Origin: Spirosoma linguale DSM 74
Lineage (GTDB): Bacteria; Bacteroidota; Bacteroidia; Cytophagales; Spirosomataceae
Reading direction: 5' to 3'
Length of the DNA: 64,000 bases
Assembly: GCA_000024525.1 (NCBI GenBank)
Contig: CP001771.1
Coordinates: 82,937-146,936, forward strand
In this document: positions 1 to 64,000 of the stretch, one piece after another
Layout of the letters: every line of letters starts with the position of its first letter
Position numbering within the stretch: position 1 is the first letter of the stretch
Notes under the pieces: model-generated
The model's input: the letters and a program-made list of their open reading frames with translations, nothing else
Database searches by the model: none
Told to the model about the DNA's origin: nothing
Made by a program: the position numbers and the translations under genes

Positions 1-348
1 CCTGAAACCGCTCAAACTATCGGCCTGATTGACATTATATGGCTGGAGAAAGGCACAGGACGCATCATCTGCGCCTTTGAGGTAGAAAAAAGTACGTCGA
101 TTTACTCAGGTATCCTGCGACTAACCGATCTGACTTGTTCTTTACCAGACCATGCAACAACGCTCTATCTGGTAGTTCCCGACATCCGACGCAAAGAAGT
201 TGAGATGCAGTTAACACGTCCTTCCATCAGACAGACTAATACGCCAATCCGTTACATCTTGATGTCTGAACTACGCGCCCACTGCGACGCATTATGTCGA
301 TTTGGGGATAGCCACCGGGTATTGGAGAAAATAGCGCGGTCTGTTTGA
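1..348 (+). CDS. PD-(D/E)XK nuclease-like protein, 3' end only
   Basis: The window opens inside a reading frame that ends at TGA 346-348 and gives 115 residues. An Asp in a hydrophobic strand (residue 11, GLIDIIWLE) is followed by AFEVEKST at residues 25-32. This D...ExEK spacing is the catalytic signature of PD-(D/E)XK restriction-type nucleases. After it comes an alpha/beta stretch (YLVVPDIRRKEVEMQL) of the kind that follows such cores. The N-terminus lies outside the window, so substrate and partners cannot be judged. It could be a restriction endonuclease subunit or an orphan defence nuclease; the fold assignment rests on the motif alone. Confidence 0.55.
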   Translation, partial: PETAQTIGLIDIIWLEKGTGRIICAFEVEKSTSIYSGILRLTDLTCSLPDHATTLYLVVPDIRRKEVEMQLTRPSIRQTNTPIRYILMSELRAHCDALCRFGDSHRVLEKIARSV

Positions 349-362
349 ATGCCAACAGCTAA

Positions 363-632
363 TTTGAAGCCGTTATAAACCGAACAAAGGTTGCCACTCG
401 CTATTATGGCCTGTACATTTTCAACGGGGAATATTGTACCCGTTCCGCCAGTAATTACCTCAACGCCGTAGAGGATTTAGAAGACGTAGCCAAACAAGGA
501 GCCGAGCCTTTAGGGGTCTATGATATACACGATTGGCGGTTCGATTGGAAACTGAACGATTCAACTCAGCAACTGGAACACCAAGATCGTGTTTTAGAAC
601 TGACCAACTCGCTACGTCTAAAGCACGTTTAG
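363..632 (+). pseudogene. Unrecognised gene remnant lacking a start codon
   Basis: An 89-residue open frame runs from just after a TAA (360-362) to TAG 630-632. It has no ATG, GTG or TTG near its beginning. The sequence is protein-like: RYYGLYIFNGEYCTRS is followed by a charged C-terminal part with YDIHDWRFDW. It starts 14 bp after the nuclease-like gene ends, on the same strand. I do not recognise the family. The best reading is the 3' remnant of a gene whose 5' part was lost by deletion, though initiation at a rare codon cannot be excluded. Confidence 0.35.
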
Positions 633-664
633 TTTGAGAGACGTAATAGCTTCAACTATCAGGG

Positions 665-1522
665 TTATTCACGAGTGACTTCGCGAATTAAGCGTGTTAG
701 GTCTTGCTCGGACATTCTTGCTTTCACACGTATGCGAAGCAGACGTTGGCCTGCCTTAGCCATGATTTTGTCCTTTATTTGATCCTTAGCTTGCTGCTTT
801 TCACTATCATGATACTCGCTGTCAATCTCCAGCATCTTGAATGGCTTAAACGCATTTTCTGCGTCGAAGACAACGCAATCTACTAAAGCTTTGAAAAAAT
901 AATTTCGCTCGTGCGGTTTCAAAAGGTGTTTGATCTGCTCAAAATCCACCAGTGCCGAAACCGCTACATTTGGGAAGACGAGGTACGTGCTATACACCTC
1001 CCGAACTGCCCGGTAGAATTCATACTCCTGCTTCGATTTGAATAAGCTAATTGTATGGTTTACAGCTTCGACTTCACGGTTTACAGTTACGTGAATCATT
1101 CGTTGCTGACTGTGCTCGACTACTTTAGGCTGTGTCCGTTCAAACTCCTGAAGCAATTCAATACTGACAGACAGATGCGGATATTTCCTGGCATAGAGCA
1201 AAGCTGACTGAACCTGAGTTGAGCGATAGCCAAGTATAATTTTTTCTGCAAGGCGTTCCACATCTACAGGGGGCAAGACAAAGTGAAAATTAGGCCCCGT
1301 GTGAAGCATATGAAATTGCTCTAAATAAAAAAGATAATCAGGGTCTTTGTCAAAGCTACTTCCGTCAATTAATTCCCGGATGAACTGCGATTCAAGAATA
1401 CTCCTCGTAATATCGTCCTGCCGAAGATGATCATAAATCTTGTTATTTTTAAACAACTCGATGAGAGCCATCCAATTACGCTGCTGAAGAAGTTTGAATG
1501 TGGTTTCGCGGTCGTAGAGCAT
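665..1522 (-). CDS. DUF2726-domain protein (nuclease-related)
   Basis: This 285-residue protein has an N-terminal half rich in helices and of unknown role. The C-terminal part from about residue 200 matches the DUF2726 pattern: a phenylalanine-rich strand (YFFKALVDCVVFD), then KMLEIDSEYHD, then DQIKDKIMAKAGQRLLRI. In this family the conserved acidic residues and the closing 'aGq.LLRI' resemble a restriction-endonuclease-like fold, often in accessory DNA. ATG at 1522 is the only sensible start. It is convergent with the remnant before it and divergent from the CoiA-like gene after it, with 81 bp between. Nuclease activity is inference. Confidence 0.6.
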   Translation of the reverse strand: MLYDRETTFKLLQQRNWMALIELFKNNKIYDHLRQDDITRSILESQFIRELIDGSSFDKDPDYLFYLEQFHMLHTGPNFHFVLPPVDVERLAEKIILGYRSTQVQSALLYARKYPHLSVSIELLQEFERTQPKVVEHSQQRMIHVTVNREVEAVNHTISLFKSKQEYEFYRAVREVYSTYLVFPNVAVSALVDFEQIKHLLKPHERNYFFKALVDCVVFDAENAFKPFKMLEIDSEYHDSEKQQAKDQIKDKIMAKAGQRLLRIRVKARMSEQDLTRLIREVTRE

Positions 1523-1603
1523 TTATTTTATTAATTGGGCTGTGAAGATAACTGTTTCCCTTCGGTTTAAGGATGTAGCATTTTCTTTCGATTCGACACT
1601 TAA

Positions 1604-3199
1604 ATGAAAGGATTTCAATTCACCATTCCGTCAGTATTAGACTGTGAAACAGGCGAGGAGGTTTTCGCAGGACCATTTTTCAGCCAGGACGAAGCTGCTA
1701 TTTTCGAGATACGCAGACAGTTAGAAGATGCTATCCGTAACCGACGCGACCCTAAATACAAATGCTACTACTGCAATCAGCTTATCAAGATTCGGGGTAA
1801 AGCCGAAAACGAGACAAAGCTAAAGCGGATGCACTTTGCCCATCAGTGGGACAGCGACGATTGCCCCATAAAGACCAGCCAGGCGTTTACCCAACAACAG
1901 ATTCGGGCTATCAAATACAATGGTCAGAAAGAAAGCAAGCTGCACGAAAGAACAAAGGAGTTGGTAGCAGCCTCTTTGGAATCGAATCGGTTGACAAATA
2001 AAGGTATAACTGAGGTGGCTACCGAAACGGTTAGGCGGGATACCTCTGGACTATTGACCTGGCGTAAGCCCGATGTGAGCGCGGTTTATCACTTGCGTCA
2101 AGTCGTGTTTGAGATTCAGCTTTCAACTACGTTTTTGAGTGTCATTGCAGATCGGGAATACTTTTACCAACAAAATCAGACGTTTATAATCTGGATTTTC
2201 AAATTCTTCTCCGATGAGTTCGACAAATAACGATTCACCGAGAAAGACGTTTTCTACGGAAATAATCAGAATGCGTTTGTTTTTGATGGAGAAGCTATCA
2301 ATGAGTCCAAACGCCAACATGACCTTATCCTTAAATGCCTGTACCGTGAACCTTACCGATCTGGTCAGCAGATAGCTTACCGTTGGCAGGAACGGTTTGT
2401 CGGCCTGCACGACTTAACGTTCGATGATAAGACCTACAAAGTGTTCCTGTTTGATGTAGAAGGTGCTACCAAGTCGATTAAGCAAGAAATTGACGACGAG
2501 GAACGGGCCGAATGGGTGCGGCAACACGAAATTGAGCAACGGCAGCAGATATATGAGCAACGCCGACAGGCTTACCAAGAAGAACTTGAAGAAGGCTTCT
2601 CCCGCGCCCGCTCGTCGGTTCTTCAAACACTTAACGAGGTACAGGCTTATCCCGAACGACGAAGCCCTTTACTGAATGAGTTTTCCGCCTTTTCGCTGGA
2701 TACGTATGGAAATTTGTTTACCCTGTTTGGACAAGATCAAGGGTATCAGCCTACAGAGAAAGACAAATCTTTTTTAAGAATAGCTTTTGAGCGCGAACGT
2801 CTGAATCGTTCTCACCTGGATCGGACTGATTTGTTAACGTGTTTGTGTCTGGCAACCTGTCTGATTAAAGTTAAAAGCCCTCAAAAAGCTCACCGTTTAA
2901 AGAAGGTGTACGGAATCGTGTTTGTTCTCTTATCGGTCAAATTAGACTGTGTGATTGGGCAAAGTTTTCAGAAAGTGGTGCAAGTGGCTCACACTGTCTT
3001 TCCGGGCAAAGAGTCTTTCGCCCACTTATTTATGAAGGCCATAGAACGCTATCCAAGCCCAAATCTACAAAAACAAGATGAGCGTTCAGGGGGAAAACTG
3101 GCTAAGAAGATAGAGGCTTTTCAGCAAAAAAACGTCGAGCCAGACCAAAGCTACGATGACGTTTTCAGGCTGTTATTTCCTGAGCTTTTTGCTCAATAA
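1604..3199 (+). pseudogene. CoiA-like / DUF6035-like protein interrupted by an in-frame stop
   Basis: One continuous frame from ATG 1604 to TAA 3199 would encode 531 residues, but a TAA at 2228-2230 splits it. Codons flow on without another stop (RFTEKDVFYG follows directly), so a CAA-to-TAA change is the simplest cause. The first part carries a CxxC pair (CYYCNQ), an HFAH motif and a later FEIQLSTT strand. This layout is seen in CoiA-type proteins, with a zinc-like head and a nuclease-like core. The second part is a charged helical region followed by a globular C-terminus. A restart at ATG 2441 could yield a C-terminal fragment. The family name is tentative; the interruption is seen directly. 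Confidence 0.6.
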
Positions 3200-3215
3200 A
3201 CGGCCTTAATCGATT

Positions 3216-3836
3216 TTATTTATTCCAAGACTTCGGCTTATAACCTACCTCCTGCCACGAGCGTAATAGGCGTTGATATTTACGTCGGCCATAATCCAGA
3301 AAAATGCTGTCGGCGGCAACCTCTACAACGTACAGGTTATGGGGCTTCTGCTTCTGAATACCTAAGATAATGAACTGGTCAGCACACTCCCCGGCCTGTC
3401 GGCACCCATCGAGGTAGAAAGCCGCCTGACGGTCATAGTCATATCGGTAACAGTTACTAACGAATTCATTCTGACTCCGGGCTGAGGTCGTTTTTACGTC
3501 AAGGATTAGCCGTTCGTCCGGTACACGCATATCTATTCGGGCTTTGCAGGGTAAGCCGGTCGGTTCATCATCCCACAGTTGGGCCGTTTCGACCTGCGCC
3601 GACTCCATCAACCGACAGAATAAAGAGTTGGCCCGAACTACGTCGAGCATTCGCTTTTGTGCAGTGGCTCCTTTGCCGGTCGGTACTACGTCGGTTTCGA
3701 GCAGTAGTAAATCATGAAATCGGGTGCCGAATTCTTGCGCCGGGCTTGATTGAAAATTCGGCTTGCCAAACAGATGGTTTTTGAGTTCAGTAAGGTCGCT
3801 GTTGGCAATTCGTGGTAAGCTGCGGTAATCGTTCAT
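3216..3836 (-). CDS. PD-(D/E)XK nuclease-like protein (DUF3799/RecE-like)
   Basis: From ATG 3836 this gives 206 residues; the longer frame to 3911 only adds residues overlapping the upstream gene. It opens with a short helix-rich segment (MNDYRSLPRIANSDLTELKN) and a GTRFHDLLL strand-helix, as in phage and plasmid exonucleases of the DUF3799 type. The core shows ARIDMRV (Asp about 102), then LILDVKTT (Asp113, Lys115), then RQAAFYLDG (Gln/Tyr helix), the order of the RecB/RecE-like catalytic site. Such proteins degrade double-stranded DNA for recombination, usually with a single-strand annealing partner. The partner may be one of the unrecognised neighbours. It is the last gene of the minus-strand cluster. 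Confidence 0.7.
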   Translation of the reverse strand: MNDYRSLPRIANSDLTELKNHLFGKPNFQSSPAQEFGTRFHDLLLLETDVVPTGKGATAQKRMLDVVRANSLFCRLMESAQVETAQLWDDEPTGLPCKARIDMRVPDERLILDVKTTSARSQNEFVSNCYRYDYDRQAAFYLDGCRQAGECADQFIILGIQKQKPHNLYVVEVAADSIFLDYGRRKYQRLLRSWQEVGYKPKSWNK

Positions 3837-3864
3837 TAGACAAAAGAATAGAAGGGAAGAAAAA

Positions 3865-3890
3865 GCCGGGCGGTGGAGTTGCCGCCCGGT
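3865..3890 (-). terminator. Intergenic hairpin with T tract
   Basis: A GC-rich stem (GCCGGGCGG paired with CCGCCCGG) with an 8-nt loop lies between the DUF3846-like gene and the nuclease gene. On the minus strand it is followed by TTTTTCTTCCC, so it looks like an intrinsic terminator or attenuator 28 bp before the next start codon. It is one of three GC-rich intergenic hairpins in this cluster. Confidence 0.6.
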
Positions 3891-3901
3891 TCCGGTCAAA
3901 G

Positions 3902-4273
3902 TCACTCCCACGACACCACATTCATAAACGGCTCCGTCCGAATCTCACCTAAGAACTTAGTCAGATTCCGTACTTGTTGAAGTGTCAATTTTGGTTCGAT
4001 GGTACGACCATTACTGTTAGAGCCAACTACGAGAGCAATACCATGAATACAGTGAAGAAAATACGCAAACTTGAAAGCTGGCGGCTGCGGGTCGGTCAAT
4101 AAGGCTTCGTCGTCCACGATCAGCGCGTCACCATTCGGCATCCGACACACAAAGTCGATGGTACGGCAACCAATATGCTTGTAAAGAGCCGACAAATGGT
4201 TGGCTTCAATCTCAACTTCTTCGATAGTTCGTTTGGTGGGGTCGATACTGATGGCCTTAATTAACTTGCTCAT
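3902..4273 (-). CDS. DUF3846-like small plasmid/phage protein
   Basis: The protein has 123 residues. The N-terminus, KAISIDPTKRTIEEVEI, and the middle, GDALIVDDEALL, match the pattern of DUF3846, a family of small proteins of unknown function common on plasmids, phages and conjugative elements. No catalytic motif or membrane segment is visible. The ATG at 4273 sits 41 bp after the stop of the previous gene. The cluster organisation suggests a DNA-maintenance or early-transfer role, but nothing in the sequence proves it. Confidence 0.6.
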   Translation of the reverse strand: MSKLIKAISIDPTKRTIEEVEIEANHLSALYKHIGCRTIDFVCRMPNGDALIVDDEALLTDPQPPAFKFAYFLHCIHGIALVVGSNSNGRTIEPKLTLQQVRNLTKFLGEIRTEPFMNVVSWE

Positions 4274-4314
4274 GATGATCCGCCACTGCGGTCGTTTACT
4301 GTCGGTTATTTTGT

Positions 4315-4476
4315 TTACTGCTGGTACCCGAAGGTTTTAAAATCGGTCTCGTCGGTCAGGATGATACAGCGGTTTCCGGCATCGTCCCAAGCATCATAGC
4401 AATACATTCGGGCAATCTCGCGGGGGCTGAAAGCAGTCTGGTAAGCGGTTCCGTCGTTTTTAGTGAATGCGTACAT
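4315..4476 (-). CDS. Small hypothetical protein
   Basis: I place the start at ATG 4476, giving 53 residues (MYAFTKNDGTAYQTAFSPRE...). The upstream extension to 4563 would run through a hairpin and overlap the preceding gene. The protein is soluble and aromatic-rich (RMYCYDAWDD) and ends FKTFGYQQ. I do not recognise the family. Its arrangement, with a hairpin just upstream and no gene on the other strand, matches its neighbours and supports it being real. Confidence 0.5.
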   Translation of the reverse strand: MYAFTKNDGTAYQTAFSPREIARMYCYDAWDDAGNRCIILTDETDFKTFGYQQ

Positions 4477-4493
4477 GGCTGAGGAAAGAAATA

Positions 4494-4516
4494 GACCGGG
4501 ACGGATTGCCCCGGTC
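4494..4516 (-). terminator. Intergenic hairpin
   Basis: GACCGGG and CCCGGTC pair perfectly across a 9-nt loop in the short gap between two minus-strand genes. On the minus strand TATTTCTTTCC follows, then the ATG at 4476. It may be a leaky terminator or a 5' leader structure, like the hairpins at 3865 and 5207. Confidence 0.5.
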
Positions 4517-4534
4517 TGTGATTGGACAGTTAAG

Positions 4535-5185
4535 CTACCGGGCAATCGCTTTTTGCTGGTCAATGGTCAAAAACCCGTACAGGTGAGAGGTCTTGAACCG
4601 GGCAGGGTCAGTTAAGGTGTCCTGCCGGAAAATTGGGTTCTCCTGCGCGAACTCCTGACGTTGCTTAGTCAGATCGGTATCAGCCAATTCATACCGGAAT
4701 TGGGCAATGTAATACACCCCTTTCGGCTGAATCTTCGTATTTTCCTTCCGCTCGGCGGTTGCGGTCAGCACTACGTTAGCCAATGAATAATCGTCGTAAT
4801 ACAGTGGCTCGATCAGGCGAAAGATATTATCGACAGAATACCCGTGAAACAGGACAGTAGCAACGCATTTCTGCTCGTCAATAAAGAACAATTCGGCCCA
4901 TTGCTTGGCTGGCTGATTCAGGATGCTATCAGTAAAGATGCGCCATGCAATCGGCTGGAAGGTCAGCGACCGGCCTATCTTCTCGGTGCCATTGATGGAG
5001 AAAACGCCTTCCTTAGCATCGAAACGGTAGTTTCTTGGATGGCCTTCCAGATACTTGTATTTGCTGACTACATCGCCGGTTTGCTGGTTGACAGTTTGCC
5101 ATGATTTGATGCCGGTTATTGGCTCCATTGTTTGAGGGTCGAGGACGCGGGCGGTTTCCATAAGTTTGAGGATGTTAGATTGCAT
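4535..5185 (-). CDS. Conserved-type hypothetical protein of the plasmid small-gene cluster
   Basis: The protein has 216 residues and no signal peptide or membrane segment. It begins MQSNILKLMETARVLDPQTM and contains several beta-rich stretches (GVFSINGTEKIGRSLTFQP; ANVVLTATAERKE). That composition would suit a compact DNA-binding or assembly protein, but I recognise no family. Its place upstream of a RecE-like nuclease makes a recombination or single-strand-binding partner thinkable; that is only context. The start at 5185 is the first ATG after the hairpin at 5207-5237. Confidence 0.55.
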   Translation of the reverse strand: MQSNILKLMETARVLDPQTMEPITGIKSWQTVNQQTGDVVSKYKYLEGHPRNYRFDAKEGVFSINGTEKIGRSLTFQPIAWRIFTDSILNQPAKQWAELFFIDEQKCVATVLFHGYSVDNIFRLIEPLYYDDYSLANVVLTATAERKENTKIQPKGVYYIAQFRYELADTDLTKQRQEFAQENPIFRQDTLTDPARFKTSHLYGFLTIDQQKAIAR

Positions 5186-5206
5186 CGTTGTTGGTCAGAT
5201 TCTGTT

Positions 5207-5237
5207 ACCTGCCCCGGCCTAATCCACCGGGGCAGGT
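5207..5237 (-). promoter_or_regulatory. 11-bp perfect hairpin in the 5' leader
   Basis: ACCTGCCCCGG and CCGGGGCAGGT form an 11-bp perfect stem around a 9-nt loop. It lies between the stop of the 5245-5523 gene and the ATG at 5185. There is no T run after it on the minus strand, so it is less like a terminator than the hairpin at 3865. It could be a transcript-stabilising element, processing site or translational control structure. Confidence 0.5.
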
Positions 5238-5244
5238 ATTGGCG

Positions 5245-5523
5245 TTAGTTGAGGGGAGAGAAAAGAAAGTCCGTTATGTAGCTCATAGGGTTTGCCTTTT
5301 CCTGCTGCGTAGCTAATCCCAACTGACGAAGGGCGAAACCTTTGGCGTTGTTAAACTCCTGCTCTGTAATCAGTACATTACCCGTTTGCAGCGCACCACT
5401 TATACCCTCGTAGCGTTCAATGCGCTCCCTCCCTCCTACTGTGCTACATAGTTCTACCTGCTGGTTTTGTACATCGACAGCGTAGAAGAAATTAGCAATG
5501 CTGTGTTTCAAATAGAGTTTCAT
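5245..5523 (-). CDS. Small hypothetical protein, first gene of the minus-strand cluster
   Basis: A 92-residue soluble protein starting MKLYLKHSIANFFYAVDVQNQQVE. It alternates strands and helices and has no recognised motif. It faces away from parA and shares its AT-rich control region, so it is probably co-regulated with the transfer genes. The five minus-strand genes that begin here are spaced closely with hairpins in most gaps. Function unknown. Confidence 0.55.
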   Translation of the reverse strand: MKLYLKHSIANFFYAVDVQNQQVELCSTVGGRERIERYEGISGALQTGNVLITEQEFNNAKGFALRQLGLATQQEKANPMSYITDFLFSPLN

Positions 5524-5562
5524 ACGTGCTGTTGTTGTCGTTGTTTAACTCTATAAATATAC

Positions 5563-5600
5563 GTCATTATATTGTGATAATAAAATATTGATATAATGAC
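5563..5600. promoter_or_regulatory. Inverted repeat (putative operator) in the divergent control region
   Basis: GTCATTATAT (5563-5572) and ATATAATGAC (5591-5600) are perfect inverted copies separated by 18 bp. They lie 40-77 bp upstream of the minus-strand gene start at 5523. TATATTTA, close to the Bacteroidota -7 box, reads on the minus strand beside it, so a repressor bound here would cover the promoter. Confidence 0.5.
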
Positions 5601-5683
5601 TATTAGCCCTTTATGCGTAAGCCCAACTTTTTTTCCCTTCTATTCTATCTTTATAAACTTTTGTCTGTCAATTAATTGCACAA

Positions 5684-5723
5684 AATATAATCAAACAGCA
5701 CGAGGGTGCTGTTTGATTATATT
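5684..5723. promoter_or_regulatory. 18-bp perfect inverted repeat upstream of parA
   Basis: Two 18-bp arms (5684-5701 and 5706-5723; core AATCAAACAGCAC / GTGCTGTTTGATT) flank the loop GAGG. They lie 64 bp before the parA ATG. There is no T tract, so an operator or centromere-like site is likelier than a terminator. A further motif, ATATCAATAT, occurs just downstream near 5745 and in inverse orientation near 5585. ParA-type regulators often bind such sites, but no ParB is obvious except perhaps the next gene. Confidence 0.6.
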
Positions 5724-5786
5724 GATAAACCACATTACCAGTATATCAATATATTGCTTTACTTGCAGCCGAATAAACCTTTTTCA

Positions 5787-6446
5787 ATGGAAGACATACG
5801 AATCATATCGGTCTGCTCACAGAAGGGGGGCAGCGGGAAATCAGCAATTACAGCCTGGTTGGCTAATAGCCTTTGCCGGGAAGGGAAACGGGTACTGGTG
5901 TTGGATGCCGATGGTCAGCGAACCATTGCCAAGCTACGAGGGCGCGAGGTTGACCGACTCGGTGAACCAGAAAAAGCCTGCGAGGTGATGGCCACCGACG
6001 ACGTAGCAACCGTACTCGATGAACGCTACGAGGACTTCGATGTCATCTTTCTGGACCTCCCCCGGATGACTGGCCCCGACGAGGCGGTAATGGCCCTTAC
6101 TTTTTGTGACAGCATCCTCGTCCCAATTCGCCTTGGCGACTCCGACGTACTATCCGCTTTCGAGTTTATCAAGGCAGCTAAGAAGATGGGCGACATTCGC
6201 CGGGAACGCGGGTTTGACTTTAACATCTTCGGGGTGCAGAACTTCCGGCAACCCAACCTGCGCGAAAACAACGACATTAACCGGTATGCCGAAATGCTCG
6301 ACATTACCATTTTCGACAATGCCCTACCCAACCGGGCTGACTTCATGCGCGTAGGAACCATCGACTGCCCGTCAGATTATTCGAGCATTGCCGAGGTGTA
6401 CAAAGCGTTCTATCAGGAATTTAAACAGCGATACCAAATCACGTAA
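5787..6446 (+). CDS. parA: ParA/TraA-like partition ATPase
   Basis: I choose ATG 5787 (219 residues), because the longer frame from 5706 would read through the inverted repeat. The deviant Walker A box KGGSGKS (residues 13-19) defines the ParA/MinD family. It is followed by VLVLDADGQ and a FDVIFLDLPRM Walker B-type strand. Members are dimerising ATPases that bind DNA and position plasmids or conjugation machinery. In Bacteroides-type conjugative elements a TraA of this family heads the transfer operon, exactly its position here. The next gene begins 3 bp later and is probably its partner. It may also repress its own promoter. Confidence 0.85.
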   Translation: MEDIRIISVCSQKGGSGKSAITAWLANSLCREGKRVLVLDADGQRTIAKLRGREVDRLGEPEKACEVMATDDVATVLDERYEDFDVIFLDLPRMTGPDEAVMALTFCDSILVPIRLGDSDVLSAFEFIKAAKKMGDIRRERGFDFNIFGVQNFRQPNLRENNDINRYAEMLDITIFDNALPNRADFMRVGTIDCPSDYSSIAEVYKAFYQEFKQRYQIT

Positions 6447-6449
6447 GTC

Positions 6450-6788
6450 ATGGCAAAAAATAAACGCCCCTTCTCCTCGTTTTTGGAGAACCCAGATACC
6501 AACAAAGCGGTACAGGAAGCCCTACACGCCCCTGCTCAGTTACCGGGTCAGGAAGCTGCACCGGAGCCGTCCGCCGTTGAGCCTGCTCCTCAGCCGGTAG
6601 CCGAGGTAAAAAAAGAAAAGGATGAAGAGGGCTACCAGGTCATTACCATCCGTCGGTCAGTACACCGGCTGCTAAAAATGGCTTCGGTGCATTATGGCGT
6701 AGAAATCAGGGAGATAGCTTCCGAAGCTCTTGCCGCTGATCCGCGCGTTCAGAATATGGTGGCATTACTTGAAAAAAATAAACTGTAA
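6450..6788 (+). CDS. ParA-partner / TraB-like small DNA-binding protein
   Basis: The protein has 112 residues. Its first 60 are Pro/Glu/Ala-rich and probably disordered. A compact C-terminal domain follows: GYQVITIRRSVHRLLKMASVH is a strand plus helix resembling ribbon-helix-helix or DUF3408-type TraB proteins. Its start is 3 bp after parA stops, so the two are translationally linked. This supports a role as ParA stimulator and site-binding protein. It lacks a full ParB nuclease-like domain, and no specific family can be claimed from sight. Confidence 0.55.
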   Translation: MAKNKRPFSSFLENPDTNKAVQEALHAPAQLPGQEAAPEPSAVEPAPQPVAEVKKEKDEEGYQVITIRRSVHRLLKMASVHYGVEIREIASEALAADPRVQNMVALLEKNKL

Positions 6789-6842
6789 TTTGTCCCTAAA
6801 TAGAGACGTTTTTGGGTTTTGTGTTTTAGATTTGTACTCAAG

Positions 6843-7283
6843 ATGATGCTCGAAACAGCCGCATACTTGGGTACAAGTCTTTTTTTTGGCCTATTAGTCT
6901 TGTTTTTCTATCGGAACAATAAGAAATCTAACCAGCCAAAACAAAAGCCAATAACGGTGCCACTACAGACAGACCGAACGTCATTGTTAGAAGGTCAACG
7001 GAAGGCTGTAGCTGACCGTCGAAACCGACTAAAAAGCGAACCGGATTCTAAACCACCCGAACGGGTGAAGCCACCTAATGAAACCCGGCCCGCTCCGGTT
7101 TCTGAAGAGCCAATCGAAAGTGGCTTTGGTGAGGACTTAGGTTCAGCGTTGACGCTGGACCAGAATTCGACAACTACTGAGAAAGTAAAGCGTACCTGGA
7201 ACACCGGCCGATCAAGGTTTGCCGCCTTGCAGGATGCGGCCGACCAGTTTAAGGACATATACAACCGTAACAGTCAGCTATAA
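6843..7283 (+). CDS. Single-pass membrane protein of the transfer operon
   Basis: From ATG 6843 this gives 146 residues. An N-terminal membrane helix (residues about 5-24, AAYLGTSLFFGLLVLFFY) is followed by a long polar, proline-rich cytoplasmic tail (RVKPPNETRPAPVSEEP) and a C-terminal helix rich in Ala/Gln/Asp. It lies between the ParA pair and traE, where Bacteroides elements carry poorly conserved TraC/TraD genes. No homology is recognisable. A tether between the ParA system and the membrane pore would fit the topology; that is inference. Confidence 0.5.
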   Translation: MMLETAAYLGTSLFFGLLVLFFYRNNKKSNQPKQKPITVPLQTDRTSLLEGQRKAVADRRNRLKSEPDSKPPERVKPPNETRPAPVSEEPIESGFGEDLGSALTLDQNSTTTEKVKRTWNTGRSRFAALQDAADQFKDIYNRNSQL

Positions 7284-7480
7284 TGAAAAAGTACCTCCCC
7301 CGTCCGCCCTTGTCTTAACGGACAATACCACTTCCCAAAACTTGGGCGCGGCTGATGGCAACCGCAGTGCCGAGAAGTTAAACGTATATACCTATACGTA
7401 AGGGAAAGCTATGCCTTAACATGGGGCTTTTTGAACAGCATCAAACAACCAATTACATAACCTAAAACAAATCGCTTACC
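7284..7480 (+). other. Gene-free gap before traE
   Basis: About 200 bp without a credible gene; only an 11-codon frame starts at 7283. An AT-rich patch (7430-7480) precedes the traE ATG and may hold a second promoter for the pore genes, but I see no convincing -7/-33 pair. Confidence 0.4.
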
Positions 7481-7813
7481 ATGAAAAAGTCGGTAATCTT
7501 TACGACTACGGCACTGCTGTGCCTTGTATCAATGAATCTGCTGGCCCAGCCGGGTAGCAGCGGGGAAGTTTCGCAGGCCCTGACGGGCTATTACAACACC
7601 ATCGTTACTATTGGTAACGTGATTTTCGGTATCCTGATGGTCATTGGTGTGGTGAAGGTTGTTTCAGCCTTCATCAGCAACTCGCCAAACTCCGTTCGGA
7701 ACTTGCTCTATCTCGTTGTCGGAGCCATTATCTGGTTTGGATTCAACCTGATCGTCAACGATGTACAGACAACATCGGGCGGTTCAACGGGCGGCTACAC
7801 CTTGACGCGATAG
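7481..7813 (+). CDS. traE: Conjugal transfer protein TraE (DUF4134)
   Basis: A 110-residue protein with an N-terminal signal-like segment ending LLAQ, then two membrane helices (about residues 39-61 and 69-90). The motif SQALTGYYNTIVTIGNVIFGILMVIG is shortened here to its recognisable parts ALTGYY and GNVIFGILMVIGVVKV. These features and the length fit DUF4134, the TraE subunit of Bacteroidota conjugation systems, which is pilin-like (VirB2-like) in topology. It is the first gene of the closely packed traEFG block, 4 bp before traF. Confidence 0.85.
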   Translation: MKKSVIFTTTALLCLVSMNLLAQPGSSGEVSQALTGYYNTIVTIGNVIFGILMVIGVVKVVSAFISNSPNSVRNLLYLVVGAIIWFGFNLIVNDVQTTSGGSTGGYTLTR

Positions 7814-7817
7814 GTTT

Positions 7818-8162
7818 ATGAAGGTGCAAAAATCCTTGGAGAAGCCGACGCGGATTCTGGGGATGCGGATGCAGGAACTGGGGCTGTACGTCTGTCTGCT
7901 TATCGGGCTGATTACGTTGGCTTCGCTGGCACGGACTATCGTCCCGGTTCCCCGCGCCGTGTATGCGGTCATTCTCATTCTGCTGGTGCTGTCGTGGCTG
8001 GTTCTTCGGTGGGGTGAACGACATAAGCATCCCTCCTTTCTGATTTCAATGATTTCCTGGGCCTGGCTTCAACCAAAGCGGGTCAATCACGTAACCATCA
8101 AATTTCGTGGCAAAGACGGTCAACTACGACGCAATATTTCCCGTCTTCAGCATCGAAGATAA
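7818..8162 (+). CDS. traF: Conjugal transfer protein TraF (DUF4133)
   Basis: The protein has 114 residues with two adjacent membrane helices (about residues 27-44 and 48-64). The family signature is a cytosolic start that ends in GLYVCLLIGL and a basic C-terminus with GERHKHPSFLISM. Length and order match DUF4133/TraF, a VirB3-like inner-membrane component that works with the VirB4-type ATPase. Its 3' end overlaps the start of traG by 56 bp in another frame, an unusually long overlap implying coupled translation. Confidence 0.85.
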   Translation: MKVQKSLEKPTRILGMRMQELGLYVCLLIGLITLASLARTIVPVPRAVYAVILILLVLSWLVLRWGERHKHPSFLISMISWAWLQPKRVNHVTIKFRGKDGQLRRNISRLQHRR

Positions 8163-10563
8163 CCGCGATGGCGGGGCGGTCGCTGTGCTGAAAGATGGAC
8201 GGGTAGCCATTGGCTATCGGTTCGAGGGTGTCGAAGCCGAAAGTATTACGAGCGGGGAGTACGACGCGCTGGGATCAGCCTTCTACCGGGCTACCCGGAC
8301 GCTGCCGGTTGGGACTGTTATTCAGCGGATGGATGCGTACTATACCGAACGCCACCGGATGCCGAAGGGGGTTAGGGAGCAGACAAACGCGCCGTTTACC
8401 CAACAGCAACATGGGCATTTGCAGGAGCGGTCGGTATTGCACCATGCGGCTTATTTGTTCATTTCGTTTGGCAACGAGCGGCAACCGCGCACGAACCCGG
8501 CCAACACAATCTGGGCACGGCTGGGTCTGCCGATGCTCAAAGACCCGTTCGAGGGCATAGACGCATTGGTCGAGCGGGCGGAACGGGCGGCTGAGGAGTT
8601 TACGCAGAGTATTTCGCTGGGGCGGCTCCGCCTTACCCGCTTAGATAGTGAAGGATTGGAAAATTTGTATTTCCAGTATTTCAATCTGGAATTCAACCGG
8701 CAACCAACGACGCTGAATCGTTCTGTACAGCCTGACGCGACCTTTGTGGGCCTGGGCGAAAAGAAGGTTAATATTCTGACCATGACGGGTCAGCCTTCGG
8801 TCATCTACAACACCCAACCAGCCCGGACGGGTGTCGATGCCCCGTTCGTGTCGAATCTGGCGTTGGACCTGCAAGTACCGCATTTGCTGGTGACGAGCTT
8901 CCTGATCGAGGATACCGAAAAGGTAATTGGTTCTTTGGAGTTCGAGCAGAAAATCAACCGCAATCTTGATTTCCTGATGACCCACGAGAACAAGATCAAG
9001 ATGCTCGAACTGGAGGACTACATCGACGGGCTTCGGACGGACAATAAAAGTCTGATCAGCGTCAACCTGTCACTGGTGGTCTGGAACACCGACAACAAAC
9101 TGCGCGAAGGGTTGGTGCAACGGGGTATTGCTTCTTTCCGGGCGATGGGTGGGGCCGACGTATTTGTCGAGACGATGGACACGACGAACCTGTTCTTCGC
9201 GCTGGCTCCGGGCAACGGTTATCAGAATTACCGTTGGTTGCTGATGTCGGGTGATAACGCGGCCTGTTACCTCAACTGCGCGACGAACTACCGCACGGCC
9301 AATCAGGGCGAACTTTTGTCTGACCGCTATGGGAATCCAATCTTGGTCAATCTGTTCAATACCGATCTGAACAATCAGAACAGCGTTGTGGTCGGGCCAA
9401 CGGGTTCGGGTAAGTCGTTTACGATGGGCTATTTCATGCTGCAACGGTATGAAGCCGGGCGCAGGCAGATCATCATCGACGTGGGCGGTACGTACTATTC
9501 GCTGATGACCGCTCTTGGTGGTCGCTACTACCAATACGATCCACAGAACCCAATCAAGTTCAACCCGTTCGGAATTCTGGTGAATAGTGCCGGTCAGTAT
9601 GTACCGGATGGCGACAAGATCAACTTCCTCTCTACGCTGCTGGCTATCATCTGGAAAGGCTATAAACGTCCGGTACGTCAGGCTGAACGGTCGGTGCTGG
9701 TTCGGTTAATTCCGATGTACTACGAATGGTACAACACCCAAATTGAACAAGACCCCGGCAACCCGCCTACACCCGTACCGAGTCTGGTCGGTTTCTATGA
9801 CTTTTTGTACCAATACCTGAAAGAGAAGGAAGGCACCGAAGAGTTGGTTCGCTGGCATAAGGCGTTCGATTTTGCTGAATTCTTCACCTGTCTGGAACCG
9901 TTCGTGGTGGGCCACTACCGCGACGTGCTGGATGCCGGGGAGAATGAAGACATCAGTGGTTACCGGCTCGTCTGCTTCGATATGGCCCGAATTAAAGACA
10001 ATGAATTGCTGAAATCGGTGGTCACGATGCTGATTACCGAGCTGTCGTTAGATGTGATTCGGCGATATCCGAAAGATGTGAAGTATCTCTACATGGATGA
10101 AGCCTGGTCGATGTTATCGGAAGGAATGGGCGACTTCGTGGAAATGATGTACCGCACGATTCGGAAGAATAACGGGTCAATGTGCATCATCACGCAGGGG
10201 GTAAAAGAGATTGAGGATTCGGCGGTCGGGCCGGTGATTATCGCCAATGCGGATACCAAAATTATCCTCAACCATCAGGACACCAAGCAACTTGATCGGG
10301 TATCGGCGGTGCTGGGTTTCACCAAGCACGAGTTGGATAAGATGCGCTCGATCCGGGTGTCGAAGACCTGGCGGGAAATCTTCATCCGACAGGGCGAATA
10401 TGGCAAGGTCTATCGACTCGAAGCGGCTCTGAACATTTACCCGTTGCTGACCTCGAAACCCGCCGAACGCGAACATCTGCGCGACCTTACCCAGGAATAC
10501 CGGGGCAACATAGTGTACGCCGTCAGGCAGTTCAACGAAGACCGGGCGGCTGGCATCATATAA
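8107..10563 (+). CDS. traG: Conjugation system TraG family ATPase (VirB4-like)
   Basis: An 818-residue ATPase that powers assembly of the type IV mating pore. Walker A is GPTGSGKS at residues 430-437, with Lys436 as the nucleotide-binding lysine. Walker B is YLYMDEAW, with Asp664-Glu665. An N-terminal domain of about 400 residues lacks membrane helices, as usual for VirB4/TraG. The start is GTG 8107 (MAKTVNYDAIFP), inside traF; the next in-frame ATG would cut conserved N-terminal sequence. The HTH-less C-terminus with TSKPAEREHLRDLTQ is typical. It is the largest and best-identified gene of the operon, and traJ starts 12 bp after it. Confidence 0.95.
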   Translation: MAKTVNYDAIFPVFSIEDNRDGGAVAVLKDGRVAIGYRFEGVEAESITSGEYDALGSAFYRATRTLPVGTVIQRMDAYYTERHRMPKGVREQTNAPFTQQQHGHLQERSVLHHAAYLFISFGNERQPRTNPANTIWARLGLPMLKDPFEGIDALVERAERAAEEFTQSISLGRLRLTRLDSEGLENLYFQYFNLEFNRQPTTLNRSVQPDATFVGLGEKKVNILTMTGQPSVIYNTQPARTGVDAPFVSNLALDLQVPHLLVTSFLIEDTEKVIGSLEFEQKINRNLDFLMTHENKIKMLELEDYIDGLRTDNKSLISVNLSLVVWNTDNKLREGLVQRGIASFRAMGGADVFVETMDTTNLFFALAPGNGYQNYRWLLMSGDNAACYLNCATNYRTANQGELLSDRYGNPILVNLFNTDLNNQNSVVVGPTGSGKSFTMGYFMLQRYEAGRRQIIIDVGGTYYSLMTALGGRYYQYDPQNPIKFNPFGILVNSAGQYVPDGDKINFLSTLLAIIWKGYKRPVRQAERSVLVRLIPMYYEWYNTQIEQDPGNPPTPVPSLVGFYDFLYQYLKEKEGTEELVRWHKAFDFAEFFTCLEPFVVGHYRDVLDAGENEDISGYRLVCFDMARIKDNELLKSVVTMLITELSLDVIRRYPKDVKYLYMDEAWSMLSEGMGDFVEMMYRTIRKNNGSMCIITQGVKEIEDSAVGPVIIANADTKIILNHQDTKQLDRVSAVLGFTKHELDKMRSIRVSKTWREIFIRQGEYGKVYRLEAALNIYPLLTSKPAEREHLRDLTQEYRGNIVYAVRQFNEDRAAGII

Positions 10564-10575
10564 ACCTCATCCTCT

Positions 10576-11724
10576 ATGAACGAAACCTCGTTTGGCTATC
10601 TGATGGCCAACAATGGCGACCTGATCCGTACCAAAGTTCTGGGGCTGGCGGCTGCGCTCATGCTCATCAATTTCCTTTGGGCATTAGGCCGAACGTTTCT
10701 GGTATCGTCCGATTTGACCACCGATTATACGCCAGTCATTCGGGCCATCATCCTGACTATTGTACTAACCCTGTACAGCGATCTTCTGTCTATTGCCACC
10801 GGCATGATTGATTACGTGGCCAGCCTGTTTTCTCCCAAAGATCCACAGGAAGTATTGGCTTCGCTCAAGGCGATGACCGCCAAAGTGGACGGTGCTTTTA
10901 CAACGGCTAATTCCAACCTCTGGAAAGATTTCGACCTGAAGTGGGACACCGATCAGATGAAGAAAGACATCGACATCGTATTGGGCGTGATGAGCAATTC
11001 GATGGAAATGGTCATTCTGAAATTAGTGCGGTTAGTCGCTGAGGGACTGACGCTGCTGGTGCGGGCATTCGTGGCTAAGATGCAGGTATTGGTCGTCGTC
11101 TTTCTGGCGATCACCGGCCCAATTGCCATTCTGATCTCTATGATTCCCGGCTTTCAGGGGGCAATGGCCTATTGGTTCCGCAATCTGCTACACGCCAAAT
11201 TCTGGGCGATGACCATCGGCGTACTCGATAATATCGTCAATTTCTACGTGGACAATCTCGTGGACTCGCACATCGACAACATGATGAACAATGCCACGCT
11301 CGAACAGCGATTCGGGGCCATCTTCAATCTGGTTGTCGTGCATTACTGCGTCATGGGAGCCTATTTAGCCACACCCTTTCTAACCAATACGTTTATCGGG
11401 GGCATCACTTCGGCGGGTGGTCTGGCAGGCTGGGCAGCTAACAAAGGAGCCAATCTGCCGGGCGAAGCTATGCGGACGGGCCAGGCTATGAGCCGGAACA
11501 GTTCGAGCAGCAACCGTTCACGTTCTGGTAACTCGACTAATAATACCAGTAAAGCCAGTACTGAAAAAACGGCTAAGAACACATCGCGGGCCGAACGGGA
11601 AGAAAGCTACGAAGCACGTGTCGGCCGTCAGGCGGAACCGGAGCCAAGCTACAATGCCCCGGCCCTAAATGAAGGTCAACGGAGGGCCGATGATGACCGC
11701 TACGATGACTATTCTTTTGTATAA
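10576..11724 (+). CDS. traJ: Conjugative transposon protein TraJ (VirB6-like)
   Basis: A 382-residue inner-membrane protein with about six to seven hydrophobic segments, notably VLGLAAALMLINFLWALG near the start, IRAIILTIVLTLYSDLLSI, then a pair around residues 155-195 (VLVVVFLAITGPIAILISMI). The last 80 residues are hydrophilic, rich in Ser, Asn and Arg, and likely cytoplasmic. Topology, length and place after traG fit TraJ, the VirB6/TrbL-type channel subunit of Bacteroidota elements. The traK start is 3 bp downstream, so the operon is tightly coupled. No sign of damage. Confidence 0.85.
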   Translation: MNETSFGYLMANNGDLIRTKVLGLAAALMLINFLWALGRTFLVSSDLTTDYTPVIRAIILTIVLTLYSDLLSIATGMIDYVASLFSPKDPQEVLASLKAMTAKVDGAFTTANSNLWKDFDLKWDTDQMKKDIDIVLGVMSNSMEMVILKLVRLVAEGLTLLVRAFVAKMQVLVVVFLAITGPIAILISMIPGFQGAMAYWFRNLLHAKFWAMTIGVLDNIVNFYVDNLVDSHIDNMMNNATLEQRFGAIFNLVVVHYCVMGAYLATPFLTNTFIGGITSAGGLAGWAANKGANLPGEAMRTGQAMSRNSSSSNRSRSGNSTNNTSKASTEKTAKNTSRAEREESYEARVGRQAEPEPSYNAPALNEGQRRADDDRYDDYSFV

Positions 11725-11727
11725 ACC

Positions 11728-12366
11728 ATGATGCAGCAAGCAAACAACGTTACGACCCTAATCAAATCCTTAAAAGTCATTTGCTTAGGACTGATTATCG
11801 CACTGGCTCTGAGCAACGTCGCCTGGCTGTATGCCTATGTGCGGGAAACCAGCCAAAACGCTGAACGGGTCTATGTGACCACCGACAATGGAACTACCTC
11901 GGCCATTGCTGCCGGGCAGGTACAGCCTACTCAATACGAAGCCCGGAACTTAGTGCGGTCGTTCATGGACCTGATGTTTCAACACGATGCCAGCACCTTC
12001 CGCGAACGGGTCAACCACGGTATGAAGCTGGTCGATCACAACGATGGACGCGCTATCTACGAAACCTTCAAACGTGGGCAGGTACTCGAAAACTACCACC
12101 GGTACAATTCGCACACGAACTGGACGTGCGATTCAGTATCGGTCGATATGAGCGTCGAGCCGTACCGGGGCATCGTGTGGGGAGCGCAGGAAGTGGTGTA
12201 TGACAACCAGATTGCCGTACAGCCCGTTGCTGCCCGCTTCACGCTATCGCGCCAACTCCGATCAGACATTAACCCTTACGGTCTGCTGATCGACGGCTTC
12301 AACTTCATCGAGTACCGTCGTCCGGCTCCCGATGGCTCCCGTTCAAGTGGGGGGCCGACAAAGTAG
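11728..12366 (+). CDS. traK: Conjugative transposon protein TraK (VirB8-like)
   Basis: The protein has 212 residues: a short cytoplasmic start, one membrane helix (about residues 15-37) and a periplasmic NTF2-like domain. Features include ARNLVRSFMDLMFQHD, a DNDGRAIYETF-type segment (HNDGRAIYETFKRG) and the closing strand NPYGLLIDGFNFIEYRR, all typical of TraK. The protein bridges the inner-membrane complex to the outer-membrane channel. A few extra Ser/Gly-rich residues follow the usual end. There is a 30-bp gap to the next gene. Confidence 0.85.
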   Translation: MMQQANNVTTLIKSLKVICLGLIIALALSNVAWLYAYVRETSQNAERVYVTTDNGTTSAIAAGQVQPTQYEARNLVRSFMDLMFQHDASTFRERVNHGMKLVDHNDGRAIYETFKRGQVLENYHRYNSHTNWTCDSVSVDMSVEPYRGIVWGAQEVVYDNQIAVQPVAARFTLSRQLRSDINPYGLLIDGFNFIEYRRPAPDGSRSSGGPTK

Positions 12367-12396
12367 GCTTCAACTGATTTTTAACAACATCTGCCA

Positions 12397-13422
12397 GTGA
12401 AAAAGCACTTCATTCCCCTACTGTTGGCGTTGGGACTATCCCGACTCGGCTACGCACAAACGTACCTGCCTGATACGATACGAGTAAACCGCCTAACGAC
12501 GACGTATCTTATTTTCCCCTCGAAAGTCGCTTTGGTGGACATCAGCCCGGAGTATCTGGTAAAGATCGAATCCGGCAACATCGTGTTCGTCCGGCCCCGG
12601 TTAACATCAGCCCGTAAGTCGCCGATTTTCGTTCGGACGGATAACGGCACGTACCTCGGCTATCTGAGCGTATCGGGCAAAACACCCCCGGCCTTTGTCG
12701 AAGTCGCTAAGTTGCTTAACCCGCCGACCGTTAAACCGGGTAGCAGTGGCACGGCCATAGCTGGGCAGCCCATTCAGGGTACTGCGCCCGCTACTCAAAC
12801 AGCCTTTCCGTACAATGGGCCGTTACTCGCATCTCTAAACCCTTTAACGGGCGTGACTCCACCCGTTGAGGACCGTACACCTGTTGTGAACGTACCTGTA
12901 AGCACTGTCAAAAATGCGTTGCAGGTACGAATGGACTCGCTACTGAGCGGCCCCGCTACGCATCATGACCGAGAGCGAAACAGCGGAATTTCGGTCAAAT
13001 TGACCCACCTGCTGCACGACTCGACGAACACGTATATTCAACTGACATTAAACAACAAAACGGCCATGCCGTTCCTGCTCGATCAGGTTAGTTTCTGGTA
13101 TCAGCACCAAGCCAAAAAGCGCAAGGGGGCTTATCTCGATGGGGAAACCTACCCGATGGAACCGGTATTCGAGACGATACCGGAACGGGTCGAAGCGGGT
13201 CAGGAAGCGCGGCTTCGGTTCGTACTGCCCCAATTTGCCCCACAGAGCCGCAGCCGATTCGTTATTAATGTTCGCGAGAAAACCGGCACCCGGAATGTTA
13301 CACTGAGCCTACCGATGCGTGAGGTATTATACGCCCGGCGCAAAGCCATCCCGCACCGAAATCCTCTTTTTAAGGGACGTTTTTTTGAGACAGCATCCAT
13401 CCTGACCCTGCTACGAAAATGA
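12397..13422 (+). CDS. traN: Conjugative transposon protein TraN (DUF4138, VirB9-like)
   Basis: A 341-residue secreted protein starting at GTG 12397. A signal peptide ends after LGYAQ (about residue 21). The mature part begins with the strand pattern of DUF4138 (TTYLIFPSKVALVDISPEYL), and the end has paired beta segments with RFVLPQFAPQSRSRF. A proline/threonine-rich linker lies between (about residues 105-170). TraN is the VirB9-like outer-membrane pore component. It stops in an ATGA overlap with traM, showing translational coupling. In CTnDOT-type elements traM precedes traN; here the order is reversed. Confidence 0.8.
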   Translation: MKKHFIPLLLALGLSRLGYAQTYLPDTIRVNRLTTTYLIFPSKVALVDISPEYLVKIESGNIVFVRPRLTSARKSPIFVRTDNGTYLGYLSVSGKTPPAFVEVAKLLNPPTVKPGSSGTAIAGQPIQGTAPATQTAFPYNGPLLASLNPLTGVTPPVEDRTPVVNVPVSTVKNALQVRMDSLLSGPATHHDRERNSGISVKLTHLLHDSTNTYIQLTLNNKTAMPFLLDQVSFWYQHQAKKRKGAYLDGETYPMEPVFETIPERVEAGQEARLRFVLPQFAPQSRSRFVINVREKTGTRNVTLSLPMREVLYARRKAIPHRNPLFKGRFFETASILTLLRK

Positions 13423-14756
13423 GCAAGCTGAACGCAGCCCGAAAGAAGAAACCTGAAGCCCGCTTAGACGACGATGCCTTCGGACAGGCCGACACTCCGG
13501 CCGATCAGTTTGGCCATGAAGATCCTGCGGCATCGACAGGCAATGAACCTGCCGAAGAAATTGATGAGGTCGATGAAGAATACGACGAATTAGACGATGA
13601 TGATTTAGAGGAATTAGCATCGACACAACAGGATTCGGCATCGGGCAAAGCTGATTTATCGAAGCGCAAGCGGCTCGTTATCGGAGTGTTGGTAGGGCTA
13701 ATAGCTGTATTGGGCATAGTCGGTCTGCTCTGGAAAATGACGATCTCGACTAATGGCTTCAAGGCTCCCGTACCTACTGAACCTATCGACGTGGCCGAAC
13801 GGGAAAGCAACCGTAAAAACCAGCCCACCGATTACGCCGACGAAGAACAGATGCGGACGATGAACTACGATGGTGTAAACAATATCTACGGCCTGGCTCT
13901 CAAACAACAGCAAGCCAATCGGGTGCCGAAAGATTCGGTTCATCAGAACCCATCCGTTCAGCGTGAGCTGAACCGCTCTCAGCAGTTAGCCAAGCAGTCA
14001 GGCAATCGGCGAAACGCATCGGGTAGTCTTGGCACTGCGCCAAAGCGTCGCTACCAAACGAATTCGTATGGTTCTGACTATTCGGGCCGTTCATCCGCTT
14101 ATGGTGATCCGTATCATGCCAACCCCACGCGGGAAGACTTGCTACTACAGGCGGGCTTCAATACCGTAAAGGCAGAAGGAAACGGCACTAATTCGTATGC
14201 CAGTCAACAGACGTTACCACCCCCGTCGCTGGCCACCGTTGAAGTAGAGGATAACGAGCCGATACCAGGCGTGGTCAGTGGCGACCAAACCATCATGAAT
14301 GGAACGCGGGTGATGTTCCGAACGCTGGCCGATGCCAAAATCCGTGACCGCTTCGCTCCAAAAGGTTCGATTCTGGTGGGTTTCGCGCAGGTAGGCAGCA
14401 ACCGGGCCGTGTTCAACATCACCACGCTGCGGCTCAGTACGGGTGAAGCGGTACCGGTACGTCTGCGGGCGTTGGACCCAGATATGAACGAGGGACTTGC
14501 CCTGCAATCGGACAAACCGACGCGGCAGCAAGTCGATCAGGCTACCGGCAGTGCCATGAGTCAGGCAGCCAGTCAAGCCGCCTGGTCTGCGGGCTACTCA
14601 ATCAATCAGGCAACTCGTGTGCCGGTGGCCGGCAATGCGCTGGCATCGCTTGGCGCGGGTCTGGCTTCGGCGGCAACGACGGGCCGACGAAGGGAGGTGC
14701 GTCAGAAACTGAATTTACAGGATGGTTTTAAAGTATTCTTTGTGCCGGTCAAATGA
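13419..14756 (+). CDS. traM: Conjugative transposon protein TraM (VirB10-like)
   Basis: A 445-residue protein with an acidic cytoplasmic head (residues 45-70 are nearly all Glu/Asp), one membrane helix at about 85-106, and a long disordered Gln/Asn/Ser-rich periplasmic linker. The C-terminal beta domain starts at about residue 270 (ATVEVEDNEPIPGVVSGDQT) and contains GTRVMFRTL and VLVGFAQVGSNRAVFNIT. This is the VirB10/TraM architecture that spans both membranes. It overlaps traN by 4 bp at the start and the next gene by 4 bp at the end. Confidence 0.85.
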   Translation: MSKLNAARKKKPEARLDDDAFGQADTPADQFGHEDPAASTGNEPAEEIDEVDEEYDELDDDDLEELASTQQDSASGKADLSKRKRLVIGVLVGLIAVLGIVGLLWKMTISTNGFKAPVPTEPIDVAERESNRKNQPTDYADEEQMRTMNYDGVNNIYGLALKQQQANRVPKDSVHQNPSVQRELNRSQQLAKQSGNRRNASGSLGTAPKRRYQTNSYGSDYSGRSSAYGDPYHANPTREDLLLQAGFNTVKAEGNGTNSYASQQTLPPPSLATVEVEDNEPIPGVVSGDQTIMNGTRVMFRTLADAKIRDRFAPKGSILVGFAQVGSNRAVFNITTLRLSTGEAVPVRLRALDPDMNEGLALQSDKPTRQQVDQATGSAMSQAASQAAWSAGYSINQATRVPVAGNALASLGAGLASAATTGRRREVRQKLNLQDGFKVFFVPVK

Positions 14757-15967
14757 AAAAGACAATTCTTCTAACCCTACTGGCTATCCTGCTGATCGTG
14801 CCGGTGCCGGGCAATAGTCAGGTCGAAACCATCGTCAATCTGGGCCTGTCGTTGCTGGGTCTAAAAGGCGGTAAAGACCCTTATGCCAAAGCGCGGCTAA
14901 TAGAACTGAAAAAGATTCTGGACAAGAACAAGAAGCAACTCGGCAAACTGGCTCGAATTGATGAAAGCAGCCAGGGAACCGAACTCTATACACAGGCACA
15001 GTTGGAGATTGCCCGAAGCGTCGAAGACCTGATGCGCTCGGTATCGGAACTGAAGGCAATCCGGTCGCGGGACGGACAAATCAAATTCAACGACTTGGTC
15101 GTCTTCAACCAAATTCAGCAGGAAGTAAACCAGTATCTGAGTGGTTACGTACCTGCCCTGTTTCTGCAACAGTTGGAAAAGCAGATTGCCGATGGTGCGG
15201 CCCGTAATTACCCGCTGGCCAAGGACAATGGCGGTCAGATTTACGATATGTTCTTCGGTAAGTCGGGCCTCGATGCCCGGCAACCCGCCAACCTGACCGA
15301 CCTCGGCACGGCGCGGGGTGAGGAGGCCCAGCACCTGTTGCAATTCCAGACGGCCGCGCAAAAGAAGAAAATTGTTCAATCGCTGCTATACTACAAACTG
15401 GCCGACGAACTCTACGCGCAATCGGTTACGTTGAACAACGCCCTGAACGATGAGCAGAACGGCACGGCCATCGACATCGCCCGCCGACTTCGGCAAACCG
15501 TGCTGCAACGCATGAACGAATCCAGCATTCAGCAATTGATCGCCGATCCACCCAACATCGGCTCCGGCTTCGATCTGATGTCACTCGGTGATCTGAGCAG
15601 TTTCCCCGCTGAAATGCAGAGTCAGCTACAGAGCATGATCGAGCAGGTGAACAACGATGCACAAAGCTTTTTATCAAATATGGATGGTGCGTTTCAGAAC
15701 ACACCGATGTTCAACCCAAACTCCCCTGATATGGGGTATTTCGCCGATCAGAATGCTCCTCGCGGTCTGCGCCTGAGTACTGGAGAACGGGCATCGCTGC
15801 AAAAATCCGCTATGGACATGGCCTCACAATCGGTCGAATACAGGCAGAAGGGCGATAAACTGATGGAAGAAGCGTTGGAGAAAACACCACTACAACAAGT
15901 GCTGGAGATGAAACGGGCACGCTCGTATATGCAGGAATCGTATCGGTACTTAGACCTCTCGCTGTAA
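14753..15967 (+). CDS. Secreted coiled-coil protein of the tra operon
   Basis: A 404-residue protein with an N-terminal signal peptide (about 22 residues, LLTLLAILLIVPVPGNS), then mostly amphipathic helix. LIELKKILDKNKKQLGKLAR and later segments predict coiled coil; a Gly/Asn/Met-rich region lies at about 255-330. Overlap with traM and placement at the operon end imply a transfer role. Its helical, secreted character recalls VirB5/TraI-type minor pilins, but it is about twice as long as CTnDOT TraI and sits elsewhere in the operon. I cannot assign a family with confidence. Confidence 0.55.
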   Translation: MKKTILLTLLAILLIVPVPGNSQVETIVNLGLSLLGLKGGKDPYAKARLIELKKILDKNKKQLGKLARIDESSQGTELYTQAQLEIARSVEDLMRSVSELKAIRSRDGQIKFNDLVVFNQIQQEVNQYLSGYVPALFLQQLEKQIADGAARNYPLAKDNGGQIYDMFFGKSGLDARQPANLTDLGTARGEEAQHLLQFQTAAQKKKIVQSLLYYKLADELYAQSVTLNNALNDEQNGTAIDIARRLRQTVLQRMNESSIQQLIADPPNIGSGFDLMSLGDLSSFPAEMQSQLQSMIEQVNNDAQSFLSNMDGAFQNTPMFNPNSPDMGYFADQNAPRGLRLSTGERASLQKSAMDMASQSVEYRQKGDKLMEEALEKTPLQQVLEMKRARSYMQESYRYLDLSL

Positions 15968-15968
15968 C

Positions 15969-16640
15969 ATGAAAGACAATACCAACGATCAGTTTCCACC
16001 TATCAGCCCAAACGGAACCGGACCTACCCATCGGACCAAACGGAACGGCTCAACGCACCCGGCTGAGGGGCTAACGCAGGAAGCAGAACGACCCAAGCAA
16101 TCACGACCGACCGACAATACAAACCGGCGCGGAACAGACGAACGTACTCGACCGGCTACAAAACTCGAACAGAAAGAGGACCTGAAACCGGCTCAGATTC
16201 TATCAGCGAAGGTTTCGGCCTATATCGCCAAATATCCATTCCAGACTATCGGCGGGCTGCTGGCGGTGCTGCTGGTTGTCGTGCTGTTCAAAACGTTTTA
16301 CCAGGGCAAAAACTGGAAAGCGAAGCGAATGGCTGAGGAAGCCTACTTCGTAGCTAATCAGTACGCCCGGAACAACGGTACGAACCTCCACCCTTATTTG
16401 TCGCGGGCCTTCCGCAAAGAAGTTCGTCTGTTACCGGGTCTGCTGCCCCTCTCGATGCAAACCGCTACACGCGGGGGAACCATCACCGCAGCCGAGTCCG
16501 TGGGCCTGCGCGAAGTCACTGCTGATTCGGTCGTTATTGAGGTAGCCTTGCGCTACGAGAATGGAAAGGAAGAAAAAAGGTATCAGCCGCTGGTCTATGA
16601 GAAAGAGCAGTGGCGGCTGGGGTTGACGTATAGTAGATAA
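15969..16640 (+). CDS. Last tra-operon gene: tail-anchored-like protein with NTF2-like C-terminus
   Basis: The protein has 223 residues. The first 80 are polar and probably disordered (Thr, Asn, Pro, Arg). One membrane helix at about 92-110 (QTIGGLLAVLLVVVLFKTF) is followed by an external alpha/beta domain of about 110 residues. There, paired strands (SVVIEVALRYENGKEEKRYQ is shortened to SVVIEVALRYEN) and a closing QWRLGLTY strand resemble an NTF2-like/DUF4878 fold. That would make it a second VirB8-like protein beside TraK. It starts 1 bp after the previous stop. A strong terminator follows at once. Confidence 0.55.
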   Translation: MKDNTNDQFPPISPNGTGPTHRTKRNGSTHPAEGLTQEAERPKQSRPTDNTNRRGTDERTRPATKLEQKEDLKPAQILSAKVSAYIAKYPFQTIGGLLAVLLVVVLFKTFYQGKNWKAKRMAEEAYFVANQYARNNGTNLHPYLSRAFRKEVRLLPGLLPLSMQTATRGGTITAAESVGLREVTADSVVIEVALRYENGKEEKRYQPLVYEKEQWRLGLTYSR

Positions 16641-16648
16641 AACAAGCT

Positions 16649-16686
16649 AAAAGTCCTCTCAGAAAATAAGTTCTGAGAGGACTTTT
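16649..16686. terminator. Strong bidirectional intrinsic terminator closing the tra operon
   Basis: A 16-bp perfect stem, AAAAGTCCTCTCAGAA with TTCTGAGAGGACTTTT, with a 6-nt loop and T runs on both sides. It lies between the end of the tra operon and the convergent small membrane gene whose stop is at 16688, so it serves both. Confidence 0.92.
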
Positions 16687-16687
16687 T

Positions 16688-16927
16688 TTAATGCTGACCA
16701 TTATGGTCTGTCTCAAATAGTTCCTGTTTTGGCTCTTCATTCTTCGCTAGGTCTGCCAATGCTTTTAGGCTACTCCATACCAAGAACAAATAAACTACTA
16801 CAGCAAAAAATCTGTGCCCATCCTTCCACAACGCAATGTCGAATGAGGCAATCAGAAATGCCCCAATCAGATAAACGAAGACAGCAGCCCCGATTAAAAC
16901 GCCAAAGAAAAACTTTCGATTGTTCAT
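16688..16927 (-). CDS. Small two-helix membrane protein
   Basis: A 79-residue protein. KFFFGVLIGAAVFVYLIGAFLI is one membrane helix and FFAVVVYLFLVWSSLKAL another, followed by a charged tail (KNEEPKQELFETDHN). It lies 25 bp after the JAB-E1 gene on the same strand. Small membrane proteins beside ubiquitin-like or nucleotide-signalling genes often act as effectors, but this one has no recognised domain, so the link is context only. Confidence 0.5.
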   Translation of the reverse strand: MNNRKFFFGVLIGAAVFVYLIGAFLIASFDIALWKDGHRFFAVVVYLFLVWSSLKALADLAKNEEPKQELFETDHNGQH

Positions 16928-16952
16928 GACCTATTAAGGATTGTTTAGTGGT

Positions 16953-18194
16953 TTACAGTTTTACAAAAACGGGTGCGCCCACCTGATCGGGTAGAAAGTG
17001 CGAACAATCTTTACTGGTGAGATACTGAGTACGAACGTGTTGTTGAATCATCCCTGTATTCCCGTTGTAGGACAGGTAGTCCGGGGTTTCGTTATCTTGC
17101 GTCCAGTTCGTCACTAAATTCACAAACAGCCCAACAGCCGTTGAAGCCAGTACACCGTTAGGCCAAACTACCTGTGGTCGCCCGCCTACTTTGCCATATT
17201 TTGCTGCTTCCTGAGCAAGCTTTTTTTCGGTTAGAAAGCCAAAGCAACTCATGCACGGAAAGCCGGGCAACGATAAAATCACCTGCCCTGCGATAGCATG
17301 GGGATCGTCATCTATCTGATAAACGTCCATACCAATGTCGATGTACGGAATCAAAAAGCGCCGACACTCAGCTTCTGCCTGCTGCCTTTCTGCGTAAGAG
17401 TCTATATTCCCGAATACAACATCGCAGGCTTGTAACAAGTCTGGATTATCCTGCCAGCGGGTATTAACACGAACAACATTAGCTGTCGGTAGGATATTTT
17501 TGATAACCCGCTCCGCAACGGCCGTTTTAAGCAGAGCGTTCTTTACATCGCTAAACCATGCCCCTACTAAGCGGTTCAGGTTCGTGTCTTCGACTTTATC
17601 ATCGTCAAAAATGGCAATGTTCTTAACCCCTATGTGCGCCAATTGCTGGCCGATGTGTGAGCCTCCCCCTCCGTATCCGATGATACCAACTCTGATATTC
17701 TCGAATAAGAACTGGGACGATTCGCCCAAAAATGATTGTCGGTCATACACCCGGCTTTTAAATCCTTTTTCACCAGTGAAGGATAACAGCATGGGCTTTC
17801 CGACGACAGAAACCGCATTTGGTTGTAGAAACTCCTTCTCGCCAAGAATCTTGATTGATGCATAGAACGAATTCTGACTGAGTATCAGGAAACCGTTAGC
17901 TTGTGCAGGGGCAATGTTAGCAAGGCTCTCAACAACGCCCGGCAAACCGTTTTTATCCGTTCGACTTGGGCCGGGCTGACCTCGGTGGTCGTGTAAGTGG
18001 ACATGAAAGCAACCGCCCTTTCTCTCTAAGCTGCGTTGCATAGCCGCCCGGATTGCGACCGAATTTATTTTGGCACCAACCCGATCATCGTCAATATAGT
18101 TTTCATCTTCGACTGGGATGTATTCAGTAGCAATGATAAGAACCGTGTTGTCAGCAAGAACTTTGGGTAAATCTAAAAAAAGGGAGCAAATTCG
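16953..18194 (-). CDS. JAB-E1 fusion (ThiF-family adenylyltransferase with MPN/JAMM domain), 5'-truncated
   Basis: The frame is open from 18194 down to the stop at 16953, with no start codon in its first 50 codons; the first ATG (18039-18041) lies inside a domain. From that Met, His13, His15, Ser26 and Asp29 (FHVHLHDHRG then PSRTD) form a JAMM zinc site of deubiquitinase-like JAB peptidases. The E1 domain has a GYGGGGSHIG nucleotide loop at 122-131 and FDDDKVEDTNLNR at 145-157, with one CxxC (FPCMSC, 263-266). Such enzymes activate or remove ubiquitin-like proteins, and related genes occur in CBASS and Bil-type defence. No E2 or ubiquitin-like gene is present. The Tn3-type transposase ends 20 bp upstream and probably cut off the start. 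Confidence 0.75.
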   Translation of the reverse strand, partial: RICSLFLDLPKVLADNTVLIIATEYIPVEDENYIDDDRVGAKINSVAIRAAMQRSLERKGGCFHVHLHDHRGQPGPSRTDKNGLPGVVESLANIAPAQANGFLILSQNSFYASIKILGEKEFLQPNAVSVVGKPMLLSFTGEKGFKSRVYDRQSFLGESSQFLFENIRVGIIGYGGGGSHIGQQLAHIGVKNIAIFDDDKVEDTNLNRLVGAWFSDVKNALLKTAVAERVIKNILPTANVVRVNTRWQDNPDLLQACDVVFGNIDSYAERQQAEAECRRFLIPYIDIGMDVYQIDDDPHAIAGQVILSLPGFPCMSCFGFLTEKKLAQEAAKYGKVGGRPQVVWPNGVLASTAVGLFVNLVTNWTQDNETPDYLSYNGNTGMIQQHVRTQYLTSKDCSHFLPDQVGAPVFVKL

Positions 18195-18213
18195 TCACGT
18201 TCATTTTACGAAT
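18182..18213 (-). repeat. Candidate terminal inverted repeat of the Tn3-type element
   Basis: Directly after the transposase stop the sequence reads, outward to inward, GGGAGCAAATTCGTCACG and then TTCATTTTACG. Tn3-family ends are about 38 bp, begin with a G run and end next to the tnpA stop, as here. I found no matching inverted copy on the other side, so the call is tentative. Confidence 0.35.
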
Positions 18214-21200
18214 CTATTTTACTGTTCTGGCACTGAGTATCTCATGCAATTTAAAGATAGTCGATAGGGGGCTATCGTCGCTAAAATCATACTCGCCTTG
18301 CAGATTGACATGATGCCAGGTGTGGGTGTTAGTTTGCAGAATGGCTTCCAATAAAACCTTACGTTCCGCCGAATTCGCACAACGTTTGAGCTGTTCACTT
18401 AAGTACAAGAGATTCCAGTAATTGATGGCGTTCATGATTAAACGCTTACAGCCCTCAGCAATTAATTGTTCCTGATACGTAGCCCAGCCAAGCTCGCCAT
18501 TATTGCCCAGATTGACCGCTTTGGCAAACCGATTCGCATGTTCCACGCGGGTTAGAATTCCCTCAACGGTTTCCCTCAACTGGGGTTCGCTGATATAACG
18601 CAGAATGTATTCCGTCTTGAACAAACGCCCTAAATCCCGTAATGCCCGGTAAAGTGGATGCTGTCGGTCGTACGAATTAAGCCGCTTAAAAAGCTGTGAT
18701 GCTTTAGCGTAGCCTAGTTTGATCGTGGCCACCAAACGCAGAATCTCATCCCATTGACTGACAACATGCTCATAATCGATACGCGCATCTGGCCCAATCC
18801 GACACCCCTGCTCTTTATAAATTGATACGGCATCAAGGCTGTAAAGCCGCTGTCGATGGATCGAGGCAAAGCGAGGACGAAACTCCACGCCAATCAGGCC
18901 GGTAACCCCGAAGATAGGTTCCGAAAAGCCGTGCTGGTCGGTGGCGTGGGCGTCAGGTGTAATCACTTCATTATACGTAATGGCGTCCAGCATGTACGGG
19001 GCTTCCCGATCAGCGGCACTAAACGCCGTCGAATAAATTAACTGACCGGCTTCATCCAGATGGGAGTAAATCGTAATGCCCTGACCATTGCCAAAATACT
19101 TGTAAGAGGCTGAAGCCCGTAAGAGGGGAATTGATACGTCATATTTCTGACCATCCGAGCCGGTTTGAATAAAGTTTGCCCGGCGCCGAAACTGTTCGGT
19201 CAGGGGTAATTCGTTGCTTTTGGTTAGAATCAGATCGTTGGCCTTTAAGACGCTTTCGGGCGAAAAGTAGTGAGTTGCCACGGTTTCCAGACTGTTGATC
19301 GGAATGTTTTTGGAAATCATGGCCATTTTGCGAATGCCAATATTCTCCCCATAACCAATCAGGGCGGCTAACAGCAGGCTATTGTCGGGTCGAGACGGTT
19401 TGTGAGCGAAACCCTGGTGTTCAAAGGCGGACAGGAAGTCCGTTAACTCATCCACGTCCAATAGCACATCCCGCAACGAGATGACCCGGCTGGTTGGATA
19501 GAGATTGGTTTGAGGAGATGGTTGTTCTGATTCTCGCCCCCGGTAACGATGTAAATGCCAATCCCCGGCCTTGTCGAAATAAACCTGGGCGTTGGTGTTG
19601 AGGTGCTGGTTGGTCAGCCTAAACTGGGCGTTGAGTCGCTCATTGATCTTGGCTAACGTTGGTTCTGCTTTTACATAGCGAAGTAGATTAGCTTTTTGTA
19701 AATACGCCTGACGATGGATCTGCCACTGGCGACGGGGTATCAGGTATTCATCAAAAGCACGATGTTCATAGGAGGACAACACATTTAGACTGCCATCCCG
19801 TAAATGATCACGGATCTTCCAAAACAACAGCGCTTTGTAGAGTGATACCCGCAATTTACCGGTTAGGGTGAAGATGCGTTGCCGGTCCGCCATATCCAGA
19901 AAGTCGAGAGGAAGGTTATTACTTTGAGTGAGTTCACCTTTAGTGGCTTGAAACAGGCGAAGGGCGGCTACCAGGGCGGGGGGTGAGCTTTGCTCATCGA
20001 AAACTAAGGCTTGGACCACTCCTGCCACACGAGTCTGAAGCTTCAGCGACGCTCTTTCCAAAGCGTCATAGAAGTCATCCCGGTCATGAATAGACTGATT
20101 GACCGTTTTCAGATCGATCAATCGCTCTTTATCGGTTTGCAAATCGTTACCCGACAGGCGATGACGTTGAAATAAGTCCCGAATCTGGTCAATCTTCTGG
20201 GCAGCCTCCAGGCCCGGCAAATCAACGATTTCTTCGATCTGAACTAGCGCCTGAATATGGATGTCGCTCCGCCGGGTGACCCGGTGAACCAACTGGGCGT
20301 TGGCGTATCGGCTTTCGAACTGCTCATCCTTGAGGGTTTGTTCACATTCATTGAGAATGTTGGTTACCGCCTGTCGCAGGGTGAGCACTAATGCGTCACC
20401 CACACTTAAGTACTGATGAATAATAAATGCAATCAGTCGTAAGTACCGTTCGCTGGTGCGTTGAACAGTCTGTTTGGACTGGGTGTCTAATACGTATTGC
20501 GCATAATAGCGGATGGCATCATCCGATAAATTTAATCGGACAATCAAGGGAGCCAGCTGAGAAAAGAGTAGTTTTAATTCCCGGAATAGCTCGACCCGCT
20601 GTTTAATTTGACCTGGCTGCATCGACTGACTGATTCGTTTGAAGTGAGTCAGTCGATACGGAAATAACTGAGTAGCTGAACCGGCTGGGCTGCTCTGCCG
20701 CCCCAACAGCGTATCCAATAATTGGCTGTCGTTTTCCTGGAGGTAGCGGTCAATAATTTGCTCCAGATTCGCTTGAAAGGATTGCAGCGCTTCAATTAGG
20801 ATAAGCCGCAACGTATTATAGGGGGGTATTTCAATCCGGCGTTCCTGCAAATAACCCGTCAGGGCATCCAACACTAGAGCAGGGCGGGTTTGGAGGTGGG
20901 CCAATCGCTGGGCTTCTACCAGTAATTCCTGCTCGTGGGTCCGATCAAAAGCCTGATAGCCTAAATGAGCTAAAATGGTTTCTCGGTGGCGGAAGGCTGT
21001 CCGGCTGCGGGTATATTTAGTTAAATCGATTTGGTTGGGATCAAGCTGCGTTCTTGCACAGAGCCAATTGATGATGTCAGGCTCAAATCGATCGGCCACG
21101 AAGAAGCGGTTAGTGATTCGGAAGTAGCCAAGTTGTAGCAAAAAGCCGATTTTATTGGTTGAGGATTGGATTTGCCCCATATAGGTCGTAGCCCAGGTTG

Positions 21201-21297
21201 GCAAATCCAGCAAGATGGTTCGGTGCTGTTGAGTTAATACAGGCGGGGAATCAAATCGAATTCGCTCTTCAGCAGAGATAAAGGCTCGACGTGGCAT
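18214..21297 (-). CDS. tnpA: Tn3-family transposase TnpA
   Basis: A 1027-residue transposase, full length for the family. The N-terminal region (EERIRFDSPPVLTQQHR onward) matches the DUF4158 DNA-binding part. The C-terminal third holds the DDE core: Asp715 in SDGQKYD, Asp787 in TDQHGFSEPIFG, and a glutamate further on in the region of residues 917-935 (GNNGELGWATYQEQ). The enzyme moves DNA by replicative transposition through a cointegrate. No resolvase gene or res site is recognisable nearby, so the element may be incomplete. It has no stops or frameshifts and lies upstream of, and in the same direction as, the truncated JAB-E1 gene. Confidence 0.95.
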   Translation of the reverse strand: MPRRAFISAEERIRFDSPPVLTQQHRTILLDLPTWATTYMGQIQSSTNKIGFLLQLGYFRITNRFFVADRFEPDIINWLCARTQLDPNQIDLTKYTRSRTAFRHRETILAHLGYQAFDRTHEQELLVEAQRLAHLQTRPALVLDALTGYLQERRIEIPPYNTLRLILIEALQSFQANLEQIIDRYLQENDSQLLDTLLGRQSSPAGSATQLFPYRLTHFKRISQSMQPGQIKQRVELFRELKLLFSQLAPLIVRLNLSDDAIRYYAQYVLDTQSKQTVQRTSERYLRLIAFIIHQYLSVGDALVLTLRQAVTNILNECEQTLKDEQFESRYANAQLVHRVTRRSDIHIQALVQIEEIVDLPGLEAAQKIDQIRDLFQRHRLSGNDLQTDKERLIDLKTVNQSIHDRDDFYDALERASLKLQTRVAGVVQALVFDEQSSPPALVAALRLFQATKGELTQSNNLPLDFLDMADRQRIFTLTGKLRVSLYKALLFWKIRDHLRDGSLNVLSSYEHRAFDEYLIPRRQWQIHRQAYLQKANLLRYVKAEPTLAKINERLNAQFRLTNQHLNTNAQVYFDKAGDWHLHRYRGRESEQPSPQTNLYPTSRVISLRDVLLDVDELTDFLSAFEHQGFAHKPSRPDNSLLLAALIGYGENIGIRKMAMISKNIPINSLETVATHYFSPESVLKANDLILTKSNELPLTEQFRRRANFIQTGSDGQKYDVSIPLLRASASYKYFGNGQGITIYSHLDEAGQLIYSTAFSAADREAPYMLDAITYNEVITPDAHATDQHGFSEPIFGVTGLIGVEFRPRFASIHRQRLYSLDAVSIYKEQGCRIGPDARIDYEHVVSQWDEILRLVATIKLGYAKASQLFKRLNSYDRQHPLYRALRDLGRLFKTEYILRYISEPQLRETVEGILTRVEHANRFAKAVNLGNNGELGWATYQEQLIAEGCKRLIMNAINYWNLLYLSEQLKRCANSAERKVLLEAILQTNTHTWHHVNLQGEYDFSDDSPLSTIFKLHEILSARTVK

Positions 21298-21439
21298 TCA
21301 ACAGACGATTGAAAGTAAGCACTGCTCATGGGGAAAATAAATGATTAGGAATAACTGAGCAACGCATAGACCCACTGAGTAGCCAATAGGAATCATTCTA
21401 TCTGCAACTGCGTACTACGACTGAGTGACATCAAAATAA

Positions 21440-21706
21440 ATGGATATTAAAGGTGGATTTCGCGAACATGGTATTCTACGCTATGTACGACATCCTTTGT
21501 ATCTGGGGATGATTCTGGCGCTGTTTGGCGTTCTTGTATATCAACCCACCTGGGCCAACCTTATTTTCCTTTTGGCCGCCAGCCTTTACATACGCATTGG
21601 AATTTATTTCGAGGAGCGGAAACTCATCGAGGAATTCGGTGAACTCTACAGGCACTATCGCCGACGAGTTCCCATGCTCGTGCCACACTGGTCAAAAACT
21701 GGTTAG
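21440..21706 (+). pseudogene. C-terminal fragment of an isoprenylcysteine/phospholipid methyltransferase-like membrane protein
   Basis: An 88-residue frame beginning at ATG 21440. GILRYVRHPLYLGMILAL and IYFEERKLIEEFGELYRHYRRRVP are the signature end of ICMT/PEMT/NnrU-like integral membrane methyltransferases, including the RHPxY and EE...Y motifs that bind S-adenosylmethionine. Full members are about twice as long with two or three more membrane helices in front. Here nothing upstream extends the frame, so it is a 5'-truncated leftover. It is divergent from tnpA, and the truncation may mark an old transposon boundary. Confidence 0.6.
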
Positions 21707-21858
21707 AACGTACTTCGTTTGATACGTTGATCGACAGATGATTCAACATGCTTAATTCTAAATACCTGCCAAGGCTATTGACTCAAGTTTTCTTACTCAG
21801 CAACTTGCCGGTTATGTTGACTGTTACACTATCAGCCTATTAATATAAGGACTATTCG

Positions 21859-22494
21859 ATGACATTGACGACCACTTATTTGCAGGAAACGTTTGCTGGT
21901 ACGTTCGAACTCGCGTTACTGACTGACATGGCGCAGGCAGGACTCTATAAGCGGGTGCCCACGGGTGCTTATTTAATTCGACCCGGCGAATACATTCGGT
22001 CCGTACCCATTATTATTCGCGGTTCGGTCAAGATCATGCGACCGGATGAGCTGGGTCGGGAAGCCCTTCTGTATTATCTGGGCGGTTTAGATTCCTGCGC
22101 CATGTCGCTTACCGGCTGTCTGGGCCAAAAGAAAAGTGAGATCACGGCCCTGGTCGAAGAAGAAACCGAGCTGATTGCCATCCCCATGGAAAAAGTCGAT
22201 GAGTGGATGTGCCGCTATTCAACCTGGAAACAGTTTATATTTCATACGTACCAGAAGCGATTTAACGATCTGCTAGGGACAATCGATCAGGTAGCGTTTC
22301 ATAAACTCGACGAACGGCTACTGGCTTATCTGCGTAAAAAGACCCAAAGCTGCCAGTGTACCGTCATTTCAATCACCCATCAGGAAATCGCCCAGGAACT
22401 GGCTACGTCACGGGAAGTGATTTCCCGCTTGCTGAAACAGCTGGAGAAAGCAGCCCATATAAAATTGATGCGCCATAAAATTGCCATACTCTAG
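21859..22494 (+). CDS. Crp/Fnr-family transcription regulator
   Basis: A 211-residue regulator. The first 120 residues form the cyclic-nucleotide-type beta-roll (GAYLIRPGEYIRSVPIIIRG), then a dimer helix, then a winged helix with ITHQEIAQELATSREVISRLL as recognition region, given here in parts: HQEIAQELA and SREVISRLLKQLE. Cys residues in SLTGCLG and SCQC could sense redox or sulfur species, but no Fe-S spacing of the FNR type is present. It is followed by sulfur genes whose promoters carry matching palindromes, so it is their likely activator. Confidence 0.85.
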   Translation: MTLTTTYLQETFAGTFELALLTDMAQAGLYKRVPTGAYLIRPGEYIRSVPIIIRGSVKIMRPDELGREALLYYLGGLDSCAMSLTGCLGQKKSEITALVEEETELIAIPMEKVDEWMCRYSTWKQFIFHTYQKRFNDLLGTIDQVAFHKLDERLLAYLRKKTQSCQCTVISITHQEIAQELATSREVISRLLKQLEKAAHIKLMRHKIAIL

Positions 22495-22510
22495 GAGAAT
22501 TCAGGGTTCC

Positions 22511-22555
22511 TGTAACATTTGTCACGGAAGCCTAAAAGAAGGCCCGCTACTTTCG
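22511..22555 (+). promoter_or_regulatory. Crp/Fnr-type operator and promoter upstream of the TauE/SafE gene
   Basis: The palindrome TGTAACATTTGTCACG (22511-22526) is followed after 21 bp by TACTTTCG (22548-22555), close to the Bacteroidota -7 box TAnnTTTG. The start codon is at 22573. The same site-to-box spacing recurs at 23392-23436, which supports activation by the Crp/Fnr protein encoded just upstream. Confidence 0.6.
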
Positions 22556-22572
22556 TTAAAAAAGTAGCGTTT

Positions 22573-23379
22573 ATGACCACTCTGCAAGTCGCTGGTTTCT
22601 CTTCATCCATTCTGATTGGTATTAGCCTGGGCTTACTAGGGGGTGGTGGCAGTATACTGACTTTGCCCGTTCTGGTATACCTGCTCCACATTAATCCCAT
22701 CCTGTCAACGGCTTATTCCCTGTTCATTGTCGGCACTACCTCCCTGGTAGGGTCAATTAATTACATGAAACAGGGGCTAATTAATTACTCGGCGGCAGTT
22801 GCCTTTGCACTCCCTTCCCTGGTTACGGTCATCCTGGCCCGTCAGTTTATGCTGCCTCATATTCCCGCTCGACTTCCGCTTTGGGCCGGATTTGAGCTGA
22901 CGAAACCAGTCGCGCTGATGGTTCTGTTTGCGCTGATTATGCTGGCCGCAGCCTATTCAATGATTCGGGAGAACAAAGCCGTCTCCGTAACTGAGCGGGA
23001 GGATAAGGGAACTAATTTTCCCGTCATTGCCCTGGAGGGCGGGCTGGTTGGCCTGGTGACCGGTATCGTTGGGGCGGGTGGGGGATTCCTGATTATCCCG
23101 ACGCTGGTGCTCTTTGCCCGGTTGCCCATGAAAACAGCCATTGGTAGTTCGCTGCTGATTATAGCCTTCAATTCACTCGTTGGGTTTACCAGTAGTCCAG
23201 CCGACCAGGTAATCGATTGGGGCTTTCTGAGCGTATTTACCGCACTTTCCGTGGGCGGTATTTTTCTGGGCAGTCAGTTGGCCCGTTATATCGCCGGGCA
23301 GCACTTGCGGAAAGCCTTTGGCTGGTTTGTGCTGGGCATGGGTGTATTCATCCTGGCAAAAGAGTTGCTTTTTAGATGA
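22573..23379 (+). CDS. TauE/SafE-family sulfur-compound permease
   Basis: From ATG 22573 this gives 268 residues; the longer frame (22519) would run over the operator. There are eight predicted membrane helices in two repeats. Each repeat starts with a glycine-rich turn (GLLGGGGSILTLPVLVYLL and GIVGAGGGFLIIPTLVLFA), the hallmark of the TauE/SafE family, which moves sulfite, sulfonates or thiosulfate-related anions. It lies between the Crp/Fnr gene and the persulfide dioxygenase gene, each with its own palindromic site. Direction and substrate are unknown; sulfur-related export or uptake is inferred from context. Confidence 0.85.
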   Translation: MTTLQVAGFSSSILIGISLGLLGGGGSILTLPVLVYLLHINPILSTAYSLFIVGTTSLVGSINYMKQGLINYSAAVAFALPSLVTVILARQFMLPHIPARLPLWAGFELTKPVALMVLFALIMLAAAYSMIRENKAVSVTEREDKGTNFPVIALEGGLVGLVTGIVGAGGGFLIIPTLVLFARLPMKTAIGSSLLIIAFNSLVGFTSSPADQVIDWGFLSVFTALSVGGIFLGSQLARYIAGQHLRKAFGWFVLGMGVFILAKELLFR

Positions 23380-23391
23380 TTTTGAGGGCTG

Positions 23392-23436
23392 TGTGACAAG
23401 TATCACAGAACCCCGGAAATCCACTTCCTAGTTTTG
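23392..23436 (+). promoter_or_regulatory. Crp/Fnr-type operator and promoter upstream of the persulfide dioxygenase gene
   Basis: TGTGACAAGTATCACA (23392-23407) is a palindrome of TGTGA-N6-TCACA form. Exactly 21 bp later stands TAGTTTTG (23429-23436), a perfect TAnnTTTG -7 box, and the gene starts at 23474. The match in layout with the site at 22511 makes coincidence unlikely. Confidence 0.7.
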
Positions 23437-23473
23437 ATTCACTATTCAGTCCGTATGTCAATCCAATCGTTTT

Positions 23474-24886
23474 ATGAAAATTGAGCAGATTTATACCGGT
23501 TGCTTATCGCAGGGAACCTACTATATCGAAAGCAACGGGGAAGCCGCTGTCATTGATCCCTTACGGGAGGTGGCTTCGTATTTGGAGAAAGCTCATAGCG
23601 ATGGGGCGACGATTAAGTATGTATTTGAGACGCACCTGCACGCTGATTTTGTGTCGGGTCATCTTGACTTAGCCCGCCAGGCAGGCGCACCAATCATCTA
23701 TGGCCCCAACGCACAGACTGGCTTTGAATCCTATAGTGCCCGCGCCGGAGAAGAGTTTCCACTGGGTGCGCTAACAATTCAAGTACTGCATACACCGGGT
23801 CATACGATTGAATCGAGCTGTTATCTGCTCCTGGATGCGGACCGGCTGCCCATCGCGCTTTTTAGTGGCGATACCTTGTTTATTGGCGATGTTGGGCGAC
23901 CCGACCTGGCGCAGGGATCCGCATTGACCACGCTGGATTTAGCGGGCATGCTCTTCGATTCGCTTAGAACCCAGATTATGCCCTTACCGGACAACGTAGT
24001 GATTTATCCGGCTCACGGAGCGGGCTCCGCTTGTGGCAAGAGCATGAGTAAAGAAACCAGCGATACGCTGGGCAATCAGAAACGGGTCAATTATGCGCTC
24101 CGAGCCGACATGAGCCGGCTGGAATTTATTCAGGAAGTAACCGACGGACTAGCCAAACCGCCCCCTTATTTTCCTGAAAACGTCCGCATGAACCGGGAAG
24201 GCTATGAACAGATTGACCGCGTGTTGAAACGGGGCGCGCAGCCACTTAGCCCACAGGCCTTTGAAGCGGCCGCCAACCAGACGGGTGCGCTCCTGCTGGA
24301 TACCCGCGACGCGCAACTCTTCGCTACCGGGTTTGTGCCCAACGCCATTAATATTGGCCTGAATGGGCAGTTTGCTCCCTGGGTAGGCGCACTCATCCCA
24401 GACGTGAGACAGCCAATTTTGCTCATTACAGAAGCGGGCAAAGCGGCTGAATCGCTGGTTCGATTGGCCCGGGTGGGTTACGATCAGGTTATTGGCTACC
24501 TGGATGGCGGACTAAACGCCTGGATCAATGCCGGTCATGAGGTTGACTATATTCCGTCTCTTTCAGCCGATGAAGTGGCCACTCGGTTAGCGCTGGATGA
24601 GCTTACCCTCGTGGATGTACGTAAGCCGGGCGAGTTTGCCGCTGAGCACATCGATGGGGCGATTAATCTACCCCTTGATACGTTGAATGACAGGATGGCG
24701 GAAATACCAAAAGAAGGGTCGGTCTATGTGCACTGCGCAGGCGGATACCGCTCCATGATGGCCCTGTCGATTCTGAAGGCCCGTGGCTTCGATAACCTGA
24801 TCGACATTGCCGGTGGGTTTGCCGCTATGCAGCAAACCGGGCGTTTCAACACGACTAATTTCGTTTGTCCCGCTACCCAGCAGTAA
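23474..24886 (+). CDS. Metallo-beta-lactamase/rhodanese fusion (persulfide dioxygenase-sulfurtransferase)
   Basis: A 470-residue fusion. Residues 1-240 form an ETHE1-like metallo-beta-lactamase domain with the metal motif THLHADFVSGH (His54, His56, Asp58, His63) and TPGHT further on. Two rhodanese domains follow. The first (about 265-350) has lost the active cysteine (the loop reads LLITEAGKAAESL), while the second keeps it (VYVHCAGGYRS, Cys421). Such proteins oxidise glutathione or other persulfides to sulfite and shuttle sulfur. The product sulfite could feed the SorAB-like enzyme further along. It has its own Crp/Fnr-type promoter site. Confidence 0.9.
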   Translation: MKIEQIYTGCLSQGTYYIESNGEAAVIDPLREVASYLEKAHSDGATIKYVFETHLHADFVSGHLDLARQAGAPIIYGPNAQTGFESYSARAGEEFPLGALTIQVLHTPGHTIESSCYLLLDADRLPIALFSGDTLFIGDVGRPDLAQGSALTTLDLAGMLFDSLRTQIMPLPDNVVIYPAHGAGSACGKSMSKETSDTLGNQKRVNYALRADMSRLEFIQEVTDGLAKPPPYFPENVRMNREGYEQIDRVLKRGAQPLSPQAFEAAANQTGALLLDTRDAQLFATGFVPNAINIGLNGQFAPWVGALIPDVRQPILLITEAGKAAESLVRLARVGYDQVIGYLDGGLNAWINAGHEVDYIPSLSADEVATRLALDELTLVDVRKPGEFAAEHIDGAINLPLDTLNDRMAEIPKEGSVYVHCAGGYRSMMALSILKARGFDNLIDIAGGFAAMQQTGRFNTTNFVCPATQQ

Positions 24887-24898
24887 TTTATCACTATC

Positions 24899-25522
24899 AT
24901 GACTGAAAATCATCAACACTGGGAAACCGTTTACCGGACCAAACAACCCGACCAGGTAAGCTGGACGCAGGCTATTCCCCAGACATCGCTGGAATTCATT
25001 CGCCGTTGCCAGCTACCCAAAACAGCCCCCATCATCGACATTGGGGGGGGCGATAGTACCCTGGTTGACTGTCTACTCGCTGACGGTTACGAGCAGATTA
25101 CCGTACTTGACATTTCGGCCCACGCCCTGACCAGAGCGCAACAACGAATCGGCCAGCAGGCAAACCGGGTCAACTGGATCGTGAGTGATGTGCTGACCTT
25201 CCGGCCAACGTCGACCTATGCCATTTGGCACGACCGGGCCACGTTTCATTTTCTAACGTCGACGGATCAGATTGCGACCTACCTTCAGACGGCCCGACAG
25301 GCCGTTACCGGATTCATCACCATGGGTACCTTTTCGGAGAATGGGCCGGACCGATGCAGTGGACTGGCCGTTAAACAGTACTCTGAACCGGAGCTGGAAG
25401 GGCAACTAAAGGCGGGCTTTACGAAGCTTCATTGCGTGACGGAAGATCACCAAACCCCATTAGGTACCACCCAGAACTTTCTGTTTTGTCGCTTTAAACG
25501 GAATTTATCAAGTAGCTTATAG
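24899..25522 (+). CDS. Class I SAM-dependent methyltransferase
   Basis: A 207-residue protein. IIDIGGGDSTLVDCLLADGY is the SAM-binding motif I (residues about 45-64), followed by ITVLDIS, whose Asp holds the ribose, and WIVSDVLTF as motif III. HDRATFHFL replaces the usual catalytic-loop motif. The family includes thiopurine, tellurite and general small-molecule methyltransferases. The gene is 12 bp after the persulfide dioxygenase and 15 bp before a YeeE/YedE gene, so it belongs to the sulfur operon and may methylate thiols or sulfide. The exact substrate cannot be read from the sequence. Confidence 0.85.
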   Translation: MTENHQHWETVYRTKQPDQVSWTQAIPQTSLEFIRRCQLPKTAPIIDIGGGDSTLVDCLLADGYEQITVLDISAHALTRAQQRIGQQANRVNWIVSDVLTFRPTSTYAIWHDRATFHFLTSTDQIATYLQTARQAVTGFITMGTFSENGPDRCSGLAVKQYSEPELEGQLKAGFTKLHCVTEDHQTPLGTTQNFLFCRFKRNLSSSL

Positions 25523-25537
25523 CCAATCGAGTACCTT

Positions 25538-26113
25538 ATGGAATTTCTGCATATAATCCGTCAACCCTGGCCCTGGTACGTAGCGGGGCCGCTCATCGGC
25601 TTTACCGTTCCAACGCTGCTACTGATGGGCAATAAGTCATTCGGCATCTCGTCGTCGCTTCGGCACATCTGCGCGGCCTGCCTGCCCGCTAACATTTCCT
25701 TTTTTCACTATGACTGGAAGAAAGAAGCTTGGAATTTATTTTTTGTGGCGGGTGTGCTACTGGGTGGCTTTATAGCCACCCGCTTTTTGGCCAACCCTGA
25801 TTCGATGCGCCTAGCACCTCGGACCGTAGTGGCTTTACAGGCTCTGGGGATTCGGGATTTTTCGGGACTGATGCCCGCCGACCTATTCGCCCTGTCGAAT
25901 CTGTTTACGCTCAAAGGGTTGTTCTTCAGCGTTATTGGGGGGTTGATGGTGGGCTTCGGAACCCGGTGGGCCGGAGGTTGTACATCGGGGCATGCCATCA
26001 TGGGCCTCTCCAACCTGCAATGGCCATCATTGGTGGCGACAATTTGTTTTATGGTGGGCGGCTTTGTGATGACGCACCTCTTACTGCCGTTTATTTTCGC
26101 CTGGGTCAACTAA
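25538..26113 (+). CDS. YeeE/YedE-family thiosulfate-type transporter subunit
   Basis: A 191-residue membrane protein with four to five helices. Conserved cysteine motifs are HICAACLP (residues about 46-53) and [13 protein letters not shown] (about 147). In the YeeE/YedE (TsuA) family, cysteines of this kind relay thiosulfate through the membrane. Half-size proteins in this family come as pairs, and the next gene is the other half. It lies in the sulfur operon directly after the methyltransferase gene. Import of thiosulfate or a related sulfur species is inferred. Confidence 0.9.
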
Positions 26114-26126
26114 ACCATCCTTCCCC

Positions 26127-26630
26127 TTGAATCAATCCTTTCCCCTAAAGCCGCGTTCATCGACTGTCCTGGGATCTCTCCACGAAGCGCCCGGGGCAAA
26201 AACTAAACCCGAAACGGGGCTTGCCAATCTAAAGTACCTGATTGTCGGTCTGCTGTTTGGCGTTGTCTTCGTCAAAGCTGAAATCATTTCCTGGTTCCGG
26301 ATTCAGGAAATGTTTCGGCTTGATTCGTTTCACATGTACGGGGTTATCGGCAGTGCCGTTGTGGTAGGGCTCTTATCCGTACAACTCATTAAGCGCTTCG
26401 GTATCAAAACGATGACTGGCGAGCCGGTTCATATTGCGCCTAAGGTTTTTTACAAAGGCCAGATCTATGGCGGGCTTATTTTTGGCTTGGGTTGGGCCAT
26501 TACCGGTGCATGTCCAGGCCCCTTATTCGCTCAGATTGGCAGTGGGTATGGCCTTGTGGCGGTTACACTGCTGAGTGCTATAGGAGGTACGTGGCTGTAT
26601 GGCTACTTCCGGGAGAAACTGCCGCAGTAA
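26127..26630 (+). CDS. YeeE/YedE-family transporter, second half (DUF6691-like)
   Basis: The frame gives 167 residues from TTG 26127; no ATG lies near the expected start, so TTG is taken. Four membrane helices begin at about residue 34 (YLIVGLLFGVVFVKAEI). The motif WAITGACPGPLFAQIGSG, with one conserved cysteine, marks the partner protein of half-size YeeE/YedE transporters. Together with the gene 13 bp upstream it should form one sulfur-anion channel. It is the last intact gene of the plus-strand sulfur operon; a convergent hydrolase fragment follows 38 bp later. Confidence 0.85.
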   Translation: MNQSFPLKPRSSTVLGSLHEAPGAKTKPETGLANLKYLIVGLLFGVVFVKAEIISWFRIQEMFRLDSFHMYGVIGSAVVVGLLSVQLIKRFGIKTMTGEPVHIAPKVFYKGQIYGGLIFGLGWAITGACPGPLFAQIGSGYGLVAVTLLSAIGGTWLYGYFREKLPQ

Positions 26631-26668
26631 TAGGGTCGTTTACGTTTCCACACGGCGGTTTTCACGAT

Positions 26669-27124
26669 TTATAGTATAACGGCCTGTCCTGGTTCGGTCA
26701 GGTAATGAAACTGAATACCTAATTTCTCAACGTAAGGCCCGTATGTTTCATACCGTTGCTGGAGAAAGAACGATTTGGCATACCCATCGTGAACGGGCAG
26801 GATCTGTTTGGGTTGCATCTGTTTGGCAAAATCGGCCACCACGAGCTCGGTCAGAAACGGAGCCATGACGGGCAGTACCAGCAACTCGATCCCCTTATAA
26901 TTCAGTAGGATAGGAGAGAACGAATCTGCGGGATTGAGCACCTGATTGTCAATGACAAAAGCAAACATCTTAGGTAAGTGATCGTCCAAAACGGGCTCAT
27001 GAGGAACCGATATCGCTTGTAGGGTAAACGGACCGAGTTGAAGGGTTCCTTCCTCAATAACCCGCACAGGTATTGCCTGCGGGTGGAGTTTATCGGCGAC
27101 TTCCTGCGTCGAAAATACCTGGGT
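26669..27124 (-). pseudogene. C-terminal half of a metallo-beta-lactamase-fold hydrolase
   Basis: The frame is open from 27124 (TGA at 27125-27127) to the stop at 26669. It contains FAFVIDNQVLNPADSF, LLVLPVMAPFL and ILPVHDGYAKS, the end of a UlaG/L-ascorbate-lactonase-like or general MBL hydrolase, with the late HD motif. The HxHxDH metal site that should come first is absent. There is no ATG; GTG 27067 is the only start-like codon. The IS21-like remnant begins 10 bp upstream of the open frame, so insertion or deletion there probably removed the 5' half. It is unlikely to be active. Confidence 0.6.
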
Positions 27125-27134
27125 TCAACTCAAG

Positions 27135-27437
27135 TTGGAGATTTCAGAGGCATAGAGCAATGGTCCCGCTCCGGCGTACAGGCCGTGCGGTGGATTCCGT
27201 AGCATTTTGACCGGGTCACGCCAGACCGGGTCACGCCAGACCGGGTCACGCCAGACCGGGTCACGCCAGACCGGGTCACGCCAGACCGGGTCACGCCAGA
27301 CCGGGTCACGCCAGACCGGGTCACGCTTGACAGCACCACGGTCAGTTTAACGTGAAATAAATAGCCGCCGTGGCGCGGTCCGTCATTTTTGAAATTGGGC
27401 GGCCCCGCGGGGTGGTCAGTTTCGCTGAAATCTTCAA
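27135..27437. mobile_element. IS21-like non-autonomous element (MITE-like remnant)
   Basis: The ends TTGGAGATTTCAG (27135-27147) and CTGAAATCTTCAA (27425-27437) are inverted copies with one mismatch. The left end shares two blocks with the element at 41202: TGGAGATTTCAGAGG and GTGGATTCCGTAGCATTTT. The right end has a GGTGGTCAGTTTCGCTG block, also echoed there. Such repeated GGTCAGT-type blocks are typical of IS21-family termini. There is no istA or istB gene inside. No clear target duplication is seen. Confidence 0.6.
27209..27328. repeat. Eight tandem copies of a 15-bp unit
   Basis: The unit GACCGGGTCACGCCA is repeated seven times exactly from 27209; an eighth copy (27314-27328) ends in CTT instead of CCA. 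Each unit contains the near-palindrome GACCGGGTC. The first copy grows out of the conserved TTTTGACC of the element's left end, so the array is an internal expansion. It has no stop in one minus-strand frame (a repeated GVTRS peptide), which is a by-product of the 15-bp period. Confidence 0.95.
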
Positions 27438-27675
27438 GTTGTCAATTAAATGAGCTAAAAAATGCCTTAGAGTTAGTGAGTCTTTATACTGATTACAATC
27501 ATTGGGTATAGCCGAGCAGGTGTGCCGCGGCAGACGGTCAGTGTCCAATTAGTTTAAATCCAACCCCTAATTTTTCAATAATAAATAAATTTTTTGAGAC
27601 GAAACCAGATACCACTGTGGTAAAGCAGCGGGCGACAGCTGCCAACAAAACACTTGTAACCATGTAATCCAGTCC
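27438..27675. other. Gene-free stretch after the IS21-like remnant
   Basis: About 240 bp, AT-rich in the second half (27550-27600). Open frames here have no protein-like composition. I see no hairpin with a T tract and no promoter box of note. Confidence 0.4.
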
Positions 27676-28194
27676 TTAATCCGTATCATCCAGCCAATGT
27701 GTTATGGCAAATTTGATGTCGCGCAGACAGACTTGCCGATTAACTTCGCTGCCCGCCGGGTAAGCCGTCGTTCTTTGGTGCCGAATGGATGTAACGCCTG
27801 ACTGATTGATCGCCTGCTGGACGGGTTTTTCTATCGCCTTCATCAGCAGAAGCAAACTGGCGGGCTGGTAACTACGCAGCCGTTGACTCAGGGAGTCTAT
27901 CGCTAGGTGACGATCATGCTGCCTTTGGCGTTTACTGGATGTATCGATGGGTTGCCAACTAAGATGATCCAGGTAGCAGCCCAAGGAGGCAAAAAAGTAA
28001 AGAAAGGCTTCCGTTGATGCAAAGGGCCCAAACACGTCCTTAAAGGCAGCATAGACAGTTCGGTATAGATTGGTGTTGCCCAAATAAAAATGCTTTTCGG
28101 TCGTGCCGGGGGCTTCGGCCACAAACAGAACGTTGATTCGGGCTGGTCTGTAGCGTTGATCGAACCGATTCCGATCAAACTCAGGAGTGGTCAT
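27676..28194 (-). CDS. Uracil-DNA-glycosylase-like superfamily protein
   Basis: A 172-residue protein. INVLFVAEAPGTTEKHFY (residues about 20-37) corresponds to the conserved motif I region of uracil-DNA glycosylase-like proteins (VLFVGEAPG...), followed by NTNLYRTVYAAFKD. The C-terminal part has SLLLLMKAIEKPV, similar to the strand before motif II, but the usual HPS motif is not evident. It may be a single-domain relative without glycosylase activity. The gene has its own ATG at 28194 and stands alone between the IS remnant and the terminator of the sulfite operon. Confidence 0.6.
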   Translation of the reverse strand: MTTPEFDRNRFDQRYRPARINVLFVAEAPGTTEKHFYLGNTNLYRTVYAAFKDVFGPFASTEAFLYFFASLGCYLDHLSWQPIDTSSKRQRQHDRHLAIDSLSQRLRSYQPASLLLLMKAIEKPVQQAINQSGVTSIRHQRTTAYPAGSEVNRQVCLRDIKFAITHWLDDTD

Positions 28195-28319
28195 TGTTTA
28201 AGTATTTATACTAAAAGGTGAGACGCACGGTTACGGAACTCCCGGCAAAAGATAAGTCGCCAGGCCGTAACGCGTTGATTCGGTTTTTAAAAAAAGACAG
28301 TTAACTAGATCGATTGGAC

Positions 28320-28371
28320 AAAAATCGTACGTTGTCAACAACCTTAGGCGCACTGACAACGCACGATTTTT
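28320..28371. terminator. 18-bp inverted repeat, probable terminator of the sulfite operon
   Basis: AAAAATCGTACGTTGTCA and TGACAACGCACGATTTTT pair with a single mismatch around a 16-nt loop. It lies 25 bp beyond the stop of the SorB-like gene and has A/T runs on both outer edges, so it can stop transcription from either side. Confidence 0.8.
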
Positions 28372-28395
28372 CTGGCTACAATCAAGTAGGATAAC

Positions 28396-28947
28396 CTACC
28401 GGGTATGCCACTTAGGCGTCTCAAGCGGGAGTCTACGCCCGTCGAAGGGCGTTTTGATAGGACCGTAATTCTTGACCAGATAATCCAGAATCGGCTTTTC
28501 TGTCTCGCCCAGGTCCCAGAGTTTCTGGGTGCGCTGCATCCACCGAATCCGCTCGACCCACTTCTCGCGGTCGAAATGACTTTGCAGAATCAGCTTGCTG
28601 CTGTGGCAGACGGTGCATTGGCCTTTCACCAGAATCATGTTCTCGCCCAGGGCTAGCCCCGTTGCTTCATCGACCACCACGCCCTGCGCATTAAGGGCCG
28701 TCGCGTCCATCGGGGCCGTTTCGGTGGCTACCACAGCGGCTGCTTTGGCTTTAACGGGCTTTTTTGTCGTCGTGGTTCGGCGGACCGGAGCCGCCGTGTG
28801 CGCTTTGGCCGGGGCTTTCTTCGCCGGAACCGGCTGCTGGGCTATCCAGGCACAGAGCAACCACACGCACAGACTGGCCAGTAGCCAGCGGAACTTCGCC
28901 GTCCGCCGGGTATTCCCGGTTTCTTTATACATGTCTTTCTGTTTCAT
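28396..28947 (-). CDS. sorB: Monohaem cytochrome c subunit of a sulfite dehydrogenase (SorB-like)
   Basis: A 183-residue protein with an N-terminal membrane or signal helix (residues 19-37), a Lys/Ala/Thr-rich linker and a small haem domain. The haem site is CTVCH (Cys111, Cys114, His115), with a likely Met ligand in RWMQRTQKLW. SorB-type cytochromes take electrons from a molybdenum sulfite dehydrogenase. The gene follows the sorA-like gene by 39 bp on the same strand. It could also serve a YedY-like enzyme, but the pairing supports sulfite oxidation in the periplasm. It is the last gene of the operon. Confidence 0.8.
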   Translation of the reverse strand: MKQKDMYKETGNTRRTAKFRWLLASLCVWLLCAWIAQQPVPAKKAPAKAHTAAPVRRTTTTKKPVKAKAAAVVATETAPMDATALNAQGVVVDEATGLALGENMILVKGQCTVCHSSKLILQSHFDREKWVERIRWMQRTQKLWDLGETEKPILDYLVKNYGPIKTPFDGRRLPLETPKWHTR

Positions 28948-28986
28948 AGTATTTTTCCGTTTGTCCCTCTCGTCCTTTCTCCTTTT

Positions 28987-30240
28987 CTAAACCACCTTCA
29001 CCGCAATCCGGTGGCAGGCGTTGTTGAGGTAGCCTTCGGGGTTCCACTGCGGCATCACCATCGGCTGCGATACGCCCTTGTCGTCGGTGGCCCGCGCCCA
29101 CACTTCGTAGTAGCCCTGTATCGGGAAGTTCACCTCGGCGCTCCATTGCTGCCAGGCCAGCCGGTTTTTCGGGGCCTTCAAATCAGCCTTCTGCCAGGTT
29201 TCGCCAAAGTCAATCGAGACGTAAAGTTCTTTCACGACACGGTCGCCCGCCCAGGCGTGGCCGCGCAAGGCGAGGGGTTTGCCCATCGGCGTTTCCAGTC
29301 CCGTCTGCGGGAAGGTAATTACCGATTTGACGGGCATCGACTCGATAATCTTGAAATCACTATCCGGCGGATCGACACCCGGTACCACCGGATGGATGGG
29401 GACGCGGTAGCTTTTGCCCGTCATCTTGGCCCCGTCGTGCACCTTGTTGCGGATGGCAATCGTGTGCAGCCACTTGCCCGACACCGACGCGGGCCAGCCG
29501 CCAATTACCAGCCGCAGCGGGTAGCCGTGCACCAGCGGAATGTCCTGCCCGTTCATGGCCCAGGCTACCAGCGTTTCGTCTTCCAGGGCTTTGGCGATGG
29601 GGACGCCCCGCGAGATGACCGGCTGATTGGGGTCGCCACTCAGGTGCAGGTCCTGCCCGTAGTAGCCGATGTATACCGCCGTGTCGGTGATGCCGACGTC
29701 GGCCAGAATGTCTTTCAGCCGGACACCCGTCCACTCGGCGCAGCTAACGCCCCCTTCGGTCCACTGGTTGCCCGCCGTTTTGGGGAAGTACCCCGCCCGG
29801 CCGTTACCCCCGCACTCGACCACCAGTTGGTAGGTGTAGGGCTTGAATTTAGCTTTCAGCTCGGCGAGCGTATAGGTTTTGGGTGCTTTGACCGATTCGC
29901 CGTTGATGGTCAGCTTCCAGCCCGCCAGGTCGATGCTAGCCGGAATCTGCCCGTTGTTGCGGATAAACATCTTATCGGCGGGCGTTACGTCGTCGTCGAG
30001 CAGGTAAGCGGGTGTTTCGACGTTCCAAGGCTTGTCGTTGAGCACCACCATATTTTTGTTTTTGGTGGCCATCGGGTTGGTAGGGTCGTCCAGCCGGAAA
30101 ACCAGCGGTAGGTAGTGTTTGGGTAGCCGGTCGGCAAAGGCGATGGGGATACCCAGCAGGCTCGTCAGTGTGGCCAGCGAGGAGGTCTTGAGAAAGCCCC
30201 GCCGGTTAAAAAGCGACGCGTCGGATTGATTGGTTTTCAT
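28987..30240 (-). CDS. sorA: Molybdopterin sulfite dehydrogenase catalytic subunit (SorA/SoxC-like)
   Basis: With ATG 30240 this is 417 residues. The Tat signal NRRGFLKTSS lies at residues 12-21, so the folded enzyme is exported with its cofactor. The molybdenum-ligating cysteine is Cys167 in GGVSCAEWTGVRL; nearby VVECGGNGR is the substrate/cofactor loop. The C-terminal third (from about 290) is the Ig-like dimerisation domain of sulfite oxidases, with GRAWAGD-like HAWAGDRVV. The reaction is sulfite to sulfate, with electrons to the downstream SorB-like cytochrome. The longer start at 30267 adds nine residues without benefit. Confidence 0.9.
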   Translation of the reverse strand: MKTNQSDASLFNRRGFLKTSSLATLTSLLGIPIAFADRLPKHYLPLVFRLDDPTNPMATKNKNMVVLNDKPWNVETPAYLLDDDVTPADKMFIRNNGQIPASIDLAGWKLTINGESVKAPKTYTLAELKAKFKPYTYQLVVECGGNGRAGYFPKTAGNQWTEGGVSCAEWTGVRLKDILADVGITDTAVYIGYYGQDLHLSGDPNQPVISRGVPIAKALEDETLVAWAMNGQDIPLVHGYPLRLVIGGWPASVSGKWLHTIAIRNKVHDGAKMTGKSYRVPIHPVVPGVDPPDSDFKIIESMPVKSVITFPQTGLETPMGKPLALRGHAWAGDRVVKELYVSIDFGETWQKADLKAPKNRLAWQQWSAEVNFPIQGYYEVWARATDDKGVSQPMVMPQWNPEGYLNNACHRIAVKVV

Positions 30241-30293
30241 ACGAACTAGAGTAAAAGGGTGATGCAATTTACGAGAGAAGTTGAACGAGGAAA

Positions 30294-30350
30294 GACGCAG
30301 GAAGAAAGATAATGGCCGGTCGTCAGGTCTTTCATCTCTCCTCTTGCGTC
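30294..30350 (-). terminator. Long hairpin between yeiH and sorA
   Basis: GACGCAGGAAGAAAGAT and ATCTCTCCTCTTGCGTC pair over 17 positions with G-T wobbles and one mismatch around a 23-nt loop. It lies just after the yeiH stop on the minus strand and is followed by TTTCC. It probably ends the upstream transcript, implying a separate promoter for sorAB. Confidence 0.6.
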
Positions 30351-30356
30351 TCTATA

Positions 30357-31361
30357 CTAAAACGTCAGAATCGCCCAGAGGGACGCGGCCGAGATGAGCA
30401 TCCAGAGCACCACGCCCTGCGCCAGCGGCTGCCAGCCCACCGCCCGGATTACCTTGCCCGACAGCCCCGCTCCGATCAGAAACAGCGTCAGCGTCAGACC
30501 AATATGCGCCAGTCTGACCAGCACGTCGGCTACCGGCTGAATGGCGGGTACGTAGGTGTGGACGATCATCGCCAGGATAAACAGGCCGATGAAGTAGGGC
30601 ATGGTGATGGTGCCCTTGCCGGTCTTGAACAGAGCCGCCGTACCCAGCGCAACGGGGATGATCCACAAGGCTCGCGCCAGCTTGACGGTGGTAGCGACCT
30701 GCAAGGCTTCCGGGCCGAATTTGGCTGCTGCGCCCACGACCGAGCTGGTATCGTGAATGGCCAGCGCACACCACAGCCCGAACTGATTCTGGGTCAGGTG
30801 CAGCCACTGCCCGATGGCCGGAAAGACCAGCAGAGCCACCGAGTTGAGGATAAAAATGGTACCCAGTGCGACGGAGAGCTGCTTTTCTTCAGCCTTCATC
30901 ACCGGCGACAGGGCCGCAATGGCGCTGCCCCCGCAGATGGCCGTACCGGCGGCAATCAGGTGAGCGGTAATCTTATCGATCTTGAGCCATTTGCCCAGCA
31001 GAATCCCGACTGTCAGCGTACCGGCGATGGATGCGACGGTAAACAACACGCCTTCTTTACCCGCCTGCACCGCGCTGTGGACGTTCATGCCGAAGCCCAG
31101 CCCCACCACCGATGCCTGCAAGAGCCAGTGGGTTGCTTTATGGTTCAGGTGCAGATATGGATGACCGATGAACTGGGCGATTATCAGCCCCAGCAACAGG
31201 GCCAGCGGGGGCGACATGATCGGCGTCAGGCAGAGGATAACGGCCCCGATAAACACCAGTTGGCGGGTAGTAAAGCGGTGGTCGAGCAGGTGTTGCGCCC
31301 GTTGTTTCCAGAGGTGCAGTTGGGTAGCGGGGCGTTCGGCGGTTGCGTGGGCAGTGTTCAT
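30357..31361 (-). CDS. yeiH: YeiH-family putative sulfate/sulfite exporter
   Basis: ATG 31361 gives 334 residues; the extension to 31436 is not protein-like. About ten membrane helices are visible. LQASVVGLGFGMNVHSAV and GTAICGGSAIAALSPVM are signature segments of the YeiH/UPF0324 (Cons_hypoth698) family, annotated as sulfate exporters and often next to LysR regulators. Here a LysR gene lies 76 bp upstream on the same strand. Beside a sulfite dehydrogenase it may export the sulfate or sulfite formed. Transport activity is not proven for most members. Confidence 0.85.
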   Translation of the reverse strand: MNTAHATAERPATQLHLWKQRAQHLLDHRFTTRQLVFIGAVILCLTPIMSPPLALLLGLIIAQFIGHPYLHLNHKATHWLLQASVVGLGFGMNVHSAVQAGKEGVLFTVASIAGTLTVGILLGKWLKIDKITAHLIAAGTAICGGSAIAALSPVMKAEEKQLSVALGTIFILNSVALLVFPAIGQWLHLTQNQFGLWCALAIHDTSSVVGAAAKFGPEALQVATTVKLARALWIIPVALGTAALFKTGKGTITMPYFIGLFILAMIVHTYVPAIQPVADVLVRLAHIGLTLTLFLIGAGLSGKVIRAVGWQPLAQGVVLWMLISAASLWAILTF

Positions 31362-31436
31362 TACGTGTCCTGATTTGTCTACAACAAAGGTACCGCCCCT
31401 ATACCACCGGGGCCAATCACGGCTACTGATGCCCAA

Positions 31437-32333
31437 TTACCGGGCGTTATACTGCCGCCGGACAAAGCGCATGAACGTATCGGCCAGCCCTTCACTCATC
31501 CCTTGTAACTGGATCGCGTAAAAATCGCGCTCGATCGTCAGATCGGCCACATCGAGTACGCGCAGCGTCCCGCTTTTCAGTTCGTTTGGCACGGCGAAGA
31601 TTGACACGAAGGCCATGCCCGATGAACTGCTCAGGTACGTTTTGATGCCCTCAGTGCTGCCCAGTTGCATCGCCTGTTGTAGCTCCGCCAGCCGCAGGCC
31701 CGCCCCGCGCAGCGCGTGTTCGACCACCTCCCGGGAGCCCGACCCCGGTTCGCGCAGTACCAGCGGCACTGTCTTCAGCTCGTCCAGCGTGATCTCGTCG
31801 CGCCCGGCCAGCGGGTGATCCGCGCGACAGACCAACACCAGTTCGTCCTTCACGAAGGGGGTGTAGCGAACGTCGCTGTGATGGGTACGGCCTTCCACCA
31901 GTCCCAGGTCAATCTCGTCGTGGAGCAGGGCCTGTTCGATCTGCTCGGTGTTGCCACTCAGCAGCGACAGCGTGACGTCCGGGAACTGCTCGCCGAAGCG
32001 GGCCAGCACCGCCGGAATGACGTACTGAGCGATGGTGGAACTGGCCCCCAACCGCAGTCGTCCGCCGGGCTTTCCCTTCAATTCGTTGAGGTCAAACTCG
32101 ATCTGCCGGTAGACGCCCATGATGGTTTCAGCATGGCGCAGTAGTACGTTGCCCGCCGTCGTCAGGCTGATCTGGTTACCCCGCCGGTCGAATAGGGCCG
32201 TGCCTAACTGACTTTCCAGTTCCTGAATGTGCTTGGTGATGGCGGGTTGGGTCACAAATAATTCGGCGGCTGCTTTGGTGAAACTCAGCCGCCGGGCGAC
32301 GGTATAAAAGACGGTTAGGCGAAAATCGAACAT
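31437..32333 (-). CDS. LysR-family transcription regulator
   Basis: A 298-residue regulator. The winged helix-turn-helix is at residues 1-60 (SFTKAAAELFVTQPAITKHI), followed by the linker helix and a periplasmic-binding-like effector domain (about 90-295) with GSSTIAQYVIPAVLARF-type start GASSTIAQYVIP. It resembles CysL/CbbR-type regulators that often control yeiH. The yeiH gene is directly downstream on the same strand, an unusual co-directional layout, since LysR genes are commonly divergent from their targets. The effector is unknown; sulfite or a sulfur metabolite is a fair guess. Confidence 0.9.
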   Translation of the reverse strand: MFDFRLTVFYTVARRLSFTKAAAELFVTQPAITKHIQELESQLGTALFDRRGNQISLTTAGNVLLRHAETIMGVYRQIEFDLNELKGKPGGRLRLGASSTIAQYVIPAVLARFGEQFPDVTLSLLSGNTEQIEQALLHDEIDLGLVEGRTHHSDVRYTPFVKDELVLVCRADHPLAGRDEITLDELKTVPLVLREPGSGSREVVEHALRGAGLRLAELQQAMQLGSTEGIKTYLSSSSGMAFVSIFAVPNELKSGTLRVLDVADLTIERDFYAIQLQGMSEGLADTFMRFVRRQYNAR

Positions 32334-32345
32334 AGCGACAATACG

Positions 32346-32660
32346 TTAGTTGTTCAGGGGAAAGGTGCGACTGAAGGTCTGGCCCAGAAAAAAGCGCAGT
32401 CCGATGATGGCCAGTACCAGCAGAAAGTGGGTCCAGTCAGCGACGACAATCGTACGAATGATACCAGCCCCACTTTTAACCGACAGGGCTGTTACCAAAT
32501 CAGCCGCCAGCGACCGCTGTATGCCGTTCACCGCTCCGCCGACACCCCTGGCCCTCAAGTAGCGAACAAGTGCGCGGCTGGCCCCTAATCCAATCAGGAG
32601 TGTCCCCGTAAAGTCGACAATCGTTGCCAGCAGGCTATACTGAAACAGATTAGTTGGCAT
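32346..32660 (-). CDS. DUF1622 membrane protein
   Basis: A 104-residue protein with three predicted membrane helices (residues about 8-28, 45-65 and 72-92). GLGASRALVRYLRARG and SLAADLVTALSVKSGAGIIRT fit DUF1622, a family of small membrane proteins of unknown function. Its 5' end overlaps the stop of the next DUF1622 gene by 11 bp, so the two are coupled and may form a heteromer. There are only 12 bp between its stop and the LysR start. Function unknown. Confidence 0.75.
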   Translation of the reverse strand: MPTNLFQYSLLATIVDFTGTLLIGLGASRALVRYLRARGVGGAVNGIQRSLAADLVTALSVKSGAGIIRTIVVADWTHFLLVLAIIGLRFFLGQTFSRTFPLNN

Positions 32661-33039
32661 GGTTATCAGGAGCAGAGATTATAGGGGTGCTACTGCCCGG
32701 CTGTCGTCGTTCCGCATTCCGGAGTTCCCGCTCCAGAAAGAAGTTTAGACCCGTACGAAGCACGGCAATGGCCGCCAGCAACCCGATGTCGTTCCAAGTA
32801 GGGGCGACGGCTGTTTTTAGAATATCAGCCCCCAGTTCCAGTTCCAGCGCCAAGGCCAGCGACCGGCCCAGCGACAATCGGATTTCCTCCTTGGGTACGG
32901 CCAGACTCCGATCCGTGCCGACCGCGTACAGGTAACTGACCAGCGAGCGGGCCGAGGCTATCGCGATGACCAGCGCAGCGCCCGCTTCTACCCACCGCGC
33001 CAGCGCCAGCGTAATCATTTTTATCCATTCTTCCATCAC
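32650..33039 (-). CDS. DUF1622 membrane protein (paralogue)
   Basis: A 129-residue protein of the same family as the gene after it: helices at about 12-32, 55-75 and 82-100, with IRLSLGRSLALALELELGADILKTAV as the conserved core (parts: SLGRSLALALELELGADILKT). It has a longer polar C-terminal tail. The tandem pair with overlapping ends suggests duplication and joint assembly. It lies downstream of the CaCA exchanger on the minus strand. Function unknown. Confidence 0.75.
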   Translation of the reverse strand: MMEEWIKMITLALARWVEAGAALVIAIASARSLVSYLYAVGTDRSLAVPKEEIRLSLGRSLALALELELGADILKTAVAPTWNDIGLLAAIAVLRTGLNFFLERELRNAERRQPGSSTPIISAPDNHAN

Positions 33040-33279
33040 TGCAAGCCCAATGGCGATTGGTCAATAGGCCAAGTTAACTCGTCGTATCTGTCTGTCCGCA
33101 TGACTGTATTCATGAAGCCGTAGGGCCTGCTGCGGCTACACTTAGACGAACCATGGTACGAAGTTAGTCTTGCCTGCCAACGAATAACCAAGTTACTGCT
33201 TCGCGATCAAAAACAGTCCGGCAGCCCCGATGAAATACACGATCAGTACCACCAACGAATCCAGACCCGTGCGGGCAAA

Positions 33280-34227
33280 CTAGCGTTTGGGCCAGAACAG
33301 CGCACCGTAGAGGTAAGGAATCGTGACCAGCATACCTAGTCCGGTGAGGTAGATGTCGCTTTTCTGGGCGGTAGGCAGCACGGGTTTACCCGAGATGACT
33401 GTTGCCACGACCAGCAGCACGGGTAGAAACGCGTTGCCCCCGAAAATATCGCTGATCGCCAGCGTATACTCCTTACTTCTGACGGAGGCCAGACCCGTCG
33501 AGACTTCAGGCAGGGAGGTAGCTGCTGCCAGTACGGTAGACCCGATGATAACCCCGTCCATACCCAGCTTCTTTGACATTACGTCACCACTTTCTTCCAG
33601 GGCTACTCCGCCCGCCAGTGTCGCCAGAGCTGCCAGGCCGAATATGAGCAGGGTTTTATCGGTGCTACGTTTATCGAACTGAGCGTCTTTTTTGGAAACG
33701 TTCCTGGCTGTATCTGTCTGCCAGAAAAGCCCCTTATGGGCTTTGCCCGTTAGCCAGACGCCCACTATCCATGTACCGACGAGCAACAGACTATCGGGTG
33801 TGAGCCGGGCAAAAACAAGATCTTTCGGGAGCTGATGGCCCATGACAACCAGTTTCAGCATAGCAATGACCAGTGCTCCTTCCAGCACCGGCGTCAGCGA
33901 CGATTGCTTCGCGGTAAGTGTGTCCTGTTTACCCACGCCCACCGCATCGAGCAGTACCAGTACGAGGGTTTGCAGGGCAATACCGCCCAGAATATTACCC
34001 ACTGCCAACTCGATTTTGTTGTTGATAGCCGTACTGACGGTGATAGCGATTTCAGGCAGGTTGGTGATGATGGCCAAAATAAGGATACCACCCAATGCTT
34101 CGCCTAATTTGAAATGTTTGTCGAGCGAATCGGTGGTAGTAGACAGGGCGATACCAGCCCGCCAGACGAGGGCTGTGGCTCCGACAAAAACCAGGAGCAG
34201 GACGGGTAGTGATAGTGAGTTGACCAT
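33280..34227 (-). CDS. CaCA-family Na+/Ca2+ exchanger-like protein, C-terminus cut by an in-frame TAG
   Basis: A 315-residue membrane protein with two alpha repeats. The first has GILILAIITNLPEIAITVS, the second VIIGSTVLAAATSLPEVSTGL; both carry the acidic SLPE/NLPE motif that binds cations in this superfamily. The frame stops at TAG 33280-33282 after WPKR. Reading on in the same frame gives a further hydrophobic helix (TGLDSLVVLIVYFIGAAGL) and a TAA at 33193, so the family-typical last membrane helix is lost through what looks like a CAG-to-TAG change. Activity may be impaired. Sodium/calcium or another cation exchange is assumed from family. Confidence 0.8.
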   Translation of the reverse strand: MVNSLSLPVLLLVFVGATALVWRAGIALSTTTDSLDKHFKLGEALGGILILAIITNLPEIAITVSTAINNKIELAVGNILGGIALQTLVLVLLDAVGVGKQDTLTAKQSSLTPVLEGALVIAMLKLVVMGHQLPKDLVFARLTPDSLLLVGTWIVGVWLTGKAHKGLFWQTDTARNVSKKDAQFDKRSTDKTLLIFGLAALATLAGGVALEESGDVMSKKLGMDGVIIGSTVLAAATSLPEVSTGLASVRSKEYTLAISDIFGGNAFLPVLLVVATVISGKPVLPTAQKSDIYLTGLGMLVTIPYLYGALFWPKR

Positions 34228-34229
34228 AC

Positions 34230-35146
34230 TCAGGCCGGGGGCATGAAGCCGTATTTTTTGTAGATCGCCTGCCCCGTTGGGCTCATCAGGAAGTTTATGA
34301 AGTCGGTGCCAGCCCGGGCGTGCGGGGCCGTTTTGACGACCCCACCCATGTATTCAGCCACCACGTTCTGGTTGTCAGGAATCGGTACGAGGTCAACGGG
34401 GTTGTTGAGCATCTGCTGGTAAAAGGCTTCGGTGTACCAGACCGGCCCGGCATCCGACTGATCGTACAGCACCCGCATGGGCGTTTGCCGGTGGTGAATC
34501 TGGGTCAGGAAGGTGGTCTTGTCGGCCACTTTCTGCTGCATAATGGCCGACTTCAGCGCGTCGCCCCCGGCCTTGACGTAGGCTTCCTCAATGCGACCGC
34601 CAATGCCCTCCCAGGCGGGGTTGGGCATACTCACCCGCAGGTCGGCCCGGCCCAGGTCGTTCAACGTTTTCACCTGCTTCGGATTCCCTTTTCGCACCAT
34701 GATCGCCAGTTTGTTGCGGGCGTAAGTAACGATACCGTTGAGTTTGTCGCGGTTTTCCTCGACGCGTTGTACACGTCGGGCGTGTGGTCGATCCGCAGGT
34801 TGCCAATGACGATGGAGCCGCTGTTCATCTGCTTCGCTAAGATACCCGGCGGCAGCGTTTCCACGAAAATGCGGGTGTAGGCCGGGTACTGCTTTCTGAA
34901 AGCCGTCAGCAGTTCATCGAGCACCATAAACTGGTTACCGCCCATAAACACGATGAGTTGCGGGTTGACGATGTCGCCGTAGAGGTCGGGTACGTTGTCG
35001 ACGCCGGGCACGGTAAACGACACCCCACCTTTGGGCGGCTGGTTCCAGGGCGGGTCGTAGCGGTAGGATTTGTCGGCCATTGGCTGGGCCTGGGTTGTCA
35101 ATGCGCTCATCAGCAGGGCGATTATAAAAAAGTGGGTACGTTGCAT
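34230..35146 (-). pseudogene. Periplasmic substrate-binding protein (ModA-like), frameshifted
   Basis: Two overlapping frames make one protein of about 304 residues. The first (35146 down to about 34767) has a signal peptide ending TTQAQ and VFMGGNQFMVLDELLTAF. Near 34761-34767 it should switch by one base to reach VEENRDKLNGIVTYARNKL, KGNPKQVKTLNDLGRADL and the end NFLMSPTGQAIYKKYGF. One missing base in the TACAACGCGTCGAGG region explains this. The complete fold would be an ABC-type anion-binding protein like molybdate/tungstate binders. It lies within the sulfur island but has no ABC transporter genes nearby. A sequencing error is an alternative. Confidence 0.75.
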
Positions 35147-35209
35147 GGAGTTTGTTGTTTACTGGTCAAAACAGTTTGTTGATCACAGGGCGCTGTCTCC
35201 CATTAGCTG

Positions 35210-35665
35210 TTACGGATGTATAATCGTCCAGCCGTCCTGCCCCCGGATGATCAGTTCGCCGTTGCCGCTGGGCACGTAGGAAAGGAAGGGAAACAGCTCA
35301 TCTTTGGTGATTTTGCGTTCGCGCATGGTGTTTTCGCACATCGCCAGAACCACGCCCTGGTCCTGGAGTTTCTTCACCGTTTCTTCGTAGCCACTCTCTT
35401 TTTTGAAAGCTGCTACCCCCGCCCCGTGTACGACCAGTTCGAGCTGTAATTTGCCTTTCAGGCGCGGGTCGTTGATGGCATTCTGGATGTTGCGGAGCGT
35501 ACCTTTGATTCGATCCGGCTCTTCATTGTCGAGCTGATAGACGGCCCGGTAGGTCGATTTGGTAGCGTCGGCACCGTGAAAGGTGGCGGGGTTGGTGGTC
35601 TGGGCCATTGTGGGTAGCGTTGCGCCGATACAGGCGGTGAGGAGCAGAATTTTCAGAGTCTTCAT
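35210..35665 (-). CDS. DsrE/DsrF-like secreted sulfur-relay protein
   Basis: A 151-residue protein with a signal peptide (LLLTACIGATLPTMAQ) followed by a small alpha/beta domain. Strands LELVVHGAGVAAF and VVLAMCENTM, with a cysteine at the end of the second, are the DsrE/F pattern. A cysteine at this place carries persulfide in DsrE-type sulfur transferases. Export to the periplasm is less usual and fits the periplasmic sulfite and thiosulfate enzymes around it. It lies 63 bp after the cytochrome gene on the same strand. Confidence 0.8.
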   Translation of the reverse strand: MKTLKILLLTACIGATLPTMAQTTNPATFHGADATKSTYRAVYQLDNEEPDRIKGTLRNIQNAINDPRLKGKLQLELVVHGAGVAAFKKESGYEETVKKLQDQGVVLAMCENTMRERKITKDELFPFLSYVPSGNGELIIRGQDGWTIIHP

Positions 35666-35728
35666 GCCAGGTTTGTTGTTAAAAAGTTGAGAATTAACGT
35701 TGGTTTACCCGCTGGAAACGGGATAACT

Positions 35729-36805
35729 TTATGCCTTTGTCGCTTTCTTTTTCGCGTCGGCAATGGGCGGGTAGGGGCCGTATTTGTGCTGCTTTTCGCT
35801 GAATGAATCGGCGTAAGGCGCGAAGGGAAAATCGACGGGCTTGGCGGCTGGTTTGGGCCAGTCGTGACGCTGATCCCGGTGGGGCCGGGGCATCGAGTTG
35901 ATGAACGCGGCCACGTCCCAGGCTTCCGCGTCGGTCAGCATTGGACTTTCGTAACTGGCTCCAAACGGCATATTGTTCTTGACGTAGCCCGCAAAGTTCG
36001 ACAGCCGGAACAGGCCCGCGCCGTCGTTGTAGCTGTGGGGACCCCACAGGGGCGGGTAGGTATACTGGGCGTCGCCCGCGACGGTAATACCTTCCCCCTT
36101 GGCACCGTGGCAGCTCTGGCATTTGGTGGTGTACACCAGCTTACCTTTGTCGGGGCTGGCGGCCCGGTCAAGGTAAGCCAGCTTTTCTAGCCCGGCCCCG
36201 TTAGGTTTGTCGCCTTTGGGTACACCGGTGCCCAGCCATTTCATGTAGGCTACCATCGCCCGCATTTCGCGGCTGCTGCTGTCGGGCGAGCGTCCGTTGA
36301 GGCTGCGCTCGAAACAGTCGCGGATGCGCTTAACGATGGTTTCTTTGGTGCCCGACCGTTCGCGGTATTTGGGGTAGGTCGAGAAAACGGCCGAGTAATT
36401 GTTGCCCAGCACCTTCGTACCGGCGTCGAGGTGGCAGTTCTGGCAGTTCATGCCGTTGGACAGGTGCCTAACCGACCCCGCCGGACCGAGGTATTTTGCC
36501 GTGTGCGCTACCAGCTCGCGGCCGTAGCTGACTTGCCTGCCCGCTTCGCCTGCGGGCAACTGGCTGTCGCCGGGCGGGTGCCAGTAGGCGGGTTTAGGCT
36601 GCGCGGCCGGGGTAGTCGACGTAGCCGTGCTCACCGGCGTGCTGGTGGCCCTCGCCAGCGCCACCGGCTGCGTGGCCGAGCCGTTCAGCCACAGCATCAG
36701 CGTCAGCAGCAGGCCCACGACTAATAGGGCCGTTAGCCCACCCAGGGCCATCAGCGGCCGAACAAGCCGACGAAAGGGATTGGGGGATGTTGGGTTAGTA
36801 TTCAT
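35729..36805 (-). CDS. tsdA: Dihaem cytochrome c, thiosulfate dehydrogenase-like (TsdA)
   Basis: I set the start at ATG 36805 (358 residues); the frame upstream to 37219 is an anti-frame of the TauE gene. A membrane anchor lies at residues 22-40, then an Ala/Thr/Pro linker and two haem sites, CQNCH (121-125) and CQSCH (229-233). RIRDCFERSLNG (161-171) and MVAYMKWL are typical of the TsdA N-terminal domain. The enzyme joins two thiosulfates into tetrathionate and passes electrons to the respiratory chain. With sorAB, DsrE and cox genes it completes a periplasmic sulfur-oxidation set. A SoxAX-like role is the main alternative. Confidence 0.8.
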   Translation of the reverse strand: MNTNPTSPNPFRRLVRPLMALGGLTALLVVGLLLTLMLWLNGSATQPVALARATSTPVSTATSTTPAAQPKPAYWHPPGDSQLPAGEAGRQVSYGRELVAHTAKYLGPAGSVRHLSNGMNCQNCHLDAGTKVLGNNYSAVFSTYPKYRERSGTKETIVKRIRDCFERSLNGRSPDSSSREMRAMVAYMKWLGTGVPKGDKPNGAGLEKLAYLDRAASPDKGKLVYTTKCQSCHGAKGEGITVAGDAQYTYPPLWGPHSYNDGAGLFRLSNFAGYVKNNMPFGASYESPMLTDAEAWDVAAFINSMPRPHRDQRHDWPKPAAKPVDFPFAPYADSFSEKQHKYGPYPPIADAKKKATKA

Positions 36806-36819
36806 CAAAAAGAAATCAG

Positions 36820-37188
36820 TTAGTGAGCACCCCCGAACCACAGTTTCACGGCGATAAAGACGAGCAGCAGGGCAAAGCCTTTGGTCAGCAGGTTGACCGG
36901 AATGGCCGTAGCGATTTTGGCTCCCAGAAAACCACCGATTAGAAAGCCAGCCGCAATCCAGATGGCCGCGTGCAGATCGATGGCCCCCTCGCGGTAATAC
37001 GCGTAAGCGGCCAGCAGGCCTACGGGGGGAATCAATGTCGCCAGGGCCGTTCCCTGCGCGGTGATCTGTGAGAAGCCGAACAGCAGTACCAGGGCCGGTA
37101 CGATGATGATGCCGCCTCCGATGCCGATCAGGCCACTCAGCGCCCCGGCCACCAGACCCAGCAGTACTAAGAGCAGGACATGTGTCAT
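36820..37188 (-). CDS. Half-size TauE/SafE-family permease
   Basis: A 122-residue protein with four membrane helices and a single copy of the family motif GALSGLIGIGGGIIIVPALVLLFG, given here in part: GLIGIGGGIIIVPALVLL. Full TauE/SafE proteins have two such repeats (compare the gene at 22573), so this one must dimerise to make a pore. Half-size forms are known in Bacteroidota. It lies 14 bp before the TsdA-like gene and could carry sulfite, thiosulfate or sulfonates out of the cytoplasm. Confidence 0.85.
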   Translation of the reverse strand: MTHVLLLVLLGLVAGALSGLIGIGGGIIIVPALVLLFGFSQITAQGTALATLIPPVGLLAAYAYYREGAIDLHAAIWIAAGFLIGGFLGAKIATAIPVNLLTKGFALLLVFIAVKLWFGGAH

Positions 37189-37196
37189 GGTGCGGC

Positions 37197-37775
37197 TTAG
37201 TTAACGTAACGGGTGGCATCGCGCTGAAGCATCCGGGTGAGGAGTTCCTGCACCAACCCTAGCCCCACCAGAAACAGCCCCACGTAGCCCAGGCTGGCCG
37301 TCAGTCCGTCGGGGCGCATGATGAGCAGGAAGGCAAAGCCCCCGGCGATGAAGACGCAGGCGAAGTGAATGACTTCGACCCAGTAGTCTTTGTCTTCGTT
37401 GGCGCGGGTACCCAGAAAATAGAAGTTGGCTTCGATGGCCTGCAAAAAGGCGTAGATGATGGCCCACAATCCGATGGTGTTAATCATGGCGCCCATCGGC
37501 TGATTCATCACCGCCAGCAGCCAGATACCGAAAATGATGTCGCGACCGCTGGAGAGAATGAACCACAGGTTATCGGTGTCACCCCGCTGCCGACGGCGCA
37601 TGCCCAGCGTCAGCGTGCAGATGCCTGCCAGCAGCAATAGGCCACCTAGCAGCCCGGTCCGCAGGGGTGAGGTTTCCGTCGGGTGAATGAGCAGGGCGAC
37701 GCCCATCAGCGCGTAACAAACGTTGTGCAGGTGCATGAGCCACCAGGGCTGAGCAGGGTGATGTAGGGTTTTCAT
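37197..37775 (-). CDS. Six-helix membrane protein of the sulfur island
   Basis: With ATG 37775 this is 192 residues; upstream start-like codons are possible. About six hydrophobic helices begin WWLMHLHNVCYALMGVALLI. Later ones include GLWAIIYAFLQAIEANFYFL and VIHFACVFIAGGFAFLL. It resembles HdeD/DUF308-type proteins in size and helix count but shows no diagnostic motif. It lies between the oxidase subunit and the TauE gene, 8 bp from the latter, and probably belongs to the same transcript. Function unknown. Confidence 0.6.
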   Translation of the reverse strand: MKTLHHPAQPWWLMHLHNVCYALMGVALLIHPTETSPLRTGLLGGLLLLAGICTLTLGMRRRQRGDTDNLWFILSSGRDIIFGIWLLAVMNQPMGAMINTIGLWAIIYAFLQAIEANFYFLGTRANEDKDYWVEVIHFACVFIAGGFAFLLIMRPDGLTASLGYVGLFLVGLGLVQELLTRMLQRDATRYVN

Positions 37776-37850
37776 GGTCATAAGGGCAGGTGCCCCGGTT
37801 GATTGAAACAAAGGTCATTGTTTAGAGCTAACCCGGCCAATCACAAATGG

Positions 37851-39701
37851 TTATGCCCGATTCTGAACTAAGCTCAGTTCACGCTCCGCCGACACCAGCG
37901 CCTGCTCATGGGGCAGGTTCGATTCGGGCGTCAGCGCATAGGGTACCGTCTGCGGAATGAAATCGTCGGGCGCCCCGGGTTTGCTGTAGTCGTAGGGCCA
38001 GCGGTACACCAGCGGCAGCTCGTCCGGCCAGTTGCCGTGGGGCGGCACGATGGGCGTCGTCCATTCGAGTGTATTCGAGTGCCAGGGGTTTTGCGGGGCG
38101 CGCTTTCCCCGGAACATACTCCAGAAAAAGTTGACCAGAAAAATGAACTGCGCGCCGAAGGTGACGAAAGCCGCCAGGCTGATAAAGGCGTTCATATCAC
38201 TAAAGGCGTGGGTAAAATCGTAGCTGGTGAAGGCGTAATACCGACGCGGAAAGCCCGCAATGCCCAGGTAATGCATGGGAAAAAAGACCAGGTATACTCC
38301 CACAAATGTCAGCCAGAAATGCACGTAGCCCCATTTGGCACTCATCATCCGGCCAAACATCTTGGGATACCAATGATAAATACCCGCCATCGTGCCGAAA
38401 AACGAAGCCGACCCCATAATCAGGTGGAAGTGGGCGACCACGAAATAGGTGTCGTGCAACTGAATGTCGAGCACTGAATTGCCCAGCACGATGCCCGTTA
38501 CGCCCCCGGTGAATAGAAACGATACCAGCCCAATAGCGAATAGCATGGCGGGGGTAAAGCGAATGTTGCCCCGCCACAGGGTGGTGATGTAGTTAAAGCC
38601 TTTTACCGCTGAGGGCACGGCAATCACCAGCGTCAGAAACATGAAGATCGACCCCAGAAACGGATTCATGCCCGACACGAACATATGATGCGCCCAAACC
38701 ACGAACGACAGAAAAACAATGGCTCCCATCGAAAGAATCATAGCCCGGTATCCGAAAATGGGTTTTCGGGCGTTGGTAGCGATGACTTCGGAGGCAATCC
38801 CCAGGGCGGGTAGAAAGATGATGTAGACTTCGGGGTGTCCCAGAAACCAGAACAGATGTTGGTAGAGAATGGGTGAGCCACCCGTTTCGGGCAGCGCCTG
38901 CCCGCCCACGTATATCTCGCTGAGAAAGAAACTAGTGCCCATCGAGTTGTCGAAAAATAGCAGCAGAAATGCCGACAGCAGCACAGGAAAGGCCATCGTA
39001 GCGATGATGGCGGTGAACAGAAACGCCCAGACCGTCAGCGGCAGGCGGCTCATTGACATCCCCCGCGTACGATAGTTGATCACCGTGGCGATGTAGTTGA
39101 TGCCCCCAAGCAGCGTGGAGACGACGAAGAAGGCGAAGGCCAGCAGATATAGCACCATACCCAGCCCCGACCCACCCGATGCCTGAGGTAGCGCGCTCAA
39201 GGGTGGGTAAACCGTCCAGCCCCCTTCGGGTGGCCCCGTTTCGACTAAAAACACGGAAAACATGACCGCGCTGGCCGCAAAGAAAAACCAGTAGGAAAGC
39301 CTATTGATGAAACCGGACGCCATATCCCGGGCACCAATCTGAAGTGGAATGAGCAGGTTGCTGAACGTGCCGCTCAGCCCCGCCGTCAGCACGAAAAACA
39401 TCATAATAGCCCCGTGCATCGACACCAGCCCCAGGTAGCCGTCGGGGGTGAGCTGCCCTGACTCGGACGTGTAGCGGCCCAGCAGCGCGTGCAGAATGGG
39501 CAGGTGCAGACTGGGAAAGCCCAGTTGAAGCCGGATAAGCATGGATGCTCCCCCGCCAATCACGGCCCAGGCCATGCCCGTCAGTAGAAACTGTTTGGCA
39601 ATCGTCTTGTGGTCGGTGCTGAAGACGTAGCGGGTCCAGAACGAGTGTGGTTCGTGGCCGGTCGCCGTCGGCGCGGTCACGGGAAGTTGATCCGTTGTCA
39701 T
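37851..39701 (-). CDS. ctaD: Cytochrome c oxidase subunit I (haem-copper oxidase)
   Basis: A 616-residue protein with about 12 membrane helices. It has WFLGHPEVYIIFLP (copper-ligand His and cross-linked Tyr), WAHHMFVSG (two further copper His), and HDTYFVVAHFHLIMG (haem ligands), so the active site is complete. It is an A-type oxidase subunit I that reduces oxygen and pumps protons. No subunit II with a CuA site and no subunit III gene is present here, so it must borrow them from the chromosome or receive electrons directly from a cytochrome such as the TsdA-like protein. It is upstream of the sulfur genes on the minus strand. Confidence 0.95.
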   Translation of the reverse strand: MTTDQLPVTAPTATGHEPHSFWTRYVFSTDHKTIAKQFLLTGMAWAVIGGGASMLIRLQLGFPSLHLPILHALLGRYTSESGQLTPDGYLGLVSMHGAIMMFFVLTAGLSGTFSNLLIPLQIGARDMASGFINRLSYWFFFAASAVMFSVFLVETGPPEGGWTVYPPLSALPQASGGSGLGMVLYLLAFAFFVVSTLLGGINYIATVINYRTRGMSMSRLPLTVWAFLFTAIIATMAFPVLLSAFLLLFFDNSMGTSFFLSEIYVGGQALPETGGSPILYQHLFWFLGHPEVYIIFLPALGIASEVIATNARKPIFGYRAMILSMGAIVFLSFVVWAHHMFVSGMNPFLGSIFMFLTLVIAVPSAVKGFNYITTLWRGNIRFTPAMLFAIGLVSFLFTGGVTGIVLGNSVLDIQLHDTYFVVAHFHLIMGSASFFGTMAGIYHWYPKMFGRMMSAKWGYVHFWLTFVGVYLVFFPMHYLGIAGFPRRYYAFTSYDFTHAFSDMNAFISLAAFVTFGAQFIFLVNFFWSMFRGKRAPQNPWHSNTLEWTTPIVPPHGNWPDELPLVYRWPYDYSKPGAPDDFIPQTVPYALTPESNLPHEQALVSAERELSLVQNRA

Positions 39702-39713
39702 GAGGGAAATTGG

Positions 39714-40235
39714 TTAATCGGGTTGGTAGCGGGCTGTATCGGCCAGCAGCCGGTCCAGGCAGCCCAGCAACGGCCGCAGCCGACCGGTGACCCGCTCCGG
39801 CCGGTTAGCCCCACTCGCGTGGCAGACGGCGTGAAGCTGCCCGAAAAGCCGGTCGAGCAGCCCCAGCCGGAAATCGGTCGGTGGTAACGACCAGCGGCAG
39901 GCCGTCGGGTCAGCTGGCTGGTGGCCCGGCGTTGGGCGGACGAAGAGTAGATAAGCGCGGGTGTTCTCATCCATTGTCCAGCCCTGCACCTGGCCGGGTC
40001 GCACGTAGCAGAGTTCCCCAGCCTGAAGCAGACAGACCTGCTCATCGACGGTCTGTACGACGGTCCCAGCCACCACCAGCATCAGCAGCTGATAGGGCTG
40101 CGGGTAGGCTTCCCGGCGGCTAGGACCTGCCGAGCCGTCGTGTCGGATGAGGTGAACGGCATCGGACGTGGGCTGGTCGTCAGGCGGCAGCAGCCAGCAG
40201 CTGAACGGCTGGATTTTCGTGGCTGAAAAAGTCAT
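39714..40235 (-). CDS. AraC-type cupin sensor protein lacking the DNA-binding domain
   Basis: From ATG 40235 this is 173 residues. YPQPYQLLMLVVAGTVVQTV and LLQAGELCYVRPGQVQGWTM form the cupin barrel seen at the N-terminus of AraC-family regulators, and a helical stretch follows (LLDRLFGQLHAVCHAS). The protein then ends; no helix-turn-helix follows because the ctaD start lies 12 bp downstream. It could be a truncated regulator, or a ligand-binding protein acting on a partner. AACGTT blocks at 40263-40286 form an imperfect palindrome in front of it. It is divergent from the ModA-like gene. Confidence 0.6.
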   Translation of the reverse strand: MTFSATKIQPFSCWLLPPDDQPTSDAVHLIRHDGSAGPSRREAYPQPYQLLMLVVAGTVVQTVDEQVCLLQAGELCYVRPGQVQGWTMDENTRAYLLFVRPTPGHQPADPTACRWSLPPTDFRLGLLDRLFGQLHAVCHASGANRPERVTGRLRPLLGCLDRLLADTARYQPD

Positions 40236-40262
40236 GGACAAGGAGTTTAATAAGTCAATAAT

Positions 40263-40286
40263 CAACGTTATTTTGATACAACGTTG
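40263..40286. promoter_or_regulatory. Imperfect palindrome between the cupin gene and the ModA-like gene
   Basis: CAACGTT (40263-40269) and AACGTTG (40280-40286) are inverted copies 10 bp apart, 28 bp upstream of the cupin gene start in the divergent intergenic region. It may be an operator. No clear TAnnTTTG box is visible near it. Confidence 0.4.
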
Positions 40287-40455
40287 TTCGTTAGCCGGGG
40301 TAAAGGTCCACCAATTTGACTACCTGTGCCAATCACCATTCGTAAGGGGCCATTCAGAAATAGCATGAACATTACTGAGCGGGCGGGCGCACTTTTGCCC
40401 CAGAAATAGCGGATAAGTCCATGCCGGATTTAGCCGCCAAAACCACAAATCGCCT

Positions 40456-41199
40456 ATGAAAACTCTGTTAATCGCCCTGCTGATGACGACACCCCTGCTG
40501 ACCGATGCCCAAACCACGACCGACACGCTGTACGTTTACGGCCCCGGCGGACCACTGGGTCCCATGAATGAATGCGCTACGCTGTTTGGCGAGCAAACCG
40601 GCCACCCGGTTAAAGTAATTGCTGGGCCCGAAGCCAACTGGCTCCCGCAGGCGCAGCAGCGGGCCGACCTGTTCTTTGGTGGCTCGGAATATATGCTGAC
40701 CCAACTGACAGCCGCCCACCCTGACCTCATCGACGCCGGTAGCCGCACGGAACTCTACCGCCGGGCCGCAGCCATCCTGGTCCGTCCGGGCAACCCCAAA
40801 GGCATCAAGACCCTGCGCAACCTGACCCGCCCTGGTATTACGCTACTGGACGTCAACGGAGCGGGGCAACTAGGGCTGTGGGAAGATCTTGCCGGGCGGC
40901 AGAAGCTGATTGGCGGCATTCAGGCCAACATCGGCCAGTCGTTTGCCAATTCAGCACTGGGCATTGCCGCCTGGAAGCAGGACAGCCGCTACGATGCCTG
41001 GATCACCTACTCGTCGTGGCACAACCGGCTGACGGCCGAGACGGACCTAGTGCGGTTGCCCGCTGCGGAAACGGTTTACCGGGGCACGCCCGTTGCCCTG
41101 AGCAAAACGACTCGCCAACCCGCTATAGTCCGGCAGTTTGTCGATTTTCTGCGCTCCGAAGCTGGGCATGGAATATTTAAAAAATGGGGCTGGGACTAA
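40456..41199 (+). CDS. Periplasmic substrate-binding protein (ModA-like)
   Basis: A 247-residue secreted protein (signal peptide ending LLTDAQ). The pattern LYVYGPGGPLGPMNECATLF, then DLFFGGSEYMLTQL, then RAAAILVRPGNPKGIKTL and the end FLRSEAGHGIFKKWGW matches type-2 periplasmic binding proteins of the molybdate/tungstate or sulfate kind. It is related in layout to the frameshifted gene at 34230-35146 but not closely alike. No ABC permease or ATPase gene is present, so it may supply a chromosomal transporter, perhaps for molybdate needed by the SorA-like enzyme. An IS21-like remnant begins 3 bp after its stop. Confidence 0.8.
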   Translation: MKTLLIALLMTTPLLTDAQTTTDTLYVYGPGGPLGPMNECATLFGEQTGHPVKVIAGPEANWLPQAQQRADLFFGGSEYMLTQLTAAHPDLIDAGSRTELYRRAAAILVRPGNPKGIKTLRNLTRPGITLLDVNGAGQLGLWEDLAGRQKLIGGIQANIGQSFANSALGIAAWKQDSRYDAWITYSSWHNRLTAETDLVRLPAAETVYRGTPVALSKTTRQPAIVRQFVDFLRSEAGHGIFKKWGWD

Positions 41200-41201
41200 G
41201 C

Positions 41202-41373
41202 TGGAGATTTCAGAGGTATTGACCAGTGGATTCCGTAGCATTTTGACCACCAGTGGTGCTCATCAAATTACAGCTAACACTTTGTTGGAAAGGGGATTAA
41301 AGTGGTCAGTTTAGAGCGAAACAGGTGGTCAGTCGATTTCGGAATGAGATGATCAGTTTCAGCGAAATCTCCA
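41202..41373. mobile_element. IS21-like non-autonomous element, second copy
   Basis: A 172-bp element with the end sequences TGGAGATTTC (41202-41211) and GAAATCTCCA (41364-41373), perfect inverted copies. It shares TGGAGATTTCAGAGG and a block containing GTGGATTCCGTAGCATTTT with the element at 27135. Its right half has three spaced GGTCAGT/GATCAGT blocks. No transposase gene lies inside. The two copies bracket the sulfite/thiosulfate island (28.4-41.2 kb), suggesting the island may have moved between them. Confidence 0.6.
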
Positions 41374-41503
41374 TTTAAGGACGAAAAAAAACAGAATCAC
41401 TTCTTCGTTTACCTGCATTTGCCCAACTAATCAGCATCCATAAATTCGCTACCAACTCGATAAACCTACTAAAAATTGGTTGAAGCACGAAGCCGTTATT
41501 TCA

Positions 41504-42733
41504 TCAAAAGCCAGTACCCGTAGCGTTCTGAGCAATGACCGACTGCCCACTGCTAACCTGAATACGGTAGGCGCTCATCGTTATATTGCGGGCGTTTTGC
41601 AACACCAGTCCCGTCTGGGCGCTGATTTGCAGGTTTGATAAAGTCAGGTTCTGGAGCAGGCTATTGGTCAACCCTACCAGACTCCCCGCGTTTTTGGCGC
41701 CCGTCACACTTAGTTGGTCGATGGTCAGGCCCGACACCGACGGGATGTCACTCGCGTAGCCATTGTTATTATTGAGCGAATAGGCCAGATCGATGATCAA
41801 CGGATTAGTCACGTTGGTCATGGTAATCTGACTGTACGACAGGTTCTGAATGGCCCCGCCCAATCCTGGTTGCGACTTAATGCGAATACCATTGGTCGTA
41901 CCGGTGAACGTGCAGTTGGTTACCGAGACACTCGATACCCCACTGGAGGTTTCACTCCCTACTGATAAGCCATGCCCGTGCAGAAACCGGCAGTTCCGAA
42001 TCTGGATATCCTGGCAGGGTTGAACGATCTGCCCATTACTGCGTCCGCCTTTGATAGCAATGTTATCGTCGCCATTGTCAATGGTGCAGTTCTGGATCAG
42101 GACGTGGGTGCAGTTGGCCGGGTCGATGCCGTCCGTGTTGGGGGAGTCGGACGGGGCGGTGATGGTCAGGTTCTGAATCGTTACGTTCTGGCACTGACTG
42201 GGAACCAGATGAAACGACGGCGAATTAATCAGCGTCAGCCCATCGATGGTTACGTTTCTGGAGCGGGTCAGGTAAATCAGGCGTGGCCGGTTCAGGGTTT
42301 TACCACTGTCGATAAACCGTTGCCACCAGACGGCCCCATTACCGTCAATGGTACCTGTCCCGGTTAGACTCACGTCGGTCAGGGAATCGCCATTGATTAG
42401 GTTGGGTAGTTTAGGAGTATAGTCGGCCGCGTTGGTACTGGCCAGTAGCGTGGCTCCTGAAGCCAGTTGCAAATTAACGCGGCTGCACAGGCTGATAGGA
42501 CTGATCAGGTATCTTCCGGCTGGTACAATCAGCGTACCACCCCCGGTCGCTCCGCAGGAGTCAATGGTTTGTTGCAGGGATTTGGCCTGATCAGTTGTGC
42601 CGTCGGCTAATAGGTGAAGCGTTACCGACGTGGGAGTAGGATTTGATTGAGCCTGCGGACTACAGGCTAACAGCATCCATAACCAACCACTTAGTATGAA
42701 CGCTGGGAGCCATTTATATTTTATAGTTCTCAT
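41504..42733 (-). CDS. Glycoside hydrolase family 28-like (polygalacturonase) lipoprotein
   Basis: ATG 42733 gives 409 residues; upstream codons are not protein-like. The lipobox LLAC lies at about residue 20-23, so it is membrane-anchored. A parallel beta-helix follows. Catalytic motifs appear in the right order: NTDGIDP (Asp), GDDNIAIKGG (two Asp), GHGLSVGSE (His) and IRIKS (Arg/Lys). Family members cut galacturonan in pectin or related glycans. It is the only carbohydrate enzyme in the window and follows the RND operon on the same strand with a short gap, but a shared transcript is doubtful. Confidence 0.88.
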   Translation of the reverse strand: MRTIKYKWLPAFILSGWLWMLLACSPQAQSNPTPTSVTLHLLADGTTDQAKSLQQTIDSCGATGGGTLIVPAGRYLISPISLCSRVNLQLASGATLLASTNAADYTPKLPNLINGDSLTDVSLTGTGTIDGNGAVWWQRFIDSGKTLNRPRLIYLTRSRNVTIDGLTLINSPSFHLVPSQCQNVTIQNLTITAPSDSPNTDGIDPANCTHVLIQNCTIDNGDDNIAIKGGRSNGQIVQPCQDIQIRNCRFLHGHGLSVGSETSSGVSSVSVTNCTFTGTTNGIRIKSQPGLGGAIQNLSYSQITMTNVTNPLIIDLAYSLNNNNGYASDIPSVSGLTIDQLSVTGAKNAGSLVGLTNSLLQNLTLSNLQISAQTGLVLQNARNITMSAYRIQVSSGQSVIAQNATGTGF

Positions 42734-42773
42734 AGAACAGACCAATGAAGCTGATTGATTAATACTTTGCTTT

Positions 42774-45700
42774 CTATAACGGGTGCACAGACATAGAGTT
42801 TTTCCAGTCATAAAGCAGTCGCAATAGAGTCGGCAAAACCAGTAATAGCAGCGGCAGCCCCACGACAAAGCCCCCAATGACGGCTACGGCCAGGGGCTGC
42901 TGCATCTGAGCTCCTAGTCCAAAACCAAGGGCCAAGGGCATTAAGGCCAGAATGGCACCAATGGCTGTCATCAGTTTAGGTCTCAATCGCAAAGCAATGG
43001 CGTAGTTAACCGATGCCTCCACGTCGCCGGTGCGGGCCAGCGTGTGCTCAAACTGATTGACGGTAAAAATGGCGTTCTCCGCAATGATTCCCACGATCAT
43101 GATAATACCGGTATAACTACTGACGTTCAGGGGAATATTCGTCAGAAAAAGAGCCGCAATACAACCTGTAATTCCTAGTAGCGACAACACTAACACCAGC
43201 ACTGACAGCCACCAGTCTTTGAATAAGAACATCAGAACGGCCAGCACCAACAGTGAGGCCAGTGTCAGAATCAATAGCAATTCTCTGAAAGATTGTTGTT
43301 GTTCCGAATAGGCTCCGCCGTAGCCGATCGTATAGCCTTGTGGTAAGGGTAATTTCTGAGTAAATTGGGTCTGAATCTCTTTAATGGCGCTACCTAGATC
43401 ACGTGCATCCAGCCGGGCCGTGAGCACAACAGTCGATTTAAGATCCTCCCGGCGCTGCTCTATTTCACCCGCCAGTACGCTCACGGTACAGAAAAACGAT
43501 AGGGGGCGTGTGGTGCCATCGGGCAGAAAGATCAACACGTTGCGCATTTTATCCAGATCATTCGCAGTAAAGTTGGAAAACCGAAGTACCATCCGACGCA
43601 TCTGCTCCCCGTCCTGAAACGAACCCACCTGAATACCCGCCGTTAGCGCGGCCTGTGCCGGTGATGGGACTGGCTGGGCAGCATTAGGTCCCAGGGCCAC
43701 CCCGCCCGTATAGGCTGTTAACTGCGTTTGAAAATCGGTTAGCCCAATCTTATACTGACTTAATTTTTCCTGATCTGGCTCGAAGACCAGTGATGGCCCC
43801 GCTTCCACCAGACCATCGTTCACATCGACGATGCCCGGCACCTTTTCGAGTATTCCCGATGCCTGTTTGGATAAACGCTGAAGCAGTGCATAATTATCGC
43901 CAAACAGCTTGATCTCAATTGGCTGGGAGGTGCTCATCAAATCACCCAGCAAGTCGGCAATGCGCTGACCAAAGGAGATAGCTAAAACCGGCTCCACGGC
44001 GTGAATGCGCGTGCGCAATTGATCAATGACCTCGACCGTAGTTTTCGTACGGCTCGATTTGAGTTGAATGGAATAGTCACCGAAATTGGGGGGGACGCCC
44101 TTAAAGGCCATGCGGATACCCGTTCGGCGTGAATAGGTAGCTACATCGGGATGGGTAGCAATGACTTTTTCCGCTTCCCGCAGTATCCGGTCCGTTTCCT
44201 GAATGGACGTACCCGGGGGCGTAAAGTAATCCAGTACGATCGTGCCTTCATCCAGATCGGGCAGAAAGCCCGTTTCCAATCGACTGTAAGACCACCAGGT
44301 ACCAACACCCAGTAACCCCACAAATACGAGGGAGATTAGCGGTTTGGTGAACAGGTTCGTCAGCCAGCTTAGCTGACGAACGTTGGCGGCCTCGTCAATC
44401 GGTTTGGCATTTTTCGCCGAACGCGGCCCCGGCAGCTTAAAGCTAATTAGCAGATGCAGCACCGGCAGCAGAAGCCAGGTTACCAGAAATGAGCAAACCA
44501 TTGTGATCTGCATCGTATCCGACAGTTCCCGGAAGAAACTACCGGCCAGTCCACTCATCAATCGGAACGGAAAGTGAATGACGATGGTACTGAGCGAAGA
44601 GCCAACCATGGCCGGAAAAAGGGTATGAATTGCTTCCTGCACGACGGCAAATTTATTCTTCCTGGGTTCCTCTTCATGTCCCCGGTAAATCTGCTCGATA
44701 ATAACAATGGCATCATCGATGATCAAACCGATTGAGGCTGCTATGGCCCCCAGCGACATAATGTTAATCGTAATGCCCACTACGAACAGTACCAGCACCG
44801 TAAAAGCCAGCGTAACAGGAATGGTCAGTAGCACCACCATTGAGGCCCGCCAGGATCGCAAAAAGACGATCATCACCAGAATAGCCAGAATCAACCCTTC
44901 ATAGATCGTTTTAATTACGCTGTGAATGCTATCGCCCACGAAAGCCGATTGATTATAGTACGGCTTGACGTGCATGCCTTTGGGCAGAATCCGGTTTATT
45001 TCAACGGCTTTAGCCTCAGCGTTTTTGGCGAAATCAATCAAATTGATACCTGGCTGTTTGACCAGATCAATCTGAACTGCCTGATGGCCGTTGGCATTGA
45101 CTACCAGAAATTCCTGCTGCTGCTCCTGGACTTCGATGCGGGCCACTTCGGACAGATGAACAATCCGGGTGCCGTCATTTTTGACAATCAGTGCCCCTAA
45201 TGCATCGACATCCAGCACACGGGTATCAGTCAGGGTCAGATAGAGTCGTCGGTAATCGACCATATACCCGTTAGAAAGGACACTGTTGTTGGCATTGATG
45301 GCCGTCATCAGCGCCGAAATCGATAGATTGACCGAGGCCATTTTGACTGCATCGGGCAGAATGACAACCTCCTTGGCCTTGCCACCCCGCACCACGACAT
45401 TGGAAATGCCGGGTACCTGGGAGAAGATAGGCCGGACCAACAGGTTCGCCTTGTCACGCAACGCCACCAGTCCGTGTCGACCTAGCGCGGTCCGATCACT
45501 TTCCAACGTGAATCCATAGACCGGAAACAGGGACTGGTTCATGGCTTCGATGGACAGGTTCACCCCGGGTGGCAGAAAATTACGAATCTCGTTGATGCGA
45601 CTTTCCACCTGCGTCTTCTGGGTGTAGATATTCTGCCCCCACTCAAAAAACACGTCAATGGTGCAACTACCCCGGCTGGTGCTGGTTTTCACGATGGTTA

Positions 45701-45974
45701 CCCCATTGACCTTTTTCACGGCGCTTTCCAGGGGTTTGGTAACCGTAATCATCATCCGGTCGATGGGCTGCTGCCCATTGTCGGCAATGATGGACACGCG
45801 CGGAAACAACACTTCGGGAAACAGATTGGTCTGCATCCGAGTGTAGGCGTAGATACCCGCCAGCAGCAGCAACACGCCCGTAAACAGAATGGGGCGGCTA
45901 AACACCTCGAAATACGACCGTTTGGGTTGGTCGGGTCGACGAACGGGCTCCGATACGGTTGGTGGTTCGATCAT
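42774..45974 (-). CDS. RND-family efflux pump inner-membrane transporter
   Basis: A 1066-residue transporter with the 12-helix, two-repeat RND layout: helix 1 near residue 30 (PILFTGVLLLLAGIYAY), a periplasmic loop, helices 2-6 at about 340-540, and a mirrored second half. The TM4 motif GLIIDDAIVIIEQ carries the paired Asp of the proton relay and fits the drug-exporting (HAE) branch more than metal pumps. It overlaps the membrane-fusion protein gene by 4 bp. With that protein and TolC it forms a tripartite exporter. The substrate is unknown. Confidence 0.92.
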   Translation of the reverse strand: MIEPPTVSEPVRRPDQPKRSYFEVFSRPILFTGVLLLLAGIYAYTRMQTNLFPEVLFPRVSIIADNGQQPIDRMMITVTKPLESAVKKVNGVTIVKTSTSRGSCTIDVFFEWGQNIYTQKTQVESRINEIRNFLPPGVNLSIEAMNQSLFPVYGFTLESDRTALGRHGLVALRDKANLLVRPIFSQVPGISNVVVRGGKAKEVVILPDAVKMASVNLSISALMTAINANNSVLSNGYMVDYRRLYLTLTDTRVLDVDALGALIVKNDGTRIVHLSEVARIEVQEQQQEFLVVNANGHQAVQIDLVKQPGINLIDFAKNAEAKAVEINRILPKGMHVKPYYNQSAFVGDSIHSVIKTIYEGLILAILVMIVFLRSWRASMVVLLTIPVTLAFTVLVLFVVGITINIMSLGAIAASIGLIIDDAIVIIEQIYRGHEEEPRKNKFAVVQEAIHTLFPAMVGSSLSTIVIHFPFRLMSGLAGSFFRELSDTMQITMVCSFLVTWLLLPVLHLLISFKLPGPRSAKNAKPIDEAANVRQLSWLTNLFTKPLISLVFVGLLGVGTWWSYSRLETGFLPDLDEGTIVLDYFTPPGTSIQETDRILREAEKVIATHPDVATYSRRTGIRMAFKGVPPNFGDYSIQLKSSRTKTTVEVIDQLRTRIHAVEPVLAISFGQRIADLLGDLMSTSQPIEIKLFGDNYALLQRLSKQASGILEKVPGIVDVNDGLVEAGPSLVFEPDQEKLSQYKIGLTDFQTQLTAYTGGVALGPNAAQPVPSPAQAALTAGIQVGSFQDGEQMRRMVLRFSNFTANDLDKMRNVLIFLPDGTTRPLSFFCTVSVLAGEIEQRREDLKSTVVLTARLDARDLGSAIKEIQTQFTQKLPLPQGYTIGYGGAYSEQQQSFRELLLILTLASLLVLAVLMFLFKDWWLSVLVLVLSLLGITGCIAALFLTNIPLNVSSYTGIIMIVGIIAENAIFTVNQFEHTLARTGDVEASVNYAIALRLRPKLMTAIGAILALMPLALGFGLGAQMQQPLAVAVIGGFVVGLPLLLLVLPTLLRLLYDWKNSMSVHPL

Positions 45975-46912
45975 AGCTGCTTAGCGTTTATCTGCACCCG
46001 GGCCGTATCAGGCAGGCCATAATTGCCTTCTGTGATGATCCGATCGCCAGTCCCAAAAATTGGGCTTTTCACTTCGACAGTCGTCGTGGTCTTTTCGCCC
46101 AACTGCACGGGGACTTTAACGGCGATACTGTCGTTAATTAGTCTCATGACCCAAAAATGCTGGAGCATTTCATCACTGAGTATGGCGGCTTTAGGCAACA
46201 GTTGAGCCTGCGCATTGGCCTGGCTCGTCACATCGACCTGCACGGTGAGGTTTTCGGGCAAGGGTACCGAACTTGTCATACGGGCCAGCACGCTCTGGGT
46301 CTGGGCCAGTGCATTGACTGTCGTCAAAGGCGTCTGGAAGATAGCGGTCAGAGCGCGCCCATCGGGCAGTCGAACCCGGCATCTACGTCCTGGTTTGGCC
46401 AATGCCTGGTACTCATAGGGAACGTTGACCTGAACAGCTAGCGCATTATCCTCGGCAATAGTACAAAGCTGAGTACCTTCCAGGACATAATCGCCGGTCT
46501 GTTGCTTATCGAAAGTACTGATCAGACCACCCGAGGACGCCTTGACGATGATTCGCCCTAATAGTGCTGAGTCGCCCCCAACGGATAAATTACCCAAGGC
46601 CCGACGCTCTTTGGTTTCGAGCTGATAGAGCGGTTGACCCGCTTTCACCCGCTGCCCTAAACTGATATAGACCTTGGCTATAAAGGCGGCTACGGGTGCC
46701 GTTACGGCGTTCCGGCGCAGGTAGAGGGTAGTACCAAACAGGGTCAGACTGTTGCTGATACCGCCCCGCTCTATTGATTGTACCGTCACCGGCGTGCAGG
46801 GAGAAATCTGATCCTGAGTTGTCGTGGAATTAGTCTGTTCGGAGGAGCTACAGGAAGCCAGCGCCACGAGCAGGGTAAGCCAGAGGCTACCAGTTATAAT
46901 AATTGAACGCAT
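45971..46912 (-). CDS. RND efflux membrane-fusion (periplasmic adaptor) lipoprotein
   Basis: ATG 46912 gives 313 residues, with lipobox ALASC at about 16-20. Order: barrel-sandwich half (PVAAFIAKVYISLGQRVKAG), a short hairpin, the second lipoyl half (GGLISTFDKQQTGDYVLEGT) and a beta-barrel with VQVDVTSQANAQ. The helical hairpin is very short, so contact with TolC must be brief, as in some Bacteroidota adaptors. The gene start lies inside the 3' end of the TolC gene and its stop overlaps the RND gene, so the three are translationally coupled. Confidence 0.88.
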   Translation of the reverse strand: MRSIIITGSLWLTLLVALASCSSSEQTNSTTTQDQISPCTPVTVQSIERGGISNSLTLFGTTLYLRRNAVTAPVAAFIAKVYISLGQRVKAGQPLYQLETKERRALGNLSVGGDSALLGRIIVKASSGGLISTFDKQQTGDYVLEGTQLCTIAEDNALAVQVNVPYEYQALAKPGRRCRVRLPDGRALTAIFQTPLTTVNALAQTQSVLARMTSSVPLPENLTVQVDVTSQANAQAQLLPKAAILSDEMLQHFWVMRLINDSIAVKVPVQLGEKTTTTVEVKSPIFGTGDRIITEGNYGLPDTARVQINAKQL

Positions 46913-48212
46913 TGATGAGGAGTTGTCGGTTGGATTCGAGGAGTAGGGCATCCCGGCGGACGGCTACCATATTTTTGACGACCGTGATGTAGTTGATGAT
47001 GGGAAGTTGCCCCTGCAACAGCTCCCGGCGATAGGAAGCCAATACCGATTGGTACCCCGCGATTTGCTGCTGGTAGACGAGCAGGCGACTCTCCAGCCCC
47101 CGAAGCTCTCCCCGTATCCGCTCCCGACGCACGCCATTTTGATTGATCGCGAACCGGCGGTAGTTGCCATAGCTTTGCTGGAGAATGGCCGTTCGCTGGG
47201 CGTTCAGGCGTTTTTGGTGACCATCGTAGAGCGTCCAGATGAGCGACACACCCGCGCTAAATCCGAATCGGCGAGGCAAATCAGGTAAGTAGGACGTATT
47301 AAGCCCACCGTTAGCGATAAAATTCCATTGTGGCTTATAGCGCAACTCAAAAATGGTTTGCTGAGCCCCTAGCGCTAAACTGTCCAGCGCATACCGCCGG
47401 GTAAAGCCGGATTCAACCGGCCCGATGTCAGCATTCATCATCAACTGCAGGGGAGCCAGTTCAACGACCGTCGTATCGGTAAGACCACTCAGGGCATTGA
47501 GTTCCAGCACATCGCGCCGATAAGCGGTCTGATAGCCGACCCGTAGATTCCGTTGTGTTTCCGTTTCGATGTCTACCAGCGTCAGATCCGATTGCTTGAG
47601 TAGCGACGATTCAACGAATTTTCGCACGATGCCCCGCTGCTCAGCCATCAGTTGCAGTAAACTATCGGTGTATTGCACCTGTAGGCGGTCCTGCAAACAA
47701 AGAATATACTGGTCGGTAACGGCCCGTTCGACATCGTGCTGGCCAAGCCGAATTACTGTCTGCCCAATCTGGGAAGCCAGGACAAACGGTTCGGCGTAGG
47801 CTTTGGCGCGAAAAAGATTGGAAAGGGGTTGGTTCACGCTAATCAGGCCCTGATAGAGCCCCCCGTTTGAGACGGCCAGATCATACCCAATATACTGGTC
47901 AGCCCCGCGCGAGTTTAGCTCCGGCCTGACGCCCCCGTTGTCGGTAGAGACAATGGGGGCGAACTGGGCCGCTCCGGTCAACTGGACTAAAGGCTTTGTG
48001 TACAGGGCTTGAAGCCGCTGGGCTTCGAGAGCATTGGCCTGTAGCTGATTCCGGTTGTCGAGCAGGAGCGGGGAGGTCTGCCGGGCGGACTCGACATAGT
48101 ACGTTATGCCCCGTTGCGCCACCTGCGCCCGTACGACTCCCATGCCCAACTGCAGGGATAGCGCCAGTAACGTCGTTAGCTTGGAAAACCAGGGATGTCT
48201 GTCCATGATCAA
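46887..48212 (-). CDS. TolC-family outer-membrane efflux protein
   Basis: A 441-residue protein with a signal peptide (ALSLQLGMGVVRAQ). Two long helical hairpins alternate with beta segments, e.g. ILCLQDRLQVQYTDSLLQLM and VYQQQIAGYQSVLASYRREL; the closing helix ends NRQLLINAFNYYNW. This is the usual two-repeat OEP fold of a TolC channel. It overlaps the PepSY-like gene upstream by 4 bp and the adaptor gene downstream by 26 bp. The gene order tolC-adaptor-RND is common in Bacteroidota. Confidence 0.9.
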   Translation of the reverse strand: MIMDRHPWFSKLTTLLALSLQLGMGVVRAQVAQRGITYYVESARQTSPLLLDNRNQLQANALEAQRLQALYTKPLVQLTGAAQFAPIVSTDNGGVRPELNSRGADQYIGYDLAVSNGGLYQGLISVNQPLSNLFRAKAYAEPFVLASQIGQTVIRLGQHDVERAVTDQYILCLQDRLQVQYTDSLLQLMAEQRGIVRKFVESSLLKQSDLTLVDIETETQRNLRVGYQTAYRRDVLELNALSGLTDTTVVELAPLQLMMNADIGPVESGFTRRYALDSLALGAQQTIFELRYKPQWNFIANGGLNTSYLPDLPRRFGFSAGVSLIWTLYDGHQKRLNAQRTAILQQSYGNYRRFAINQNGVRRERIRGELRGLESRLLVYQQQIAGYQSVLASYRRELLQGQLPIINYITVVKNMVAVRRDALLLESNRQLLINAFNYYNW

Positions 48213-48640
48213 TCTTTCTCTTCTTCGATATATGTACCCGCCTTATCAAAAACGACCTCCATGCCCGTGATCCGAATCTCATAGTGCATGCTCCCATTCG
48301 CTTTCGTCACGGTTTCAGCCGCCTGCATCCGTTCATTCGGGTAATGCTGCTTTATGTACGTTGAGATGACTGGCGGCAGGCTGGTAATGGGTATTCCTAC
48401 TTCGGTTTCGGCTACTTGGCCCTTCACGTCGAATTTGATAGCCCGGTGGTTCTGGTTGAGGGTAAAAATGGCTTCGTAGTACGGGGCCGCTCGTTCCCAC
48501 TGGAGATGCTGTACCGCTGGATGAAGTTTTCTAAGTGCCTGTTGAACCGGTATAGGTACCTGTTTTGCCGGAATTAATTGGGCCTGTATTGTACCCGTTA
48601 GTGTACCAAGCAAGAGTACTAAAGGAGTTAAATGCCTCAT
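48209..48640 (-). CDS. PepSY-like (PF11396-type) secreted protein heading the efflux operon
   Basis: ATG 48640 gives 143 residues with a signal peptide (LVLLLGTLTGTIQAQ). The mature part has the two-repeat pattern LRKLHPAVQHLQWERAAPYYEA and then YEIRITGMEVVFDKAG, as in PepSY-like/BLIP-type proteins thought to bind peptides or tune envelope sensors. It ends in a 4-bp overlap with the TolC gene, so it is part of the efflux transcript. A paralogue is divergently transcribed 183 bp away. A -7 box (TAGGTTTG, minus strand) lies at 48682-48689. Confidence 0.75.
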   Translation of the reverse strand: MRHLTPLVLLLGTLTGTIQAQLIPAKQVPIPVQQALRKLHPAVQHLQWERAAPYYEAIFTLNQNHRAIKFDVKGQVAETEVGIPITSLPPVISTYIKQHYPNERMQAAETVTKANGSMHYEIRITGMEVVFDKAGTYIEEEKD

Positions 48641-48681
48641 AAAGTTTTGATCTGGTTTACGAAAACAGCGTGAAGACTTGG

Positions 48682-48689
48682 CAAACCTA
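48682..48689 (-). promoter_or_regulatory. Predicted Bacteroidota -7 box for the efflux operon
   Basis: On the minus strand the sequence reads TAGGTTTG, a perfect TAnnTTTG match, 42 bp before the ATG at 48640. No clear -33 TTTG partner is present at the usual distance. A second, weaker box (TAGGTTTA, 48785-48792) faces the plus-strand gene, so this gap is a divergent promoter region. Confidence 0.5.
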
Positions 48690-48822
48690 GTGGTGAATTC
48701 TATCGGAAATCTGATAACAGCGGAGTCCAGGTAGCATTGGTAAGGCATCGTATTCTCCCATCAGGATTGCATCAGATTTGGGTTGTAGGTTTACTGCCAT
48801 AACCAACAGCAAGGATCGAATC

Positions 48823-49251
48823 ATGAAAACGTATGTCATTGTCAGCGCCCTGCTTTTGGGCGCGACATTCACTGATGGGTCAGCCCAGTCAGCGAGTACC
48901 AACCGGGTGCCGCGGACCGTAAAAACGGCGTTTACGAATACGTACGCTACAGCCAGGCAGGTAAAGTGGGATCGGGAAGGAAAAGATTGGGAAGTGTCAT
49001 TCACGTTGAACGGCGAAAAAAAATCGGCGCTTTTCAACCCAGACGGTCAGCAAATCGAACTTGAAACGGAAATTTCGGTAGCGAAGCTTCCCCAATCCGT
49101 GCGAAGCTATATGGATGGTCAGAAAAAACCCATTGCCGAAGCGGCCGAAATTACCGATGCGATGGGGAAACGTTATTATGAGGCTGAATCGGGGGGTAAG
49201 GATTACCTGTTTACCGCCGAGGGCAAACCGGTGAAAAAGATCGGCCAGTAG
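48823..49251 (+). CDS. PepSY-like (PF11396-type) secreted protein, divergent paralogue
   Basis: A 142-residue protein from ATG 48823, with a signal peptide ending GSAQS. It shows the same repeat form as the protein encoded on the other strand: AFTNTYATARQVKWDREGKDWEV, here in part TARQVKWDREGKDWEVSF, and RYYEAESGGKDYLFTAEGKPV. It lies alone between the divergent promoter region and a terminator at 49260. Envelope-stress or sensor-kinase modulation is known for relatives but not demonstrable here. Confidence 0.75.
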   Translation: MKTYVIVSALLLGATFTDGSAQSASTNRVPRTVKTAFTNTYATARQVKWDREGKDWEVSFTLNGEKKSALFNPDGQQIELETEISVAKLPQSVRSYMDGQKKPIAEAAEITDAMGKRYYEAESGGKDYLFTAEGKPVKKIGQ

Positions 49252-49259
49252 ATTTCATG

Positions 49260-49295
49260 AAAGCCTGATGGTCGTTGCCGCGACTATCAGGCTTT
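49260..49295 (+). terminator. Hairpin terminator after the PepSY-like gene
   Basis: AAAGCCTGAT (49260-49269) pairs with ATCAGGCTTT (49286-49295), extended by TCG/CGA inside. A short T run sits in the 3' arm. It follows the PepSY-like stop by 8 bp and precedes the PAP2 gene. Confidence 0.7.
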
Positions 49296-49315
49296 AAAAC
49301 CATAGAGGACACCCG

Positions 49316-50050
49316 ATGATGAAACAGCTTATTTTTTTAGTCATCCTGACGACGTTTCCGCTTTCTGTCACCCAGGCTCAGTCCGATACAACCCGTGCGT
49401 CTGCGGCCGCAACCCGCGCGGTTTTTCAACCCTCGGCCTACATCGTACCCGTTGGCTTGATGACGGCGGGGCTGATCACGCAGGGAGCTATCAGCCGCCA
49501 TGTTCAATCAGAGGTAGTTGGACGGTATCCCGGCTTTTCGTCGCATGTGGATGATGTCGGTCAGTTTGTGCCCACACTGGCCGTGTTGGGTCTGGGTGCT
49601 TTGGGGATAAAGGGAAAGCACGCTTTTGGGGATCAGGTGGTTCTTACTATTTTGTCGCACGGGGTCGCACAGGCGATTACGCAGGGACTAAAGTACACTG
49701 TTGCCTACCCCCGGCCCGATGGCGTAGGTAACGAGTCATTCCCATCGGGCCATACGTCATTTGCCTTCACGGGTGCCGCCCTGCTGGCTCAAGAATACGG
49801 CGAACGTAGTGGTTGGTACAGCGTTGCAGGCTACGGTATGGCCACGACAGTGGGCGCGTTGCGGGTAATGAAAAACCGGCACTGGCTGGCCGACGTTCTT
49901 TTTAGTGCGGGGGTGGGTATCGGCTCAACCGAGCTGGTCTATCAACTTTATCCATGGCTCCGCCGGGTCGTCTTTCACAAAAAGAACATGGCCTTAGTGC
50001 CCATTTACACAGGTTCCAGCACGGGGGTATGCATGATGGCGGTTTTTTAG
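49316..50050 (+). CDS. PAP2-family membrane phosphatase
   Basis: A 244-residue protein with a signal or first membrane helix and about five further helices. The three family motifs are present in order: KYTVAYPRP, then SFPSGHTSFAF, then RVMKNRHWLADV, whose His and Asp complete the catalytic site. PAP2 enzymes remove phosphate from lipids such as undecaprenyl pyrophosphate or lipid A. It starts 21 bp after the terminator. Two adjacent ATGs (49316 and 49319) are equally possible starts. Confidence 0.88.
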   Translation: MMKQLIFLVILTTFPLSVTQAQSDTTRASAAATRAVFQPSAYIVPVGLMTAGLITQGAISRHVQSEVVGRYPGFSSHVDDVGQFVPTLAVLGLGALGIKGKHAFGDQVVLTILSHGVAQAITQGLKYTVAYPRPDGVGNESFPSGHTSFAFTGAALLAQEYGERSGWYSVAGYGMATTVGALRVMKNRHWLADVLFSAGVGIGSTELVYQLYPWLRRVVFHKKNMALVPIYTGSSTGVCMMAVF

Positions 50051-50223
50051 GCAGATTCTCTTCCGCTTTCACCTGTTTATTTGATGCGGCATTGATCAAT
50101 TATTGATGCGTTACTGACGTTTAGAATCATCACCGTATCCGAGAGAAGATCGCCCGGACGGTTTAGCGGTTAATGATGCCACTACTTTTACGGAATGACA
50201 AAATCGGCGAGCGGACCGGTTGG

Positions 50224-51402
50224 CTATAGCTTCTCGACAACACTGTATGCACTGAGGTGTTGCCACAGAGTTTGCAGACTACATACCTGCACGTGCTCCT
50301 GTAACCGAAAATCGTCAGCCGACGGCGTGACGACCAACAACGGAATATCGCCTAAATCCCGGCTGGCAATGTAGTTTCCCCGGCTCAGGGTAGGCGCATT
50401 CGTGTATTTTATCTCAATGCCTACGACGGGCTTGGTACCCTGCACCAGCAGTATATCCAACTCTGAGCCGTCGGCCGTCCGGTAAAAATAGGGCTGGATA
50501 TCATAGCCAATTGTCGCCATGACTTGCTGAACAACATAGCCCTCCCAGGAACTACCCACGTATAGACTGCCACTCAGCACCTCCAGTGAGCCAATGGCTG
50601 CCAAGGCGTGAAACATACCACTATCCCGCAGATAAAGCTTGGGTGATTTGACCAGACGTTTGCCAATGTTGACAAAATATGGGGGTAATCGGCGAATGAG
50701 AAACGCCTGTTCCAGAAAGTCCAGGTAGTGCTGAATGGTGGGCACACTCAGTCCCAGGGATCGGGCCAGTTCGGAAACATTCAACTGATTTCCATGAACA
50801 CTTACCAGCATCGATAGCAGCGTACGTACCCGGGCGGGTGACGCCCCTAAGCCAAGAGCTGGTAAATCCCGTTCGACATAGGTTTGAATAAAATCATTCA
50901 TTCGTCGGATGGCAGATCGATCACTATTGGCTAATAGCATATCTGGATAACCGCCCCGCAGCCAGTGGGTTTGATAGGGGAGTTGCTCCTTTACCTCAGG
51001 CCAGCTTAATGGCTGCAGTTCCAGGTAAGCAATTCGACCGGCCAGAGACTCCGAACTCTGCTGAAGCAGTTGCGGAGAAGCAGAGCCCAATAGTAAAAAA
51101 CGGCCCGCGACCCGGTGACGATCAATCAGCGAACGTAGTAGGGGAAATAACTGGGGCATCCGCTGGACTTCATCAATGATAACGAGTTGCCGCTGACGGT
51201 CGGACAGATACAATTCCGCATCCTGCAAACGGGCCAGATCCTGACTCGATTCTAAGTCCAGATAAAGCGGCTGCGTTTCAAACTGAGCCGCCAGCGAATT
51301 GACCAGGGTTGTCTTGCCTACCTGTCGGGGACCAACCAGGGCCACGGCTGGTCGATCCGCCAGTAGTTCTACTAATTCAGGTGCAATAAGTCGATTAATC
51401 AT
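50224..51402 (-). CDS. DUF4143/AAA_14 ATPase (archaeal-type ATPase family)
   Basis: A 392-residue protein. Walker A is GPRQVGKTTL (residues 24-33), Walker B QLVIIDEVQRMP, and sensor-type GSASPQLL follows. A middle winged-helix section carries LNVSELARSLGLSVPTIQHYLDFLEQ, here in part SELARSLGLSVPTIQHYL. The C-terminal DUF4143 has the nuclease-like strand VVGIEIKYTNAP with Asp/Glu-x-Lys residues. Function of the family is unknown, but it is frequent in mobile DNA. Directly before its ATG lies a perfect 19-bp inverted repeat, probably for self-regulation. Confidence 0.88.
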   Translation of the reverse strand: MINRLIAPELVELLADRPAVALVGPRQVGKTTLVNSLAAQFETQPLYLDLESSQDLARLQDAELYLSDRQRQLVIIDEVQRMPQLFPLLRSLIDRHRVAGRFLLLGSASPQLLQQSSESLAGRIAYLELQPLSWPEVKEQLPYQTHWLRGGYPDMLLANSDRSAIRRMNDFIQTYVERDLPALGLGASPARVRTLLSMLVSVHGNQLNVSELARSLGLSVPTIQHYLDFLEQAFLIRRLPPYFVNIGKRLVKSPKLYLRDSGMFHALAAIGSLEVLSGSLYVGSSWEGYVVQQVMATIGYDIQPYFYRTADGSELDILLVQGTKPVVGIEIKYTNAPTLSRGNYIASRDLGDIPLLVVTPSADDFRLQEHVQVCSLQTLWQHLSAYSVVEKL

Positions 51403-51443
51403 AACCCCGCAAATTTAAAATTAAATTTTAAATTTGCGGGGTT
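51403..51443. promoter_or_regulatory. 19-bp perfect inverted repeat touching the DUF4143 start codon
   Basis: AACCCCGCAAATTTAAAAT (51403-51421) and its exact complement (51425-51443) flank the 3-nt loop TAA. The arm begins at the base next to the ATG. In RNA it would be a very stable hairpin hiding the translation start; in DNA it could be an operator. Its AATTTAAAATT centre is AT-only while the outer parts are GC-rich. Confidence 0.8.
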
Positions 51444-51482
51444 AGTTGTTGAAAAATATGGATGAAAGAACTAGCTTTGAGG

Positions 51483-51896
51483 TTAAAGAATCAGCACCAG
51501 CGTGCCCCCAATGATGAGGCTAGCACCCAGCGCTGTTTTCCAGGTTAAGTCCTCACCCAGAAAAAGCACTGATAGTAAAATCGCAATGGCGACGCTGAGC
51601 TTATCGACCGGAGCTACCTGCGACACTTTGCCAAGTTGCAGGGCTTTGAAATAACAGATCCAGGATAGACCCGTGGCAATACCGGATAATACCAGAAACA
51701 ACCAGTTTTGACGAGTCAGCGTAGGCAACCCATCCAGACCGCCCCGCCAAAAGACCAGCCCCCAAGCCACCACCAGAATCACAAGGGTACGAATGGCTGT
51801 CGCCAGGTCAGTATTGACGTTTCTGATACCGACTTTCGCTAGCACCGCCGTCAGCGCGGCAAATAGGGCTGACAGCAAAGCATATGTCCACCACAT
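51483..51896 (-). CDS. EamA-family transporter, single-domain
   Basis: A 137-residue protein with five membrane helices: YALLSALFAALTAVLAKVG at the start, IRTLVILVVAWGLVFW, LFLVLSGIATGLSWICYF, and two more. ALQLGKVSQVAPVDKLSVAIA is the conserved late motif, with the ending TALGASLIIGGTLVLIL. Single EamA-domain proteins of the DMT superfamily work as dimers, exporting small metabolites or drugs. It lies 8 bp after the DUF305 gene and may share its transcript. Substrate unknown. Confidence 0.85.
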   Translation of the reverse strand: MWWTYALLSALFAALTAVLAKVGIRNVNTDLATAIRTLVILVVAWGLVFWRGGLDGLPTLTRQNWLFLVLSGIATGLSWICYFKALQLGKVSQVAPVDKLSVAIAILLSVLFLGEDLTWKTALGASLIIGGTLVLIL

Positions 51897-51904
51897 CGAC
51901 TTAG

Positions 51905-52390
51905 CTATTTTTGGTCCATGCGAACCAGTATCCGCTTCATCTGGGCAATTTCCCGCTCCTGCGCCGTGATAATCGATTGGGCCAATTCTTTCACTTCAGG
52001 GTCTTTCAACTCCGCCCGTTTGCTGACCAGGATGGCAATCGAATGATGGGGAATCATCGACTGCATAAACCGCTGATCGTTGATTAATACCTGATTCCGA
52101 ATGCAGAACAAAGCTGTGGCAAATACCAGCACGCTACCGCCGATAATGAGCTGATTCATGCGTCGATCCGTGTACATGGCCCGCATAAAGCCGAGCATAA
52201 TAAGGGCCATGGCCGAGATCATCAGGAAGGTCACATAAAGCCGGTTTGTGCTTAAATAAAAATGGTCAGCCTGTTCCAGATTGGCGTAGGTCAGGGCATT
52301 CATGACGACGAACGAGACACCTAGCATGAGAAAAAAGCGGCCGTAATGACCGGACTGCATGGGGGCTTTAGCGGTTGCTGGCATGTTCAT
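51905..52390 (-). CDS. DUF305-type membrane protein
   Basis: A 161-residue protein. Three membrane helices lie in the first 100 residues (e.g. LYVTFLMISAMALIMLGFM). After them comes the DUF305 core, FMQSMIPHHSIAILVSKRAE and LAQSIITAQEREIAQMK. The HH pair with Met residues is the family motif and suggests metal binding, often copper. It is downstream of the sensor kinase gene by about 50 bp on the same strand, so it may be one of the kinase targets. Biological role uncertain. Confidence 0.8.
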   Translation of the reverse strand: MNMPATAKAPMQSGHYGRFFLMLGVSFVVMNALTYANLEQADHFYLSTNRLYVTFLMISAMALIMLGFMRAMYTDRRMNQLIIGGSVLVFATALFCIRNQVLINDQRFMQSMIPHHSIAILVSKRAELKDPEVKELAQSIITAQEREIAQMKRILVRMDQK

Positions 52391-52441
52391 AAGGTTGTCA
52401 GTTTAAACAGATGAATTGAATTAAATCGGTCCTCGTTTGAA

Positions 52442-53740
52442 TTAGATTATAGAGTCAGCGGCACTGTGACTTGGCTGTAGCCCCAGCTCAAATCGGTGTA
52501 TGGATTGGTCTGCGTTGAACTGGTAGCGAAGAGGAAGCCCGTATCGGTCGGCAATCTGTTTGACAATCGCCAGGCCTAGCCCCGTCGCATCGGGGAGGGC
52601 GGGATTCTTAACGAAACGGTCAAAGAGCTGGCTGGCCGGAAAGGGCAGCGGATCCCCCGTGTTCTCAATGCAAAGCATTGTGCGGGACACCGTACAGGTC
52701 AGCATGCCCCCTGGCTGGTTATGCCGGATCGCATTTTTCAACAGATTCCCCACCAGTACGTCCGCCAACTGCGGATTCATCGAAAGGGTGGTATCCTGGG
52801 CCGTCAAATGACGGAACGTCAGTTGTTTGTGGACAATAAAATCCGCGTACCAGTCGAGTAATCGAGCGGTCAACGCCCCTATATCGACGGGACACACCTC
52901 GGCATACTGCATATTTTCAATTTTAGTGAGCAGCAATAGCGCCCGGTTAATATGGGACAGTCGATTGACGGCACTGGCAGCTTTCTGCACGTGATCCAGC
53001 GCGTCATCGGGCAAGTCATCCGTTTGCGAAAGCACTTCCAGTTCAGCCGACATGATGGCCAGGGGCGTCTGCATTTCGTGAGAGGCATTTTCAGTGAATT
53101 GTTTCTGGGAAGTGTACACCTGCTGGTTGCGGGTCAATAGAGTGGTCAGGGACTGATGCAACTCCCGAAATTCATCGATCTCAGTAGTCGACCAGCTGGG
53201 CGCCTGGTCACTTTCGAGCCGGAAGTTGCGTATCCGCCGTAAGGCATCCGTGAAAGGTTGCCAAAGTGACCGGGTAATCCGCCGGTTAATCAGTCCCAGT
53301 CCTAGTAAGAGTAGCAGGAGTAGGCCCGTTTGCAAACCGGTAATGGTTAGCATAAAATCCTCCTCTTCAACCAGCGACTGACGAATAAAGAGTTGATAAA
53401 CTTCTTCCCCGGCTTTCAGGCAGGTGACTAATTCCCGATGGGGTTCGAGTTCCTGGAGTAAGGGTAAATAGTAGTCCTTATCATGAAAGTAGTCTGAACC
53501 AGGACAACTGGCTACCCGTAACAACCGGATGTTGGGGTCCGTTGAGGGTAGATACTGTAGAGTAGAAGCCGGCCGTTTAACTACCAACTGTTGAATCTCC
53601 TGCTTGCGGGCCAATAAGGCTTCATCGACATCGACAATCACCAACCACTGAATGATTCCGTAAAAAACGGGGACGCTCAGGGCCAGCACGCCCAAAGCCA
53701 GTCCCGCGTAGTACCGGTAGGTCAGGGCTAATAGTTTCAT
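52442..53740 (-). CDS. Two-component sensor histidine kinase
   Basis: ATG 53740 gives 432 residues and overlaps the regulator stop by 4 bp. A first membrane helix (about 11-33), a periplasmic domain of about 95 residues, and a second helix (131-151) are followed by a HAMP-like stretch, the HisKA box with His221 (NASHEMQTPLA), and a HATPase part (VGNLLKNAIRHNQPGG, then DATGLGLAIVKQIADRYG). The periplasmic domain holds two Cys (79 and 107) and charged segments but no known sensor fold. It phosphorylates the regulator encoded directly upstream. Confidence 0.92.
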   Translation of the reverse strand: MKLLALTYRYYAGLALGVLALSVPVFYGIIQWLVIVDVDEALLARKQEIQQLVVKRPASTLQYLPSTDPNIRLLRVASCPGSDYFHDKDYYLPLLQELEPHRELVTCLKAGEEVYQLFIRQSLVEEEDFMLTITGLQTGLLLLLLLGLGLINRRITRSLWQPFTDALRRIRNFRLESDQAPSWSTTEIDEFRELHQSLTTLLTRNQQVYTSQKQFTENASHEMQTPLAIMSAELEVLSQTDDLPDDALDHVQKAASAVNRLSHINRALLLLTKIENMQYAEVCPVDIGALTARLLDWYADFIVHKQLTFRHLTAQDTTLSMNPQLADVLVGNLLKNAIRHNQPGGMLTCTVSRTMLCIENTGDPLPFPASQLFDRFVKNPALPDATGLGLAIVKQIADRYGLPLRYQFNADQSIHRFELGLQPSHSAADSII

Positions 53741-54417
53741 GTATCCAGCGTAAATAAGTAGCCTGCCCCGTAACGGGTCTTGATGTAATCCGGGCAACCA
53801 GCGGCCAGCAATTTCTTTCGTAAGTTCTTGACGTGCTGGTAGATAAAATCGTGTGAGTCGGCTAATTCCATCGAATCACCCCAGACGTGCTCGGCGATAG
53901 CCGCCTTCGATAATAGCCGGTTTTTATTACTGATCAAGTATAGTAATAGATCATATTGCTTACCCGTCATTTCAACGGGTTGCCCCTGAATCTGCACCTG
54001 CTGGGGTTGGGGATCAATCGTCAGCGCACCGAAGGTAATGATCTGACTGCCCGCAAATAAGCGTCGTCGCAGCACAGATTTCAGCCGGGAGTTCAACTCC
54101 GATAGGTGAAAGGGCTTAGTCAGGTAATCGTCAGCCCCCAGGTCCAGCCCCGTAATGCGGTCATCGAGCGCGTCCTTCGCCGATATAATGATGATGCCCG
54201 TCTGAGGCTGGAGCTGTTTGACCTCCCGGATAATGTCCAGTCCATTACCCCCCGGCAGCGTAATGTCAACCAGCAGACAATCATACTCGTAGTCGTTAGC
54301 CCGCCGGGAGCCCTGCAAAAAGGTATCGGCCGTGGTGACCCGGTACCCTTCCCGCTCCAGGTAGGTTCGAATGGTTTGTTGCAATACCGGTTCATCTTCA
54401 ATCAGCAGCAGTTTCAT
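53737..54417 (-). CDS. OmpR-family response regulator
   Basis: A 226-residue protein. The receiver domain has the phosphorylated Asp51 (CLLVDITLPGGNG), acidic residues Glu7-Asp8, and a late KPFHLSEL with the conserved Lys. The C-terminal winged helix (about 130-225) has LTGKQYDLLLYL-like MTGKQYDLLLYLISNKNRLL and ends RYGAGYLFTLDT. It comes first in a two-gene operon with the kinase. Signal and targets are unknown; the neighbouring DUF305, EamA and aquaporin genes are possible targets. Confidence 0.93.
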   Translation of the reverse strand: MKLLLIEDEPVLQQTIRTYLEREGYRVTTADTFLQGSRRANDYEYDCLLVDITLPGGNGLDIIREVKQLQPQTGIIIISAKDALDDRITGLDLGADDYLTKPFHLSELNSRLKSVLRRRLFAGSQIITFGALTIDPQPQQVQIQGQPVEMTGKQYDLLLYLISNKNRLLSKAAIAEHVWGDSMELADSHDFIYQHVKNLRKKLLAAGCPDYIKTRYGAGYLFTLDT

Positions 54418-54592
54418 CGCCTTATTTTTTCAGACTAGTCTAAAGGTAAGGCCCAATTCTGATGCAATCCTGAATCGGCCGTTTGACTAGATAAACACGT
54501 GATATTGCTAGGTCAGTTAGCCACGGCGACTAATGGGGGCAATCTGGTTGCCCATTTTCGCAATACCATCGGGTATACATTTCAAAACCAGT

Positions 54593-54600
54593 TATCTTTG
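54593..54600 (+). promoter_or_regulatory. Predicted -7 box for the aquaporin gene
   Basis: TATCTTTG fits the Bacteroidota TAnnTTTG box exactly and lies 71 bp before the ATG at 54672. CGGGTATACA occurs on both sides (54570-54579 and 54656-54665) and may be a direct-repeat operator. Confidence 0.5.
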
Positions 54601-54671
54601 TTTAACGGCCTTTCCGAAAGATAGCAATACATCTTCATAGAATCTGTCCGGTTGCCGGGTATACAACCTGA

Positions 54672-55448
54672 ATGAAGCCAGAAGAGTGGAAAGCGGTAAT
54701 CGCGGAAGGAATTGGTACGGCCTTGCTGGTTTTCGGAGGCATATCGTTTGTCATTATTGACTTCGGACCTGGAAGTATTGTAGCCAGTTACGTGCCTGAC
54801 GCGATGGTGCGTCGGTTTGTTACCGGCTTTTTGTTTGGCAGCGTTGGGTGCCTGATCACGTTGTCGCCCCTGGGACGTATCAGCGGGGCGCATCTGAATC
54901 CAGCAGTCACTATCGCTTTTTTTGGACGAGGTTTACTGCCATGGCGGGCGTTGTTTGGCTATATTATTGCTCAACTAGCAGGCGCTACGCTCGGTGCGGG
55001 AGCGCTGGCGGTATGGGGATCGATGGGTGATAGTCTACGCGAAGGAATAACCGTACCGGGACATAACGTGGGGACGGCATTTGCGGGTGAAGCATTCGTT
55101 ACGTTTTGTCTGATCTGCGTGATTTTACTGTTCACCAGCCATGACCGACTGAAAGCCTATACCCCTTTCATGATACCACCATTGTTTTCGGTGCTGGTCG
55201 GTCTGGAAGCGCCCCTGTCCGGGTGCAGCGCCAACCCAGCCCGTAGTTTTGGCCCCGCCGTTTGGAGCGGTATCTGGACTGACCACTGGCTTTACTGGCT
55301 GGCCCCCGTAACGGGTACATTTGGCGCTCTGCTTGTATTTGCTCTTCCTGTGCTGCAATGGCTGCGAACGGATATTGCCAAATTGTATCATTTCCGGCAT
55401 GACGAAACGGGATTTTTGCGGGGGCAGGAGCAACCAGCCAGTATTTAA
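54672..55448 (+). CDS. Aquaporin/glycerol-facilitator family channel (MIP)
   Basis: A 258-residue channel with six membrane helices and two half-helices. Its NPA motifs are in SGAHLNPAVT (76-78) and SGCSANPARSFGP (188-190), the second followed by the filter Arg191. A Cys at 185 takes the place next to the filter in SGCSANPA. The extra N-terminal Trp and C-terminal tail of about 30 polar residues are unremarkable. It may pass water or small uncharged solutes. It stands alone between a divergent regulatory gene and a terminator. Confidence 0.92.
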   Translation: MKPEEWKAVIAEGIGTALLVFGGISFVIIDFGPGSIVASYVPDAMVRRFVTGFLFGSVGCLITLSPLGRISGAHLNPAVTIAFFGRGLLPWRALFGYIIAQLAGATLGAGALAVWGSMGDSLREGITVPGHNVGTAFAGEAFVTFCLICVILLFTSHDRLKAYTPFMIPPLFSVLVGLEAPLSGCSANPARSFGPAVWSGIWTDHWLYWLAPVTGTFGALLVFALPVLQWLRTDIAKLYHFRHDETGFLRGQEQPASI

Positions 55449-55479
55449 CGTAATAGGTAGTGCATAACTGACGAATTCG

Positions 55480-55525
55480 AAAGTTTCGCACAAAACCGAG
55501 TAATCGCATTTTTTTGCGAAGCTTT
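55480..55525 (+). terminator. Terminator after the aquaporin gene
   Basis: AAAGTTTCGCA (55480-55490) and TGCGAAGCTTT (55515-55525) pair with one mismatch, and the T tract runs on (GCTTTTTAGCC). It lies 32 bp after the aquaporin stop. Confidence 0.75.
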
Positions 55526-55606
55526 TTAGCCTTTTTGCCGTTCAGTAGAATTGGAATAACTATTAAAACATAAGCAGTTGATCGGTAAGGATTTGCGGTT
55601 AAAGTT

Positions 55607-55642
55607 GTTACCTCCTACGCCCGTTTCAGTGCAGGAGGTAAC
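55607..55642 (-). terminator. 10-bp hairpin at the 3' end of the fluoride operon
   Basis: GTTACCTCCT (55607-55616) and AGGAGGTAAC (55633-55642) form a perfect stem around a 16-nt loop, 53 bp beyond the last gene of the minus-strand operon. The T run after it is weak, so it may be a mRNA-end stabiliser instead. Confidence 0.5.
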
Positions 55643-55695
55643 GGTAAAAGCAGGGCGATCTCTTCGCCTGCTGCCAAGGTCTGACCAAGGATTCA

Positions 55696-56055
55696 TCAGG
55701 TCTGAATCGTTCGAATGAGCACGATCAACTGGCCTATATCCTGATCATTGTCTGCTGGGTGCTCATCGGTTGTAAACGCGCCGTACCCTGGCATCTGATC
55801 CGAACGGCTGTCCTGTAGATCGACCCAAAGCGACGAGCTTAACGCATTGAGTCGTTGAGACCAGGCAAGCCGACGAGCCGAAAGGCCATATTTGTGCACA
55901 AGCTGACCAATCAGGTCTCGAATGGCCTGAATCTGCTGGTTAAGCAACTTTTGCTGATCGGCCGAAAGGGCTGGTTCCAACTGATACGTTAGCCCGTTGG
56001 CTCCATTCGTTAAATCAGCCTGCAGCTCATTCAGCCGTAGTTCAATCACGTGCAA
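55696..56055 (-). CDS. Small helical protein at the end of the fluoride operon
   Basis: The frame gives 119 residues from a TTG; upstream to 56109 it is open without an ATG, so the true start is uncertain. The product is soluble and helical: ELRLNELQADLTNG, then QKLLNQQIQAIRDLIGQLV, then LSARRLAWSQRLNALSSSLW. I recognise no family. It lies 74 bp after enolase on the same strand and before the hairpin, so it may belong to the fluoride transcript. No link with fluoride can be read from the protein. Confidence 0.45.
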   Translation of the reverse strand: MHVIELRLNELQADLTNGANGLTYQLEPALSADQQKLLNQQIQAIRDLIGQLVHKYGLSARRLAWSQRLNALSSSLWVDLQDSRSDQMPGYGAFTTDEHPADNDQDIGQLIVLIRTIQT

Positions 56056-56129
56056 TACGGTCCCAGGCGACGCTGGTGGTTTGGGAATAAGTGAGTCGTT
56101 GTCATCTTGTTAACGAGTTTTGAATTCAA

Positions 56130-57437
<1,308 letters not shown>

Positions 57438-57453
57438 CTAGAGATTAAAACGC

Positions 57454-57897
57454 TTAGTCCTGCAGATGGGTCGGTACGACCAGCACCGGGACCTTACTGT
57501 GCCGCAGGACGTAATCGGTCATACTACCCTGCAACAGGTGAAGTAGTCCACTCCGGTCATGAGTGCCGATCACCAGCAAATCGGCACCTGCATCCTCAAC
57601 CGCAGCCAGGATCGTTTCCTCGGGTTTGCCCTCGGGCATCAGCGTCTGAACGGTCAGGCCCGAACCCGCGCTTTGTTTCAAGTTATCCAGGAGCGTTTGC
57701 CCGGCCGCCCGTTCGCGCTGACGAGCCTGGTCGGGAAACTCACCACCGTCGATGTTACCCATTTCCAGTACGGGGTCAATAACGTAGATCAACGTTACGT
57801 CGGCCCCGCAGGAACGGGCCAAATCAAAGCCAGCCTGCGTCGATTTTAGGGAGTACGGACTGGCATCAACCGCCATGAGTATGTTTTGAAAAGCCAT
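57454..57897 (-). CDS. Universal stress protein (UspA family)
   Basis: A 147-residue protein. The opening NILMAVDASPYSLKSTQAGF and the ending GTHDRSGLLHLLQGSMTDYVLRHSKVPVLVV are the family pattern; the latter includes the ATP-binding GxxG-x9-G(S/T) loop (GTHDRSG...LQGSMT). It is the third gene of the fluoride operon, between DUF190 and enolase genes. UspA genes are among those found under fluoride riboswitches. Its biochemical role in fluoride tolerance is unknown. Confidence 0.9.
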   Translation of the reverse strand: MAFQNILMAVDASPYSLKSTQAGFDLARSCGADVTLIYVIDPVLEMGNIDGGEFPDQARQRERAAGQTLLDNLKQSAGSGLTVQTLMPEGKPEETILAAVEDAGADLLVIGTHDRSGLLHLLQGSMTDYVLRHSKVPVLVVPTHLQD

Positions 57898-57908
57898 TGT
57901 CGTATGAA

Positions 57909-58304
57909 TTAAGAGTAGTCAGTGATTAATGAGGGAGTAGGTGTGTCGCGAAAAGACCAGTGTTCAGCAGCTTTATACACCATCGTTTTGTGTTGCAACA
58001 GCGCATACTGTTGCTGGCAGAAAGCTTCCAGGGCGTCCTTGTGGTCAATCAGCTCCACGTAAATATTCAAGCGGGGGTTACCCTGTTCGGGATGATCGTC
58101 CTGTAAAGCGCCCCGGTTGGTATAGCCATACTGCGAATGATGAATCGTCGCATGGAGAATTCCGGCCGCTTTAGCCCGGTGAATCAGCTCCCGGGCGAGC
58201 GGCTTGCCCAGCAGTCGTCCCAGCAAACCCGGTGCGGGTAACTTGTCGGTGGGTGTCAGGTAAATCCGTAATTTTCCCAGTTCCGATTTATGTAAGGTTG
58301 GCAT
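57909..58304 (-). CDS. DUF190 protein (PII-like)
   Basis: A 131-residue protein. LRIYLTPTDKLPAPGLLGRLL and RAKAAGILHATIHHSQYGYT match the DUF190 family, small alpha/beta proteins with a PII-like ferredoxin fold that bind nucleotides or ions. DUF190 genes are usually next to CrcB-type or CLC fluoride exporters and are thought to regulate them. Here it sits 12 bp after the CLC gene and 11 bp before uspA, fully consistent. Confidence 0.85.
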   Translation of the reverse strand: MPTLHKSELGKLRIYLTPTDKLPAPGLLGRLLGKPLARELIHRAKAAGILHATIHHSQYGYTNRGALQDDHPEQGNPRLNIYVELIDHKDALEAFCQQQYALLQHKTMVYKAAEHWSFRDTPTPSLITDYS

Positions 58305-58316
58305 TGCTTTGGTTGA

Positions 58317-59675
58317 TTAGTCGATCCGATTTCCGGTAAAGGCCCTCCGGCGTAACGTTTGAATGCGGCTCAAGGGAGCCTGGTGGACAATATCTCGGCC
58401 CGTTGATTTAGTCACGCCCAGCCGTTGGGCGGAATAGATGCTGGTATGGCCACTGAAGAAGTAGGCCACAAAGCAGGCAATCGCAAAAAAGATCAAATTG
58501 TCGGAGCCAAACAGCTCCAGGCCCATCAGCGTCGAGGCAAGCGGAGTATTAGAAGCCCCAGCGAAGATGGCGATGAAGCCCAGGGCTGCGAATAAATCGA
58601 CGGGCGCATTAAACCAACCAGCCAGCAGATTGCCTAGGCAGGCGCCGATGAAAAAGAGCGGGGTTACCTCGCCCCCTTTAAAGCCGCTGCTGAGGGTGAT
58701 GGCCGTAAACAACAGTTTCCAGAACCAACTCCAGGGAGTTATCCCACCTGAATGAAACGCATTGAGAATGGAAATGCCGTTAGGCTGCTGACTAACCACC
58801 CCCAATCCTAGATAGTCGCGGGTGCCTACCAGCCACACTAAACCAATTAATAAGACACCCCCAATAATAGGTCTGAGATACGTTGACGGCAAATACGTCT
58901 TATAGAGACGTTGCAGTCCGTGCGTCAGTTCCGAGAAGACCAGCGCTGCCAGGCCAAATAAAGCGCCAGCCAGGGCCACTTTAGTTAGTAGCCAGCCATT
59001 CGGCACCGAAAAGGTCGGGATGGCCGTATGCGAAAAGGCAACCTGATAATGGATGTGGTGAATGCCCCAGGCCGCGCAGGTAATGTCGCCAAGAATACTG
59101 GCCATCAGACAGGGAATCAGGGCCTGATACCGCAGCTTGCCAATGGTCAGCACCTCCAGGGCAAAGACAGCCCCAGCCAGGGGAGTGCCGAATATGGCGC
59201 CAAAACCAGCGGCAATCCCACTCATCAGTAGGATGCGCAAATCGGCTTCCGAGAGCCTGAGCTGTCGGCCCAGCACCCCAGCGATACTACCCCCCATCTG
59301 AACGGCGGTGCCTTCCCGACCGGCTGAGCCGCCAAAAAGGTGGGTCAACAGCGACGTTAGCAGCACCAGGGGAGCCATACGCCCGGGTACGCCCCCGCCC
59401 GGTTGATGAATTTCATCGATGAGTAGGTTGTTCCCCCGTTCCGCATTTTTACCGCCCTTCTGATAGAGCCATAGAATCAGAACGCCAATCAATGGCAGCC
59501 CGTAGAGTAGCCAACCATGTTGCCAGCGAAGCTGGGTAACTTCGTCGAGCGCCCACAAAAAGAAAGCGCTGGTCGTACCGCTAAGCAGGGCCACCGGCAA
59601 AATCAGCAGAAACCATTTTCCTAAAAATCGCAGGAGGCTGAGGTGATCCTGAACGTAGTGAAGGGTTGTTTTCAT
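58317..59675 (-). CDS. CLC-F-type fluoride/proton antiporter (EriC-F)
   Basis: From ATG 59675 this is 452 residues with about ten to twelve membrane helices. The selectivity loop reads [14 protein letters not shown] (GREGT at 119-123) instead of the chloride-type GSGIP region, and a later [18 protein letters not shown] loop replaces the GxFxP of chloride channels. Both are marks of the fluoride-selective CLC-F branch. Its operon partners and the fluoride riboswitch upstream support fluoride export in exchange for protons. The frame upstream to 59708 lies in the leader, so the shorter start is preferred. Confidence 0.92.
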
Positions 59676-59876
59676 TATTGATTCATGAGTTTTTGTCGAA
59701 CCAGGCAATAGCCAAGCGACTCAAGCCGTCAGAATGGGGTGAGATAGAATTAGGGGGATACAAGAAGGCCTGTCCGAAGCGGGGAACCGCGCGGAAAACT
59801 GAACAGCCGTGACGATGAGGGCCAGCCACAGGCAGACACATCAGCCGGCATAGAAAATGAATAGATTGGGGTGATG
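59676..59876 (-). other. Unusually long leader between riboswitch terminator and CLC-F gene
   Basis: About 200 nt of transcribed leader without an assigned gene. The minus strand has one open frame of 52 codons from an ATG about 60 nt into it (MCLPVAGPHRHGCS...) ending just before the CLC-F ATG. It is Cys/His/Pro-rich with no known family, and a role as leader peptide is speculative. Confidence 0.35.
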
Positions 59877-59970
59877 AAAAAGCTGAGCATACAAACGTCC
59901 TGTTTCGGGGAAACGAATACAGGAGTTATCAGCTTTTTGAGGGCGGTTCCAGGCGAACTCCATCACCTTT
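59877..59970 (-). promoter_or_regulatory. Fluoride riboswitch (crcB motif) with intrinsic terminator
   Basis: On the minus strand the aptamer begins at about 59967 with GGTGATGGAGTTCGCCTGG, followed by AACCGCC, an A-rich joint and GCTGATAACTCCTGT. This is the crcB-motif consensus: the GGNGAUGG...UUCGCC hairpin, an ACCGCC strand and the closing GCUGAU-ACUCC. TCAGCTTTTT (59929-59938, plus strand) at the aptamer 3' side is the exact complement of AAAAAGCTGA (59877-59886), whose minus-strand copy ends in a T run. Without fluoride these pair to form a terminator; fluoride binding would free transcription of the CLC-F operon. Confidence 0.9.
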
Positions 59971-60155
59971 GATAGGTCTATTACAATGGATGCGCCGAAA
60001 TAGTTTCTTAATGATTAAATACTGAACGACAAGTAAGTATTGGAGGTGGTCCGTTTCGTCCGGATTCTATTTAAGTCAACGTCTAAAAAAGTAGTTCGTT
60101 CCCTTTCGTACTAAACCCGCTATCATTGTACAAAATCATAGATATCCTTATCTGG

Positions 60156-60428
60156 TATGCACAATGGGTGACTATCGTTAAACGGTTTCTTTATCTGTTT
60201 CGCTGATTTTGTCAACAGATGCATCTGCTTGCTGACGATCTGCCAACGTTTGACTGTAAAAGGATTCTAGTTCAGATAGTCGGTCAAGTATAGCTATCGG
60301 TACTAAAGCGGCTACCCTCTTTTGTCCTTTTGTCAGCACGAAAGACTTATTTGCATAATAGGTCTGGTTAATGTATTCACCAACCTGCCGACGAAATTCG
60401 TTCATGGCTACATTTTCCATTGTGCATA
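60156..60428. repeat. 12-bp inverted repeats flanking the Phd-like gene
   Basis: TATGCACAATGG at 60156-60167 and its exact complement CCATTGTGCATA at 60417-60428 enclose the gene; the right copy includes its start codon. A third GTGCATA lies at about 60447. They may be Phd operators on both sides or the ends of a small mobile cassette. Confidence 0.5.
60178..60420 (-). CDS. Phd/YefM-type antitoxin-like protein without toxin
   Basis: An 80-residue protein. FRRQVGEYINQTYYANKSFVLTKGQKRVAAL, here in parts FRRQVGEYINQTYY and KSFVLTKGQKRVAALVPI, is the Phd/YefM fold that binds DNA and then a toxin through its C-terminal tail. No toxin ORF (Doc, YoeB, RelE or PIN) lies beside it on either side. It may be a solitary regulator or a leftover. 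The 12-bp inverted repeats TATGCACAATGG / CCATTGTGCATA flank it; one covers its start codon. Confidence 0.75.
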   Translation of the reverse strand: MENVAMNEFRRQVGEYINQTYYANKSFVLTKGQKRVAALVPIAILDRLSELESFYSQTLADRQQADASVDKISETDKETV

Positions 60429-60713
60429 GTTATGTTAATGCAAAAGTGCATAAAAAGTTTTTAAGCCCTTTATGTAATCAGCGATTAATTACATTAAAAT
60501 AAATTTATAGAAAAGTATTAAAAACTGATAACATATAATATTATTATACTTGTTATTTATTCAATTACAGTCATTTGTAAAATAAACTTAAATTCATTTT
60601 AGTATTGATAAGTAAATGTTATCGATAGTAAAGTACAAAATGAATGTTTAGCTGCTTTAATGTTTGTGTATCTTATGCGTAATTCGTAGGTTTGTTAACA
60701 TTGACTGTAATAT
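60429..60713. other. AT-rich intergenic region before the integrase
   Basis: About 285 bp, strongly AT-rich, with no credible ORF. The Phd-like gene and the integrase diverge from here, so promoters for both should lie inside. Composition marks a break from the GC-richer sulfur and fluoride regions. Confidence 0.5.
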
Positions 60714-61703
60714 ATGGATAAGCAAACTGTGTCCTTTTTGCCTATTACGCAAAACGATCCATTTTCGTTGGTCCCTTTGCCTCAGTTGAGTGGGGACCAG
60801 CAGAAGTATTTGCTGAAAGGGTTACAGGGAGCGGCTAATACCGAGCGAGCGTACCGAGCTGACCTAAATCATTATACTACCTGGTGCCAGCAGCAGGGGG
60901 TGGACGCTTTGCCCGCTACGTCGGCTGTGTTGGGAGAGTATGTCTCAGCCCTGGGTCCGAAGCGCAAGTGGGCAACTATCGCGCGTCGACTTTCGGCCGT
61001 GCGCAAATGGCATGAATTGCTTGACCTACCCAGCCCGGTTGATGATCGCTGGTTAAAGGCGACACTGAAAGGTATCCAGCGGGAACATGGTACCCATGCT
61101 GAGCAGGCACCTGCGTTTGGCGCTAATCAGTTGAAAGGTATTCTGCGTAAACTTGTCACCGATAGTAAGGGGGTACCCCGGTTTGGACCACTGCGTGATA
61201 AAGTCGTTTTGCTGCTGGGTTTTACGGGGGCCTTTCGCCGGTCGGAGCTGGTGGCGCTCAATGTCGAGCAACTTCATTTTGGTGAGGACGGTGTGGTGAT
61301 TACATACTACGGAAGTAAAACCAATCAGATAGGACAGCGAGAAGAAAAGGCCCTTTTTTATAGTCCCGATACTCAGATTTGTCCCGTGCGTACATTACAG
61401 AAATGGGTAGCTCTGCTGGAACGAACCAATGGCCCCTTATTAGTAAGAATACGAAAGGGCAACGAACTAACCGAGGAGCGTTTGACCGATCAGTCGATTG
61501 GAGCCATTGTTAAAAAGCATGTGGGTGACCGATTCTCAGCGCATTCGATGCGGGCCTCATTTGTGACAACGGCCAAGCTCAACGGGGCTGATGATTCAGA
61601 AATCATGCAACAGACCAAGCACAAAACCAGCGCCATGATCCGAAGGTATACCCGATTAGATTCGATCAAGCAGCATAACGCGGCTAAGAAGTTAGGCTGG
61701 TAA
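60714..61703 (+). CDS. Tyrosine recombinase/integrase
   Basis: A 329-residue protein with an N-terminal SAM-like core-binding domain (about 30-115, AANTERAYRADLNHYTTWCQ) and a catalytic domain. Active-site residues: Arg175 (GAFRRSELVAL), His277 and Arg280 (AHSMRASF), His303 (TKHKTS) and Tyr312 (RRYTR). All key residues are present, so it should be active. Such enzymes integrate or excise mobile DNA. The GHKL-nuclease gene follows 114 bp later in the same direction and is a likely cargo gene. No attachment site could be identified by eye. Confidence 0.93.
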   Translation: MDKQTVSFLPITQNDPFSLVPLPQLSGDQQKYLLKGLQGAANTERAYRADLNHYTTWCQQQGVDALPATSAVLGEYVSALGPKRKWATIARRLSAVRKWHELLDLPSPVDDRWLKATLKGIQREHGTHAEQAPAFGANQLKGILRKLVTDSKGVPRFGPLRDKVVLLLGFTGAFRRSELVALNVEQLHFGEDGVVITYYGSKTNQIGQREEKALFYSPDTQICPVRTLQKWVALLERTNGPLLVRIRKGNELTEERLTDQSIGAIVKKHVGDRFSAHSMRASFVTTAKLNGADDSEIMQQTKHKTSAMIRRYTRLDSIKQHNAAKKLGW

Positions 61704-61817
61704 AGCGAATTCCGAAAGCCATTACCAATGCTAAATGTTAAACGGCTTGTAATCCGTAAATCAACCGTCTAAATTGCCAACTAATGTAATTTTTTCAACT
61801 CTGCACCTTTTTTTCTA

Positions 61818-63869
61818 ATGGAAGCTGTCATTTCAAATAACGAATTTATAACTAACATTGCTGGGAGAGTACGCAATCTGAATCTACCCCTAAAAAAAGC
61901 TTTGTGGCCATTATTTGAAGTTGTCAGCAACTCAATACATGCTATTGAAGAGCTAGGCTCAACGAAGAAAGGAAAAATAAATATAACACTAGATCGGGAA
62001 GGTCATGACGAAGCCTTAGTTTCTCTCGGCGATGTAAATCAGTATTTTATTAAATCGTTTATTATTACGGATAATGGCATTGGCTTTAATGAACGAAATT
62101 ATAAATCGTTCCTCACGGCAGAATCAGATTATAAAGAAGATAAAGGATCAAAAGGTATTGGGAGATTTGTCTGTTTAAAAGCATTTAAAAAAATAGAATA
62201 TAGTAGCACCTATCAGAATAATTTAGGCGAAACTGAAATTAGAAATTTCACATTAAAAGCGTATGGTAAGGGCTTTGATGAAGAGCCCATTGTAAAATCA
62301 GAGGCTAGGAAAGAGTCAGGTACTAAAGTCATACTTAATTCATTTTATGATGAATATAAGAACCACTGCCCGAAGTCAATTGATGAAATAGCAGAACTTA
62401 TAATAGAGCATTTCTTTATCTATTTTATTGAAGGTAAATGCCCGATCATTACGATCATTGATACAAATGGAAATCAGGTTACGTTACAGGAAAAGTTTGG
62501 TATAGATTTATTACCTAACTTAATTAAACGAACCTTTAAAATTAAAAATACTGAGTTTACTCTTAATTTATTGTTAGTGGATAAAACCGAAGGTGGTCAC
62601 CGGGTACATTATTGTGGAAACTCTAGGGATGTTGTCAATGAACCTATCAGCAAATATATTCCTGATTTGAAAAGTAACGTCTACTTAGTTGAAAGTGATC
62701 AAAAGAACCTCAAAGTTTACATTACCTCCACATATTTGGACAATAACGTCGGGAATGAGCGGACTCGGTTTAATTTCCCAGACAATGAGGAAGATGCTCC
62801 CTATGATTATATTGTCACGTTTGAAGATATAAAAAAACAAATAGAACACGAACTGGAAGAAGAACTAAAAACTCCGTTAGAAGCGCTTAGAGAGCAAAAG
62901 ATGGCGTCTGTTAAAAGACATGTCGAACAATATGCTCCTCAATTCAAATACGTGTTAAAGTATAAAGAGGATGAAGTGAAAAAATTACCAGCTACTCTGA
63001 CGGGAGAAAAACTTGATGTCGAACTATTTAAGATACAACAGAAACTGGAACTCGATACGAAGATTCTCGGCAATGAAGTGCTAAATGGCCATGACTACAA
63101 AAACGTTGAAGAGTATCAAAAAGCATACGATCAGTATCTGGAACAATCTAATGATATTGGCAAATCGAATCTAGTTAAGTATGTAATACATAGACGAGCA
63201 ATTATTGATTTATTAAATAAATACTTAGGTGAGGAAGGAGATAAATTTCAGAGCGAAAAAACAATTCATGAAATTTTTTTTCCTATAAAGAAAGAGTCTG
63301 ATGATGTAAAATATGAACAACAAAACTTATGGCTTATCGATGAACGGCTTGCCTATCACTATTACTTGGCATCCGACAAACCAATGGCTGACATGCCTGT
63401 TCTAGAAAATATTAAAACGACTGATCGACCGGACTTATTTATTTTTAATAGCAGCTTTGCCTTTGTCAATGAAGAGGCCCCTTTTAACTCGTTTATTATA
63501 GTGGAGTTCAAGAAACCTGAGCGGAATGATTATTCGGACAGGGATGAGAAAAAGAATCCTGTTGATCAGGTGATAGATTATATTGGTAAGTTAAGAAGTG
63601 GTTCGGCGTTAGATAGAAGAGGTAAATTTATTCAGGTTTCTGATAAGGATAAAATACCCTTTTATGCCTATGTTATTTGTGATTTCAATCCTAAACTTAT
63701 TAATATTCTAACTACCAGAGACTATATAATCACGCCAGATGGGATGGGTTATTTTTATTATCACAAACAATTTAATGCCTATATAGAGGTGATTTCTTAT
63801 CAAAAGCTAGTTAAAGATGCAAGAAATAGAAATCGAATTCTTTTTGAAAGGCTAGGGATATCCGTTTGA
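61818..63869 (+). CDS. GHKL-type ATPase fused to a PD-(D/E)XK nuclease-like domain (putative defence gene)
   Basis: A 683-residue protein with the GHKL ATPase fold at the N-terminus: the N-box helix LWPLFEVVSNSIHAIEE (Glu34, Asn38), G1 box DNGIGF (85-90), and G2 box GSKGIGRF (110-117). A transducer-like region (to about 330) is followed by a long charged helical part (about 345-450). Near the C-terminus RPDLFIF (Asp539) and IIVEFKKPE (Glu563, Lys565) form a PD-(D/E)XK site, with VDQVIDYIGKLR as the usual trailing helix. Hsp90/MutL-like ATPase plus nuclease suggests ATP-gated DNA cutting. AT-rich codon use unlike the rest, and a recombinase next door, point to recent transfer. I know no described system with exactly this make-up. 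Confidence 0.75.
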   Translation: MEAVISNNEFITNIAGRVRNLNLPLKKALWPLFEVVSNSIHAIEELGSTKKGKINITLDREGHDEALVSLGDVNQYFIKSFIITDNGIGFNERNYKSFLTAESDYKEDKGSKGIGRFVCLKAFKKIEYSSTYQNNLGETEIRNFTLKAYGKGFDEEPIVKSEARKESGTKVILNSFYDEYKNHCPKSIDEIAELIIEHFFIYFIEGKCPIITIIDTNGNQVTLQEKFGIDLLPNLIKRTFKIKNTEFTLNLLLVDKTEGGHRVHYCGNSRDVVNEPISKYIPDLKSNVYLVESDQKNLKVYITSTYLDNNVGNERTRFNFPDNEEDAPYDYIVTFEDIKKQIEHELEEELKTPLEALREQKMASVKRHVEQYAPQFKYVLKYKEDEVKKLPATLTGEKLDVELFKIQQKLELDTKILGNEVLNGHDYKNVEEYQKAYDQYLEQSNDIGKSNLVKYVIHRRAIIDLLNKYLGEEGDKFQSEKTIHEIFFPIKKESDDVKYEQQNLWLIDERLAYHYYLASDKPMADMPVLENIKTTDRPDLFIFNSSFAFVNEEAPFNSFIIVEFKKPERNDYSDRDEKKNPVDQVIDYIGKLRSGSALDRRGKFIQVSDKDKIPFYAYVICDFNPKLINILTTRDYIITPDGMGYFYYHKQFNAYIEVISYQKLVKDARNRNRILFERLGISV

Positions 63870-63883
63870 AGTAGGGAAGTTCT

Positions 63884-64000
63884 GTGGAAGAGTACGTCAT
63901 GCACAGTCAGTACTACATCCTTAATGCCTTTTGTAAACTTGAGAATTATTTACACAAATCATCTCTGATAATGTCTATTTCTGGCAGTAAAAGTGCACTA
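63884..64000 (+). CDS. Start of an unrecognised gene, cut by the window end
   Basis: A frame opens with GTG 63884 (or ATG 63899) and stays open to the last base: 39 codons, including MHSQYYILNAFCKLENYLHK. It begins 14 bp after the GHKL-nuclease gene on the same strand and has similar AT-rich codons, so it may be its operon partner. Too short to classify. Confidence 0.4.
   Translation, partial: MEEYVMHSQYYILNAFCKLENYLHKSSLIMSISGSKSAL

Follow-up and report, generated by a model that had tools for sequence, protein, structure and literature searches.

A GHKL ATPase–PD-(D/E)XK nuclease gene of the paraMORC3/VcSduA-like kind within a Tn3-family transposon of Spirosoma

Two described groups of proteins join a GHKL ATPase to a nuclease on one chain. 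The paraMORC3 proteins were described as a GHKL domain and an S5 domain followed by a C-terminal restriction-fold domain with an E-D-ExK signature (Iyer, Abhiman and Aravind 2008, PMC2292703). In that description, where the evidence presented is sequence analysis, a subset of stand-alone paraMORC3 genes is found mainly in proteobacteria and Bacteroidetes, and the paraMORC families are mainly placed in restriction systems. VcSduA of V. cholerae, which combines a GHKL ATPase with a DUF4263 nuclease, guards E. coli against Drexlerviridae, and this activity requires E27 and K557, i.e. both active sites (PMC12137116). As reported in the same paper, the protection spares the host cell, VcSduA works alone in E. 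coli and was modelled as a dimer, and VcSduA, whose relatives were formerly annotated as paraMORC3, is assigned to Shedu type I-D.

The preliminary description of the present locus could match the layout of the gene to no named system and put the gene forward as its best candidate for an undescribed one. This is not upheld, because both paraMORC3 and the characterised VcSduA, which have this layout, are published. The other SduA proteins considered here are those of B. cereus and E. coli, the N-terminal parts of which are not known to be GHKL ATPases. The Shedu types are reportedly treated by Gu et al. 2025.

The gene and its two domains

The window, i.e. the whole stretch of 64,000 nucleotides analysed here, ends where contig C3 (146,936 bases) ends, in a genome of 8.49 Mb and nine contigs (C1 alone accounts for 8.08 Mb). 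The GHKL-nuclease gene occupies positions 61818..63869 on the forward strand, so that its end is 63869 and not 64000 as first given, and it is a complete open reading frame of 683 aa, supported by homologues, models and fold searches. The GHKL boxes E34/N38, D85-x-G87-x-G89 and G110-x-x-G113-x-G115 lie at 61917..62162 (forward strand), and the C-terminal Shedu-like PD-(D/E)XK nuclease domain (about residues 475–683; 63240..63866, forward strand) contains E480, D539, E563-x-K565, Q584 and Y588. A complete tyrosine recombinase of 329 aa precedes the gene on the same strand at 60714..61703 (PF00589 3.5e-10, PF02899 3.3e-9). The GC content of the GHKL-nuclease gene is 33.9%, compared with 51.1% in the adjoining recombinase and 50–56% per kb in the 45–60 kb region of the window. 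The completeness of the motifs in one protein, the AT-richness of the gene and the intact recombinase had all been noted before, and they stand.

Among the Pfam models, HATPase_c (E 4e-4) and HATPase_c_3 (E 5e-4) matched the window protein, both under the curated cut-offs, and no family besides this weak HATPase_c signal was found for it in Pfam, NCBIfam or PADLOC. A sequence search against solved structures gave nothing significant. Foldseek gave matches to MutL LN40, TopoVI-B and Hsp90 over about 350–550 columns at E values of about 1e-10 to 1e-9, with modest TM-scores of about 0.2–0.5. These matches place an S5/transducer domain behind the GHKL domain, which has intact ATP motifs, and the chain ends in a restriction fold with E480, D539 and E563-x-K565, as in the published description of paraMORC3. 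The likeness to MutL, Hsp90 and topoisomerase VI B is that of the ATPase and transducer fold. Those proteins have housekeeping roles, and to our knowledge none of them has a PD-(D/E)XK domain on the same chain.

The model of the nuclease was of moderate quality (pLDDT 71, pTM 0.66), with model residues 84–94 and 107–126 below 50. Plain Foldseek with this model gave nothing at E ≤ 0.001, where the best match was McrC at E 0.15. VIA-align, and only VIA-align, ranked Shedu first, with E. coli SduA level with the nickase Nt.BspD6I (7.1). The C-terminal profile of the family (72 rows) matched a Shedu profile at 93.4% over 181 aligned columns, with an E value of 2.4e-7 that refers to a single comparison; the Shedu profile was built from ten proteins, of which nine came from the phylum's genomes and one from V. 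fluvialis. The control profiles scored 8.9% for HsdR, 0.2% for HsdM and 0.2% for integrases, and the scrambled controls 0.1% for the reversed Shedu profile and 4.7% for the best of 20 column-shuffled ones. Single Shedu sequences scored 0.2–27.8% against the family profile, so the Shedu signal needs a profile and the link is one of profiles and fold. For the same reason, controls made with single sequences carry little weight, and those made with profiles were preferred.

The Pfam model SduA_C (DUF4263, PF14082) separates the window protein from the SduA proteins of B. cereus and E. coli (PDB 8ti8, 8ti9, 8ps4, 8ps5), as it gave no match to the window protein at E ≤ 10. Weak matches (best 0.0053) were obtained for only 2 of the 33 relatives and for none of a further nine that are more distant. 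Among the relatives, PADLOC found a single partial match (TmtA, 0.0028, on L041). Because the SduA_C model fails, the protein is filed as paraMORC3/VcSduA-like, with a kinship to Shedu by remote homology only. The GHKL ATPase–nuclease fusion proposed in the preliminary description is supported by motifs, folds and the remote profile match.

A protein of 587 aa from another genome of the phylum (L050:123-1883) has a GHKL domain together with a partial SduA_C match, which covers model positions 3–65 of 159 with 32 bits against the Pfam cut-off of 27. It scored 90.4% against the family nuclease profile and 89.7% for the GHKL part. Judged from its sequence, it is a bridging protein between the family and Shedu. 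The spacing between the catalytic E and K is 507–540 across 23 proteins and 478 in this one, which looks like a second kind of GHKL-Shedu fusion with a shorter E-K spacing.

Homologues and their neighbours

A homology search with the 683-aa protein gave 348 matches at E ≤ 1e-3, beyond what chance explains; the 120 listed are mostly full length. With the V. fluvialis homologue as the query, 2532 proteins were found at the same threshold, and again 120 were listed. The named sources in the first list include Spirosoma, Chitinophaga and other Bacteroidota, and the source records mostly label the family members as "ATP-binding protein" or "hypothetical protein". In a 33-row alignment (A1), E34/N38, D85-x-G87-x-G89, G110-x-x-G113-x-G115, E563 and K565 are invariant, and D539 is present in at least 90% of the rows. 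Among the 240 homologues listed, which pool both searches and include a V. fluvialis-query set rich in close variants, E34 is present in 238, each of N38, D85, G87, G89 and G113 in 239 (the remainder being gaps), and each of D539, E563 and K565 in 239. In the 34 surveyed loci, the six GHKL sites, D539 and K565 are all intact, and E563 is present in 33, with A instead in L031.

The family occurs sporadically, in 10 of 395 and 4 of 36 genomes, which disfavours a core housekeeping gene. Two genomes of one genus (G270 and G392; L026, L028–L031, L034) have three matches apiece, and in the L034 copy the gene is split over two frames. A 99% identical protein (P0001) is filed under a Stigonema ocellatum MAG, and is perhaps a Spirosoma sequence inside a cyanobacterial assembly.

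The frame that had been taken for a possible partner gene (63884..64000, forward strand) opens with GTG at 63884, which is 14 bp beyond the gene's stop codon, and runs past the window end. It closes after 45 codons in two near-identical loci, L003 of S. oryzae and L004 of a Spirosoma MAG. The L003 copy has GTA and ATA in place of the GTG and the ATG that follows it. The frame exists as described, but it is probably no gene, and a partner gene is not supported. The neighbour survey covered 34 loci; L003 was set aside because it has the element of L004, L006 because its gene is partial and L034 because its gene is split over two frames. Of the 34, 13 have on the same strand a frame of 60 aa or more that starts within 150 bp downstream, and some of these frames are probably not genes. 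Only one pair among them, from the viral contigs L083 and L087, is related at E ≤ 1e-3 (E about 1e-93); judged by eye, the genes upstream in these two contigs also resemble each other. Such a frame lies upstream in 22 of the 34 loci, and none of these are related. The absence of a conserved partner over the 34 loci agrees with VcSduA. In L042, one of the downstream frames is an annotated DUF4365 gene.

Ten annotated records were picked to represent different genera. Type I restriction genes lie near the gene in V. fluvialis, Salinivibrio and R. aetherivorans, and the V. fluvialis record has an additional "Shedu immune nuclease family protein" directly upstream. Other neighbours include CBASS-like genes in A. 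johnsonii, SIR2 and XamI in Manganitrophus, AbiE in Hymenobacter and Abi in Phaeobacter; an AAA ATPase and DUF4365 adjoin the gene in Paraburkholderia, and the A. schindleri gene is accompanied by insertion sequences and by genes that bear no defence annotation. Several loci, e.g. L029 and L030, have only ordinary genes and no evident defence neighbour as read by eye. The Pfam scan of 72 neighbours from 13 loci gave N6_Mtase 3, HSDR_N 3, Methylase_S 2 and Mrr_cat 2, where the PADLOC/Pfam scans count per family rather than per locus and show the first 25 families. In phage vB_RanS_PJN03 (L040:2485-4509), the homologue adjoins an integrase and is recorded, apparently in error, as N-acetylmuramoyl-L-alanine amidase.

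These neighbours raise the alternative that the protein assists type I restriction-modification: its ATPase would remodel, or its nuclease would finish, DNA handled by an HsdRMS complex, which in this genome would be encoded elsewhere. The placing of paraMORC families in restriction systems points the same way, as do several loci. In L025, hsdS is directly upstream with hsdM further up, and NYN and hsdR are downstream; on a V. fluvialis IncC plasmid (L035:1-10007), the type I restriction genes hsdR, M and S form a single run with the GHKL-nuclease gene and the gene annotated as a Shedu nuclease, and the Salinivibrio run (L092) is like it, minus the Shedu gene. Type I genes are about 2.3 kb off in L039, and in L033, which also has AbiEii near the gene, hsdR is within about 3.5 kb. 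However, the neighbours are not recurrent over the 34 loci save the one phage pair, no hsd gene was seen beside the gene within the window, and VcSduA acts alone, so that we consider this explanation unlikely for the window gene. Because the genes of L025, L035 and L092 sit in type I runs, part of the family may nevertheless work with type I restriction systems.

The Tn3-family transposon

The gene lies within a Tn3-family transposon, of which the window contains the part at 18165..64000 and which has the same ends on three replicons with different flanks. The terminal inverted repeats are perfect and 34 bp long, the left one at 18165..18198 (forward strand) and the right one at C3:515-548, outside the window. 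The transposase of 1027 aa is at 18214..21297 on the reverse strand (PF01526 DDE_Tnp_Tn3 1.8e-98, PF13700 1.9e-24). The element spans the contig join to C3:548 and by arithmetic has 46,384 bp if C3 is circular; the circle is supported because L003 and L004 match unbroken across the join. Direct repeats of 6 bp flank the element at all three sites (AACTTT, CGTAAG, ATATGT); terminal inverted repeats of about 38 bp and a 5-bp duplication are usual for Tn3. The DDE transposase, the terminal inverted repeats and the short target duplication are those of the Tn3 family.

The last 12 kb of the window is 99.3% identical to S. oryzae and 99.4% to the MAG, and the first 8 kb matches these genomes in short pieces only, at 68–76%. 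A 6-kb chromosomal sample is 69–78% identical to S. oryzae and 81–94% to the MAG. In both relatives the shared segment starts at window position 18164/18165 and stops at C3:548/549, and it aligns in four pieces with gaps in S. oryzae (99.2, 97.2, 89.9 over 0.9 kb, and 99.4%) and in two in the MAG (97.1 and 99.4%). The rest of C3 has five pieces of 0.6–3.4 kb in common with the S. oryzae contig at 73–85%; the comparison with the MAG contig covered 140 of its 249 kb. In blastn, the 4 kb beyond both ends gave no similarity among the three sequences. Of the 36 genomes surveyed in the genus, 3 contain both transposon ends, and 3 more have just one related end, which differs by one or two mismatches.

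The mobile context proposed earlier is a Tn3-family transposon with three near-identical copies in Spirosoma genomes. Both the AT-rich gene and the recombinase are cargo or parts of the transposon, because they lie inside an element with shared ends. The cargo includes a COX1 oxidase, cytochrome c, an RND efflux pump, a Na/Ca exchanger and a Crp-type regulator, as well as an aquaporin-type channel, enolase, a universal stress protein and a CLC channel. At 60178-60420, a Phd/YefM-like antitoxin (PF02604, under cut-off) has no evident toxin adjoining it.

The gene is retained in all three copies, and its stop (C3:146805) is 679 bp before the right end. With the adjoining recombinase, which is possibly the transposon's resolvase, this position could mean that the gene serves the transposon in transposition control, cointegrate resolution or target immunity. 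Most homologues, however, have no such recombinase. Recombinase-like frames are found in 6 of the 34 loci. One of these, L004, carries the same element as the window, and a recombinase closely related to that of the window lies near only one other surveyed homologue, Hymenobacter L036, 1,051 bp off; the 69% identical copy in L005 has no recombinase in the 14.7 kb covered. Service to the transposon is thus very improbable. An integrase as a family trait is not supported, and the recombinase meant by "behind an integrase" is no usual neighbour of the family.

Proposed function and relation to known systems

The GHKL fold is near that of MutL, but a MutL-like repair protein with a housekeeping function can be dismissed almost entirely, given the sporadic and mobile occurrence and the Shedu-type nuclease. 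The gene very probably encodes a single-protein anti-phage nuclease of the paraMORC3/VcSduA-like kind, and the defence function suggested earlier is supported by analogy with the layout of these systems.

In the proposed mechanism, residues 1–330 or so would form the GHKL ATPase and transducer (S5) of the Hsp90/topoisomerase VI B/MutL type, residues of about 335–470 a long helical linker, and those of about 475–683 the Shedu-like PD-(D/E)XK nuclease. The protein would act as a dimer, like the VcSduA model. In other GHKL proteins, ATP binding joins the N-terminal domains and shuts the clamp, and here ATP at E34/N38 would presumably do the same. Invading DNA, recognised via an end, a structure or a protein, would be held in the clamp and license the nuclease, and D539, E563 and K565 with a metal ion would cut the DNA while the cell survives, by analogy with VcSduA. 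No partner gene would be needed, and in Spirosoma the gene is carried by the transposon, close to its right end. More speculatively, and with considerable doubt on our part, the GHKL head might be an ATP-gated DNA clamp that detects incoming DNA by its topology or its ends and then activates the Shedu nuclease, a topoisomerase-like entry gate turned immune sensor. In Spirosoma the carrier of this sensor would be a large, recently moving Tn3-family transposon, and phage defence would spread along with genes for efflux, respiration and stress.

The useful parts of the analysis are the transposon context and a blind spot of current profiles. GHKL-nuclease genes may be under-counted, because the Pfam Shedu model and PADLOC miss the window protein, and a family profile would find such genes, as the numbers of proteins found with the two queries indicate.

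The window protein and VcSduA each have a GHKL ATPase and a PD-(D/E)XK nuclease in one protein encoded by a single gene on a mobile island, with a catalytic E-to-K spacing of 531 and 530 (E27, K557), respectively. They differ in phylum and replicon, and their likeness is judged by layout and spacing. The exact pair of E27 with K557 occurs in none of the 240 homologues listed; the V. fluvialis homologue (E27, K556) aligns with the window protein over 98% at 34.0%. The locus adds Bacteroidota plasmids and a Tn3-family transposon to the settings of a Shedu variant that has been characterised but is little known. The window gene looks like an addition to a known family of anti-phage enzymes, at a small distance from the systems already described.
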